DNA from: Crossaster papposus
Taxonomy: Eukaryota; Echinodermata; Asteroidea; Velatida; Solasteridae
Direction of reading: 5' to 3'
NCBI GenBank assembly: GCA_037893245.1
Contig: JBAIAA010000240.1
Span: forward strand, 496,001-560,000
DNA length: 64,000 nt
Position 1 is the first letter of the stretch. Each line of letters opens with the position of its first letter. The notes under the pieces were generated by a model. That model was not told where the DNA came from, searched no databases, and was given only the letters and a program-made list of their open reading frames with translations. Position numbers and translations under genes: made by a program. Positions 1 to 64,000 of this stretch are shown here, one piece after another.

Positions 1-374
1 CTATAATTCCAAAATGTGTATTAAGATCAAACTATAGATAAACGTTATCCCAATTCCAAAGTAATATTCAATTATGGGAGTCTAGCCCTAAAGTTTTTCA
101 TACATTGAAAAAACTTTCATTCAAAACTCTCTGGAATTGAACGGTATTATTTGACTATTCAAATAAATACAATGCATTCAACTGGCTTCCTGAGGGTCAA
201 GGAAAGGTCAAGAGGTGCTGAACCAAATTGTTTGGGGATTTTTGTCAAGGGGGAATACATTTCACTCAGTTTCGGCGACTCGATAGCCTAGTTGTTGATA
301 ATGTACACAGACAAATGTAGTGTACATTACATACCTACAGCACACAAACTGGGCATGAAAAAAATTAACTTGCT
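1..374. other. AT-rich stretch, nothing recognised
   Basis: No open frame of useful length, no RNA gene and no clear repeat boundary was seen here. Confidence 0.4.
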
Positions 375-762
375 TAAAGATAGATTCCCCATTGCAGATA
401 TCAAAATTTTTACTACCGAATTATTAGGAAATATCCTACTGGTTTGAAAGTAAATAATGATTGTAGGCCTCCAGCAAAAAGATTGCGCTAGATATCCTGT
501 AATTGTTACGAATTAAATTATAAACAAATTAAATTATATTTTGTTTAAATCACAACTGCCGGAGACGAATGCGAAAAAGTACAACATAAGAACCACTGCC
601 GGACGCCGTTTGAAAACGAACGCCATTTTTCTTGCTTTCATCTGCATCCATGATAGTAAAACTTCGGACCGGTCAGTTAAACGATATTTACTATAAAATA
701 CAACCCCCAAATCCACCTATTCATGATAATTCAAGCAATTAGCAATGGTGTATCCTACCTTC
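375..762. repeat. MITE-2 family copy (degenerate left end)
   Basis: The right end reads ATGGTGTATCCTACCTT, and the interior (AATAATGATTGTAGGC, GAACGCCATTTTTCTT) matches the copies at 2857-3238 (opposite orientation) and 26334-26575. The family has terminal inverted repeats AAGGTAGGATACACCAT next to TTAA. The left end is diverged, so that boundary is approximate. Confidence 0.55.
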
Positions 763-2046
763 AAACAAGGCAACAAGCCTAATCTATTGCTACCAGGTAC
801 CACTAGCTAATGGAAGTGTGAAAACCTTATGTTGCCAAGTTTCAACAAAAACAAACAAACCTAAAACCAAATAAATCCCCCCCCCCCCCCCCCCCCAAAA
901 AAAAACAAAAAAAAACCAAACAAACAACAAACAAACAAACAAACACACCAAAGCAAACAAAACAAACAAAAACAAGATGCCAAAATACAGGACTCACCTT
1001 GTCCATTGTATGTATTTATAATAGGGTTTTTAATAGATTTTCAAAGCAAACATTTTTCCTTCTTACATTACAGGTTCTCCAAGCGCCAAAATGTAGATAT
1101 TTATAGGTTTTTCAGGAAGCAATTTGTACGGTACATATACGAGAAACAAAAAAATATCAATTTTGGTACTAGTACACAAAAAATACTTCAACCGTGAGTA
1201 ATATTGCAAATGTAATAAACAGGCAAATAAATGATTTGTTAAGGAGATAATATTTAACACGACTGTTTTCTTATTAATTAATGAAATTCTCCCAATAAAT
1301 GTCCGAACGTGAAGTGCGCAGTGAGTCTATACACTTTGCACATTACTATCTGAATGGGTGCCAACTTAACTGGATTTTTATGCAATAAACATGCAAACAA
1401 CAAATATACAACATTTAACAAATTTTGTCAAAATTGCACAGTACTTAAAAGCATAATCTATATGTTTTGGTTGAAAATATTGATGTCAAAAAATCATTAA
1501 ATTTAAAAGTCGGCAAATTTATGAGAGTGAATCTCATACTAACTTACCGATTAAAAACCTTAGCTCGGGATGGACAGCGCTTACTCGTGAAATTTTCCCC
1601 CAAACGGTCAAAATTTTAAAGTTGATGAGGAGTAAAGACACCACAATACAAGGTAAAATCCAAAAAGCCTCGAGCAGAAATTATAGTAGTCCTTCGGGCT
1701 GTTGCCAGAACGAACTAACGCTTTGCGGAGACATAACTTGCCCTGACCCTAAGCACCCCCAGTTTTATGGGGTGTGTTCTGTGGCCTAGCTGGCTAGTAT
1801 TTCTTCTTTTATTTACAAGGTAAAATAAACTGCCTGACTAGCTGTGTTGTTGTACTCATCACCTAAGGAAATCTGTCTTGTGTGACAGCCTCATATCACC
1901 TCCCCTCTTTGGAAGTGGAACAGTCCCACAAGTACAGTTTTGGTTTAAAGGGAAACTGTTAATACTGGGTGCATATATCCTTTTAGAATTTAAATTTTTC
2001 CATTAAGTTCCCAGTATAATAATGACATCTACTTGGTTGTTCTTAT
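763..2046. other. Intergenic or intronic DNA with low-complexity tract
   Basis: It contains a poly-C run near 879-897 followed by A/C-rich CAAA repeats to about 970. A good minus-strand splice donor (AAG|GTGAGT) sits near 998 and a plus-strand acceptor-like tract ends near 1073, but no exon could be confirmed. These may belong to the gene whose first exon is at 4665-4805. Confidence 0.35.
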
Positions 2047-2256
2047 TTAACCAGTTCGCGCCGGAGGACGTATACATGCTCCATTTTTTCCAGATTCAAA
2101 ACAAATGACGCATATATTAAACACGTCACGAGCAATAAGGCCGGAAAAGTCTGTCAGCAGCGAGCAAGGCCGGAAATGCGTGGGTGTTGTTCCCGGTACC
2201 ATCGGCCTGAACCCACTATCGGTGATGTTAAAATAATCCAGACGCGAACTGGTTAA
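2047..2256. mobile_element. MITE-1 family copy (TTAACCAGTTCGCG ends)
   Basis: A non-coding element of about 210 bp bounded by TTAA on both sides. Its inverted ends are CCAGTTCGCGCC on the left and GACGCGAACTGG on the right. The interior (CACGTCACGAGCAA, GTCTGTCAGCAGCGAGCAAGG) recurs at 6605-11175 (interrupted), 18905-19115 and 26087-26337. TTAA flanks suggest a piggyBac-type parent, which is an inference. Confidence 0.75.
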
Positions 2257-2856
2257 AATAGGAGTTTGATCTTTATGTACTTTTTTTAGAATACTTCATT
2301 CACTTTGTGGGATGACATTGTTGTTTTATGTGTACAGTTTGCTACATTGGGATTTGCCAGGATGGGTTTGGTTCCTCATAAAATACACTAGGGAGTTAGG
2401 GTTAAGGTCTTCATAAGCTTGAAGCAAAAGTGAATACGATAAAAATTTGACGTCACAAAGTAGTTGCTGTGTTCAACATTCACCGAGTTGAAATACATGT
2501 ACGTTCAACTTTCGCAGCAAGAAAACTCCCTTTGATGTCACAAATTCTCGTTTGCATTTGCTTTGGCGCCGAGCATGAACTGGGCTTTTATATTCAGGGT
2601 AACGGCTCATAGTACCAATGCAATACAACAGAATCACCCTGTTAGAGATGGTTGCATGATAAGCAGGGACTGCAGTGTTCAGTTAACAGTCACTAATCCA
2701 ACTTAGGAACAAGCCCCTTTAATATAACAATGTTGACTGAGAAAATACCTGTAACTAGGGCCAGGGTCCTGCCAATTGTGTACAAAGCATTTATATACAC
2801 TGTGTACAGAGCATACAACTCTCACTAAAATGATCAAACATTGGAGGTGCTTATTA
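2257..2856. other. Gene-free stretch
   Basis: No coding signal, RNA gene or confident repeat was recognised. Confidence 0.35.
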
Positions 2857-3238
2857 TTAAGGTAGGAGTGACACCATTGGTAAATGCTTGAATTCTCATG
2901 AATGGGTGGATTTGGGGGGTTGTATGTTGTAGTGAATATTGTTTAACTGACCTGTTCGAAGTTTTACAATCATGGATGCCGAGGAAACCAAGAAATACGG
3001 CGTTCGTTTTAAACCAGTGTCGGGCAGTGGTTTATATGTTTTTTCCGTGATCGCCATATCCGGCGATCGTGAAGTTTTGTTTATAACATTTAATTTTTTG
3101 GAACAATTATAGGATATCTAGCGCAATAATTTCGCTGGATGCCAACAATCAATATTAACTTTCGCATAAGTATGATATTTCTTAATAATTTGTTAGTAAC
3201 AATTTTCAATTTCTGCAAATGGTGTATCCTACCTTTAA
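2857..3238. mobile_element. MITE-2 family copy
   Basis: An element of about 380 bp bounded by TTAA. The left end is AAGGTAGGAGTGACACCAT and the right end is ATGGTGTATCCTACCTT. It lies in opposite orientation to the copy at 375-762, and a related shorter copy is at 26334-26575. No coding capacity. Confidence 0.65.
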
Positions 3239-3445
3239 GGGGAATGTTCAGTTATATTATTGGCCTCATGTTTAGGCTAGTGTAAATAGTAGAGAGTGAA
3301 GAAATAAATATAGTAAACAATCACTGGGTGTTTTTTTTTTGTGGTTTTTGTACAGTGTATGGGTCATTCTACATGTATTGACTTGAAAATGTTGACTGTT
3401 TTCCTGTTACTGTGTTATTTACTATTTAAGAATCACTTTAAAACC

Positions 3446-3595
3446 ATAACCCTGCCAGACCCGGCACAGTGCATCTGTGGTAACTGCTTGACCTTGCTGC
3501 ACTCTGCACACAAGTCATTGTGACAAATAAAGTATATGCAATCTGTTGCATCTGGCAGGGTTTCTAGCCAAAATACCCTGGAGGGTTAGGGTTAA
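3446..3595. mobile_element. MITE-3 family copy (CCCTAACCCT ends)
   Basis: An element of about 150 bp with ends CCCTGCCAGA and CTGGAGGGTTAGGGTTAA. Near-identical copies are at 22654-22803 (inverted) and 23752-23908. The core contains GCATCTGTGGT and CTTGACCTTGCTG. The CCCTAACCC ends resemble telomere repeats only by chance of the inverted-repeat sequence. Confidence 0.7.
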
Positions 3596-4664
3596 ATTAA
3601 ATGAGTTCTAACAATCTGTATTTGTTGAGTAAGGAATCTGCTATTCATAATCAATCTTGCAAATGAGCGAAGAAATAATTAATAGATGCCACCAGATGTT
3701 TTGGAGACTGGGAACAAAACGTGGACCCCAAATTTATAAAAATATATGCCACAAAGTCCACGCTTGGCGTCGAACTATGATACATGTTTGTTTTTGTTTT
3801 TCTGGTCAATTCACTGTTGCTCCAAAAAAAAATGTAAATTGCAATATACTCTTATAATCAGAACATTAAATCTGTTTGAATAGACTCAGTTAGTGTGTGA
3901 TGAAACACCTGAACACACAACATTCTAATGATTCATGTCCTTTCATGTAAAATTGACCAATTTGTTACAAATTTGCTGTTATAAACAAAGTCATTATAAA
4001 TGTGCAAAACACTATCATTAGTACCCCGTGTTGCTAAGGAGCAGTTGCTAGGCAAACAATACGAGTTGTCTTGTAAACATGCCCTAAAATTGTTAAAACA
4101 TCAAGTTTAAAGAGGCACAAATAAATCTAAACAAAATTTTAATCTAATGTCTTTTGGAATAGATCTCTCTGAACACATACCCGTGGTCTTAAATATTTAG
4201 ATCAATTACAAAAACCACATCTTCTTATCCTACAAAAATGTATTTGTTCAACCACATTGTTTTTCAAAAAAAAAAAAAAAAAGGTATTGTAAGAAACTGT
4301 ATGCTGTCAAATTTGTTAAATTTATTTAAATTTATTCGAACAAAGTCAAAAGAACCCTCCCCCCCAAAAAAAAAGAAATGTGTTTTTTAATAAAACAAAA
4401 CCCAAACAAACAAACTGGCATTGTGGGTTTAGGGTCTTCTTTTAAGACAAACAAAAAACATATACATGTATGTATGTAGTTTCTAAATGCAAATAAAATT
4501 TGTAATTGTAATGTAAAAATGTATGCTAAAGACATTTATACACAAACTTAATTGTGTCAAATGAGGGCAGTGTTTTGATTATTTGGATAGTCTTTTTTTT
4601 TCTTTTTCTCATAAGTTCTAGTTGTACATGATTTTATCGTAAGAGTTTTTAAAAAAAATCTTAC
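3596..4664. other. Probable first intron of an unidentified minus-strand gene
   Basis: AT-rich with poly-A runs near 4266 and 4366. It lies directly downstream, on the minus strand, of a coding exon that ends in a strong donor at 4664, so it is probably intronic. No following exon could be identified. Confidence 0.35.
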
Positions 4665-4805
4665 CTTAAATTTGAAGCCCCCTAACATGCCCGTTCCTAT
4701 CTCGACGGACGATGCCATTCGGGTAAGTTTGTCTATATTGACTTTGTTGGGCTCCCCGGCTGCCATTCTCGATTCAGAGGTTTGTTTTTTAGATGCACTG
4801 GCCAT
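4665..4805 (-). CDS. Orphan first coding exon, gene not recognised
   Basis: A 47-codon open frame starts at the ATG at 4805 and ends at a consensus donor (TTTAAG|GTAAGAT) in phase 0. The translation begins MASASKKQTSESR, then MAAGEPNKVNIDKLTRMASS, and ends GTGMLGGFKFK. There is no signal peptide or membrane segment in this part. The composition is coding-like and the splice donor is strong, so a real gene running left out of 4.6 kb is likely. I do not recognise the family and found no second exon, so the gene may continue beyond the left edge of the window. An alternative is an isolated open frame with a chance donor. Confidence 0.45.
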
Positions 4806-6604
4806 TCCAATTCCAGGAAGGGTACTTCTTATCTAATCTAATCTTTAAGGCTATAGTTCGGTTCTCGGGTGATGGTTTTGCTGTTCCTCTTCCAGAGGGC
4901 AAAAACTGATACAACATCAGAGACTAGAACTCGCAGTCTATCAGGCTCTTCCAACGCCAGCAGGCCGACTAGGGGTGGATATCCGATGAAAATGGTTGCA
5001 TTCTGGGATGGTTGTCGCGTGAGAAAGTTGCACCTGGTGAAGTACTAGTAATCGGACTTTGAGCTATTAAGCCTATAACTCATGACAAAGCATCCCTGTG
5101 TGGATATAACATAAACAGAAATCAATAGTTTGGTTGAAAATGGAATGTGACATTATAGGGGTAAGGATAAATGACAAAAATATTAAAGTAACTGAAAATT
5201 ATTTGTTTAGTGTCTGGAACTATTCTTCAAAGAAATTTCCTTTGTGACTGCATGTTAAGCCTGCAGAAATTTAAATATGGACAACATTTGTGCATGATGT
5301 ATACACTCACTTCGTCAAGTGTCCATCCAAATTAGAGAACAATGTTTGTAATTTTATTAAAACCAAAAAAAAAAAAATGTAAAAAAAATGACAAAAACCC
5401 AAATCACAAAAGAAACACAAAATTAAGTCACTTGTTTTAATATACATGTAGTACTAGTAGTTGTTAATTTAAAGTTGTGGCCTACGCCAAGGCTATCTAA
5501 AATTACAAAAAACAACAACAATTAAACCTGTCCTTGAAAACTACAACATGTTCCATGTATCATGAATCGCATGATACACGTTTTGGTTAGGCTAGTTATC
5601 AATATCAATTATCATCTAAGACAATTGTGCAAAAATTCAGGAATTAAATTAACTTGTTCAGAAATTTGTCCAAGCTTCACACACTAGAAGAATTGTACAC
5701 AATGTAAACAATCACCATTTAACCCGTCAGGGTACTACGTTCTTTCCTAATTCCTCAATTTATTCGACTTCTGGGTCGTATTACGTAATCAAACAAGCCA
5801 GTACTACCCATGGCTGCATATCAGCACGTGAAACTGGAAAAGCTACAACTTACGTTCATAGAAAATCATTGGCTTCACTCAATACGGATTTCTGATCAAG
5901 TTTCCGACAGCAAAACTAGCGGTCGTACCGACCATAACCCTCCACACAAGTGAGGTATTTTAATCTGCATTATTTTCAGCGTCGGTCAATACTTATCGAC
6001 GTCGAAAGCAAATAACAAAGTTCAAGTTTTGACGCTATTAATTTTTCTCATTAAACTAAACTGCACAATTTAATACACGCACAGCATCGATGTGCATGGA
6101 TGGCGCCCTCACGTGGTTACAGTTTTGACTGCCAGCTCTCAAGTCTAGTCGATTAGACTGTTGCAATGTTTTCCCGCCTCCCACCAAAACAAATCGAACG
6201 CTCCAGAAAATTGTTCTTTTTCAAGGAATATGTCCCTCTAATTTATACAAACAAGCTTGTTCGTCATCATTTTCTTATTCATCTGGCCCTAATTTGGTAA
6301 CACCTGGCGTTTAATAATAACATGACAGTCCCTTGATATTAAAACGATCGGGTTCGATTCCCTTATGATTATGAAACTAACTGAGGCATGGTCCATGGTG
6401 GCCTATAGAGCCCACCAACAGAGGTTTACGAAACAGGTCTCTGAGACAAATCTATTTGAAAATGGCCTTTCTTTTAATGGTTTCTCGAAATGACAGTGCC
6501 AGAAAAAAAGAATTTCACAGGGAAGTTTGGTGTCATTAGTATCTTAATTTGGGTTAGTTACTTTGTTGATGGCTGTCATTACAGCTGTCATATGCATTGT
6601 AATA
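4806..6604. other. Gene-free stretch upstream of the orphan exon
   Basis: It should hold the promoter of the minus-strand exon at 4665-4805, but no TATA box stands out. There is an A-rich tract near 5366. No RNA gene or repeat boundary was recognised. Confidence 0.35.
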
Positions 6605-6631
6605 TTAACCAGTTCGCGCCGGAGGACGTAT

Positions 6632-6919
6632 TGTAACGTAGATTTCTCTGGGGTCGACTACACACACAAGAAGGACTCCTGACGCAAGTATTCCTCTATT
6701 TCCGGTGATTCTCTGCCGTTTATTGTGATCTCTTGCCAACCAAACATGGACTTCAAGCTCACACAATCACGCGGTACCAGAACTGGTCAGAACCGGTTCG
6801 GCCGTTGCGCAATCCGAAGGCGGGTCGCCGGGGCGCACCAGCAGGAGCCACCTGGAGCGATCCCAACACCGTGGGACCGCTCCAGCGCCCTCTACCGCCC
6901 AACCGGCACGGGCGCTACA
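6632..6919 (-). repeat. 3' LTR (minus-strand element)
   Basis: 288 bp, identical by eye to 10669-10956. On the minus strand it starts TGTAGCGCCCGTGCC and ends CTACGTTACA. Confidence 0.9.
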
Positions 6920-6931
6920 CAGCCCCCCACG
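6920..6931 (-). other. Polypurine tract candidate
   Basis: The minus strand reads CGTGGGGGGCTG immediately before the 3' LTR, the position where plus-strand DNA synthesis is primed in LTR elements. Confidence 0.6.
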
Positions 6932-7086
6932 AAGACCTTGTTTGCCCCCAAACAAGACTATGGGCTGCTGCTGCCGCCCCCCCGGCCAACCGCCCCGGAA
7001 AGCGCACGACGCCAACATTTTATACAACAAAAAGAAAACAACCTTAAGGTTACAACAAGAAAACAACACTGGTTAAAAGTTCTCAT

Positions 7087-10000
7087 CTAGGAGGTAGGAG
7101 GTGGCTGGCGCTGGACTTCTGTCTCTGTCCAAACGCATCCAGGTCCCGTCCGGTAGCTCCACCCGACACCCGGCCGGCAAGACTCAGGGCTGCCCACGCC
7201 ATTGAAGCTCCGTCTGCGTCCCTCCTTCCGCCCGAGCTGGCGGGGAGGGTCTGGCGGTGCTGCTTCCTTCTGGGTGGCGAGAGCGGTGTCCGTGTCCACG
7301 TTGTCCTGACCAACGGCCCGGGGGCGTCGAGATAGCCTCTCCTGGTCCTGGCTTGGCTGGCTGGCCGACTCGTCCTGTTCTGTGCGAGGAGGCCGGGAGG
7401 GCCGCTCCGAGTGGAGGTGGTTCCCCGGCTCCCCCGCTGGAACTGGGCCCCGTCGTCTCTTGACCGGGGGCGGTGACGCGGGACTGGCAGCGGCTGGGTG
7501 ATCCCGCCTGTCGTGGGAAAGGTCGGGGCTCTCCTGTCGGGAGAGGCGAGGCGGAGAAGGTCCTTGGCCGGCGGGATTGATGAGCTCTATCTCGTCGTCG
7601 CTGGGATGAATCTCTAGCCCCAGCCCCACCTGGCAGTACCGATGGTGACGTCCCCGGATGTCGTCTCGGTAGAACCGCAGTCCGCAGCCCAGTTCGCACG
7701 CGTACGGGCGCTCCGCGTGGAGCCTCTCGCACGCGGTGCGGATGTGCCTGCGGCGGTTGCTGCTGCGGGTGAAAGCCTTCCCACAGTGGGGGCACATCAC
7801 GGGAGCCCTCCTGCGGGGGGAAGGAAGTTTGGTTAACGCAAGACAATATCGGCTAGGCCGGACTACCTTCCGGCCGGCGCAAGTATACCTCCCGGCGTCT
7901 GGTTCCGTCGGTGGAGAAGGTGGCCGATCGCACCCCGCCTCGTGCTCGCCTAGCCCCGGACCCGGTTTTGCACCCGTCTCAACCTGCCCTTCAGGGGCGG
8001 CATCCGCCTTCGCAATTGGTGGCGACGCCTCCGCCTCCGTCAATGCCGGTGGTAGTTCCTCCTCGTCCGTCTGGTCACCCATGTCCCCTTGCGGGGCTGG
8101 CCTGGCTTGACCCGTCGGTCCGGGAACAGGCGGTCTCAGCACTCCTTCGGCCCCAGGCTGGGGCGGCGGGGGGCTGGCTCTTCCCCTCCGGCGGGGGCAG
8201 TCTCTCCTGAAGTGGCCAAACTCGTGGCACCTGTAGCACTCCACCTGAGCCGGCGCGTTAGGTTTGTACTCCACCTGGGGAACCGACTCAGGCTCTGCAG
8301 CAGAAACTGGAGGAAGCTTCCCTACCGACATCACGTCTCTGGCCCCGGCCTTCTTTTTCCGGCTATACTCCTGCGACTTCATGAACGCCTCCATCTCGGT
8401 TGCGAGCGTGATGGCTTCGGTCAGGGTTGCCGCCTTCCGGGAGAACAGGTGACGCTGCAGCTGTTCCTCCCCCAAGGCCTTTCGGAACGCCTCCACGCCC
8501 AAGTCCTCCCGGGCCTGCGCAGGTAGTCTTGGGTAGCTTTTCAGCACCAGCCGCCGAATAGAATGTCCCAGGCTGCTGAGCGACTCGTCGCGGCCCCTCG
8601 TCCGCATGGACAGCTGGGCCCGATGTAATGGGACCTGTGCCGTCACGCCGAACCGGTGCTCCATGTTCTCCAAGATGAAGGAGTATTCCCCCCGTGCCTC
8701 TGGCGCCATATCTGCCAGTGCTTCCAGAGCTATGCTCTTCAGGTGAGCCGCCAGATACATCGCCTTCTCGGACTCACTCCAATGGTTGACCGCCGCGACG
8801 CTCTCAAAATGGATCAAGTAGTCCGACCAAGACGAGACCCCATCAAACCTATCCGGGAGCATCAACGGTCTCCGGCCACCCGTCCACATTGGTTCCGGTC
8901 CTGTGTGGAGCAGTGTTGGCGGCTCCGCTCCATTGACTTGTGTGCGGAGCAGCGTTGACGGCTCCGCTCCATTGGCTTGTGCACGGAGCAGCTCCGCTCC
9001 ATTGACTTGTGTGCGGAGCAGCGTTGACGGCTCCGCTCCATTGGATTGTGTGCGGAGCAGCTCCGCTCCATTGACTCCCATGCGGAGCAGTGCCGATTGC
9101 TCCGCTCCATTGGCTTGTGCGCGGAGCAGCTCCGCTCCATTGACTCCCATGCGGAGCAGTGCCGATTGCTCCGCTCCATTGGCTTGTGCGCGGAGCAGCT
9201 CTGCTCCATTGACTCCCATGCGGAGCAGTGCTGACGGCTCCGCTCCATTGGTTTGTGTGCGGAGCAGCTCCGCTCCATTGACTCCCATGCGGAGCAGTGC
9301 CGATTGCTCCGCTCCATTGGTTTGCGTGCGGAGCAGTTCTGCCCCATTGACTCCCATGCGGAGCAGTGCCGATTGCTCCGCTCCATTGGTTTGTGCGCGG
9401 AGCAGCTCTGCTCCATTGACTCCCACGAGGAGCAGTTCTGATGGCCCCGCCCCATTACCTTGTGTGCGGAGTAGCCTCGTCCCGTTGCTCCCCGTGAAAA
9501 GCAACTCCAGCGGTTCTGCTCCATTTCCCCTGGTGGGGAGCAACCTCGACGGCTCCGCTCCCCTGCCTGGTGTGCGCAGTAACTCTGCTCCGTTGGCTCG
9601 CTGGGAAAAACCCTGTCCCGTCTCCCTGTGTTGTCCATTGCCCTCTGAGAGGGCGCTGTTCTGGTGACCTGCCTCCAGACGACTCCTTGTCCCCGCTGCG
9701 TCGACGAACACAACCCGCGGGCGCTCCGAGTGAAACGACCCGCCAGCTGCGCTGTCGTCCACGGCCCTGGGCGGCCCCTCCTCAGGTTGAAAACCCACCG
9801 GCCTTGAGTAGGAGCTGGATGCTTCCTGGTGAGGCCCCGCTGGTGTAGAAAAGTAAATCCTGGGAGTGTCCCGAAGAGTCCCCGCCCCCGCCGCACCAAC
9901 AGCCACGGCTTGGGGTCGCCCCGCGTGGCGCGACCCGTCTGCCGCGCTGCCGTCTACCGCACGGGCCGGGCCCCCCCCGGACTCGATAATTTGTGTATGG

Positions 10001-10614
10001 AACAATTGAGGGATGTCCCGGTGAGGCCCCGCCCGAGCTGCACCGACGGACCCAGCTTGGGATTGTTCCGCGTGGAACCACCCGTCTGCCGCGCCGCCGT
10101 CTACAGCACAGGCCGGGCCCCCCCCGGACCCGAAATCATTTGCATAAAACGACTGGGGAATATCCCGGTGAGGCCCCAACTCCGCTGCATCGACGGGCAC
10201 AGCTCGGCATCGTTCCGCGCGGAACAACACGTCTGCCGCGCCGCCGCTTACAGCACGGGCCGGGTCCCCCCCGGGCTCGGTAGCGGCCCCAGACAATTTA
10301 TGGGGAAGGGCGCCCTCACCCTGAATCGGAGTGGACGCCCCGTCGCCCCCTAACCATTGGGACATGTTCTTAAATTCCCCGTTATCAGTCCCCGAATCCT
10401 CCCCCAGAAAACACCCTGACTCCCAGGAAACCATAGTCTCCCCCCCAGAGCTCTCTGGTATATCCTTGAAAAAGGCCTCTAACTCCTCCGGCGTAATGCA
10501 CGGAGTGCCTGAAAGCTTCCTGGACTGGTCCCCGTTCCCTGGGCCCATGCCCTGGCCTGCCCTCTCGCCGTGGGGCGAGTTGGCTGCCGTGCTATCGTGG
10601 TTTTCCGAAAACAT
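7087..10614 (-). CDS. Gag-like polyprotein with zinc knuckle and C2H2-type fingers
   Basis: The frame is open into the 5' LTR (to 10803), but the first Met after the primer-binding site (MFSENHD, 10614) is the sensible start, giving about 1175 residues. In order: three imperfect repeats of about 40 residues rich in AVDGGAADG (about 80-230), a 23-residue repeat array built on NGAELLRTQ and ALLRMGV (about 350-565), a Retrotrans_gag-like capsid region starting LPDRFDGVSSW (about 580-755), a CCHC knuckle CYRCHEFGHFRRDC (about 792-805), and a Pro-rich acidic linker. Near 912-925 comes GRKVVRPSRY, like the tail of gypsy integrases. Two Cys/His fingers follow (CPHCGKAF...H...C at about 939-962 and a second to about 992). 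No protease DTG motif is seen. The family assignment is knowledge-based; the in-frame loss of pol is inferred. Confidence 0.8.
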   Translation of the reverse strand: MFSENHDSTAANSPHGERAGQGMGPGNGDQSRKLSGTPCITPEELEAFFKDIPESSGGETMVSWESGCFLGEDSGTDNGEFKNMSQWLGGDGASTPIQGEGALPHKLSGAATEPGGDPARAVSGGAADVLFRAERCRAVPVDAAELGPHRDIPQSFYANDFGSGGGPACAVDGGAADGWFHAEQSQAGSVGAARAGPHRDIPQLFHTQIIESGGGPARAVDGSAADGSRHAGRPQAVAVGAAGAGTLRDTPRIYFSTPAGPHQEASSSYSRPVGFQPEEGPPRAVDDSAAGGSFHSERPRVVFVDAAGTRSRLEAGHQNSALSEGNGQHRETGQGFSQRANGAELLRTPGRGAEPSRLLPTRGNGAEPLELLFTGSNGTRLLRTQGNGAGPSELLLVGVNGAELLRAQTNGAEQSALLRMGVNGAELLRTQTNGAEQSALLRMGVNGAELLRTQTNGAEPSALLRMGVNGAELLRAQANGAEQSALLRMGVNGAELLRAQANGAEQSALLRMGVNGAELLRTQSNGAEPSTLLRTQVNGAELLRAQANGAEPSTLLRTQVNGAEPPTLLHTGPEPMWTGGRRPLMLPDRFDGVSSWSDYLIHFESVAAVNHWSESEKAMYLAAHLKSIALEALADMAPEARGEYSFILENMEHRFGVTAQVPLHRAQLSMRTRGRDESLSSLGHSIRRLVLKSYPRLPAQAREDLGVEAFRKALGEEQLQRHLFSRKAATLTEAITLATEMEAFMKSQEYSRKKKAGARDVMSVGKLPPVSAAEPESVPQVEYKPNAPAQVECYRCHEFGHFRRDCPRRRGRASPPPPQPGAEGVLRPPVPGPTGQARPAPQGDMGDQTDEEELPPALTEAEASPPIAKADAAPEGQVETGAKPGPGLGEHEAGCDRPPSPPTEPDAGRYTCAGRKVVRPSRYCLALTKLPSPRRRAPVMCPHCGKAFTRSSNRRRHIRTACERLHAERPYACELGCGLRFYRDDIRGRHHRYCQVGLGLEIHPSDDEIELINPAGQGPSPPRLSRQESPDLSHDRRDHPAAASPASPPPVKRRRGPVPAGEPGNHLHSERPSRPPRTEQDESASQPSQDQERLSRRPRAVGQDNVDTDTALATQKEAAPPDPPRQLGRKEGRRRSFNGVGSPESCRPGVGWSYRTGPGCVWTETEVQRQPPPTS
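8917..9450 (-). repeat. Coding minisatellite inside gag
   Basis: Tandem units of about 69 bp, with 24- and 45-bp sub-units. They contain GCTCCGCTCCATTGACT and GCGGAGCAG on the plus strand. All unit lengths are multiples of three, so the gag frame stays open and the opposite strand is also open for 254 codons by periodicity. Confidence 0.85.
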
Positions 10615-10650
10615 GAACACTTCACCTGGTCTTTTCCCGTCCTTCCGTAT

Positions 10651-10667
10651 GCCGACCGCTGCCACCA
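10651..10667 (-). other. Primer-binding-site candidate
   Basis: TGGTGGCAGCGGTCGGC lies one base after the 5' LTR. TGG-starting sites complementary to a tRNA 3' CCA end are standard for LTR elements. The tRNA was not identified; a Leu-type tRNA is only a guess. Confidence 0.6.
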
Positions 10668-10668
10668 A

Positions 10669-10956
10669 TGTAACGTAGATTTCTCTGGGGTCGACTACAC
10701 ACACAAGAAGGACTCCTGACGCAAGTATTCCTCTATTTCCGGTGATTCTCTGCCGTTTATTGTGATCTCTTGCCAACCAAACATGGACTTCAAGCTCACA
10801 CAATCACGCGGTACCAGAACTGGTCAGAACCGGTTCGGCCGTTGCGCAATCCGAAGGCGGGTCGCCGGGGCGCACCAGCAGGAGCCACCTGGAGCGATCC
10901 CAACACCGTGGGACCGCTCCAGCGCCCTCTACCGCCCAACCGGCACGGGCGCTACA
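10669..10956 (-). repeat. 5' LTR (minus-strand element)
   Basis: 288 bp, identical by eye to 6632-6919, with TG...CA termini. It should carry the element's promoter. The gag frame is open through part of it but probably starts downstream at 10614. Confidence 0.9.
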
Positions 10957-11303
10957 GTATATACAGTACACGCAACGTTTTCCCCAGATTCAAAACGGAT
11001 GACGCATAAACACGTCACGAGCAAGGCCAGAAATGTCTGTCAGCAGCGAGCAAGGCCGGAAATGCGTGGGTGTGCTTCCTGGTACCATCGGCCTGAACCC
11101 GCCTCGGATAGCGGTTTCGTTAAAATAATCCCGCGCCTCGGCGACGTTAAAATAATCCCGGCGCGAGTTGGTTAAAGAGTACGTTGCTATGCCTACAACG
11201 GGCGCCATGTATAGTAAATGGTTGGAGTAAAATAAAATTACAAATGCCGATTTTACTGCCATATTCATTGCTTAATACATAAGTATAAAAACTAATGACT
11301 AAT

Positions 11304-11309
11304 TTTATT
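11304..11309 (-). other. Poly(A) signal of the SDR gene
   Basis: AATAAA on the minus strand, about 50 nt after the stop codon at 11359. Confidence 0.55.
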
Positions 11310-11358
11310 TAATTTTAAAAGACAATTCAGCAGTGTTTTAATTTCGAAGTTTTTGAGC

Positions 11359-13712
11359 TCAGTCTTTTTTAGTCAGTGTGCCGAAGTGCCTGTCCCCGTG
11401 TACGTCAACTTGGCGCATGGCGGCCACCGCCTTGGCGCTCTCGCTGGTCTGGTACCGCAGGTGCGGCACCTCGCTCACTGCGGCCTCTAGCACGGCCGCT
11501 GCCACTTCGTCTGGCGCCTGCATCGAGCCAATCAGCTGCTGCACCTCGGGCGAGGAGATCCGGAAGAGGAAGGCGGCGGTGGTTACGTCATCGAAGCCCG
11601 CCTCTTTGGGCGTGTTGGTGACGAACTGCAACGGGTCGTCAACCGATGCGGTGGTCATGCCAGTTTTTACCAACCCCGGCTCGACCAAGATAGCCCTGCA
11701 ATTACAGCAAAGATTGCTTATTTATATGTTTTCAAAACTGACATAATTACGTCGTAATGCATTTTGGGTAAAGATACTTAAAATTACATGTACGCCAGAG
11801 GAACAAGTAAGTCGTATAGTACAAAAACAAATGTAAGGGGTAAATTGACTCTTGGGGGCGCTACAACTTTTTTTTTTGGGGGGGAGGGGAATTTGTATAG
11901 GTTGTTTTTTAAATCCCAGTTTTGTCTTCGTCCAGCTGGCTTCATGCAGTTCGATTTTCGAAAGTTTCGGGGTTTTTTCTCGCAATAAAATAAACTCGAT
12001 CCTATAGGAGGAAAGAGGCCGGGTTGCAACAACAAAGAAGAAGGCGTTTATAATACTGTCCTTGAGCGCCCATGCAACCTTCGCTTACAAGCCGCCCGGT
12101 TAAACACCCAGAATAGCTGTAGAAATACCTACGAAACTCTTTCACCAAACCAGAACAACAACAAAAGACTCGGTAAACTTCACTGAATGTCCAACACAGA
12201 CAACTTAAAAGAATATAAATGCAAAACAGACGACAGCATCATGATGCCAGCTCAATCTTCTTCTGTCATTCGTATGATGATGGTGATGAGCAGCTTAACG
12301 TGTTACTGCATACATCGGTTTGATGGAATTAGTGGATGACAACCTTCGCGGGTGGACCGCGCGAAGGTTGTCATCTCCCACCCCATGCCAGCTCAATAAA
12401 ATAATATCACTGAATCAAATAATGAAACCGTATTTGGTAGAAGGTAGTTGACTTTCATTATTAATCTGCACTCTACATAGCTGACATAATCGACATACCA
12501 GTGAAGATAATATACACACCTATATTATTATAGACCACGTCCAGCTCAAAATCTTCAAGATTTCCACACTGGTGATGTACAATATGTACGATTCTATAAC
12601 CCTTTTGTGTGAAAATTTTGTGTTTATTTTCCACATTTTTTTTTTTAATACAGAGGCTGATTGTTGGCGGTAATTTTTTCAGGAGCCCAAAATAGAGTCG
12701 GTCGAACATGAGAACCAATAAAATACAATATAGGCCCTAGGGATAGTACGCTCTTACCAGATGTTGTAGAGCCTGAGAACAGAGGCTAATGATTCGGTGA
12801 GTCCCTCGATAGCAAATTTGCTGGCAGCGTAGAAGGACTGGAAGGGTGAACCTGAAAGTTGAAAAGACGTCACGCGCTTACAAACAGAGAATAATACCTT
12901 TCAAAGCATTCACTGAATTGTAAACTTAATCAGTCAAGCAAAATTACGTTACCCGTTACTATTAGTCTTACTTTCGAGACCAAAGATGCTCGATATGTTC
13001 ACAATCCGCCCGGACTTCCTGCTCTTCATGGATGGTAGAACGGCTCGAATCATTCTAACCGTGCCCCAGAAATTGACGTCAAATAGGGCTTGGGCCTTGT
13101 CCAAGCTTTGTACGGAGTCCACGGTATCCCACATCGTAACACCAGCATTATTCACTATAGTTTATACATAATAAAATAATCACAACAAAATATTAATACA
13201 TTATCTGGAAATGTTCTCACTCCATAGAATATTTTTTGTTTATTTTGTGTATAGGTACATTAAGTACCTCAAAAGATTTCACTAGAAAAAGTGGTGTATA
13301 ACAGTATATCTTCCCTAAAACTGGAGCAATCCCATCACTTTTATTTATAAAATGGCCGGTCAATCATTGCAAGAGATTTTAATTTAACTGTGGTTAAAAC
13401 AGTGACATGTCGAACTTTACCCAAGACATCAATGCGACCCTCCTTCTCCACGATCCCGTCCACCACGCCCTGCTGATCCCCGGCCTGGCCCACGTCGAGT
13501 TCACGCACGAACAGCGTCTCGCCGAGAACCCCTCCGCCGGCCGCAGCCTCCAGTGGGCCCCGTCTCTTCGCGGTCGGGTCCCGCATCGTGGCGTAGACGC
13601 GGAACCGGCGCTCCGGGTCCTTGGCAAGGAGCACCGCGGTCGCGAGACCGATGCCAGCCGAGCAACCCGTGATAAGAACCACGACCTTGTTGTCAGCATG
13701 ATTGTCTGCCAT
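11359..13712 (-). CDS. RDH8: Short-chain dehydrogenase, RDH8 / 17beta-HSD1-like
   Basis: Exons (minus strand order): 13712-13421, 13154-12972, 12851-12758, 11695-11359. All junctions are GT-AG and in frame, giving 301 aa. SDR enzymes oxidise or reduce alcohol/keto groups with NAD(P)(H). The nucleotide-binding motif TGCSAGIG is near residue 15, NNAG near 100, and the active-site YxxxK (YAASK) near 168. The region after it (VEPGLVKTGM) matches the classical SDR sequence following beta-6. Length and motif spacing fit the retinol dehydrogenase 8 / estradiol 17-beta-dehydrogenase 1 branch (SDR28C). The substrate cannot be told from sequence, and invertebrates have many paralogs. Start: the only upstream ATG in frame, directly before VVVLITG. 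Intron 3 (11696-12757) is the longest and holds a short perfect hairpin. Confidence 0.88.
12335..12375. repeat. Perfect 16-bp inverted repeat (hairpin) in SDR intron 3
   Basis: GATGACAACCTTCGCG and its exact complement CGCGAAGGTTGTCATC are separated by 9 bases. It is GC-rich against AT-rich surroundings. It may be a remnant of a foldback element; the function is unknown. Confidence 0.7.
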
Positions 13713-14397
13713 GCTATAGCCTAATATTGCTTCCTTCTTCTAAGTTACCCTAAATTATTTGTCAGTGTCTATACACGACAACTTAAAAGTGTTTCCCCAA
13801 CTCGTTCGGATGATGGCTTCTACCGAACTCAATGTGAAAGCACTTTTAACACTTGCAGTTCAGCCGGCAAATGCTAATGATAAACATAAAGACGTCTTTC
13901 ACCTATACACATGCATCAGGCTATTGCACTTCGGCGCCCTATCATGTTATTGATGATGGTTTGGGGTTATGGTTCAAACATTTTCAAGCAGCAGACGGGA
14001 CAAATTGATCTGCGGGCCGCCGTTGTATTAACTCGCAGACCGTTTCGCTATAAGTGGGTCATCACGGAAAGGCTAGTACTAGTAGCAATGACAGTATACG
14101 GACAGAAATTGATATTGTAGATACATTATTGTCAGTATTGTCAGTCTAGGCAAATATCACGCGTAAAATGCTCCACATTTCCCAACACGATCCCCAATCC
14201 TGGGGGCATGGGTGATATTTTGTTCTCACACATCTTCTTGACTTCCCCCACTCCTATTCGCGCCCCGCCTCTTCGGAGACTGAGGAGAAGGGAGAGGCAA
14301 ACAAAAAATAGAAAAGAAAAGATGAGGCTCGAAGTTCATATTATTTTACTGTACTTTTATATAAAACATAAACCTTTAGAAATGTCGTAGCATCTAA
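13713..14397. other. Upstream region of the SDR gene
   Basis: Expected to hold the SDR promoter (minus strand). No TATA box or other coding exon was recognised. Confidence 0.35.
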
Positions 14398-14811
14398 AGC
14401 CCTGTTCGCACTGGACTTAATTTGGGCAAACTAACCGAGCCAATGGGTAACTTACCCATTTCAAGTCCAGTGCGAACAGCCTGGGTAACTTTCCTCACAG
14501 GTAACTTCCCCACGCCGCGTGGGTAGTTTAACCGAGCCAAAGGTGCCCAGGAAGATTGACCAGGTCAGTTTAACCGAGCCAGAAAATCCAGTGCGGACGC
14601 GACGTCTCGGTTAAATCTTCCATCACCTGGTCGAATGACCACAGGTCACATCAGCCAGTGACCTTTCACGGTTAGTTTACCCATGGTCTCGGCAATTCTA
14701 CCCGCGTCAATTAAATCCAAGTGCGGACGGTGGGAAGATTAAGCCATCGGAATGTTACCCGGCGTCATGGTAAAGTTACCCAAAATGTTTATCCAGTGCG
14801 AACACGGCTTA
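14398..14811. mobile_element. MITE-4 family copy (GTTCGCACTGGAC ends)
   Basis: Inverted ends GCCCTGTTCGCACTGGACTT and ATCCAGTGCGAACACGGCTT. The interior repeats fragments of the ends (AGTCCAGTGCGAACAG at 14465, CCAGTGCGGACG at 14588). A second copy is at 21034-21592. Non-coding. Confidence 0.75.
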
Positions 14812-14915
14812 AGCGTCAAACGATGTCAAAATACCTTCTCCCTCCCCTGTGACTATAGGCCATATCAGCCTCGGTCCAAAAAAATGTGTATGATTGATGT
14901 ACATTATGTAGCCCC

Positions 14916-15055
14916 ATTCTCGCGGTCGGACATCCGTGAGCCTTATTTATCTTCACATTGTTTAGGCACTTCGGCACGAAGTGGGAAATTTGAGATTTAA
15001 CGCATCTTGCTATAGACGGTTCGCCCCCGCGTGACGTCATGCCGACCGCGAGAAT
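14916..15055. repeat. Short inverted-repeat element
   Basis: ATTCTCGCGGTCGG at the left end and its complement CCGACCGCGAGAAT at the right end, about 140 bp overall. Small MITE-like unit, only one copy in the window. Confidence 0.5.
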
Positions 15056-15298
15056 ACATTAATTGTGATGGTTGTAATCCAGAGCTTTATACGTGTGATT
15101 GCATATTATGTATAATGAAAGGAAAAAAGTTGGCCTAACTGGGGACATAATACACCATAAAAATATATATATATATTTACAATCATCAAACAGTCGTTGC
15201 AACCAATCATTAAACAGCCGTAAACAGTTATTGCACTGTTTGTCACATGATTCGCAAATCTCGATCACCTGACCGCACCAGCCAGCCAAAACAATAAC

Positions 15299-18200
15299 AT
15301 GCGACCAAAAATGGCTGCTCACACGTTGGCGGTGTTCGTCTTGCTCACATTTGTCGTCGGTTTGGCGTGGTCTTTACCGCGATTTCTCCATGGGAGACCC
15401 CGGGGTGGGATGCTTGGAGCCCCGAGGAGACGATCAGACGGCCCGCTGCCTCCCGATCAGTGGTTGGAACAGAAACTAGATCACTTTAACGATGCCGATC
15501 TCAGGACTTGGCAACAGGTAGGTAGGCCTACATTTAATTTAGTCCCACTCTAGTGTGTCCCGTACTACTAACCTACCTTTATTAAATGATGAAGCAAGAT
15601 ATACGTCAGAGGAAACCCCGCCCCTTCTTTTGAGTTTCCGTAGTGAAATGGGAGTTCCTCAGCAAAACAACATCCGATGTCCAGATCTGGAGTTATTTTC
15701 AACTTTAGGAAAGAATGTAGTATCCTTTAATTGCTACTTTTACTTTGTGTACAAAAAAACTACAAAGTCAAAGGAGAGTCAAGAAAATGTTCGAAGTATT
15801 TCCTAACAAAATTGAAATATTTCTCAGTCCCCAGATTCTTGTATTTTCAACATTTTTGCACTGATTGACCTTCATTAAGATAATTGATATACAAAGAAGA
15901 AAAAAACAGTGTCACTCAGGACAGTTGCAACATTCTATCCCAACTTAATGTTTTTTGGGTTTTTTCAGCGCTACTTCGTCAATGATACCTTCTTTAAGCC
16001 TGGAGGACCTGTCTTTCTCATGATTGGTGGAGAAGGAACAGCCAATCCTATCTGGATGGTGGAAGGAACGTGGGTCGTCATGGCAGAACGACTAGGGGCG
16101 CTTTGCCTGATGCTCGAGCACCGATTTTATGGCAAAAGCCATCCTACCCCGTAAGACTGAAATCGTCAAAGGAAGTTGAATTAAGATATTGCAAAAAGCT
16201 TTTAAGATATCAAAATTAAATTGTGTTAAAATAATTGGTCACCTTTTCTGGCCTATGAGTAGTGGTTTAGGTTTGTGAGTCCTGATCAGAAGGTCAGGAG
16301 TTCAAATCCAGCTGCTGATTGTATATTGTGTTCTTGAGCAAGACACTTTACCCTCACTTGCCTCTCTCTCTCCACCTTGGAGTAGTTTATACAATGTAAA
16401 TGAGTACCAGCATTAGCTGGGGGGGGGGGGGGGGGGGTAAAAATAATCTTAGATGGTTCAGGCCACATAAACCAGGGATAAGCACTGGTCCAATGGGCTC
16501 CAACACTTTGGCCAATAATCTACTACTTTTGCTAAACAGGTAAATAGGGCCTGGGTTACCCCAATTTCAGTTTTTGGCATTTGTCTGCATACTTTACTGT
16601 CGGATAACGAAGTCTTACACCCTGTGTCTTCTACACTGTATTTCAGTGATATATCCGTCGAGAACCTGAGCTTCCTAAGCAGTGAGCAAGCTCTTGCAGA
16701 CCTAGCCTACTTCAGACAGTACATGGGCATGAAAATGAATGTGACGTACAGCAAGTGGATCTCCTTCGGTGGGTCCTATCCAGGTAAACATAAACAAAAC
16801 CCTCCAATCATTTGAATTAAGCCAAATTACCAACAACAACAACAACAACAACAAAAACCAAAAAAAATGTTTCTTGTCAACAAAAATTCAAAAAAGTAGG
16901 ATGTGGGATCTTTTTGTCAATGACGGATTTAAGATCTATATATTATTTGATTTAATCCACTTTTTTCATTAGATATTTTCCAAGAAAGCATATGTTATTT
17001 TTCTTAAAAAAACCAAACCATCACTTTTCTAAAACTAGCTTTTTAACTTTAAATTGCTACTCATTTGTGCACAAAACAAGCATTAGATCTCTATACGTAC
17101 ACACGTGTCAGAAAACAGACAACTTCATAATTTCATAAGTTCATAATTATAGCCACACATTCATTTTAAATGTCCATTTTAAATGTAACAATGATTTGTA
17201 TTCTCCAATGTCACAATCAGGTAGTCTCTCAGCCTGGTTCCGACTGAAATATCCTCATCTAGTGGACGGTGCAGTTGCGACTAGTGGGCCAATACTGGCG
17301 CAGCTAGACTTTACAGGTCAGTCGATAGAAAAATAACCTTTTTTTGTGGCGTCTTGAATCACATACTTTAAAATAAAGCAAAACACAATGAAGCAAGACG
17401 AACGCAAATTCAAAAAAATTCAGTGACAATATTTCACGGAGAACAGAAATTCATTAAGCGCGGAAAATATTCGCTTAGCAAGAGCGGGTTACCGGCCCAA
17501 AAGTCTTGTAAAGTACATTGCTCATGACTGGTACTCGGCGGATTTTCTTCTTAGCATATTCATTTTCTAAGCAATAATCTTTTTGCTTAACAGCTGCACC
17601 GGCATTTTAGTCAATTATTTGCGATTTTGAATTGGTTAATTGTCTTTCAATCGAAGGCCCAATTAGAGGGAGCTGCTAAGCACACAAATGTGCTTAGCAT
17701 GAACATTCCTCCTTTGCAAAAACAGGGTTACAAACCAAATTTGTAGACGATGTGTATTGTTTACGACTAGTTTTTGGTTAGCATAAAAAGAAGATTGAGT
17801 TTTGGCTGTTTTTACCGAGTAAGACCTTTTTTATGCTAGGCAAATTTATGTGCTTAGCAGCTCCGTGAAATTGGTTCACAGGTTACGTGTCCGTGGTGCG
17901 GGATTCTCTGACGACCAGTCCGCAGGGACAGGCATGCAACACCAACATCATGCAGGCCACACAACAAGTAGAACAACTCCTGGAACATCAGGTGGGATGG
18001 GCGGACCTGACAAAGATGTTCAAGTGAGATTGCTATTTGATTACTTCACCCCAAATACTGTACGTAGTAATATACAAATACAGCATGGTTTGAGGGGAAG
18101 TAGTTGGAATTACTGGTCCCGAGGTGTAGGTCAGCTCGACGCGAAGCGGAGGGAGGTAGTCGAGCTGACCTACACCGAGGGACCAGTAATTCCCACTATT

Positions 18201-21200
18201 TTCCAGAAATAAACCATGCTGTATTTGTTTTACTACACCTCATAAATATTCACTGCCTTGTCGATAACGGCCTTTGTAGATTTTGCATCTTTATTCAGCA
18301 CAAGATATTCAAGTTCTTCGTCAGTCAAATCTGACAAAAATCTAGTAACGTTACTGAGACTGGTTCCGTAAGGATTACATGCCACAGACTACATGTCTAC
18401 GAGGTGGGTTCTAGAGGAATTTTTTGGTGCTACAAAAAAAAATACCAGTGAGCTGGATACCCCTCTGGGATGACGTCACCTGGCTGGGTATCATTTATAC
18501 TTCCAGGACGTGCGACGCAATCGGCCAATGACGAGCTCCAACTTGTTAATGAATATTTATGAGGTGTAGTATTATGTAGTACTGCGGACTGCTGGGTGTC
18601 CTCAGGAAATTACGGGGCTTGGAGTTAAATTTCGAAGAACTAAAATGCATCTAGAAACGGTAGTGATTTATCTTTTAATAATTTGCAGACAATAATTTGT
18701 GTCCATCTTTTTTGTCCACCCTCTGCAGAATCTGCAAGCCACTGAACGGATCTAACCCCGCCGATGTGTCCAATTTCTTCGAGTCCATTGCGGGCAACTT
18801 CTTTGGGGTTGTGCAGTACAACAAAGACAATCGTGCATTTGAGGTAAATTTTTTAGTGAAGCTTCCTCTTTCATTTAAAAAAAAATTAAAAAAGAAAAAA
18901 GCATACAGGCCAAGTTTTTCCGGATTTCATAACGGATGACGGGTAAACACACCGCAAGTAAGGCCGGAAATATCTGGCAGCGAGCGAGGCTGGAAAAATC
19001 AGTGTGTGTTACCCACAGATGCCGGCTTCAACCCCTCTCAGATCGAGGTTCATAAAAAACAATCCTGTGCCTGGGTCCGGTTAATGTTAAAATAATCTCC
19101 GCGTGAACTGGTTAAGACAGTTTTTAAAAAACACTTGAATCTCGGGAAATTTGAACAAGTGCGTTAATATGTTGCAGTATTGCAAAATATTGAACTAAAC
19201 TGCTATACAGACTAATAGTTTTTACAAACTTTAGAACGAGCAACATTTGTTTTAAAATTTGTTTTTTTTATTTCTAGGGAGCTGTTGGTACAAACATCAC
19301 TATCGACACCCTGTGCGGCATCATGGGTGATACCTCTATTGGTGCGCCCCTGGCGCGCTACGCTGCGGTTAACTCGCTGTTGATGCAAACTTACGAAGAA
19401 AAGTGTCTCGACATATCCTACAAGGACCTGATCAGCTCCATGCGGCAAACTTCTTGGGAAAGCTCGGCATCTGAAGGGGGTGAGTTTGACACACAAAAAC
19501 AGATCTGGTTTAGAAAACAAATAATCCTTGGATCATATTTATTTATTTATTTTATTTAAAACCCAACAGCGATATAGCGCCAATTACAGGATGGATAAAG
19601 AGAGAGAAGACAACGTAAAGAAATTACAGTTTTTGAGGTAGGAGGAAAACCCCAGAAGAATATTCTTGGGAAAACCCACAGAGACTGAAAACCCAATCCA
19701 CATATTGGCCCAGGCGGGATTCGAACCCGGGTCATAGCGGTGAAAGGCGAGGAAAGAACCGCTGCGCCAACCTAAACTTTGTGTTCATATTGAAACGATG
19801 ACCTCAAACGACTCCTAGTTGACCTTTGACCTCCCATTTCAAAAGAGCATCACACTCCATCCAAGTTGCATGAAAATCCATCAAATTCTGTAGACAAAGG
19901 AACATTTGTGTATCGTTTTGTTGGACAGGTCGGCAGTGGGTTTACCAGACCTGTACCGAGTTTGGGTTCTTCCAGACGTCCGATGCCAAGGACCAACCAT
20001 TCGGCAATCACTTCCCTCTCGCGTAAGTCAACAAATCACTTGATAAAAAGCAAGCAAATTTGAAACAGTGAAGATTTTTCTTTCTTCCTCAACAAAACAT
20101 GGGTTGAAGGTGGAATATAGCTTTTGAAGCAATCCAAAAAAGTAACCATCCAAAAATACTGTTGAAAAGCTTAATTGTCATAAACACATTAATGATTCTA
20201 AACTCCCTGTGAAATTATTCCTTCTGGGAGAAAATAACAAAAGAATGTGATTTTTCAAAGTTGTGTCTCTTTGAAAATTTCGGCAAATAGTGCGCGCAAG
20301 TGTCCGAACGCAGAACCCTCGACGCAATTAAAATTGTGACTCTGCAAATTTTGAATTAAAAATCGAAATCTTATAATCTTGTTTACTCAGAATATGCAGC
20401 ATTCATAGAGCTAAAACCTTCTCACCTTAGATTGTTGTCAAACACCTTTTCTTCATATTTTGAGCACTTTTGCTGCTTCAAACGATAACAAAATACACAA
20501 TGGTCTATTGTCACTAATAATGTGTACAGAAACAGCAAAATGGTTCCAACCTTGATCGAATTCTGTCCGTTCGTCTTCTTTTGCAGATTCTCTCTGCAGC
20601 AGTGCTCCGACATCTACGGGAAGCAGTTTAACCAGACGACGCTGGCCCAGGGCATCGCGCGCACTAACACTAACTATGGAGCCAAGGGCATCAGAGCCAC
20701 TAGAGTTATCTTCCCCAACGGCTCCATAGATCCCTGGCACTACCTGGGGATCACTAAAGACATCTCCGCGACCGAAAGAGCGGTCTATATCAATGGCAAG
20801 TGGCAATCATTTTCCCTTGATTTCAATTAAATATTAACCCTTGCTCTACGAGAGTTGTTTACTGCATGTCAGTGGTACATGCCAATGCACTCCAGCTGTG
20901 TGCATTGGAGGATTATACACAGGCATTTGTTTTGGGGCGAATATTAAAGTGCTTCGGAGTGTAAACAAGAGCAAGGGTTAAGAAGATACTGACAATTTGG
21001 GAAACCGCCAACATAAGGCAAAATAGCTTAAGCCGTGTTCGCACTGAACTTTTTTTTGGGAAGGTTTTACTGAGACGATGGTAAAATAAAAAATGGTCAA
21101 ATGTTACCACTGTTCGCACTTGGACTTTCGACACGGGAAAATTTTACCAAGACCGTGGGAGAAGTAGCCGAGCTGTCATTATAATGACTTGTGAGGGCGC

Positions 21201-22164
21201 TTTGCGTGACCTTTCTGCATTGACCCCGGTGTACCCATTTGCACGCGCGGGCTTTTTTTCCCCGATGCATCAGCGTGCCTGCACGTAAACAATGCAAAGA
21301 GCGCATGCGCGGTGTCTTGTGTAGCATGACCTTGCACAGGAGGGCCGGATTAACGTTTTCCTGAGACGCTTTTACCGACTCGCGCTGTTCGCACTGGACT
21401 TATCGTCTAGGGAAAGGTTACCTGGGAAGTTTTCCCGGGCAGCAGTTGGCCGGTAGAAGTACCCACGGGACTCGGGAGAAGTACCTGAGAGGAAAACGTC
21501 CTAGGCTGCCGCACTGAACTTAAAATGGGAAAAGTACCCATCGTCTAGGTATGTTTTATCATAATAAGTCCAGTGCGAACAGGGCTTTAGTTGGTAGAGC
21601 GCCGGTCCGGTATACCAGAGGTCGCAGGTTTAAGTCCCGCCTTCCCAATTTCTTTGTTCACTTTGAAATTTACCTACTCAGTTTCCCTTGTGGTGTATTT
21701 TAAGTTTAACCAGGCGAACTGACATGGCCAGTGTACCTTCAGAAGCGTCTGAAATCTTATCTACTTACCAAACTCGTTTTCATAAAACCAAATGGTTTCT
21801 AAAGTTTGGAGTATCAAAAAGAAACACACAGCTTGCTAATAAAAGTTCTGTTTTCACCGTCTAGCATAATGCCGCACCAATCCCTATATTCTTTCATCAA
21901 TATCACCGAGTGTCACACAAGATCTGTTGCGAAATCGTCATTATAAAGTTGTTCACGCCATTGGTCGTTTTTCCTATAATTAATTTATTATCCACAAATG
22001 TTTTCATTTAAAGGCATTTTTGTAACGATATCAGTTTGTCTGTTGTCTTTCTAACAGGTACGGCTCACTGTGCAAACATGTACCCGGCCCAGCCCTCAGA
22101 CTCCCCTCAGCTTGTTCAAGCCAGAGAGACCATCTTCAAAGCTGTCCAGGCCTGGGTCCAATAA
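15299..22164 (+). CDS. PRSS16: Serine carboxypeptidase-type protease, family S28 (PRSS16/K12H4.7-like)
   Basis: Exons: 15299-15517, 15969-16150, 16647-16783, 17221-17316, 17882-18023, 18729-18843, 19278-19479, 19929-20022, 20587-20795, 22058-22164; total 427 aa. S28 enzymes cleave after proline or similar residues in the secretory or lysosomal system. Seen here: a hydrophobic signal peptide ([14 protein letters not shown]), the family mark [30 protein letters not shown], the nucleophile elbow FGGSYPGSLSAW (Ser), NGSIDPWH (Asp) and GTAHCANMY (His), so the catalytic triad is complete. Intron 9 uses a GC donor (AATG|GCAAGT); reading through it would stop before the His exon. A second ATG (15311) is also possible as the start. 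It is shorter than human PRSS16 (514 aa), with differences mainly in the insertion region. Introns hold SINEs and MITEs. Confidence 0.92.
16249..16440 (+). mobile_element. tRNA-derived SINE in S28 intron 2
   Basis: A box-B-like GGAGTTCAAATCCAGC follows a box-A-like GTGGTTTAGG, then the body TTCTTGAGCAAGACACTTTA, a common SINE body motif in marine animals. A poly-G tract (about 16420-16438) follows. The 3' end is uncertain. Confidence 0.6.
17656..17876. mobile_element. MITE-5 copy abutting S28 exon 5
   Basis: Inverted ends around AGCTGCTAAGCAC and GTGCTTAGCAGCT, with outer GGCCCAATT and AATTGG. A second copy is at 24768-25011. The right end stops about 5 bp before exon 5 (17882), so MITE sequence makes up the region just upstream of the splice acceptor. 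Confidence 0.75.
18074..18228. repeat. Foldback element in S28 intron 5
   Basis: Near-perfect long inverted repeat. ACAAATACAGCATGGTTT is at the left and AAACCATGCTGTATTTGT at the right. Inner arms are GTGTAGGTCAGCTCGAC and GTCGAGCTGACCTACAC, around a loop GCGAAGCGGAGGGAGGTA. Confidence 0.8.
18231..18570. repeat. Second inverted-repeat element, adjacent
   Basis: ACTACACCTCATAAATATTCA begins the unit and GAATATTTATGAGGTGTAGT ends it. It directly follows the foldback element at 18074-18228. Non-coding. Confidence 0.65.
18905..19115. mobile_element. MITE-1 copy, left end truncated
   Basis: Contains AACGGATGACGGGTAAACAC and ends CGCGTGAACTGGTTAA. It matches the interior and right end of the copies at 2047-2256 and 10961-11175. 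In S28 intron 6. Confidence 0.65.
19556..19775 (-). mobile_element. tRNA-derived SINE in S28 intron 7
   Basis: The minus strand reads box A TGGCGCAGCGG, then box B GGGTTCGAATCCCGCC, followed by a body with GTGGGTTTTCCC. This is a typical RNA polymerase III promoter arrangement, inserted antisense to the host gene. Confidence 0.7.
21034..21592. mobile_element. MITE-4 copy in S28 intron 9
   Basis: Ends AAGCCGTGTTCGCACTGAACT and AAGTCCAGTGCGAACAGGGCTT are inverted repeats and match the copy at 14398-14811. Several inner copies of the terminal motif are visible (GTTCGCACTGGACTTATCG near 21390). Confidence 0.7.
21590..21655 (+). repeat. tRNA-like (Thr-type) sequence, SINE head or tRNA relic
   Basis: GTTGGTAGAGCGCC looks like box A and CAGGTTTAAGTCCCGCC like box B, with spacing suited to a tRNA. 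The central loop would give anticodon GGT (Thr), but position 33 is C instead of U and the acceptor stem does not pair. A functional tRNA is unlikely. Confidence 0.45.
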
Positions 22165-22486
22165 CATTTAGGACGAGACATATTTTGTATTGATTTGGAC
22201 TTTACATTTTTTTTGCAATTATATTGTACACAAATTATCAGGTTTTTGTTTTTTTGAGCGATTAATTTTGTATGAAATACAAATTCCTTACCTCTATAGT
22301 TGGACTGAAATCACATTACGGAATAGTTTGTACATGATTTGAGATGTTTTTCAGTTTCAATATTGTGAACTTGATTTATTGCATAGGTATATTTGTATAC
22401 CCACTTTAACAGTACTCTGTAGTCCGACTGCCAATTGAACACGTTTTGTATCTGGAGAAAGATATAAGTCATGCTGATTTACCAGA

Positions 22487-22492
22487 AATAAA
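22487..22492 (+). other. Poly(A) signal of the S28 gene
   Basis: AATAAA 323 nt after the stop codon. No earlier copy on the plus strand in the 3' UTR. Confidence 0.6.
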
Positions 22493-22653
22493 TTATCACT
22501 TATTGTTTAAGTACTCGTCATTATTTTAGAAATGTAAAAAAAATATTAAGAAAAACGTGTGGATTTTGTTCGGCCTAGATCCCTTGCAAACAAAACCTGC
22601 AACTTACCTAAAAGCATTTATCATTTCTTCATATCTGATGCGAGGTTTTACTA

Positions 22654-22803
22654 TTAACCCTAACCCTCCAGGGTATTTTGGCTAGAAACCCTGCCAGACG
22701 CAACAGATTGCATACTTTGTCACATTGACTTGTGTGCAGAGTCCAGCAAGGTCAAGCAGTCACCACAGATGGACTGTGCTGGATTTGGCAGGGTTAGGGT
22801 TAA
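22654..22803. mobile_element. MITE-3 copy
   Basis: 150 bp bounded by TTAA, with ends CCCTAACCCTCCAGGG and TGGCAGGGTTAGGG. Inverted relative to 3446-3595 and 23752-23908. Confidence 0.8.
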
Positions 22804-22999
22804 TGCGTAAAAAAAGGATTGTCCGTTTCTGTTGTAATCCAACTTAAAAAGTTGTGCACCATTTTCTGTCTTTGGAAGTACGGCAAAGCAATAAATGTTG
22901 ATATTACGTGTGGTTTTTACTTGAGTTTGTGTACATAAACACCTTTAATCGTAGGCCTCGAGCAATAGAGAATAACAAGTCTTATGACCATTCTTGGTC

Positions 23000-23403
23000 C
23001 AGTTTGACCTCGGTGTCAAAGTTCATATCTAAGGTCACCACGATGTTTTCACTGGATATATCTGCTGAAGGAATCAGTGGACATAATCCTTGGGGGTCAA
23101 AGTTGACGCCCAAGGTCACCACAACGCACTTAGAAGCTGGAACTGCTGCTGCAAGAATCGGTTGACAAGACCGTGTCATTCTTGTTAGTTTTGTTCTAGA
23201 CTTGGTTATTTCAGGTCATTTTTTTTACCTCCATGTCAAAGTTCAAAGTTCATATCCAAGGTTACCACGACGCTTTTATAAGCTTTTACTGGTACTGCTG
23301 CTGCAAGAATCGGTGAACATGACCTCCATGTTAGTTTTGTTCTGGACTTGGTCAGGTACCTCCAAGTTTTACCTCCATGTCAAAGTTCATCACCACGGCG
23401 CTC
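23000..23403 (-). repeat. Diverged tandem copies of the MED4 tail-coding sequence
   Basis: The motif CTGCTGCAAGAATCGGT recurs near 23148 and 23295, and its coding counterpart CTGCTGGAAGAATCGGAA is at about 23421 in the MED4 last exon. ATGTCAAAGTTCATAT and AAGGTYACCAC also recur (Y marks a C/T difference). The copies carry stops and sit in the MED4 3' flank, probably its 3' UTR. Confidence 0.6.
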
Positions 23404-26400
23404 TCACACGCTTTCGCTGGAACTGCTGCTGGAAGAATCGGAAGACATGACCTCCACGTCGTCCTCGTTCTCTTTATTCTGACCCGGGGCGCCCAGGTCA
23501 AGGTTCAGCTCGGTGCTGTGATGACCGACGCCGGAGGGCATGCTCAGGCTGGCCGTGAGTTCGCTGGAGGGCTGCCAGGTCAGGCTGCTGGTACCCGAGG
23601 CGGGGGCACCGTCTAACAATCAAAATTAACAAGTTTATTTGTCTGTATTTGAAATGTGTTCAACTTGTTCAATTTCGCAGTGCGAAAATTCCCCATGACG
23701 TCACAAATTCCTGTTTGCATTCGCTTTCGAGCCGAGTATAAACCAACCTATTTAACCCTAACCCTGCCAGATCCAGCACAGTGCATCTGTGGTGACTCGT
23801 GACTGCTTGACCTTGCTGGACTCTGCACACAAGTCAATGTGACAAAGTATGCAATGTGTTGCGTCTGGCAGGGTTTCTAGCCAAAATACCCTGGAGGGTT
23901 AGGGTTAATTAATGCAAGTAATTTTTTACATTTTAATTCTTTATTCTAGAAAGCAAATTGAATTAAAAAAATGAGACACATTGGGCCAAAATATGTAGTT
24001 TCATTTAGTTTGTACTAAATTTTACGAAATTTTAATATCTTTTTCTCACCTCCTCCGGATGCTGCTGTTGCTCCCTCGCTAACCCCATTGGTTGCCGGGG
24101 CAATGGGAAGATTGCTCAGTCTACCCAGAATGCCCATGCGCATCTCCAGGTCGGTTGGATACGGCCTTCGCGCGTCACCTGTCGTAGTAATGTAGAGAAA
24201 GAAAACAATCCAAGGAATGACATTAAATTTGTATTTGATGATAAACATTGCTCCTTTGTCAAATTACTTAATTCCTAATTAAACAAATGTTTTTCATGGT
24301 AATCAATTTGAACCGCTCATTGTAAAGAAATATTTTGTTGCCTTTTTTTGTGGTCAACATTTTTCTTTTAACAAAAATATTGCACAAATTGTGTTCAATA
24401 TTTTATTCTTAATAGTCTACTAACAATCATAACAATCGCAATTTGTTGGCCAAGGTTGATTACAATTTATGAATTCTGTTTGCCATCATCACTAACACTC
24501 ACCGTAACCAGTTGTGTGCAGAAAATTCAAGCCAGAACTAGTGGGCCAAAAATGCATGAACAAAAACGTCTTATTTTTAAGTAAAAAAAAGGGTGTTTTG
24601 AAGCTTTTGTCAGTGTTGTAGTCGAGTCCTCCACAAGTCCAGCGATGTTCATTTGAATAGCTTGTGACTAGACTTTACATCTTTCTGGTAATGAAAAGAC
24701 AGATTCCTCAAAGTGACCAAGCACTTTAAGTTTGAATGCCTGAAGTTGCACAGAGAAAGACAACCTGGAGCCAATTTCTTAGAGCTGCTAAGCACAACAA
24801 TTTGCTTAGCATAAAAAATGTGTCCTTGGCAAAAACAAGGTTACAGACCAAATTTTCACGTGATCTTTATTGTTTTCGCTTGATAATCAGCTAGTTATTG
24901 GCTTAACATGAAGAACCCGTATAATTTTGACTGGTAACCTGTTTTTAATGAGCAGGACTTTTTTTGTGCTAAGCAAACTTTGGTGCTTAGCAGCTCTATG
25001 AAATTGGCCCCTGACTTGCCTTTCATTTACTCCTTACATGTTGCTGAAAGACTTGTGGTAGACTTGAATACGACACTGGCTAAGGCTATATGTGCCCATC
25101 TAAAGCCCATCAACAAAGACCTAGGTAAAGCCCTAATCCAGACATTTGGACGCAGCCATTATTCCATCTTGTACCTTGTGCCCAGGACAGCGGGGCGGAG
25201 ACTGCATTTGTGGCACTGATCCGATGTGCATACTTGATAAGCTCCTCAGCTGAAATGGCTCCCTTATTGGCCTTGTCTATGGCCTTCAACTTCTCCTTAG
25301 CCTGGTAAATTGCTGTTGCCTGGAATGTGCAAATATCGAGTGATCGAGAGGTTAATTGTAAGTACAGATCACAAGGACTTCAGTGTTTAAAACGTATTAA
25401 AGTATTAACCCTAACCCCCTAGGCCTTACTTTGGGCTAAAGAACAGAATACTACTTAGTATTTTGTAGCATTGGGTCTCTTCGTGACTGATGATTGGGTG
25501 TGTACTGACAGAGTACAGATACTGCCAACTACAAAATACTAATAGTGGCAATACAGGTCAGTAATACTTACCTGGCAAAAAATGCAGTAGTCCAGCCTTG
25601 ACCCATTGTGTCCCAAGTGACAATTGTTGCTCTAGAGTTTAGAACACCTTACACAGCATACATGGGCCATGCACACTCGGCAAGTAGAGGGACCCAATGC
25701 TAAAAAGTACTACGAGTGCAATAAGGGGTGAAGTACCAAATACTAAAAATTACTACAGGCATTGCACACAAGTCAGTGAGAGTACTGCATACTACTTTTT
25801 ACTACTACATGTAGTAGTAAAAAGTAGCATTAGGTAGGGTTAGGGTTAAGGAAATAAAACAGAACACAATTTATATGTGTCTATTTTCTTTCTCAAAGCA
25901 ATGATACCTTCAAGAACCCTCTCCCAATCAGTGCTATGGGTTGAGTCAGTACCGATGAGAATAGGAAGAAGAGTGGATTATATAGAGCATAATGCTGGGC
26001 TCAATTATGTATGACTGAACATAAACGATGCTTGGTACAGCCTCCAAACTCAACACAATCAACAGACACTTTTTTGCCATTCATCCTTAACCAGTTCGCG
26101 GCGCGCCGGGATTATTTTAACATCACCAAGCCGACGCGCGGGATTATTTTTAACGAAACTCGATCCGAGGCGGGTTCAGGCCGATAGTACCGGGAAGCAC
26201 ACCCATGCATTTCTGGCCTTGCTCGCTGCTGACAGACATTTCCGGCCTTGCTCGTGGCGTGTTTATTATGCATCATCCGATTTGAATCTGGGGGAAACTT
26301 TGCGTTTAATATACGTCATCCGGCGCGAACTAGTTAAAGGTAGGATACACCATCTGCAGATATCGAAACAAATTTACTACCAAATTATCAAGAAATATCT

Positions 26401-29204
26401 TACCTTTTTGAAAGTGAATAATGATTCTAGGCATTAATTAAAAACGAATGCCATTTTTCTTTTGGCAAATACAAACCCTTCCCCCCCCCAAAAAAAAAAA
26501 AAATTAAAAAAATTAAAAATAATCCACTGATTTCTGTTAATTCAAACAATTGCCAATGGTGTATCCTACCTTTAATTCTGCATTTAAAGGAGAAGTTTTG
26601 AGGAATGAGAAGTGTGATGGTTAATGTTGCGGCATCGAAACACTGCTCAAATTCAAAAGATAATCTCCTCTGCTCTTACCAGAATGTGCTCGGCTTCCTT
26701 GAGCTGTCTCTGCAGCTGTTTGATGTCCTCATCTCGCTTGTCCACCTCCTCCTGCAGACATTCCATCTCCCGCCGCTTCTCCCTCTGCTCCTCGGTCTTC
26801 TTGAGTGTTGCCTCAATCTCCTCGTTCTTCTTCATCAGCATGTCCATAATCTGCAAATCCAGAGGGAGGGGGTGTTTAATATTACATGGCAATTAGGATT
26901 CTACAGTTGTTTGAAAAAAGAAAATACTGGAAAAGGCAAAGTTATAGTTTGATAAATATTCTTGAAAGTTTAAGTAAAATAAACATGTTTTTTTTTTTAC
27001 TTTTTTGTTAGTAAGAAAAAATGTTAACTTTGGGGAATTTTGCCAAATTCCTTGAATTATGTCCCAAAAATAAAAGAAGGATTTACAAGAATCCGCTAGT
27101 TCTATCTTTAATTTACCTGAGGATCCTCGAGGGCTGGCATTCTCTGTCTCACAGCTGCAGTAGACTCAAAGAGGTCTCTGAATGATGTACAATGTTTAAA
27201 AAGGGTGAATTAATAATAGCTTCTTTATAAAAAAAAAATTAAACATCTGTCTGAGCACAATGAAACCCTAACGTTAGTTATATAGTTGTGACTGTATACA
27301 AACATCTGATTCTGTCATTGTAACTTTGTAAGAACTTTACAAAAAATGTAAAGTTTCTAACTCCATAGTCCAAGTCCCTACCAACCTCTTGTTTAATTTT
27401 ATCAATCATGACAAAATCCAGAAATTTTAATTCAACTTGATGACAGCATTGATGTGGCACAACAATTTGGATTTTTTGACTTCAGCGAAATAGGTTATAG
27501 GATAATAAAAAGTGTTAAACGTCTCTTTGCGATTGCAAAATATAACTCTCTCCAACATATTTTAAATAATTTACTACTTAAGGACTTTGTATACATTTGT
27601 TGTACAACAACTGATGTGTCTGGATGGTGCTACACAACACCCACCCCCCCCCCCCCCCCCCCCCCCCCCGCCTTCAAATGCAGACAGAACATTTGACCTT
27701 TGACCCATAATGCATTGTGTACAAAATTCACAAACCATTAGCCTCTGTCATGAAATGACGAAAATCAACCGAAGAGGGCGTTTTGCGGAAATTTGTCAAT
27801 ATGGCTTTCGAGCTCGCGCGTAAAACTAACGTAAGTAGCCATACCATGGAGGAAAGACAACAGATAGTTAATGAATTGCGGGGAAATACTTAATAAAAAA
27901 TGGCCAATCATAAAACTAGATTTTCTTTCCTGCACTTGAAAAGACCCGCCGTGTATTTATGCTCCTTAGAAAACCGGTTAGGCCAAATTAACATTTAAAC
28001 AAAACAAAAAATTCAGTGGCACTGAACTGAAGCTTTATTTGAAAGCCATATTTGAATGCCATACAGTAAACAAACAACTTGATACATGTACAAGCAATAT
28101 TATTTTTGTATTTTTAATTATTTACACACAAGCACTTGGTTCACATAATTACTATATGGACGTTAAACCTCAAAATTCCTGATCCTGCAATGTTAATTTA
28201 AAAACCAGTTTTAAATACTGTCACATTAAATGTACAGACGCCTGTGAAATCTAGTAATATTTTATCCTTTTATTGACTGAAACCTGACATTAAAAGAAGT
28301 TCGTAAATATTAAACTTGGATTTTCCAAAAATTATTCAATTGCGCCACGACCAATTAGGGAGCACTCGGTCGATTGTGTGCACAATTTCTGGACGCCACC
28401 GTTTTGGTTTTTTTCGGACTAAGCTTACACCTAAATTGTTAACAGAGGGTAAATAGCAAGCATTAATAACATTAACATGGTAAAGGTACAATGAATTTGC
28501 AGTTTGTCAACAAAGAAGTATAGCAACATTGCATGAGGAAAGTCGGCCCAACACTAACTGTTTATAAACAATGTAAACGTCGAAGTACAGCTATAGCTCT
28601 CCCAAAGGTCGAGTTGTCTCAACGGGCGAGTTGTCTCAACGGGCGAGTTGTCTCAACGGTCGACTTGTCCCGAGTCGAGTTGTCTCAACGGTCGACTTGT
28701 CTGACATCCGCTAGCTACGCACGTACGTATATAGCGCAGCACGCTTTCACAAACTGACCATTTTTTCAGTCGCTGTTTCTTTTTCTTTCGTAATTTTACG
28801 GTTTTGGATGACATTTAGCCTTATGCCTACGGTTTATCCTTTCGAAATAACCACAGCCTTTAGAGCTCCGTCGTAAGCCATAAAGTTCTGACATCGACGA
28901 CACACGTGTTGCTGTTGGTAAGCGCCGCCATTTTGACAATTTTCCTCGCGTTGACCTTTTAGAAAGGTCATGACAGAGGCTAATACACATTCGCGCCGTA
29001 CGGTCGGTCTGTCAACGCAACATTTTAGTACGTTATTTCTCTAAAACAGCGTTTTAATTCAAGTCAAATTTTAAGCCTTGTGTAAAGTATACAAACAATT
29101 AAAAATACACCAACATTCAATGACAATACTTACTTAGTGAGGCATTCTGCCTCTTCAACTAAAGACAGCAGTTTTGATTTTGTTGATGCACTGGCGGCCG
29201 CCAT
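23404..29204 (-). CDS. MED4: Mediator complex subunit 4
   Basis: Exons (minus order): 29204-29134, 27177-27117, 26850-26680, 25319-25175, 24178-24050, 23612-23404; total 261 aa, close to human MED4 (270). MED4 is a Middle-module subunit of Mediator, which links activators to RNA polymerase II in the nucleus. Recognised by colinear matches: [12 protein letters not shown] at the start, the coiled coil [19 protein letters not shown] (about residues 80-100), [44 protein letters not shown], and the acidic end [14 protein letters not shown] followed by a Ser tract. All introns are GT-AG with consistent phase. The 5' end faces eIF4E2 367 bp away, suggesting a shared promoter. Introns hold MITE-1, -2, -3 and -5 copies and a poly-C run. 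Confidence 0.95.
23752..23908. mobile_element. MITE-3 copy in MED4 intron 5
   Basis: Bounded by TTAA. Same orientation and sequence as 3446-3595; ends CCCTAACCCTGCCAG and GGAGGGTTAGGG. Confidence 0.8.
24768..25011. mobile_element. MITE-5 copy in MED4 intron 4
   Basis: Ends GAGCCAATTTCTTAGAGCTGC and GCAGCTCTATGAAATTGGCC are inverted repeats. The interior AAAAACAAGGTTACAGACC matches the copy at 17656-17876. Confidence 0.75.
25405..25849. mobile_element. Longer TTAACCCTAACCC-ended element in MED4 intron 3
   Basis: About 445 bp, starting TTAACCCTAACCCCCTAGG and ending GGTAGGGTTAGGGTTAA. The interior repeats TACTACTTTTTACTACT-like words. It shares ends with MITE-3 but not the core. Confidence 0.6.
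26087..26337. mobile_element. MITE-1 copy in MED4 intron 3, inverted
   Basis: TTAA-bounded, ends CCAGTTCGCG and GCGCGAACTAG, interior GCTCGCTGCTGACAGACATT. Opposite orientation to 2047-2256. Confidence 0.75.
26334..26575. mobile_element. MITE-2 copy sharing its TTAA with MITE-1
   Basis: Ends AAGGTAGGATACACCAT and ATGGTGTATCCTACCTTTAA. The left TTAA (26334-26337) is also the right flank of the MITE-1 copy, so one element inserted at the flank of the other. Confidence 0.7.
27642..27669. repeat. Poly-C tract
   Basis: A run of about 28 C in MED4 intron 1. Length is likely variable or assembly-sensitive. Confidence 0.8.
28604..28703. repeat. Short tandem repeat, CGAGTTGTCTCAACGGG unit
   Basis: Five to six imperfect units of about 17 bp in MED4 intron 1 (GAGTTGTCTCAACGGGC, then variants with GTCGACTTGTC). 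Confidence 0.7.
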
Positions 29205-29571
29205 CTTTTTTTTTGTGTACTCGTTTATAAACTATCTATAAATAGGGCCTATTTCGAAAAGCTTTTTCAATTTATAATAAATTTTAAGTAACCAATTTAA
29301 CAAATATTATTTTCAGAACCTAACAAAAAAAATTCTTGATAGTATTCGAAGTATAGAATTGTGTTATGGAAATTAATAGTAATAATAGCATTTCACAATA
29401 TTGAAAGAGACAAGAAAATGTGCTAAGAACTTCATGAAATAACTGATGGGAGTGATGCTGTGATGACATTTGTGCTCGTTTTTAACACATTCCAGCCGCA
29501 TTTCTATCATTTTTCATGTTGTATTTTTTTTATGATATCAAGATTTATATATTTTTATAGTCAAGAAGAGA
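29205..29571. promoter_or_regulatory. Shared intergenic promoter region of MED4 and eIF4E2
   Basis: Only 367 bp separate the two divergent start codons. No TATA box stands out for either gene. A bidirectional promoter is inferred from the head-to-head layout. Confidence 0.55.
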
Positions 29572-32500
29572 ATGAAAAATAAGTTTGACATGTAAGTAAC
29601 CAAATTTACCGTCTTTTATTTTACGAAACACAGCAGAAGAATAAAAAAGCCAGTCACTGATTCAGTGATTGTCATTCATTGCCTTTCATCAATAAATGAA
29701 TTGGTCATGTCAAGTTTGTCATTGATGTCCATGATGGTAATTCACCACCAATATTAATGATTTTTGTTCGATAATTAGAAAAGTATACATGTATATCGAT
29801 TTAAATTATTAAAAAACCGAAAATATTGAATGGTTTATAAAAAAATGTTATGCATAAAATAAAGAAACAATTGTCTAGGATTAGGAACTACATGTACTTA
29901 TACTAGTAGTAGAGTTAGTAACTGTTTTGCATTGCAGGAAATATCTTTCAAAATGTACATCTGCCTATCAGTGGTTGTATTCAGGAATCATTCTAAAAAC
30001 ATTTAAACAAAATATATTGTATAGAAAGTTATTAAAATTTATTTTTGTTATGCAAAATTTGACTAGTCAGTCATAACTTAAGGATTTCAAGGTTTCCCCA
30101 CATTATTTACATTTGTATTATTTTTTTTCATAGGTTGAAAGACGAAGACAGTGATGAAGAGAAAGAAGATACTGAAGTATCCAAGGATCATCCAACAGAC
30201 AAGTTTGTATGGGTAAGAAAGTCTTGGTGTAACATATTTGTAAGTTTTCTCCGAATTGATCACAGATCAGATTATGCCTTATTTGTTTGAAAGTCAAACG
30301 GATACAATTTAAAGATATAATTTTTTGTCCCCCTGTACAGCCCAAGGTTAAGCCTGGACAGGGCGAGCACCAGTTACAGTACTCCTATTGCATGTGGTTT
30401 TCTAAGCGGACGCCAGGGAACAAGGCGTCGTCCACGAACTACGAACAGAACATCAAAACAGTGGGCAGTTTTGCGTCAGTAAGTCGTTTGTCCGAGTCAG
30501 TCTGTGTAAAATTCTAATCAGTTGAAAGAAATTTAAAAATGCTTATTTGAACAATTATTTTTGGTTTACTTTACTTAGTTCATGCCGTGAGCTTAAGATA
30601 TTGCTTGACAATCAAAATTTGACTCCCTGCAAGATTGTGATAAATCCCCGCTGATTCTTGAGAAACTAGAGAACGCCTCCTTAGGCTGGGGTCTTCCCTA
30701 GGTGTCCCGGGTTCTATTAATCCCTAAAGAAAGTTCCTAGTAATCAAGGGACGCAATGGAGTGATCCCATGAGGAAGCACACAGAACCCGGGACACATAG
30801 AACCCGGGACACACAGAACCCGGGACACACAGAACCCGGGACACATAGAACCCGGGACGCACAGAACCCGGGACGCATAGAACCCGGGACACGTAGAACC
30901 CGGGACACATAGAACCCGGGACACGTAGAACCCGGGACACGTAGAACCCGGGACACGTAGAACCCGGGACACACAGAACCCGGGACACAAAGAACCCGGG
31001 ACACATAGAACCCGGGACACATAGAACCCGGGACACATAGAACCCGGGACACACAGAAACCGGGACACACAGAAACCGGGACACACAGAACCCGGGACGC
31101 ATAGAACCCGGGACGCATAGAACCCGGGACGCATAGAACCCGGGACGCATAGAACCCGGGACGCATAGAACCTGGGACACATAGAACCTGGGACGCAAAG
31201 GAGTAATCCTCCTAGGCTAAAGTAATTTGAGTAGTAGAGTATAAGTCATGAGTAATCTTTTTTTTCTCTGCAGGTTGAACAGTTCTGGGCCCTGTACACA
31301 CATCTTGCCAGACCCTGTGACCTCACCAGCAGCAGTGACTACCACTTGTTCAAACAGGGTATCAAACCAATGTGGGAGGTTTGTATTAAAATCTCATCGT
31401 TTGCAGAGTTGTTTTCCCGTTTAGGGACGGCGTCCCGATTACAGTTGGGGACCGTGTCCCGATTACAGTTGGGACAGTGCTGATTACAGTTGGGACAGTC
31501 CCGATAAGCCTTATCGCAAATACCGCTTGAATGAATTCGCCTAATAGATACAAAGCACTGTGGGAAGGAAAAGAGAGTAGTATCTGCTCCTTTTCTCTTC
31601 CCACAATTCTTGTTAATATCATTGTGCAAATTTACTCAAGCAGCTAGTAGGCCTGTTTGCGATAAGGCTTATTACAGTTGGGACAGTCCCAACTATAATT
31701 TGGGCTAATAGTTGAGGCATAACAGACAAAGTCGCCTTTTCATTTTTAGGATGACGCCAACAAGAGCGGCGGCAAGTGGATCGTTCGCTTGAGGAAAGGT
31801 CTGGCCTCCCGTCTGTGGGAGAACCTCATCCTAGCCATGCTGGGGGAACAGTTTATGGTCGGCGATGAAATCTGTGGTGCTGTGGTATCCATCCGATTTG
31901 CTGTGAGTTTTATAGTTGTTTTATTGTCACAAATATATGTACATATAGTGAATTATGCCTTGATTTTTTGCGAGCTGAAATTTCTTTTAAAAATACAAAC
32001 TAAAACTGGACTCGTATACAACAGTTATCTAAAAAGTATAAAAATACACAAACTTTTATATAATTAAATAATAAAAACACTGAACAATGAAATAATAAAC
32101 TACTAAAAACAAATATTTGTTTTGTTTGTTTGTAGGAGGACATTATATCAATCTGGAATAGAACCTCTAGTGACGTGACCATCAGTCTGCGCATCCGAGA
32201 CACGCTAAGAAGAGTTCTCAATCTTCCCCCAAACACCATCATGGAATACAAGACGCACACTGACAGTATCAAGTAAGATGTAGTACCAGAGACAGTCACA
32301 AGTCATTTGAAGCCAGTCACAAGTCATTAGAAGCCAGTCACAAGTCATTAGAAGCCAGTAACAAGTCGTTAGAAGCCAGTAACAAGTCATTAGAAGCCAG
32401 TAACAAGTCATTAGAAGCCAGTAACAAGTCATTAGAAGCCAGTAACAAGTCATTAGAAGCCAGTAACAAGTCATTAGAAGCCAGTAACAAGTCATTAGAA

Positions 32501-32803
32501 GCCAGTAACAAGTCATTAGAAGCCAGTAACAAGTCATTAGAAGCCAGTAACAAGTCATTAGAAGCCAGTAACAAGTCATTAGAAGCCAGTAACAAGTCGA
32601 TCACGAGTCATCACAAGTCATGAAACGGACTGAAACAGGTCCATGGTCCAGCATCTTACTCTTGGTTGGCGAATAGTTTTCAAATTTTAAGCATTTTTGG
32701 TCAGCTTTTCAGGACTAATATTTCGAAAATGTTTTTTTTTTCTTTTTTTTCTATTCACAGAGACAACTCTAGCTTTAGAAATACGGACATTTTCACCAAG
32801 TAG
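29572..32803 (+). CDS. EIF4E2: eIF4E family member 2 (4EHP), mRNA cap-binding translational repressor
   Basis: Exons: 29572-29591, 30134-30212, 30341-30478, 31274-31378, 31750-31902, 32136-32272, 32761-32803; total 224 aa (human 245). 4EHP binds the m7G cap but not eIF4G, so it represses chosen mRNAs in the cytoplasm. Recognised by the start MKNKFDMLKDEDSDEE, HQLQYSYCMWFSKRTPG, NYEQNIKTVGSFASVEQFW, LFKQGIKPMWEDDANK (cap-stacking Trp), GKWIVRLRKGLASRLWENL, AMLGEQFMVGDEICG and RRVLNLPPNTIMEYKTHTDS. All seven exons keep frame with GT-AG introns. The C-terminus (DNSSFRNTDIFTK) is short and unlike the vertebrate tail. Introns 3 and 6 contain minisatellites. The first coding exon is only 20 nt, supported by the MKNKFD match. 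Confidence 0.96.
30779..31196. repeat. 15-bp minisatellite in eIF4E2 intron 3
   Basis: About 28 units of GAACCCGGGACACATA with one-base variants (ACACAC, ACGCAT, ACACGT). Because 15 is a multiple of 3, several antisense frames stay open for about 150 codons. These are not genes. Confidence 0.95.
32295..32600. repeat. 20-bp minisatellite in eIF4E2 intron 6
   Basis: About 15 units of AAGCCAGTAACAAGTCATTA, nearly identical in the centre. It starts about 20 bp after the exon 6 donor. Confidence 0.95.
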
Positions 32804-32885
32804 CAGCTGAGACATTGCAAGCCGTTCTTCCACCAAGACACACCGTGCACATAAACAGCTCTTGCCAACTTAGGTTGTAAACAAA

Positions 32886-32891
32886 AATAAA
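32886..32891 (+). other. Poly(A) signal of eIF4E2
   Basis: AATAAA 83 nt after the stop codon. Confidence 0.65.
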
Positions 32892-33735
32892 CAAATCAGG
32901 GAATGCATCTTCTATGGGCCACATAAGTTCCAAGCACAAACAAGAACCTTTTCAAGAGCCCAGTTAAAGTGACACAGGTTTGCGCGTGTATAACGCGCAA
33001 AGTAGCCACCATTAAATTTATTCTGAATGTGCACAAAGCCATAGCATCTTCGCGCGAGCGTCAAAGGCAATGCGTCTGAATGTCTCTCCTTTTTGAGGAG
33101 GTACAAAGGATTTCAGGGTGAAATTAATTGAGTTAAACCAAGGGCCAAAGGACCCTTCCCCCACCCCTTCTCTCACCCTTTCCCCCAACCCTTCCCTACC
33201 CCACACACCTAACTACAAGATCTGCTTTCCAAATAAAATTTCTTATTTTACAATGGAATTATACATTTTAGATATTAATCACCCCTTGTTCTTTTATGTA
33301 CATGTACATGTACTTGTTTACGGCTAGCTCAAACCAAAATACTTCAAAAAGCCACGTTTTGACTACCAGTCAAAACTGCTTATTAAAGTTATACTGCTCA
33401 TATCAGGATAAGCATAGCATGAAATAAAATGTTGACACACCCTGCTTAATGTGCTCATTTAACATTGTTACTTTCAGTAACAAAAGAATTAATCCCAAAT
33501 TAATATTTGTATTGCTATTCTTCAGTATTCCCTGTACTAGGTGCTACTTCTAAGTGTCTTTATATGAAATTCACCTTTAAAAAGGTCTAGAATACTTTTC
33601 TGAATGAGCCCCATATATTGGAAACTGGTCTACACAATGGTCCAAATCCATGAGAGAAATGCAATGGTGGGTTGCTGTCAATGTGTGCGCTATTAAAATT
33701 GTTTTGTAAATACAACGTTTTGCGTCATTGCTGTA

Positions 33736-33741
33736 TTTATT
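33736..33741 (-). other. Poly(A) signal candidate of the scramblase
   Basis: AATAAA on the minus strand, about 165 nt after the stop codon at 33905. Confidence 0.5.
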
Positions 33742-33904
33742 TGTGTATTACAGATTCTCAATTATTAGTTTATATAGATATGTTTATCCTTAAGATAATA
33801 CATGCCTAAATGACGTCCAACTATTATTACATAATGCAGGCAAACTGGGGGAAAAATTGTCTCATCTTTAGAGGGGAACGCCCTTGTGCTGAATAGACTG
33901 CAGT

Positions 33905-36900
33905 TTATGTCATCTCGAAGAACATGACATTCTGAAAGTAGAAACGCACAAAGTTAAAATTAAAAAGGTTTGAGAAGGCCTAATATTGTCTCTGAAGAAG
34001 ATCATGTTAAGATTGAAATAATTATTAGGTCATCTCAACTTATTTGATTTGTATATTTCAGTTCATTCCAGCTAGTAAGCAGTTTGCAGCAGTTTTAATA
34101 TTATTCAAAGTTAAAGTTGACAACATGCATTAGAAAGGGGACAAAATTGCAATGCACCCCCTCAATGTTGGCTTAATGTGAGCACATAGCCGTTTTCCAA
34201 ACAACAGCGTCGTTGCGTTTATGGCTTCGTTCATGACAACGATGATAGAGCCAGAACGGAGCTGGAGGAGTTTGGAAAACGTCATATAATACTATAATCG
34301 GCCGCTTTTTAAACGCCAGCATAAGTGCGTTTCAGGCTTTATTACGATTGCCAAACTGCATTAATAAAGCCAAAACGGAGAAAAGCTGGGTTAAAATAAA
34401 CCACACGGATTCCACACACGGGGCGTTTATCGCATCATATCTACAGGCAAACCATCCCCGTGACGTCAGCAGGCGCAACTCGTGCAGAATCGGACGTGAA
34501 TCGAGACGTAAACGCTACTGATGTGACGTCCACTTTTTTTTTAGACGTGGGGTAAACAAGATATGACAAACTATTTTGTTTTCAACCAAACTAAGATGTT
34601 TTCAAATTTCAACCATTCAGCCTTCAAGATATTGAGTTTCAGAAAACAAGTTCTATCGCAGGAAATAAATCGGTAGATGGCGAGGTTTCCTGGGTCGAGC
34701 AACTTCCACCCGCGAGGCTAGGTCCGGGCAGACAATACCACTATTCCGGCTGCTGGTTGGAAATACCTAATCGACTGGTTGTTGTGCGCCGGTTTCAAAA
34801 TTCGAAGGCATTATTATTTCGTGATTCATTTGTATTTCCTTGCATATTGTAAAACAATTTACACAGATGCATATTATTACGTACTGCCGGCGTCCTATTT
34901 ACAAATGTTTAAATGAATCGAGGACAAACGAACGAACTAAGAATGAACGGAACTCAAAAGTAACATCGACACAAAAAAAACATGAGTTTAAAACAGCAAT
35001 CTGTCCAGTTGCTTAAATAAAAACTGATACATTGAAAGTTGGCACATTATAATGTACATACCATTAAGAAAGCAGCTCCGATTAGAAGGGCCTTACACTT
35101 GATGTCACACCCTTGTGGAACTGTAGTAAGAGTTAAAGGGTGCACGGTTGTATATAGGCCCAAAATTGCTTGCGCCGACCAGATCACATTTTGCATGCCC
35201 AGGAAATAATTTTCTAAAGAGCATTTTGAGAGCCATGCATTTAAAGGATTGTGAAAAATACAGTGTACCACCTCGGTCCGGGAGTGTGAGCTTCTAATTC
35301 TGAGCATTTGGGATGAATCTGGCCATGCAATTGGCACTACTTGGCTCTTGAGCTAGAGGGTATTTTTTTCAAAATGGACGCTCTGCAGATTGGACTTCAA
35401 AACTAGTTTTAGGGGTGTTCTCATTTGGAGGGAAATATCACCCAAAAGTTATCAGATGACCCCACACAAATTGAAAAGAAAATGAAAGATGGTGAAATAA
35501 GCTTCATTTTGGTGTATAGTTTAGTCACCTTGGAGAGTTGTGAGTATTTTTCCCAATTTTTTGAAGTTGGGGTATTTATTTATTGGGGTTGTCTATGGAC
35601 TTTATTTGGATGTGCGCAACCTATAGCGTATGAATGATGTAACTGTCTTGGTATAGATGTAAATGTAGATTGTAAAATTGGGCGGGCTGTTGGCATCGGT
35701 CCGCCGGTCACGGACCGCCGTACGCCGTGCGCCGCTAAGGTGCGACAGGGACACTCAATGGGCGCTGGATGCCCCGGGACCGGTTGATATCAAACAAGCT
35801 CAGTGTTGATCGAGGTTGCTGTTGATGTTTACGTAGATGTGGATGATGATGATAATGATGTAGAGGTATATTAATCAATATTGTTGAATGATAACATATT
35901 GTCAAAGCTAATACGGTGTTTGTGTACTCACATTGAATTGTGAATGTTTCGTGATCCATGTTAATATCTTGCTTCATTCCTCCCCACTGCTTACGAATCA
36001 ACCCAGTCTCATCACCAGAGACCTTCCAAACCTAAAATAGTGGATTAAATCTCAAATTAATAGGCCTAAACACAAATACTTAAACAAAACTAAAACTATA
36101 TTATAATGTGCCGTAGAAATTAAAATGGTGACGCTACCTCAATTTGTTTTTAAAGGAAAACCAGCCTAAAGTAAAAGTTGGTCTGAGGTATTTTGTGTCG
36201 TGATGCAAACTTAATCCTATCCCCAAAAGAAAAATAGTGGCGAATGTCGAAACAGTCGACCCAATTGTAAAGCCTTACCTGTACTTCTATGTCCGTTCGA
36301 CATCTACACGGGCAACACGGTGTCGATAGAGACATCAGCGGCGTCTTGTCGGCATCTTCGATCTTGAAAGAGGCTCCGAAAAGGCTCCATCTGGTGGTCG
36401 CAAAGTAAAACGGTCGCTGTTTCAATTTTTTTAATAATTCGTTGGTCGCACCAAGTGTAACGTGCTCATTGATAGTTGCCGCATCACGAAGTGACGTATT
36501 GTGTGCACAAAACCAATGGAAGAGTCATCACTTCGTGGTGCGGCAAAACTATCATACAATCGTCACTTCGTGGTGCACGCGACGAATTGGTTCAGATTAT
36601 TTCGCGCGTCAACATTTCTCACGTTTGTTTGACGTAACCAATAATCTCGCCACTCGGTGTCTGGACCATGACTCTCATCATGCAACACGGACAGCAACAG
36701 GCGTCGCACCGTAGAGGGCGCACCACATGGATGACGTCATTGCCATGTTTGTCTTTTAGAGCGAGGCGCAGTGGGCGCGCAGGGCCGCACCAGAAGCGCC
36801 CGCAGCAAGACGCATCTATAATAAAAGAATTAACAAGATTATTCTTTTCTGAACAAAAACCGGATGGTCGTAATGATAATGTCATACAGAAACTTGCAAT

Positions 36901-38362
36901 AAAAGCATTTAAGCTAGTCTTTAACAAAAGGTAAAATACTCAAAGACAGAGTTAAGTTGTATTCAAGTCCCTGCAAGTCACAAGTCCTTTCATAAAGCAA
37001 CTCGCAACTTGTAACTGGATTAACTTGTAACTGCTTTTGTTAAATACATGTAATAACAATGGAGAAAAATATCATCCTTACTGCAGCTGTGAAGCTAAAT
37101 TGCGAAGAATGTCACGTTATTACCCCGGTAATGCTGCCATTTCGGCGCAAAGCAGCTAAATCAACCACAATAACCATCTCTGCCCCAACACGTACCCATT
37201 TACTCCTACTATATGAAGAGAACCAGCTTGCATTATCGGCTATTTTGTATAACTAGTAATAGTATATTTTACAGAAAAAGCGAATCACATAATACACCGA
37301 TAGCCTTTTTAAACAATGCCTCCCAAATTAAATTGTACCTTCTATCGCAAGAAAAAGTTGCTCTTTCTCCTTGTTTGTCAGAAAATATGTATTAGTGACG
37401 TCACAACCAGCGCCTGTTATCACAAGAAACAATATATATTATGTCTCGTTGCTGTTAGCAAAAAGGCAAAATTATTATAAAAAACTAGTATTTGTACGCG
37501 AAGACCTGTTGAAACTCGACAATACAAACAATTAAGTATACATGTACTTAGAGAATCTGTAACGGCTGCAAACGCCAAATGGGACTACAAATAATACCAT
37601 GTACATATCGCGATAAACCGCAGCATTCAAGAAATGTAAATATGGTTACTGCACGACCAGCACAACACGCTGAGGAATGTGAGACGGTTTGTGAAAAAAA
37701 CGGTATAAAACTGGTGGATTTAAAGTTGTATTAAACGGAATGAAAATGTCATTCAAACAAAACAAAAAGTAACAACTTGACGATTGGTATATTTGAATTG
37801 AACTTGTGCTTTCGTTCTAATTTCGGCGACTCGCGCTGTGTACAAGTAACAATGGATTTAATGCCAAGTAACAATGGATTTTAATTGTTAGTGCACCGTT
37901 ATTCTTTTGTTAGATATTAAGTGCAAAACTGCTCCGACTGAATACGAAATTCAGTATTGCCGAGTATTTCTATAAATTGCAAGTTGTAATGCAAGAACAA
38001 AAAATCGATAATTTTACCCTGAATAAAGTGCAACTTCATTTACAATCCTATACAATTGGCACCGACAATTTCAAGGTTTAAAAAAATTAAATTCAAGATT
38101 GCTTCATGAAGAATTTCTTATGATTATTAATAAAGAAACAGCTAGAAATTTAGGGGAACTAACCAACAGTCTCGACTGTCTGTTGCACTGTCACCTCGGC
38201 CGTGTTCTGAAGGATTTCAAGCCCCGCGTAAATGTCGTCTTCTCCCCTGCCGTCCAGACCGCCCTGTGCACGGTAGGCTGTCGGTGTGCTCCCCCGCGCC
38301 CACGTCATCTCGGTCGGGCCCGGTGATCGTGGGCTCGGTTGTTTGGTCACAGCTTGGCTCAT
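33905..38362 (-). CDS. PLSCR: Phospholipid scramblase family protein
   Basis: Exons (minus order): 38362-38164, 37413-37339, 36815-36623, 36390-36279, 36031-35932, 35120-35062, 33931-33905; total 254 aa. Scramblases of this family are palmitoylated, single-pass, calcium-responsive membrane proteins implicated in mixing lipids between bilayer leaflets. Matches in order: GLEILQNTAEVTVQQTVE, TNKEKEQLFLAIEDASCCGR, VRPLRCDACCCPCC (palmitoylation-type Cys cluster), GEIIGYVKQTWSLFGASFK, VWKVSGDETGLIRKQWGG, FTIQFPQGCDIKCKALLIGA, and a C-terminal membrane segment ending FLMNVMFFEMT. All junctions are GT-AG and in frame. The start ATG (38362) fits an N-terminus with few prolines, so the SH3-type PxxP region of PLSCR1 is short. 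The last exon adds only 8 residues and supplies the end of the membrane helix. Which vertebrate paralog is closest is not decided. Confidence 0.93.
36465..36552. repeat. Foldback unit in scramblase intron 3
   Basis: TGATAGTTGCCGCATCACGAAGTGACG and TCATCACTTCGTGGTGCGGC...ACTATCA form inverted arms. A third partial copy, CGTCACTTCGTGGTGCACGCG, follows at 36561. Confidence 0.65.
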
Positions 38363-39800
38363 AATTCTTAATTTGCGGTAGGACAAAAATTGGGACACCA
38401 CTTTCAGAAGAGATGCAAGATTTGCAAGTTTCCCTATAAACTCGTGTTCACCCCGGCGACGTGGGAGTAGGCCGGACCATGAAGCTATATCAGTGGTAGT
38501 ATAACAACTGGCATTCCACCAATCAGATACGAGCAACTGACTACTGCTCGCGATCGATCCAATGAAAAGAGATCTGGGGCATCTAGCACATTGGCGGTAA
38601 AAACAATTTACGCCATTTACGTATAATTGCAAGATTTCCTAAAGATTTTAAACAGGACTGTTCGTAAGGGTTAAGAGCGATAATTTATAATGATGAAATG
38701 CCCTCTCCACTAGCACTCAAACCTCCTCTCATTTAAACAAAAATATATTCATATAAAGTTTATCACGTAAGCGCCCTCTTGTGACGACAGAATCGATATA
38801 AGCAGCGCCGCCAGCGTCAGAAACGACACAGTGCTGGATTTAATACGGACAATTTACAGAAGACAAAACTTTTTAAAGCATTTTATAAACAAACAGAGGA
38901 CATAATAAATAAATCAATGTTTAAATAAAGAAGTTCATGATGCTTATACGTCTTAAAATTTATTCTAAAATTACTAAAACGATATACAATGATGTGAATT
39001 GGGAGCCTTTGGATTTGATTTTGGAAATCTTTTTGTTGAAATCACATCGTGCTAAATGTGTCCGCTTTCCGCTTTGAATGCAAAATCAGATCATGCCCTT
39101 TCCAAGTGTCATTATAGGGAAAAACAGTGTTAATATGAATATTCTATTTGTAACCTGTGGCAAAGCCAATAACAATGTTTTATATGTGTAGTATTCAAAT
39201 TTAAATGTTGATGGCGTGCCAGATCGAACGATGTATAAACATGAAAGTTGAGGTTAAAGGTTAACATTGCAGCCGGATGCAGTCTCAGGCCGTATCTACT
39301 GGACTACTTGAATCTACTTAAATCTACTTAAATCTACTGAAATCTACTGAAATCTACTTAAATCGCCATTGTTGTTGCTTATACATGTATTTTGATATGA
39401 GATAATAATAACATGCAGGTTTTTTTTATATATCGCACGTGCCCAGGACTGGTACTCAAGACGCTGTGTCTTTATTATCACTGCTTATTTTGTTCACAGA
39501 CAATATTTTCTCGTAAACAAACTCTAACAAATTGCTAATAAAACAAAGTTTTAAGGCAATAAACATATAATCTTGGAAAAGCACTTACTTAAAAAAAATG
39601 CCAAAAAACCCCAAAACATTTGTTTTACAAAAATAATGTTAACAATATACCATATATTTTATAAAAGTAGTGTACGGCCTTGAACCGTTGGCACCTTATT
39701 ATTTTGAAACACCTCCAAATATATAAAGGTATTGCATCAACACGGTCACCTGCGTGCAAAGCACAGGTAACCAGTTGGAACGAGGTGGCGTAGGTGACGT
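38363..39800. other. Intergenic region upstream of the scramblase
   Basis: Expected to hold the scramblase promoter. An 11-bp tandem repeat (AATCTACTTAA-type, about five units) lies at 39309-39365. Nothing else was recognised. Confidence 0.45.
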
Positions 39801-39916
39801 CTATGGTTTGGCCGGCGCCTTGCCCTCAACTTTATCCCCAGAAGTGCTGCCGCCGGTAACGTCCCGAAGCCCGCCCTCAACGGCCGCCTGCTCACGTTTC
39901 TTCTTTTTCTCAACCG
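39801..39916 (-). CDS. Candidate terminal exon for the duplicated MTDSD first exons
   Basis: A minus-strand open segment following a good acceptor (CTTTGGTTCCACAG|CG) and ending in TAG at 39801. It encodes AVEKKKKREQAAVEGG, then LRDVTGGSTSGDKVEGKAPA, then KP. Its entry phase (2 bases completing a codon after G) matches the phase-1 donor of the exon at 41737-41557, giving a 98-aa protein if joined. It has high lysine/glutamate content and is disordered-looking. No copy of this exon was seen beside the duplicated first exons at 46.7 and 57 kb. The link is inferred from phase, strand and spacing, so an independent gene is possible. Confidence 0.42.
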
Positions 39917-41556
39917 CTGTGGAACCAAAGAACACAAAGGAAATCCAGTAAAATAACGAAGTGCAAATAAACGTAAGATAGTTAGATTTAAACATGATTA
40001 CAGATCGATTAGAGTTCACTAATAAGATTTAAGGACTCGAGGTTTTTTTCCTAGTCATCATTTTAGGTCCAATATGAGAATTAAGGACCATGTCCAAACA
40101 CTGCCATCTAATAAAGTGGCAACAGTTTACCACTGAACACAGTAATTAAACGTGTAAGTTTGCTTTGTTTAGATTTTCTAAAAATGTGTATATGAGACGC
40201 ATTTTCTTTTTACTTTTTTCATTATTTTCTTCAAAAGTACAGCATGCCAGAAGGACTAATTTTACAGGGAGTTTAGAGTTTATGATTACATCGAGTAAGT
40301 TTTGAACAATAATCCGGTTGGTTACTTTAGTTTTGGGATAGTTGCAAAAGGTTTACTGTCCCTTTAAATGATTCCATACAAACATTGAACTAATTAAGGG
40401 CAAAGATAAACATAAATATATAAAATTACAAAGAATAACGTCTATAAATGCATCAAAACCACAGAAAGGGTTGAGCAATGTGGTGTTTTCCTTAGAACAA
40501 TATCGCGAATAACAGACTGGCCCATATGGAAAGATACAAACATTTCCTTTAATGACTTGCATGGAAAGATACAAACATTTCCTTTAATGACTTGCATGGA
40601 ACCACCACAAAAGTTGTAAGGCGCCCTCATTTGGCAAGTTTGCACGAGGGCGGTGAACGTGACCTTTCTATTCATATGCACAAGTAGGAGAACAATAGAC
40701 TCGACGGTGTGTAAACCGACGTGCCGGATCAATAGGTCAAGTTGAAAGGTCGATTGACATTACATGTTTTTAAACCGCAATATGAATGGATGACAAGTTT
40801 AGGTTGGGAAAGAAAATCACCCCATATGCGATAATAATGTTGGACACAAACAATTATCTTATATTTCGAGCGGCAGAACTTCTGACTTGACTTGTCCACG
40901 AAACTGATTTATGAGGAACTCTGACTTCTATTATGCCCATGGAGTAAGAGAACTGACACAAAAACGGACAATTGCACAACAATTTTACGAGCTGCAAATA
41001 TAGAAAACCTCAATGAAGAAAGCTTGTTGGTACTTCTTACTCACGTACATGTACCGGTATACGGTACGTGATTTTAGTATATGTAGACCACAAATTCACA
41101 GGTCTTAAGGCACCGAGACAAGGAAGAAGTAATTAATGCTCTAAAACTACGGTTCTATCCACTGTTCTTAGACCTTGATCCTGATTATTACATGTACATT
41201 GCATGTATACCTGTATAGCTGCAACCTATTAATGCCAATGACAAACATAAGGTGGCAACTGGATCCACTCAAAATCTACAGGGATCATCCATGGATTGCT
41301 ACATGATCGAGACCAGAAAAGCAAAAAGCGGCAACAAATTGTACAGAACATTTCAGACCTCTGAAATTTACAGTTCAGTTTCACCCCGTGTGTGGTATAT
41401 TCGGCAGGCAATCATGCATCACTGCTATGGAGCTTACAGAATCAAGGCAGGCCTAACAGAAAAAAACACAACACTAGCTTCTTACTCCCAACAACGACAC
41501 TCGTCGACAGGCCTGACACCCCTGACCCCCATTCACACCGCCCAGAAACACTCTAC
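39917..41556. other. Non-coding part of array unit 1
   Basis: It contains the conserved block repeated in all units (GGCGCCCTCATTTGGCAAG near 40621, GACGTGCCGGATCAATAGG near 40718). Reading frames here are broken differently between copies, so I see no coding gene. Confidence 0.45.
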
Positions 41557-41737
41557 CTTTTCTATAATCTTCCATGACCTGTGGGTTCTTGACCGTCATA
41601 TCGTCGTCTTTCTCACACGGTTCCCGTGCACGTGAAGCCGTCCCGGGTTTGCTTGCGAGCGGAGCCGCTATGTCCCCCGTGGCTTCAGGCTGAGCTTGCT
41701 GACCCGTGCCTGGTGTTGGAGTATCGCTGTCAGTCAT
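41557..41737 (-). CDS. MTDSD first exon, copy 1
   Basis: Starts at ATG 41737 (MTDSDTPTPGTGQQAQ), passes SKPGTASRAREPCEKDDD, ends NPQVMEDYRK, then donor AAAAG|GTAGAG in phase 1; 60 codons. Hydrophilic, Pro/Thr/charged, no signal peptide or membrane segment, family not recognised. It lies head to head with the MGN gene (ATG to ATG 887 bp), so both may share regulatory DNA. Copies at 46694-46874 and 56885-57065 have the same length and donor. All three frames are intact, which argues that it is real coding sequence. The next exon may be 39801-39916. Confidence 0.6.
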
Positions 41738-42423
41738 TTTTACTAGATTCGCCTTTAAGAACTGGTAAAACGCTGCAAGTGTGTACAAAAGAATGTACTA
41801 CACGTAGAAGGCTCAAGTACACGTCCAAATGAGGTTTAGCAGAGGCCTGTTGTCGAGGCAGCTTGCATGGAAAGCACACAGGAACAGTGGTCATGCGACC
41901 ACACCAGCACTAGATGGTTGTGTCACTTCCTGGCCTACTTATTTAGTGGAATCTAAAACCACAAGGTTAACTAAAACAACCCACGCAAACACTCCCAAAG
42001 CCCTACATAAAAAAATAAAAAACTCCCAGATCCTGTTTCAAATGAAGTGTTGAATATAACTGGCTGTTGGATATTACTCGGTACCTAAATAAATTGTACA
42101 CTGTATAATTATATAATTTAGTTCAGTTTATCATCACCAATTAATTTATAGCCACGTTGGGCAAATACATTTGTCGTGCTACGTCAATTTTTACAAAGCA
42201 CCAGAAAAGATGTAAAGGCAGCAAGGGGTATTTCCCCATTACGCAGACCAGGCCAAATCAAGCCTATTCCACTTGATGTAAGATGGGGGGAGTAGCTTCA
42301 TCAGAAACCCCCCGAGAGAAAGGTATATGAAGTATCTCAATCCTTCTAAAGCAAAGTGCTGTTTGATATGTTATCCCTCTCCCACGGAAAGTCCAGTAGT
42401 AGGAAAAGGTGCCCAAAACACAG

Positions 42424-42430
42424 TATATAA
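42424..42430 (+). promoter_or_regulatory. TATA box candidate, MGN gene 1
   Basis: TATATAA 200 bp before the ATG. The same motif lies at the matching place in copies 2 (47571) and 4 (57772). Confidence 0.6.
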
Positions 42431-42623
42431 ACTTCAACAACCACCATACTCTTTTGAAAGGACCCCGAAATCATTTTGATATGTTCCATGCCGTCAATTG
42501 AATGTGAGCAAGTTGAATGTGAGCAAATAATACAGTCATTTCCCGAGTGGCGTTTTACAAGTTCACATCGACGCAAACACTCTCTAGAAAAGTTGCGGTT
42601 GTCCTCTTGATTTGACCAAAAAT

Positions 42624-44309
42624 ATGGGTAACTTCTTCAGTACTACAGAGACTGAGGAGCATGGTATGTCACTTTTTGTCTGATTTTTGTTTATCATGTA
42701 GATTTGCAGCGGAGTAATATTAACGCCTACATCACAAAAATGATGTGCATGCGGAGGGACTCGGCACAGTTCTTTGATGTAATTAAAGGAAAGTTTATTC
42801 CATTTGCATTTATAGGGTTTACGACCTGAGCTGTAGTCTGAAACATGAAATACAGATGGGTATTTTTTGTCTGTGAAATTGCGTTTAGACAAACAAAATC
42901 ACCTCTAATCGAGTGGACGCACTCTATTGTCGCCGCTGCGGGCGAATATAAAGCATATACTTAATCCATTATTGTCGAGTTGATGAACAAAACGTTACAG
43001 AAAGAGTGGCCCGTTGAATATTAAAACATGGCTCACCAATTTTGAAACTATTGAAGGTATCTCTGTAAACCCATCCTGGCCGATTCATGATTCATTGGGT
43101 GTGGAGACCGGTGAATCCGGTAAGTATAGGTTTTCTAATTAGATCTACAAACAGTAAACAATTGTTGTCAGTTGTGCATTTTTATCGTTTGAAGCAGCAA
43201 CAGTGTTCAACAATCTTAATTAATTATACTGATGAAATAGGGTTTTGGCTTCTATATACTTTGACGACTCTCTGCAGCGCCCGAAAAGTGGCCAAGTACA
43301 GATTCTAAATTCCCACTAGCAAAATTGTATGATGTCCCAAACGTGGATAACTCTTGTTTTGCGTCTTCCGCTAGTGTGCGTCGTTGCACTGCTTACGCGC
43401 GCCATTTTGCGGATTACAAACCACCTACACAAAGTAATTTTCAAAAATGTGCCTCTGAGACGCATCTCTGGAAATTACCTTTTTTAAAATTTTCGTCAAA
43501 ATGAGAGCATAGCTGACGGGAACAATTTTCTAGGAAGTTTAGTGTTAATAATATATGTACAATAAGTAAGCGTTTCAACAGTATTTTGATAGGTTACTTT
43601 TTGAATAGCTGTGAAAGCTATACTTTAGCTTTAAATCAATCATAACTAAAGACTGTTCAACGATTTTAGTGTCAACAATACAAATACGAATCCGGAGAAT
43701 TGGTTGCAAACACGTTTGGCCTTTAGAGCCTGAAGTAAAACGTCAATAAAAGGCTACGGATATTATGTTTATTAATTTCAGGTCCAATCATATTGGAATT
43801 ACAACCGGAACGAGTTACCCTGCAATATGGGGATACACGTACGTTTATGGTAAAATATCAAGCTAATTATCCTGTGACCATTGGTTTACACATTGAGACG
43901 GACCAGGGAATAACTTCCATTACCAAATCGGGACGCGAGAAATTTGCTCACTTTTCCTTCAACATTAAGAAAGCGACTCCTGGCCAGCACACTGGAACTT
44001 ACACAGTAACAATCGAGGAAACACGTCCTCGGATAATTGGTAACAGCCCAGATCCAGTGCAAGTGCAGTGGGAAATACATGTAAGTGGTGTTTTCCACAG
44101 AAGACCAAATTACTAAATTTAGTAGATTTGTTTCCTTTCTTTTAAAGTTGAGAATTTAGTACGTTGTTCAAACATTATCATTAACTTTAAAAATATCACT
44201 TTTACCACCATAGTCACGCAAAATTCGGAATATTTTTGACATATTGTACCTGCAAATATGTTTGGTCTTTTGCTTTTTTGTTAAGGTTCTTCCATTTTCC
44301 ACCGGTTAA
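42624..44309 (+). CDS. Array gene 1: myristoylation-motif N-terminus plus one Ig-like domain
   Basis: Exons: 42624-42663, 43057-43119, 43782-44080, 44286-44309; 141 aa, all GT-AG, phases 1,1,0. Exon 1 encodes MGNFFSTTETEEH, a fit to the N-myristoylation consensus (Gly2, Ser6). Exon 2 (63 bp, symmetric 1-1) encodes ISVNPSWPIHDSLGVETGES. Exon 3 is the domain (about residues 35-134): GPIILELQPE, strand B-like FMVKYQANYP, strand C-like VTIGLHIE, strand F/G-like HTGTYTVTIEE. This is the DxGxYxCx pattern of I-set Ig domains with Val in place of Cys. Exon 4 encodes VLPFSTG and stop. No signal peptide or membrane helix, so a cytosolic or membrane-anchored location is inferred. I recognise no named family. 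Fibronectin-III-like or other beta-sandwich folds are alternatives. Confidence 0.68.
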
Positions 44310-45369
44310 TGCTGTACTACGCATGGAAGGTGGCAACATAGGAACCCGAGCCCCATCCCCATCATGTCCTCTATCATGTCCGCCAACAGTACTTCAGCCA
44401 ATTGTTGAGTAAAATGTTCTAATAAGACTGTATTTACTATAGCGTTTGGTTTATATTTTAACGGTGTTTGCAGAACACAATGAGCATTTGTTTAATTAAA
44501 GTGACGCTATTGCCAAAAGATATACAATGTAGTAAGTATGTTTAATTGACACTTAGAGACATTTGTCTATATCTCAAGCTACTCAAAGTCAATTACGCTT
44601 ATAATAGGCGCGCCTTGTGGTTTAAATGTTTCGAGTTTCTTTCTTATCCTTTTCTATAATTACCTATACAAAGTTTGTTTCCATAGCCTGCTTATGTTGT
44701 TTGGAAATGAGAAGTCTGGATAAACATTATTGTTGTTTATAGCTTTACGACATTCCCAGATACAAGGATATTTAGAAGTGTAGTTCAGGCATTTTTTCCC
44801 AGATACAATATTTCTAATTGATCGCAGTAACATAAGCACAGTAACTTTAGCACTACCAATTATTTTTGTTTCTTTGTACCGGTTTCGCAATACGAACAAT
44901 CTGTTTTAATTGTACAGGTTTGGCAATACAAACGGAATTGTGACATCAACAAAGACAAACAAGTAAATAGGGCAACTATTGCCATAATAGACAACCAATT
45001 CAAATCATAAGTTATCTGAACAAGCGGTTAAAACACTTTGGAATATTTTCATTTATGAATAATTTGTGTTCCTTTTTATCTATTGCATTATACTTTATAA
45101 AACTGCTATAAATCATTTTCGGAAGTTGTTTTACGAACATTACGGTGTCTCTGGTTGGGAATAACAAAATAAAACGTGAGATGGGAAGCTTTGTCTCCGA
45201 GTATCTGGGCAGCTAGTTTTTGTCACTTCGTATCAGCAATGCTGTACTTCTAAACGTGTCTCAGCCTTTCGGGCTTTTGAGCCCTTAAGGCTCTGCCCAA
45301 TTGTAGAACTTCATGATTATTTAAACCCATACAAGTGTTTGATCAATTTTGTTCCATTTAAATTATTAG

Positions 45370-45543
45370 ATACAAACATTGAAACAATTAAGGAGGTCAT
45401 ATTAGATAAACATACATTAAATGTAGATGAAATTACAAACAATAACGTCTACAAATCCGTCAAAACCACAGAAAGAGATGAGCAGGATGGTGTTTTCTCA
45501 AAGACAATATCGTGTATAACTCGTCCATATGGAATGACACAAA
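45370..45543 (+). other. Exon-like block, copy in unit 2 (174 bp, phase 1-1)
   Basis: Open for 58 codons between an AG (TTAAATTATTAG) and a donor ACAAA|GTAAGC. It encodes TNIETIKEVILDKHTLNVDE, then ITNNNVYKSVKTTERDEQDG, then VFSKTIS. Unit 3 (51262) keeps the frame except for one base lost near the end, while units 1 and 4 are broken. It may be an old exon or part of a degraded mobile element. Confidence 0.35.
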
Positions 45544-46693
45544 GTAAGCATTTTTTAATGACTTGCATGGTATTTAACCAAAAAGGGTGAAGAACGCCCC
45601 TGTTTGGCAAGTTTGCACGGGGGCGGTGAACGTGACCTTTCTATTCATATGCACAAGTAGGATAACAATAGGCTCGACGGCGTAAACCGACGTGCCGGAT
45701 CAATAGGTCAAGTTGAAAGGTCGATCGACATTACATGTCTTTACAGCGCAATATTAATGGATGACAAGTTTAGGTTGGGAACAAAATCACCCCATATGCG
45801 ATATTTGTTGGATACAAAAAATGAGCGGCAGAACTTCTGGGGATAATTATTCCATTTCAGTAAACATTTTGACCCGTCCATTTCAGAATACTCTGTTGTA
45901 TAATTTGTCATTCTGGTAAAAGCCCCTATTGCAAAACAAACATGCGATATAGTTATATAATTATAATATAGTAAATAGGCTACGGTCCTTGACTTGTCCA
46001 CGAAACGGATTTGTGAGGAACTCTGACTTCTATATGTTCATGTAGTAAGAGAACTGAATATCTAACAACACACACAAAACTGACAATTGCACAAAAATAT
46101 TACGAGCTGCAAATCTAGACAACCTCACCGTAGAAAGCTTGTTGGTACTTCTTAGTCACGTATACATGTACGTGCTCTTTTAGTATGTGTAGACAACAAA
46201 TTCACAGGTCTTAAGGCACCGAGACAGGGAAGAAGAAATTAATGCTCTAAAACTACGGTTCTATCCACTGTTCCTAGACTAGACTATCCTAGACCTTTAT
46301 CCTGATTATTACATGTACATGGCATGTATCAGTACCTGCATAGCTGCAACCTAGTAATAATGTCAATGACAAACACAAGGTAGCAAATGGATCCACTCAA
46401 AATGTACAGGGATCATTCCTGGATTACTACGTGATCGAGACCAAAAGCACAATTGTAGGGCCTACAGAACATTTCAGGCCTCTGAACTTTACAGTTCAGG
46501 TTCATCCCGTGTGTGGTATATTCGACAGGCAATCATGCATCACTGATATAGTGCTTATAGAAACTTGAAATCAAGGCAGGTCTATCAGAAAAAAACACAA
46601 CACTATAGCTTCTTACTCTCCACACTTACAACGACACTCGCCGACAGGCCTGACACCCCTGACACCCATTCACACCGCCCAGAAACACTCTAC

Positions 46694-46874
46694 CTTTTCT
46701 ATAATCTTCCATGACCTGTGGGTTCTTGACCGTCATGTCGTCGTCTTTCTCACACGGTTCCCGTGCACGCGAAGCCGTCCCGGGTTTGCTTGCGAGCGGA
46801 GCCGCTACCTCCCCCGTGGCTTCAGGCCGAGCTTGCTGACCCGTGCCTGGTGTTGGAGTATCGCTGTCAGTCAT
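46694..46874 (-). CDS. MTDSD first exon, copy 2
   Basis: Same 181-bp length, start and phase-1 donor as copy 1. Changes include Q to R, and DI to EV, in the stretch QARPEATGEVAAPL. It is intact, but no matching downstream exon was seen in unit 2; the next exon may be the distant one at 39801-39916 or may be missing. Confidence 0.52.
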
Positions 46875-47570
46875 TTTTTTACTAGATTCGCCTTTAAGAA
46901 CTGGTAAAACGCTGCAAGTGTGTACAAAAGAAAGTACTACACGTAGAAGGCCCAAATACACGTCCAAATGAGGTTTAGCAGAGGCCTGTTGTCGAGGCAG
47001 CTTGCATAGAAAGCACACAGGAACAGTTATCATGCGACCACACCAGCACTAGATGCGTGTGTCACTTCCTGGCCCACTTATTTAGTGGAACCTAAAACCA
47101 CAAGGTTAACTAAAACAACCCACGCAAACTCCCAAGGTCGCACATAAAACCTACTAAAACTCCCAGACCCTGTTCTTCAAGAAGTGTTGAATGCAACTGG
47201 CTGTTGGATATTACTCGGTACATACATAAATTGTACACTGTATAATTATATAATTTAGTTCAGTTTATCATCACCAATTAATTTATAGTCACGTTGGGCA
47301 CACACATTCGTCGTGCTGCGTCATTTTTTACAAAGCACCAGAAAAGATGTAAAGGCAGCAAGGGGTATTTCCCCATTACGCAGACCAGGCCAAATCAAGC
47401 CTATTCCACTTGATGTAAGATGAGGGGAGTAGCTTCATCAGAAACCCCCTGAAACCCCCTGAGAGAAAGGTATATGAAGTATCTCAATCCTTCTAAAGCA
47501 AAGTGCTATTTGATATGTTATCCCTCTCTCACGGAAAGTCCAGTAGTAGGAAAAGGTGTCCAAAACGCAG

Positions 47571-47577
47571 TATATAA
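47571..47577 (+). promoter_or_regulatory. TATA box candidate, MGN gene 2
   Basis: TATATAA in the conserved position, but 872 bp before the ATG because a transposon lies between them. Confidence 0.5.
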
Positions 47578-47669
47578 ACCTCAACAACAACCATACCCTT
47601 TTGAAAGAACCCCGAAAACATTTTGATATGTTCCATGCCGTCAATTGAATGTGAGCAAGTTGAATGTTA

Positions 47670-48328
47670 GCCTTTAAACAAGGCCACATGTCTGATAGAC
47701 GCCGAGCGACTAAAAAGAGACTAATCGCGAACACCTGAGTGAACGCCGAGCGACTAAAAAGAGACTAGTCGCGAAAACCTGCCCAGACAAGTGGCCTTTA
47801 TCAATCTGGTTTGGATTTCTTATGTTAACCTTTGTTTCGACTGGAATTCGCTACCTATATGGTAGCGTCCAATCAGCGAACGTATCTCTGCGTGACGTCA
47901 GCTTATATTTGAGTTGGACTAGTTCATTTTACAAACAGGGAATGTCCAATCATGTCACTTACAATATTTAGCTCAAATCATTAGTTGCTTCCTAATTTAT
48001 TGCAATTTTGCATGTAAAATAGATTTAAATGTGATATCTTGTATTTATCATTCATATATTCAACTCAGAAGCAACATTTATTTACGTTTTTTTACCTTTT
48101 CTTACATGCTTTGATATTGAACGAATCACGAACGAAACCAACTGGGAGATCGCCGTTCTGATTGGGCGTATTGGCATGCTAATATGTATCTATGAATAAT
48201 TCATGCCGAGCAGTGAAACCTACATTGCAAAAGGCCTCGTGACGTTCGTCACTCGGTCGCGCGTTCACCCCCGGTATCTAGACTCATCTCAGCCGCTTAG
48301 CCAGAGTCACGAGGCCTTGTCAAAAGGC
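47670..48328. mobile_element. 659-bp DNA transposon/MITE in the leader of array gene 2
   Basis: Inverted ends GCCTTTAAACAAGGCC and GGCCTTGTCAAAAGGC, with TA on both sides. It is absent at the matching site of units 1 and 4, so it inserted after the duplication. It contains a direct repeat ACGCCGAGCGACTAAAAAG. TA flanks suggest a Tc1/mariner-type mechanism (inference). Confidence 0.8.
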
Positions 48329-48442
48329 TAGTTGAATGTGAGCAAATAATACAGTCATTTCCCGAGTGGCGTTTTACAAGTTCACATCGACGCAAACACT
48401 CTCTAGAAAAGTTGCGGTTGTCCTCTTGATTTGACGAAAAAT

Positions 48443-50194
48443 ATGGGTAACGGCAGTACTACAGAGACTGAGGAGCATGGTATGTCACTTTTTGTCTGAT
48501 TTTTGTTTATCATGTAGATTTGCAGCGGAGTAATATTAACGCCTACATCACAAAAATGATGTGCATGCGGAGGGACTCGGCAAAGTTCTTTGATGTAATT
48601 AAAGGAAAGTTTATTCCATTTGCATTTATAGGGTTTACGACCTGAGCTGTAGTCTGAAACATGAAATACAGATGGGTATTTTTTGTCTGTGAAATTGCGT
48701 TTAGACAAACAAAATCACCTCTAATCGAGTGGACGCACTCTATTGTCGCCACTGCGGGCGAATATAAAGCATATACTTAATCCATTATTGTCGAGTTGAT
48801 GAACAAAACGTTACAGAAAGAGTGGCCCGTTGAATATTAAAACATGGCTCACAAATTTTTAACTATTGAAGGTATCTCTGTAAACCCATCCTGGCCGATT
48901 CATGATTCATTGAGTGTGGAGACCGGTGAATCCGGTAAGTATAGGTTTTCTAATTAGATCTACAAACAGTAAACAATTGTTGTCAGTTGTGCATTTTTAT
49001 CGTTTGAAGCAGCAACAGTGTTCAACAATCTTAATTAATTATACTGATGAAATAGGGTTTTGCCTTCAAAAATTGCTGAGTCAAATTAAATTGCGCTTTG
49101 CTAGTAGAAATTTGGCTTCTATATACTTTGACGACTCTCTGCAGCGCCCGAAAAGTGGCCAAGTACAGATTCTAAATTCCCACTAGCAAAATTGTATGAT
49201 GCCCCAAACGTGGATAACTCTTGTTTTGCGTCTTCTGATAATGTGCGTCGTTGTAACGCTTACGCGCGCCATTTTGCGGATTACAAACTACCTAATACAA
49301 AAAGTAATATAAATTTCCAAAAATGTGCCTCTGAGACGCATCTTTGGAAATTACCTTTTTTTTTAATTTTCGTCAAAATGAGAGCATACCTGACGGGAAC
49401 AATTTTATAGGAAGTTTCGTGTTAATAATATATGTACAATAAGTAAGCGTTTCAACAGTATTTTGATAGGTTACTTTTTGAATAGCTGTGAAAGGTATAC
49501 CTCAGCTTTAAATCAATCATAATTAAGGACTGTTCAACGATCTATAAGTGTCAACAATACAAATACGAATCCGGAGAATTGGTTGCAAACACGTTTGGCC
49601 TTTAGAGCCTGAAGTAAAACGTCAATAAAAGGCTACGGATATTATGTTTATTAATTTCAGGTCCAATCATATTGGAATTACAACCGGAACGGGGCAGAGT
49701 TATCCTGCAAGATGGGGATATACGTACGTTTAGGGTAAAATATCAAGCTAATTATCCTGTGACCATTGGTTTACACATTGAGACGGACCAGGGAATAACT
49801 ACCTATACCGAATCGGAACGCGAGAAATTTGCTCACTTTTCCTTCAACATTAAGAAAGCGACTCCTGGCCAGCACACTGGAACTTACACAGTAACAATCG
49901 AGGAAACACGTCCTCGGATAATTGGTAACAGCCCAGATCCAGTGCAAGTGCAGTGGGAAATACATGTAAGTGGTGTTTTCCACAGAAGACCAAATTACTA
50001 AATTTAGTAGATTTGTTTCCTTTCTTTTAAAGTTGAGAATTTAGTACGTTGTTCAAACATTATCATTAACTTTAAAAATATCACTTTTACCACCATAGTC
50101 ACGCAAAATTCGGAATATTTTTGACATATTGTACCTGCAAATATGTTTGGTCTTTTGCTTTTCTGTTAAGGTTCGTCCAATTTCCACCGGTTAA
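48443..50194 (+). CDS. Array gene 2: myristoylation-motif N-terminus plus one Ig-like domain
   Basis: Exons: 48443-48479, 48872-48934, 49661-49965, 50171-50194; 142 aa, same phases as gene 1. Exon 1 encodes MGNGSTTETEEH and still fits the N-myristoylation consensus (Gly2, Thr6). The Ig-like exon differs from gene 1 by a 6-bp in-frame insertion (ERGRVILQ against ERVTLQ) and nine base changes, all altering residues. They cluster in two patches: the N-terminal strands, and TTYTESERE against TSITKSGRE. From KFAHFSF onward the domain is identical. The last exon encodes VRPISTG. A transposon separates its TATA box from the ATG, so expression may differ from gene 1. Confidence 0.68.
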
Positions 50195-51255
50195 TGCTGT
50201 ACTACGCATGGACGGTGGCAAAATAGGAACCCGAGCCCCATCCCCATCATGTGCTCTATCATGTCCGCCAACAGTAATTCAGCCAATTGTAAAATGTTCT
50301 AATAAGACTGTATTTACTTTAGCGTTTGGTTTCTATTTTAACGGTGTTTGCAGAACACAATGAGCATTTGTTTAATTAAAGTGACGCTATTGCCAAAAGA
50401 TATACACTGTAGTAAGTATGTTTAATTGACACTTAGAGAAATTTTTCTATATCTCAAGCTACTCAAAGTCAATTACGCTTATAAAAGGCGCGCCTTGTGG
50501 TTTAAATGTTTCGAGTTTCTTTCTTATCCTTTTCTATAATTACCTATACAAAGTTTGTTTCCATAGCCTGCTTATGTTGTTTGGAAATGAGAAGTCTGGA
50601 TAAACATTATTGTTGTTTATAGCTTTACGACATTCCCAGATACAAGAATATTTAGAAGTGTAGTTCAGGCATTTTTTCCCAGATACAATATTTCTAATTG
50701 ATCGCAGTAACATAAGCACAGTAACTTTAGCACTACAAATTATTTTTGTTTCTTTGTACCGGTTTCGCAATACGAACAATTTGTTTTAATTGTACAGGTT
50801 TGGCAATACAAACGGAATTGTGACATCAACAAAGACAAACAAGTGAATAGGGCAACTATTGCCATAATAGATAACAAACTTAAATCATAAGTTATCTGAA
50901 CAAGCGGTTGAAACACTTTAGAATATTTTTCATTTATTAATAATTTGTGTTCCTTTTTATCTATTGCATTATAGTTTATAAAACTGCTATACATCATTTT
51001 CGGAAGTTGTTTAAGAACATTACGGTGTCTGGGGTTGGGAATAACAAAATAAAACGTGAGATGGGAAACTTTGTCTCCGAGTATCTGGGCAGCTAGTTTT
51101 TGTCACTTCGTATCAGCAATGCTGTGCTTTTAAATTTGTCTCAGCCTTTCAGGTTTTCGAGCACTTAAGGTTCTGCCAAATCTGAATTGTAGAACTTCAT
51201 GATTAATTAAACCCGTAGGCCCTACTAGTGTTTGGTCGATTTTGTTTCATTTAAA

Positions 51256-51799
51256 TTATTAGATACAAACATTGAAACAATTAAGGAGGTAATAGATAAA
51301 CATACATTCAATGTAGATGAAATTACAAACAATAACGTCTACAAATTCATCAAAACCACAGAAAGAGATGAGCAGGATGGTGTTTTCTCAAAGACAATAT
51401 CGTGTATAACTGTCCATATGAAATGACACAAAGTAAGCATTTTGTAATGACTTGCATGGTATTTAACCAAAAAGGGTGAAGGACGCCCCTGTTTGGCAAG
51501 TTTGCACGGGGGCAGTGAACGTGACCTTTCCATTCATATGCACAAGTAGGGAACAATAGGCTCGACGGTGTAAACCGACGTGCCGGATCAATAGGTCAAG
51601 TTGAAAGGTCGATCTACATTACATGTCTTTGCACAGCAATATGGATGGATGAAAAGAATAAGTTCGGAAAGAAAATTATCCCTTATGCGATAATTGTTTG
51701 ATAAAAAAATGATTCAGTAAACATTTTGACCCGTCCATTTAAGAATACACTGTAGTATGGTTTGTCGTTCTGGTAAAAGCACCTATTGCAAAACAAAAA
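51256..51799. repeat. Tandem segmental array, unit 3 (truncated)
   Basis: Carries the ATACAAACATTGAA block and the conserved block (GGCAAGTTTGCACGGGGG near 51496), then switches near 51.8 kb to sequence matching 61.12 kb. The MTDSD exon and MGN gene are missing from this unit. Confidence 0.7.
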
Positions 51800-51955
51800 C
51801 AAAACAAAAACAATTACATATTAATGAAAAACAACAATTACAGCATGAAACCTCAAAATCTTACTAATTTCGGCCATTCTACCTGCCATCGAAACCTGAA
51901 GTGCCAACAACTAATGATAAATATTCATATAAGCATTTTAGTGTTTTTCATACAG

Positions 51956-52018
51956 GTTTTTCCTTTGGAGAGGACTTTCACAACTAGAGCCAGAGACCCC
52001 TTTCTTTTCTTAATTTAG
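51956..52018 (+). pseudogene. Orphan last exon of a truncated Ig-like array gene
   Basis: Acceptor TTTTTCATACAG then VFPLERTFTTRARDPF and a stop. The matching place at 61260 is the terminal exon of the type-2 gene. No Ig-like exon precedes it here because unit 3 is deleted, so it is probably a remnant. Confidence 0.5.
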
Positions 52019-53466
52019 AACTTGATCACGAACCCCTTCTTTTCAATCATGAGAACTTGCAGTTGTAATATGTGCGATAAGCATGTAAACTTTAATTACA
52101 AATACTACTTTGATGCTTTCCGGCGTCATTTGAGGATCTAACGCCAAAATTGTTCTGTATTTAATACATATCCAGATGTAGCCAACACATTGGAACATTA
52201 ACAAAAATAGTTTTCCCAAAGCACGTAACATCCGAGCAGAACAAACTATTTCACTAAAAGTATGAATAACCATGAAGCGGTAATATAAAATATGTACATG
52301 TACATACATGTAGTATTCCTTGATATTTGGACAATACTTTTATCTAATGGCATTCGGCGTGCACGTACAACCTTCTAGCGGTTTTCCCTGTTTATCTGCA
52401 TACGTTGTACTCAGTTAACAATTCGTACATTTTTTTTATAGGTAAATGAGGTGTCTGGTTTGGAACTTATGACATAAAACAGTGAAATGCGAATCGTATA
52501 ACTCGGTGTCATTATCTGTGCATCGGTCAGATGCAGTTTTTTAAAGTTGGGGATTAAACTCTTCAATCTTTCCCAATCCACTGTTTTGACTTTCGACGCA
52601 ATATTTGCAATAGTGAAAAGACATTTTACGACTTCATCCCAATATGGGCAATTCTGTATACTAATTCTGTACCACTGCAATGATATAATTTTACGTTCAT
52701 GTATTTACACAACTGATCTAATTTGCAAATACGTCATGTTACATATTATGTCTTCTTATTTGTATCAATTAAAAGCCAGCAGAATGACTCAAATTGCATT
52801 TAAAGTCCCCTAAAGCCCAACATTCCGCTAAACCGTGTCAACACCGTCTTTAGTACATGATTGCTTCATTCCCTGTACTTGATTGTCTCTGGTTTTTTAA
52901 TGAACAAACCCCTTGCAAATTCCGCAGAAGAAAACTGTTACTGCTGCCTGAATTGCAACATGCATGCGAGAAAGAAACACCATGGCAAAACACAAACTAA
53001 AGTGCGGCACATTAATTAAAAAATCCAATACTGCCATGACCGACCCATTCTCAGTGCCTGATGACGGCAACCTGATCACGGCAGTGTGTGGACGCTGACG
53101 TGTCAACACACAACAGGCTGTAACACAAAATTGTGACAGCTACCAAAGAAAATAGTGCGTGGTGGGTAACAGACGTTGTAGCCTCTATGTTATAAGTTGG
53201 CTAAGCTAAAACACAGACAGAAATCCTAGCAGATCAATAAATTGGTAGAACGAATATGACGAAATATTTCTGTAAAAAGAGGACAACCAAACAAATGTTT
53301 ATCCAATCCTGAAAAGAAGGTATTCCCCGTTCATTTATAGAATGACATCAGGCAACTGTGACGTACTGTTATGTGGGCCTATAGTATCAATATGGTAATT
53401 GAGACTGGTTGCGGGTCAAATATTATTGCACACGTGAGCTTAAAAAGGTCTGGCCACAGTCCTTCC

Positions 53467-53475
53467 TATTTATAG
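53467..53475 (+). promoter_or_regulatory. TATA-like box, array gene 3
   Basis: TATTTATAG 195 bp before the ATG, conserved at 62924 in the duplicate. The spacing equals that of the MGN genes. Confidence 0.5.
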
Positions 53476-53661
53476 TCGGGTACATGTACCATATAAGCAT
53501 AAAACAGAAGAAGCAACACAAAAGCAGAGCCACAGAGCCGGACAGTGAAAGCATTGAACACAGTGGCTTGTTGCGGGCGAAGGAAAACGAATCGCAGTAA
53601 AATCATAAGACGTTTGTTAGACATCGCACGAGTGCTAAAAAGGCAAGAACCAAACACCAGC

Positions 53662-54802
53662 ATGGCAGTGTCGCAAGATACCGAAGAAGGGTGGCTAGTG
53701 GAATTTCCCGAGGAACGAACCCACCCGTACCCGTACGGACGTGACGTCGTAGAAAAAGGTAAGGCTCGCCAAATAATTTAGAGTGAATTATAAAATGTTG
53801 ATGCTGATTTTGAAACATCCAGGACCAGGAATCGAACAACAGAAATTTAGATTGAATCTTATCAACTGAAAATATGTTATTCAGTATTCAGTTAACTAGA
53901 AAAAAAAGGCCTTTTCACACACACACAAACATACCACAACTGCTACGGCTTTTTGTGACAGGTGACTGAATTTTAACGTGTGCTACTACATTTACTCTCC
54001 AAGTATCACAAAGGTCACAAGTTTCGACAATGTATGTACAGTAGTAGTGTCATCCAGCACAATAACCTCTCCCCAACACACGCAAGTGTGTATTTACCCC
54101 CAATGTGGGATCCTAACCCGTAACCCATTTGTCCTTTTTGGAAGACCTCCCATATGTTTTGCACACGAATGGCAATCGGGGAACCTATTGTCCTTTATTG
54201 TTGAATAAGGATAAAACTTTTGCAAACTGCTTACTGGCTGGAATGACCTGAAATATACAAATAAGAGGGCCTTTATTGTTCAACGTCCTCTATTTAAATG
54301 CGGAAACAAACTCGCACATACCAAAATGTTGTTGCCGGGTTCCTTAGAAGTTAATGACGAGTACAGCCACAAGTTAGTCACAGTTCTTAACAGGACCAGT
54401 GCGAGTAGTACCAGAGACTTCTGGTTTGACTTGTGAGTGGATGACTTGGGATAGACTTAAAAGGGCTCGAGAGGAGTCAATCACAACAATGCTTTCTTCT
54501 CTCCCGTAGGACCATGGGTCGACGATTTGCACGACAAAGAGAAGACCACCTACAAGAAGGTGGTCCTCTGTGTCGAATACGGGGCCAACAACCCGGTCAC
54601 CATCACCTGGCGCGCCGACGGCAGGGTACTGGCGAGGAGGACGAATCGAGTCCGGCAGTCAAGCACCTCTCTCAGGCTGAGCAAGCGGTGGCTAATGCAG
54701 AATACCGATAGCACCTACAAAGTCACCGTGAAGGACCAGGAGATTGGGAGGATTTATTCAGTCAATCCCATGAGTAGTTTCTGCAGAATCAGCATCGAAT
54801 AA
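53662..54802 (+). CDS. Array gene 3 (type 3): MAVSQ N-terminus plus one Ig-like domain
   Basis: Exons: 53662-53758 and 54510-54802; 129 aa. Exon 1 encodes MAVSQDTEEGWLVEFPEERT and ends in phase 1, like the other members. An upstream in-frame extension has no ATG. The domain exon begins GPWVDDLHDKEKTTYKK, then VVLCVEYGANNPVTITWRAD, the clearest Ig match: a B-strand Cys followed 13 residues later by the C-strand Trp. The F-strand is TYKVTVKD, with Val where Cys should be, so no canonical disulfide can form. The stop lies in this exon; a likely 3' UTR intron follows (TTACAG|GTGAGC to TTTTGCAG at about 55271). No signal peptide, myristoylation motif or membrane helix. Confidence 0.65.
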
Positions 54803-55599
54803 GATTACTAAAGCATACCAACTAACCTTACAGGTGAGCATTGCATCCTTCCCGAAGTATAATCCATTTGCACGAAATATCAAGTGACATCTACTCTATA
54901 CATGTATTCAGTTTCGAACACAATCTTTAGTCAACAAGACTAGTACTAGCTTCCCTGAATCATATAAATCAAATGTACTATCGATAATGCTCGGGACTCA
55001 ACCATCCGGGAACTAATACAAGAATCCACCATTAACTTCCATAATAACCACAAAGAAATTGGTTACAACTTTTCCACAATCAACAATAAAGGGTTCCCTT
55101 GTAGGCATTAGCAGGAGAGCATCTCGAACAACAGTGTCCAAATTGTGTCCTATTTTTTCAAATACTGTTAAGAGGGTTGCGCTAAATGAAGTGGAAAATG
55201 TAAATGCTCTTTATAAGATTTCTCGCATTTCATGATCTTTACATCTTTCTGTTTCTCTAAATTTTTGCAGATGAAGACTTTGGTGCATGTATTTGAAATG
55301 TCATCCGCGAGATCATCGAGAGCCTTATGAAGTATGAAGTTCTACCAAGTGTCACCTAAAACAATGCCACCTGGCGTGTTTTATTTTGTTTTCCATAACT
55401 TATAATACAAGGTACCTGTTATAAACAGGTAATTTATAAAGTCCCAATGACATTGTTAATACATGTATACAAAGGTGTTTGACTGTACATATATATACTT
55501 TGCTAATCTGTATAATATTGAATTCTACAAGGACCGAGAGTAAAGAGCTAATTATAATTATACCTAAACAAAATTAATGGAGTTCCTTCTTTAACGTAT
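54803..55599. other. 3' part of array gene 3 and spacer
   Basis: Probable UTR intron (54836-55270), then a possible 3' UTR exon starting ATGAAGACTTTGGTGC. No other coding signal. Confidence 0.4.
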
Positions 55600-56884
55600 T
55601 TTTACATCGAGTAAGTTTTGAACAATAATTCGGTTGGTTAATTTTAGAATAATTTTAAAAGGTTTACTATCCCTTTAAAATGATTCGATACAAACATTGA
55701 ACCAATTAAGGTGGACACAGGTAAACATAAATAGATGAAAATAAAAACAGTAACGTCTATAAATGCATCAAAACCACAGAAAGGGTTGAGCAATATGGTG
55801 TTTTCCTTAGAACAATATTGCGAATAACAGTGTGGCCCACATGGAAAGATACAAACATTTTCCTAAATGACTTGCATGGGACAACCAACAAAGTTGTAAG
55901 GCGCCCTCACTTGGCAAGTTTGCACGGGGGCGGTGAACGTGATCTTTCTATTCATATGCACAAGTAGGAGAACAATAGACTCGACGGTGTAAACCGACGT
56001 GCCGGATCAATAGGTCAAGTTGAAAGGTCGATCGACATTACATGTCTTTACAGCGCAATATGGATGGATGACAAGTTTAGGTTCGGAAAGAAAATCACCC
56101 CATATGCGATAATAATGTAGAAGCACCTATTGCAAAACAAACATGCAAACTAATTACATAATTCTACAATAGGCTACGGTCCTTGACTTGTCCACGAAAC
56201 TGATTTATGAGGAACTCTGACTTCTATTATGCCCATGGAGTAAGAGAACTGAATATCTAAGCACACACAAAAACGGACAATTGCACAACAATTTTACGAG
56301 CTGCAAATCTAGAAAACCTCAATGAAGAAAGCTTGTTGGTACTTCTTACTCACGTAGATGTATTGTACCGGTATGGTACGTGCTCTTTTAATATGTGGAG
56401 ACCACAAATTCACAGGTCTTAAGCCACCGAGACAGGGAAGAAGTAATTAATGCTCTAAAACTATACGGTTCTATTCATTGTTCATAGACCTTGATCCTGA
56501 TTATTACATGTACATGGCGTGTATACCTGCATAGCTGCAACCTAATAATGTCAATGACAAACACAAGGTGGCAAATAGATCCACTCAAAATTTACAGGGA
56601 TAATCCATGGATTACTACATGATCGAGACCAGAAAAGCAAAAAGCTGCAAACAATTGTACAGAACATTTCAGGCCTCTGAACTTTGCAGTTCAGTTTCAC
56701 CCAGTGTGTGGTATATTCGGCAGGCAATCATGCACCACTGCTATAGTGCTTACAGAAACTTAAAATCAAGGCAGGTCTATCAGAAAAAAACCCACAACAC
56801 TATAGCTTCTTACTCTCAACAACGACACTCGCCGACAGGCCTGACACCCCTGACACCCATTCACACCGCCTAGAAACACTCTAC

Positions 56885-57065
56885 CTTTTCTATAATCTTC
56901 CATGACCTGTGGGTTCTTGACCGTCATGCCGTCGTCTTTCTCACACGGTTCCCGTGCACGTGAAGCCGTCCCGGGTTTGCTTGCGAGCGGAGCCGCTACG
57001 TCCCCCGTGGCTTCAGGCCGAGCTTGCTGACCCGTGCCCGGTGTTGGAGTATCGCTGTTAGTCAT
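56885..57065 (-). CDS. MTDSD first exon, copy 3
   Basis: Intact 181-bp copy starting MTNSDTPTPGTGQQARPEAT, with the same phase-1 donor. D to N at residue 3 and D to G near the end (CEKDDGMTV) set it apart. No matching downstream exon was seen nearby. Confidence 0.5.
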
Positions 57066-57771
57066 TTTTTACTAGATTCGCCTTTAAGAACTGGTAAAAC
57101 GCTGCAAGTGTGTACAACAAGAATGTACTACACGTAGAAGGCTCAAGTACACGTCCAAATGAGGTTTAGCAGAGGCCTGTTGTCGAGGCAGCTTGCATAG
57201 AAAGCACACAGGAACAGTGATCATGCGACCACACCAGTACTAGATGCGTGTGTCACTTCCTGGCCTACTTATTTAGTGGAATCTAAAACCACAAGGTTAA
57301 CTAAAACAACCCACGCAAACACTCCCCAGGTCCCACATAAAACCTATTAAAACTTTCAGATCCTGTTCTTAAAGAAGTGTTTCAATTGAAGTGTTGAATG
57401 CAACTGGCTGTTGGATATTACTCGGTACATACATAAATTGTACACTGTATAATTATGTAATTTAGTTCAGTTTATCATCACCAATTAAATTTATAGCCAC
57501 GTTGGGCACACACATTCGTCGTGCTGCGTCAATTTTTACAAAGCACCAGAAAAGATGTAAAGGCAGCAAGGGGTATTTCCCCATTACGCAGACCAGGACA
57601 AATCAAGCCTATTCCACTTGATGTAAGTTGAGGGGAGTAGCTTCATCAGAAACCACCTAAGAGAAAAAGTATATGAAATATCTCAATCCTTCTAAAGCAA
57701 AGTGCTATTTGATATGTTATCCCTCTCTCACGGGAAGTCCAGTAGTATAGGAGAAGGTGTCCAAAACGCAG

Positions 57772-57778
57772 TATATAA
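57772..57778 (+). promoter_or_regulatory. TATA box candidate, array gene 4
   Basis: TATATAA 194 bp before the ATG, in the same context as the other MGN genes. Confidence 0.55.
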
Positions 57779-57965
57779 ACCTCAACAACAACCTTGCTCT
57801 TTTGAAAGGACCCCGAAATCATTTTGATATGTTCCATGCCGTCAATTGAATGTGAATGTTGAATGTGAGCAAATAATACATTTCTCGAGTGGCGTTACAC
57901 AAGTTCACATCGACGCAAACACTCTCTAGAAAAGTTGCGGTTGTCCTCTTGATTTGACGAAAAAT

Positions 57966-59122
57966 ATGGGTAACCGCAGTTCTGATGGAGCTACTAAAGA
58001 GACCGAGGATAATGTCCATTTCCTCCCTCTGTGGCCCCTGCCCTCGTCTCGCCGCGGGGAGCCTACGGAGCAAGGTATGTCACTGACCGATATTTAAAGT
58101 CAGTTAAGTCTCAATATTTTGTCTCCGAAAAAAACACCATTCGGCATTGCCGTCCAAGAGATCTGTTTCTAGGCGAACACTATACTATAGAAAAAATGGC
58201 ATTGGGGTACAAACTTAGTTGGAAATACGCGTGTCCCTATGGATCAAAGCATTTAATGTGTTCTAACTTCCAGGTCCTGTTATAACCGAGTCCCCAAAAG
58301 ACGCGCACTTTCTGGTGGGCGATTGGGGCCAGTTTACGACGGCATACAAGGCCTCTAATGGTCCGGTACATATCACGGTCTCCGTGGAAGCTACGACCAG
58401 TGGAAAAAAGAGCCAGCCCTACTCTGAAGAAGTAAAGGAGAGGTGCGGAGTATTTTGCATGCGCATTAGCGAATTGTTGGAAGAGAACGCCGGCACCTAC
58501 ACCGTGGAAGTCAAAGACAAGAAACTCCGCCGTGCAAAAGCGACGTGGAAAGTTACAGTAAGTTACGTCTTGTCTTGCAATAGATCGACCAATTCAGCCC
58601 CCCCCCCACGACGTTATGGTTAATTACAGCTGTGATCAGTGATGCCCGAACCGTACGTAAGAGAGTCTGACATGCGTTCTCGAGCGTATTCGTACTCCTT
58701 ATGTGCAGTATGCAGGGATGTAGTCGAGTCCATCACAAGTCCCTGCAAGTCCATCACAAGTCCTTCAGTTCAAATTCAAATCACAAGCTATTCAAATCAG
58801 CTTTGACAAAGGCATTCCTTTGTCATTGTTCATCCAGTTACTTGTGACTGGCTTTATGAAGGGACTTGTGACTGGCTTCACGAAAGGACTTGGGAAGGAC
58901 TTGCAGGGACTCGACTACAACCCTGGCAGTATGTGGGGTGTTAGAGAGATGACCGTTGCTCACGTGGCTGGCGGTACTATACTGAGTCAGTCTAATATTA
59001 ATACACACACAAAGTAAATTGGTTCAATAAAAAACACAATTTTTAAACTTTTGTTGTTTTCTTCTTGTTTTTTATTCCAGGTGTCTCGACAAGCTGGAAT
59101 TTCGGGAAACAACTTTTTCTAA
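57966..59122 (+). CDS. Array gene 4: diverged MGN protein with one Ig-like domain
   Basis: Exons: 57966-58074, 58274-58557, 59081-59122; 144 aa, GT-AG, phases 1 and 0. Exon 1 encodes MGNRSSDGATKETEDN, which keeps the N-myristoylation consensus, then a Pro/Arg segment (PLWPLPSSRRGEPTEQ) in place of exon 2 of genes 1 and 2. The domain exon starts GPVITESPKDAHFLVGDWGQ, has ASNGPVHITVSVEA (B/C strands), and CMRISELLEENAGTYTVEVK, a strong I-set F-strand signature with Val for Cys. The last exon encodes VSRQAGISGNNFF. A possible AATAAA is at about 59425. The domain is far more diverged from genes 1 and 2 than the promoter is. Confidence 0.65.
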
Positions 59123-60283
59123 TCCGAGTTTTGACAACTTAACAAAACACCTATTACACTGATAGGCCTATGTTCTTTAAAAAAACTTATTTTTGTAAGG
59201 ACAAATATTTATCATTTGTACTTGGTATTCCCTGTAAAGGCACACTGAAAATGTATCCCCTTACTACATAAGACTTGATATCATCATTATTGTTTAAATG
59301 TAAAAGGTAAACTGGGACACTTTAAGCTCCGTCTAATAATGCACCCGTTAAAATAGTCGGAAGAGATTCAGTTACACGATCCTTTGTTTTATATGATTGG
59401 GGTATCTATTTTTTAAGGTAAGAGAATAAATATATGAGAATAAACTGATTTGCAAAACGAATTGTATTTATACTGTCACTGAATCTTTCCCTTTATTATT
59501 TTCTACGTTGAGTATCTGGATGGGATGGGGACCTCCATACCAAAATTGAACGACAAATTAAAAGTTACCATTTACCATGATCTTCCATTATTTCTTCCAT
59601 GCATAAATAAAACAGGGGTAAGTTTAATACTGAAACTTTATGCCGCAAATGGTTTTAAGTGAAATTGCATTATTTGGCCAGTAACGCTACTTCAATGTTG
59701 TGGACCAATTTCTTTCCCGACGCCCCGCACTAAATGCCATACAGTACGACATGAGACACAGCCCACATGTTGCCACACTCGGTTACAGGTTGACGCATTT
59801 TGTGAACCACTGGGTAAACGAGTGCATACTGCATTAGCGAATGGAAAATCACTGCAGATTTTCATAGACATAAAGCAATTCCATATTTGTGGGAGTGCCC
59901 GGTTTCTTTCGTGTGTAAATTTGCCGCGGAGTGATATTTGCGCCAAATCACAGAAATACTTTGCACTGTATCCGGTCACCGGTGGAATTATGAAAAGGGT
60001 TAATCCACAGTTTGATGTATAGATAGGATACGACCGAACTAAATTGATTTTTTTAAAAATCAGATACACTAAAATACCATTAAAATATCGCCTCAAATTT
60101 AAAGGGAAAAAAAATAGAAAAAAACAACAAAAACACGGACGCCCAGGTTTATGTGTCAAATTTTTAATATTATTCCATACGGGTGTTTCGTTGGTATTGA
60201 AATCGGGGATATTTTTTCTCTAAAACCTAAAAACGTACCCACAAACAAATGGGCGGACCCAATATAAAAAAAATATGCAAATG
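59123..60283. other. Spacer between array genes 4 and 5
   Basis: Around 59915-59970 it shows faint similarity to the first intron of gene 1 (GCGGAGTRATATT, CAAATCACAGAAAT), suggesting an ancient unit. No intact exon was recognised. Confidence 0.35.
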
Positions 60284-60291
60284 CATATAAA
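60284..60291 (+). promoter_or_regulatory. TATA box candidate, array gene 5
   Basis: CATATAAA 128 bp before the ATG of the type-2 gene. Confidence 0.4.
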
Positions 60292-60411
60292 CCGAGCCGG
60301 TCGTCGTTTTTCCATTTTTAAAGATGGTATGTCCGTGCTTTTAGGGGGAAAGTTTTGAGCATCAACTTACGACAATTTTCTGTTCATGACAATAAAGTTT
60401 TGAGACAAAAA

Positions 60412-61268
60412 ATGGCGGCTGGCAGTGTTGAAACATGGGACAGGATCACTTTGAACACGATGACACCGCTACCTAGTTCGACCACTATCGACAAAGAGGA
60501 GACAGGTAACATAAGTTCATTTTGTATTATACCAAGCCGAAACCAAGTTCTAAGAGCTATGAAAATATTATCTGTACCCTCTCTTGTTAGTAAACATGGG
60601 AGTGATATTCTGTCATATTTGCACGTCATTAGTCCACAAAGTGTCAATTCCACATTATAACCAATGTATTTTTACTTTCTCTTTACAATATTATGCAAAC
60701 ATATAAAGAGATATTCTTAGCTTTCAAGTTTTTCCCCTAACATTTTCAGACCCACTGATCCTCGATTCGCCACTAGACACACTTTTAGTGCATGGCATGG
60801 TACATACGTTTAAAGTTGCGTATCGGGCTCGCCATAAAGTGGTTATTGCTTTGAGCTTCAGAAACGGCACGCTATTCAACGGAAGCCCGAAGTTCGTTTA
60901 TTATCCAAGTAATGGTTACTTCTCCTTCAACATCAATGGAGCAAACAGTAGCATGGACAAGGGAACGTACACCGTAAAAATCTGGGACCCTTTACTTCCA
61001 GCACGAACGGGTGGCAATCCGGTCGAGGTATCATGGAATGTACGTATACATTGTACACAAGTACAGAATGTCACTCCCACAAATTAGAATAAAATCGATG
61101 TAGAAAAACCAATTACATAATTACATAAATAATTAAAAAAAACAATTACAGCATGAAACCTCAAAATATTACTAATCCTATCCATCCTACCTATCATATC
61201 GAACCTGAAGCGCCAACAGCTAATGATGATATTCATTTTGGATTTTTGTTTTTATACAGGTTTACTGA
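60412..61268 (+). CDS. Array gene 5 (type 2): MAAGS N-terminus plus one Ig-like domain
   Basis: Exons: 60412-60505, 60750-61039, 61260-61268; 130 aa, phases 1 and 0. Exon 1 encodes MAAGSVETWDRITLNTMTPL, then PSSTTIDKEET. There is no Gly2, so it is not a myristoylation substrate. The domain exon begins DPLILDSPLDTLLVHGMVHT, has FKVAYRARHKVVIALSFRN for the B/C strands, and DKGTYTVKIWD for the F strand, again with Val for Cys. It ends VEVSWN before a donor (AAT|GTACGT). The final exon (acceptor TTTTTATACAG) would add only Val-Tyr and a stop, and this short tail is the least certain part. A duplicate of the terminal exon survives at 51956. Confidence 0.58.
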
Positions 61269-62923
61269 GGGCTCGTCATTTGGGGAGGACTTTTACAACT
61301 ATAGCCAGAGACCACTTTCTTTTCTAAATTTAAAACTTTGATCACAAAGTCACAAACCCCTTCTTTTGTAAAACTGGACCCACGTAATTTCAATCATTTC
61401 AATCATGAGAACTTACAGTTGTAATGTATGCGATAAAAATGTAATACTTTAATTATAAATACTACCTTGACGTTATTTATTTAAGCTACGTTTAGGATTT
61501 GAAAAACAAATTTCCAGCTTTCCGACGTCATTTGAGGATCTAACGCCAAAATTGTTCCGTATTTAATACATATCCAGATGTAGCCAACACATTGAAGCAT
61601 TACACAATTCGTTTATGACATTATGTAGGTCTACCAGTTTAAACAGTTTTCCCAAAGCTCGTATCATCCGAGCAGAACAAAAGTATTTCACTAAAAACAT
61701 GAATATCCATGGAGCTATATTATTACATATTATGTACATACGTGTAATATTCTACGTGTAGATATTTGGACAATAGTCTTTACTATATCTAATGGCATTC
61801 GGTGTACACGTACAACCTTCCACATGTAGTGGTTTTCCCTGTTTATCTGCATACGTTGTACTCAGTTAACAATTCGTACATTTGTTTTAGGCTAATAAGG
61901 TGCCTGGTTTGGAACTTATGAAATAAAACAGAGAAACGAAAATCGTATGTCTCGGTGTCATTATCTGTGCATCAGTCAGATGCAGTTTTTGTTAAAGTTG
62001 GGGATTAAACTCTTTAATCTTTCCCAATTCACTGTTTCGACGCGGTATTTGCAATAGTGAAATGACATTTTAAGACTTCATCCCAATATGGGCGATTCTG
62101 TATACACTAATTCTGTACCACTGCAATGATATAATTTTACCTGGTCAAATGTCCATGTACTTACGCAACTGATCTATATTGCAAATACGTCATGTTACGT
62201 ATTATGTCTTCTTATTTGTATCAATTCAAAGCCAGCAGAATGACTCAAATTGCATTTAAAGTCCCCTAAAGCGCAACATTCCGCTAAACCGTGTCAACAC
62301 CGTCTTTAGTACACGATTGCTTCATTCCTTGTACTTGATTGTCTCTGTTTTTTTAAATGAACAAACCCCTTGCAAATTCCGCAGAAGAGAACTGTTACTG
62401 CTGCCTGAATTGCAACATGCATGCGAGAAAGAAACACCATGGCAAAACCCAAACTAAAGTGCGGCACATTAATTTAAAAATCCAATACTGCCACGACCGA
62501 CCCATTCTCAGTGCCTGATGACTGCAACCTGATCACGGCAGTGTGTGGACGCTGACGTGTCAACACACAACAGGCTGTAACACAAACATGTGACAGCTAC
62601 CAAAGAAAATAGTGCGTGGTGGGTAACAGACGTTGTAGCCTCTATGTTATAAGTTGGCTAAGCTGAAACAAAGACAAAAGTCCTAGCAGATCAATAAATT
62701 GGTAGAACGAATATGACGAAATATTCCTGTAAAAAGTGGACAACCAAACAAATGTTTATCCAATCCTGAAAAGAAGGTATTCCCCGTTCATTTATAGAAT
62801 GACATCAGACAACTGTGACGTACTGTTATGTGGGCCTATAGTATCAATGTGGTAATTGAGACTGGTTGCGGATCAAATATTATTGCACACGTGAGCTTAA
62901 AAAGGTCTGGCCACAGTCCTTCC

Positions 62924-62932
62924 TATTTATAG
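62924..62932 (+). promoter_or_regulatory. TATA-like box, array gene 6
   Basis: TATTTATAG 187 bp before the ATG, conserved with 53467. Confidence 0.5.
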
Positions 62933-63110
62933 TCGTGTACATGTACCATATAAACATGAAGCAGAAGAAGCAACACAGAAGCAGAGCCGGACAGTGAAAG
63001 CATTGAACACAGTGGCTTGTTGCGGGCGAAGGAAAACGAATCGCAGTAAAATCATAAGACGTTTGTTAGACATCTCACGAGTGCTAAGAAGGCAAGAACC
63101 AGACACCAGC

Positions 63111-64000
63111 ATGGCAGTGTTGCAAGATACCGAAGAAGGGTGGCAAGTGAAAATTCCCGGGAAACGAACCTGCCCGTACGTACATGACGTCGAAGAAAAT
63201 GGTAAGGCTCGCCAAATAATTTAGAGTGAATTATAAAATGTTGATGCTGATTTTGAGACCTGATCCAGGACCAGGAATCGAACGACAGACATTTAGATCA
63301 AATCTTGTCAACTGAAAATATGTTTTCACACACACACACAAACAAACACACTGTAGAGAAGAGCTCGCATAATTGCTAAGGCTTGTTGTGCCAGGTGACT
63401 GGATTTTATCGTGTGCTACTAACATTAACTCTCCAAGTACCACAAAGGTCACAAGTATCGACAATGTATGTAGTAGTGTCATCCAGCACTGGAACCTCTC
63501 CCCAACACACCCAAGTGTGTATTTACCCCCAATCGGGGACCCTAACCCCGAACTCTTTTTTTCTTCGGAAGACCTCCTATATGTTTTGCACACGAATGGC
63601 AATAGGGGAACATATTGTCCTTTATTGTTCAACGTCCTCTATTTAAATGCGGAAACAAACTCACACATACCAAAATGTTGTTGCCGGGTTCCTTAGAAGT
63701 TAATGACGAGTACAGCCACAAGTTAGTCACAGTTCTTAACAGGACCAGTGCGGGGACCATAGACTTCTGGTTTGACTTGTGAGTGGATGACTTGGGATAG
63801 ACTTTAAAGGGCTTGGGAGGAGTCAATCACAACAATGCTTCCTTCTCTCCCGTAGAACCATGGGTCGGCGAACTGAACGACAAAGCGAAGACCAACTACA
63901 ATCCGGTGGTCCTCCAGGTCGATTACGGGGCCAACAACCCGGTCACTATCACCTGGAGCGCCGACGGCAAGGTACTGGCGGAGAAGACGAATCGAGTCCG
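63111..64000 (+). CDS. Array gene 6 (type 3), cut by the window end
   Basis: Exons: 63111-63201 and 63856 to beyond 64000. Exon 1 encodes MAVLQDTEEGWQVKIPGKRT and ends phase 1. The domain exon starts EPWVGELNDKAKTNYN, then PVVLQVDYGANNPVTITWSA. Compared with gene 3, the B-strand Cys is Gln (TGT to CAG). Across the shared 48 codons I count many more residue changes than silent ones (about 15-16 changed codons against 2 silent), while the intron is nearly the same. The rest of the gene lies outside the window. Confidence 0.6.

Follow-up and report, generated by a model that had tools for sequence, protein, structure and literature searches.

A tandem array of genes for predicted intracellular single-immunoglobulin-domain proteins in the sea star Crossaster papposus

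Results

Gene structure and extent of the array

The window analyzed here is a stretch of 64,000 nucleotides of the Crossaster papposus genome (assembly GCA_037893245.1, contig JBAIAA010000240.1, positions 496,001 to 560,000), and all coordinates follow its numbering. Its segment 42624–64000 holds six genes built on one plan, all on the forward strand, as the initial annotation had proposed and as gene models and a profile search bear out. The gene models are predictions from sequence; in every one of them splicing is in frame, with an AG acceptor and a GT donor. Gene A comprises exon 1 (42624–42663), which reads MGNFFSTTETEEHG, ends in phase 1 and provides a candidate N-myristoylation start, exon 2 (43782–44080), which encodes a single Ig-type domain of 99 residues, and exon 3 (44286–44309), a tail of seven codons and a stop. 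Gene B has a first exon of MGN type (48443–48479), a domain exon (49661–49965) and a tail exon (50171–50194). In gene E a MAV-type first exon (53662–53758) is joined to a domain exon that includes the stop codon (54510–54802). Gene C consists of an MGN-type first exon (57966–58074), a domain exon (58274–58557) and a tail exon (59081–59122), and gene D of an MAA-type first exon (60412–60505), a domain exon (60750–61039) and a last exon that encodes V-Y-stop (61260–61268). Gene F begins with a MAV-type exon (63111–63201), and its domain exon (63856–64000 within the window) runs on to 64154. This gene had been taken for a partial one; the edge of the window interrupts it, and on the same contig it is complete at 64154. 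The forward-strand segment 51812–52029 is an 81% match to 61119–61345, the region of the last exon of gene D, and is possibly the trace of a lost D-like gene. Minus-strand open reading frames with MTDSDTPTPG were considered as first exons of more Ig genes and were rejected, as no Ig exon was found on the minus strand of the window.

The array is larger than first claimed. When the contig was extended, seven further genes were found to the right of the window, the last ending at 83894, for 13 intact genes over 41 kb, on one strand throughout. A profile of the 13 genes found no further members in 50 kb to the left of the window or in the 84–154 kb interval to the right (best match, 0.33), and genome searches gave matches nowhere outside this cluster. 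The six-gene profile, run with hmmsearch against the window in six-frame translation (1,655 segments), returned the six domain exons, with the next best match at E=1.7 (E=1.3 with the 13-gene profile). This profile includes its own targets, and pairwise BLAST of the domains served as an independent check: A–D 3e-9, E–F 2.5e-22, A–C 0.006 and A–E only 0.07.

The shared plan holds well over the enlarged set. Exon 1 ends in phase 1 in all six genes of the window and in 13/13 after extension, and exon 2 encodes one domain of 89–101 residues in all 13; the predicted products are of 116–147 residues. Two elements of the plan do not occur in every gene. A TATA-type site (counted as TATAAA, TATATAA or TTTATAG) lies at most 230 nucleotides upstream of a start codon in 12 of the 13 genes, that of gene B counting only through its second, internal start, and gene J has none; by chance, TATAAA by itself would be expected about 0.2 times per 260 bp of the window. 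The tiny last exon, described at first as usual, occurs in six genes (A, B, C, D, G and H), and E, F, I, J, K, L and M lack it.

Assignment of the domain to the immunoglobulin fold

Pfam, PDB-sequence and profile matches all support an Ig-type domain. The domain of gene M exceeded the Pfam cut-off for I-set (PF07679, 25.4 versus 23.7 bits). The other 11 scanned domains (F was not scanned) fell under the cut-off, nine of them with an Ig-family match at E<=0.25, so that 10 of the 12 had such a match, mostly sub-threshold; B and D had none among the Pfam Ig families. Shuffled versions of domains A–E, used as control, gave a match of any kind in 0/10 cases. Against the PDB sequences, all 19 matches of the gene E domain were Ig-superfamily molecules, as were 8 of the 14 for gene C, with myomesin at the top, and the gene D domain had no Ig match. 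A profile of 12 domains retrieved titin at E=4e-10 (over the whole chain, with its several Ig repeats), followed by cardiac myosin-binding protein C at 0.0035, and it also matched smooth-muscle MLCK, twitchin and myotilin. The surface or secreted proteins UrIg2, LRIG1, Robo2, IgE, CEACAM1 and CD4 matched more weakly than the best titin.

The AlphaFold models were of low confidence (pLDDT 65 and 61), and a fold search with both returned generic beta-sandwich domains only (Ig-like domains of glycoside hydrolases, GOLD, Asf1 and others), which speaks neither for nor against the I-set type. The assignment of the domain as an immunoglobulin domain of I-set type therefore rests on sequence, and the strand names used below are tentative because of the low confidence of the models. 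The canonical B–F cysteine pair is absent from the 12 aligned domains, E having the B-strand cysteine only, and the products of A, B, D, H and L are free of cysteine.

Many of the closest sequence relatives in the 12-domain profile search are cytoskeletal intracellular Ig domains, which favors the main rival to the interpretation that we develop below. The array could encode telokin-like cytoskeletal proteins: I-set domains, free or membrane-tethered, with partners among actin, microtubules or motors, in competition with the large filament proteins; their fast change would then be a matter of relaxed constraint after duplication. Telokin and APEG-1 are precedents for single-Ig intracellular proteins, and intracellular Ig domains are described as not relying on the B–F disulfide (PMC1352370); for the intracellular Ig domain of a sea-cucumber receptor, actin and fidgetin are reported as binding partners (PMC13133943). 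Set against this are the 13 divergent copies, dN/dS of about one or higher and first-exon swaps, which we would not expect of a structural protein. In addition, telokin and APEG-1 are described as portions of large muscle kinases (PMC1352370), and no kinase was seen in the eight window proteins scanned, most open reading frames of the flanks being judged by inspection. On balance we consider the telokin-like role unlikely, if still a serious contender.

Location signals and exchange of first exons

Neither a signal peptide nor a membrane helix is apparent in any of the 13 products, all of low hydropathy; for the six genes of the window their absence had been noted originally. With the MAH form of B included, the 19-residue maximum was 1.26 (K) and the N-terminal 9-residue maximum 1.60 (in that form of B). 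The description of the products as intracellular stands to the extent that hydropathy reveals no export signal; it needs qualification for five products, which have a candidate N-myristoylation start and may be partly membrane-bound. The pattern, an M-G start followed at position 6 by a residue that is small or polar, occurs in A, B, C, G and J (the sequence of J differs), and the glycine of these five is probably myristoylated.

Many invertebrate immune Ig families are secreted or located at the surface, and the array could be a family of this kind with a missed signal-peptide exon. We regard this as highly improbable: exon 1 has its own in-frame ATG in 13/13 genes and a TATA site in 12/13, the hydropathy is low throughout, and the 12 aligned domains have no canonical B–F cysteine pair.

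The first exons have a history of their own. The 5' module of gene A (40560–42632, forward strand), which comprises the promoter region and ATGGGTAAC, is 90% identical to 55840–57974, the copy of this module upstream of gene C, and the match ends 9 nucleotides inside the coding sequence. Gene A likewise matches the 5' module of gene G (94%) up to 42632, and from 42677 on it matches gene H (94%). The matching stretch of H has no MGN exon and has an open MAH exon. Genes A and B are chimaeras, in which a promoter and MGN start are joined to an H-type gene. Gene B has an alternative first exon, MAHKFLTIEG... (48844–48934, forward strand), with a phase-1 end, a GTAAGT donor and a TATA site 81 nucleotides upstream. 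The copies of this MAH-type exon in B and H are open, unlike that in A (43028–43119, forward strand), which is out of frame with a stop after MAHQF. Upstream of the MGN exon of gene B lies a 663-bp insertion (47668–48330) with a 9-bp target duplication, GTTGAATGT, and nearly matching inverted ends; it separates the TATA site at 47571 from the MGN exon, and the empty site is found in A.

Sequence divergence and selection

The array is tandem, duplicated and divergent, as the initial annotation held. Seven overlapping comparisons among A/B/H, C/G and E/F/I gave dN/dS of 3.93, 1.27, 1.83, 0.99, 1.54, 1.40 and 1.39 (C/G 0.99; E/F 1.54 with the full gene F), that is, neutral to above one; in no single pair did dN significantly exceed dS (P 0.09–0.59). 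In four of the seven (A/B, A/H, B/H and E/F), and not in C/G, E/I or F/I, dN exceeded the divergence of the introns. Pooled simulations at a transition/transversion ratio of 0.95, in three sets that overlap, revealed a replacement excess in two: 30 of 169 changes in B/H+C/G+E/F were synonymous versus 44.2 expected (P=0.006), the excess for B/H+E/F had P=0.002, and A/B+C/G+E/I gave 18.2 of 96 versus 25.2 (P=0.052). A hotspot of change, first seen in A/B/H (11/13 versus 17/86), was then tested on C/G and recurred (10/16 versus 14/78, P=0.0006); it was missing from E/F/I (6/15 versus 26/81, P=0.38). In the two of three subgroups that have it, the hotspot is the stretch modeled between strands C and E, names that are tentative. 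Loops and strands did not differ significantly in variability (P=0.23 and 0.16).

The array could also be in decay or weakly expressed, its duplicated exons drifting neutrally and few of them functional. This reading would account for the dN/dS of about one in C/G, the out-of-frame MAH exon of gene A and the insertion that parts the upstream TATA site of gene B from its MGN exon. It accords poorly with frames and splice sites that are intact in 13/13 genes and with the indels, which are multiples of three in 10/10 coding cases versus 16/45 in introns. Moreover, the joint chance that A/B, C/G and E/I would be stop-free under neutral substitution is 0.03, before indels are counted. Decay is in our view improbable, and selection may be the cause of the fast change. 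Sexual conflict or species recognition could have diversified a gamete or embryo family in the same manner, and tandem copies with raised dN/dS would fit reproductive proteins as well as they fit immunity. The apparent lack of export signals is a poor fit to recognition at a surface, and we hold the reproductive reading to be improbable as well.

Relation to NACHT receptors and known families

The products might be Ig-only partners or decoys of the echinoderm Ig-NACHT receptors that act through Ig–Ig contact, in the way that CARD-only proteins do for CARD receptors. At least 100 NACHT matches in the genome exceed the cut-off (100 of 422 first-look candidates were scored), and in one of eight loci (L042) a V-set exon lies upstream of NACHT, reminiscent of the Ig plus NACHT make-up of the sea-cucumber AjNLRC4 (PMC8699970). 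That sole Ig domain at the NACHT loci has the extracellular cysteine pattern, and the family profile matched in 0/8 of the loci, searched over about 4 kb upstream of each (best E 1.3), which leaves this partnership very unlikely. The array genes themselves have no NACHT in their gene models, the products ending after the Ig exon or the tiny tail; among segments of at least 60 residues from the window and flanks, the single P-loop pattern, at 113355, lies outside the array.

A word-limited search of 5.8 billion proteins gave no homologues. As candidates must have 5-residue words in common with the query and length is restricted, the search could miss fast-changing orthologues in Patiria, Asterias or Acanthaster; an RDH8-like control established that the database does contain proteins of these genera. 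That control also places the host as a sea star close to Patiria. The gene A protein drew two candidates, neither a relative, and a profile of five products drew 562 candidates, none at E<=10. Viral contigs yielded no relative. The initial annotation knew of no named family of this kind, and searches of the open-licence PMC literature met no published account of one.

Discussion

The array has partial likenesses to several systems. Filament-protein I-set domains (titin, myosin-binding protein C, MLCK, twitchin, myotilin) are related to it at the level of sequence profiles; there the domain is one part of a giant protein or a kinase, whereas the array has one domain per gene in a fast-changing tandem cluster. 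Telokin and APEG-1 are small intracellular proteins with one I-set domain, the make-up predicted for the array products, and are portions of muscle kinases. We know of no tandem array and no N-myristoylation for either of them. APEG-1 is described as having a short disordered N-terminus (PMC1352370). The Ig domain of AjNLR-new is reported to be intracellular, and AjNLRC4 and AjNLR-new employ Ig domains in echinoderm coelomocyte defense (PMC13133943); both receptors are large, contain NACHT and are predicted to have membrane helices, whereas the array products are Ig only. A last likeness is to the diversified immune families of invertebrates, SpTransformer, amphioxus VCBP, mollusc FREP and Dscam. 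Those among them that have Ig domains are known as secreted proteins or proteins of the cell surface; the array, in contrast, has no apparent export signals. What the array has in common with these families is diversification of sequence, described for them as arising by duplication, copy number or splicing (PMC13428168).

We tentatively favor, at somewhat under even confidence, a lineage-restricted tandem family of intracellular Ig binding proteins, most likely engaged in host–microbe or another conflict. Each product would be made in the cytosol as a short N-terminal segment and one I-set-type domain. In A, B, C, G and J the first-exon glycine, if myristoylated, would anchor the domain on the inner side of a membrane, while the other genes, and the MAH start of B should it be used, would supply the same kind of domain free in the cytosol. 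The location of the protein would thus be set by the promoter and first exon that drive the domain, a module that has been exchanged between genes by recombination within the first exon. The surface of the domain, mainly the stretch modeled between strands C and E in two of three subgroups, would diversify between copies under neutral-to-diversifying selection with the frame kept, and each copy could present its own target or decoy specificity in the conflict.

A bolder form of this interpretation, which we consider doubtful, is a germline-diversified repertoire for intracellular recognition by single Ig domains, part of it pinned to membranes by N-myristoylation and part free, with location switched by the swapping or alternation of promoter–first-exon modules. 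The candidate MG starts, the A and B chimaeras, the frame-keeping indels and the dN/dS of about one or higher are what is new here. To our knowledge, the Ig domains of animal immunity are almost wholly outside the cell. A diversified family of cytosolic single-Ig proteins, partly tethered to membranes, would put the fold to an unusual use and, if the repertoire is real, would be an equivalent in the cytosol of the Ig repertoires that animals have outside the cell.

Extent and plan of the array

Gene models place six genes (A–F) on the plus strand of the window (contig C240:496001-560000 in a 1.02-Gb assembly), and all are built alike: exon 1 measures 37-109 nt and ends in phase 1, and a single domain exon encoding 94-101 aa follows. 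A six-frame hmmsearch of the window with the family profile returned these six genes and nothing further of note, bearing out the six same-plan genes of the initial annotation. The tiny last exon described there as usual is present in A, B, C and D; E and F terminate within the domain exon. The row, however, extends past the window. With the adjoining DNA included, F reaches its end at 64154 and seven more genes, G to M, follow as far as 83894 (window numbering), all on the plus strand and all open. All 13 genes have a phase-1 end to exon 1, and the first complete codon of each domain exon encodes Pro. The family profile found no additional copy in the 50 kb left of the window or at 84-154 kb (window numbering). 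Genome-wide queries were made with seven of the 13 domains (A, D, C, M, K, E and L), with only the best candidates scored; all matches listed fall inside this cluster.

Other features share the window. An RDH8-like gene, spliced by eye, occupies 11.4-13.7 kb on the minus strand; its product has 84% identity to Patiria miniata, 58% to Asterias rubens, and 80% to Acanthaster planci over 53% of its length. Since Patiria and Acanthaster both belong to Valvatida, these identities mark the host as a sea star, probably in or close to that order. An S28 serine carboxypeptidase exon lies at 20489-20827 (plus strand, E 3.5e-18) and a weak scramblase-like exon, under cut-off, at 36153-36524 (minus strand). 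At 6632-10956, two identical 288-bp direct repeats flank one long minus-strand ORF of 1238 aa, whose product carries a C2H2 zinc finger and a CCHC knuckle just under threshold; the structure suggests a recent, non-autonomous LTR element that has gag only. Two minisatellite-like arrays (30727-31245 and 32205-32623) give overlapping self-matches and repetitive ORFs. A minus-strand ORF, MTDSDTPTPGTGQQ..., is open in three duplicated copies (at 41737, about 46874 and 57065). It ends at a possible phase-1 donor, resembling a divergent first exon, and a Pfam scan of one copy gave zero matches.

Identity of the domain

Among 12 domains scanned against Pfam (all except F), 10 had an Ig-family match at E<=0.25, mostly under Pfam cut-offs, as for C2-set_2 (0.0023, E), V-set (0.009, C) and ig (0.00037, K); domain M exceeded the cut-off (I-set, 1.5e-5). 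Ten shuffled controls, two for each domain from A to E, gave zero matches in the same scan. PDB searches returned Ig-superfamily molecules in 19 of 19 matches with E and 8 of 14 with C (myomesin top). The single-domain matches, though mostly sub-cut-off, point one way, to an Ig type. The Ig-like assignment of the initial annotation is supported; B and D had no Ig-family match in the Pfam scan, and D found no Ig among five PDB matches. The structure prediction and fold search proposed there as a check gave all-beta AlphaFold models of A and C, but at low confidence, and fold searches with them were uninformative.

A 12-domain profile matched titin in the PDB (4e-10, a whole-chain value), next myosin-binding protein C and titin, and more weakly MLCK, twitchin, myotilin and surface Ig proteins. 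Given this relationship to cytoskeletal Ig domains, a telokin-like role, that of a single I-set domain at the cytoskeleton, is the main rival for what the array products may do. The canonical B-F cysteine pair is missing across the 12-domain alignment, which fits intracellular Ig domains (PMC1352370).

Protein location and first-exon exchange

Hydropathy of the 13 products revealed no segment resembling a membrane helix or signal peptide, as had been claimed from the window. The N-myristoylation start pattern is fitted by A, B and C, which begin MGN and have Ser or Thr as residue 6, by G (MGNHSC) and by J (MGQESC); the remaining eight products do not fit. The MG-starting first exons are possibly membrane-anchoring.

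A 5' module, comprising promoter region and first-exon start, is common to A, C and G. A and C share 90% identity over 2.1 kb, ending at 42632, nine bases inside the coding sequence; A and G share 94% over 245 bp, ending likewise at 42632. B shares the module farther upstream (45988-47671, 89%). A matches H (94%) from 42677 onward, and in H the matching stretch begins beyond the site of the MGN exon. H has an alternative first exon, MAHQFEAMEG..., that is open, has a TATA site and ends at a GTAAGT donor in phase 1; this exon is also open in B and out of frame in A. In B, 663 bp of inserted sequence, with a 9-bp target duplication, separate the TATA site from the MGN exon; the corresponding site is empty in A. 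Most simply, a promoter and MGN start would have been fused to a gene of the H type, after which A and B may have come to rely on different starts.

Selection on the copies

Seven comparisons among recent copies, which overlap one another, gave dN/dS values from 0.99 to 3.93; dN over dS was not significant in any single pair, and dN was above intron divergence in four of the seven. Pooled against a neutral simulation at the measured ts/tv of 0.95, B/H+C/G+E/F gave P=0.006, its subset B/H+E/F P=0.002, and A/B+C/G+E/I P=0.052. Indels were multiples of three in 10/10 coding cases versus 16/45 in introns. Because of these results, we conclude that frames are kept while residues vary, a neutral-to-diversifying change. 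In A/B/H and C/G the changes are concentrated in the segment that the models place between strands C and E; E/F/I had no such concentration there.

Possible function

A third idea, by analogy with echinoderm Ig-NACHT receptors, would tie the array products to such receptors. The genome is rich in NACHT matches (422 first-look candidates, of which 100 were scored and all 100 passed the cut-off), and a V-set exon lies upstream in one of eight fetched NACHT loci; an array-like Ig exon, however, was found in none of the eight. Many NACHT matches lie on a few contigs, e.g. C164, C362, C428 and C697. In locus L042 (G000:C684:953500-958100, G000 being this genome) the V-set exon precedes the NACHT exon, an order resembling the sea-cucumber Ig-NACHT type, of which L042 is a sea-star candidate if the two exons form one putative gene.

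The Ig domain of the array belongs to a familiar type, and telokin and APEG-1 are known examples of intracellular proteins with a single Ig domain. For a family of such proteins that is arranged in tandem, changes fast and has exchangeable, possibly membrane-anchoring first exons, we met no description in the open-licence literature, in agreement with the initial annotation, which knew of no named family of this kind. Judging from the number of copies, their change and their predicted location, we favour, tentatively and at rather less than even odds, the reading that the array products are intracellular binding proteins in a conflict.
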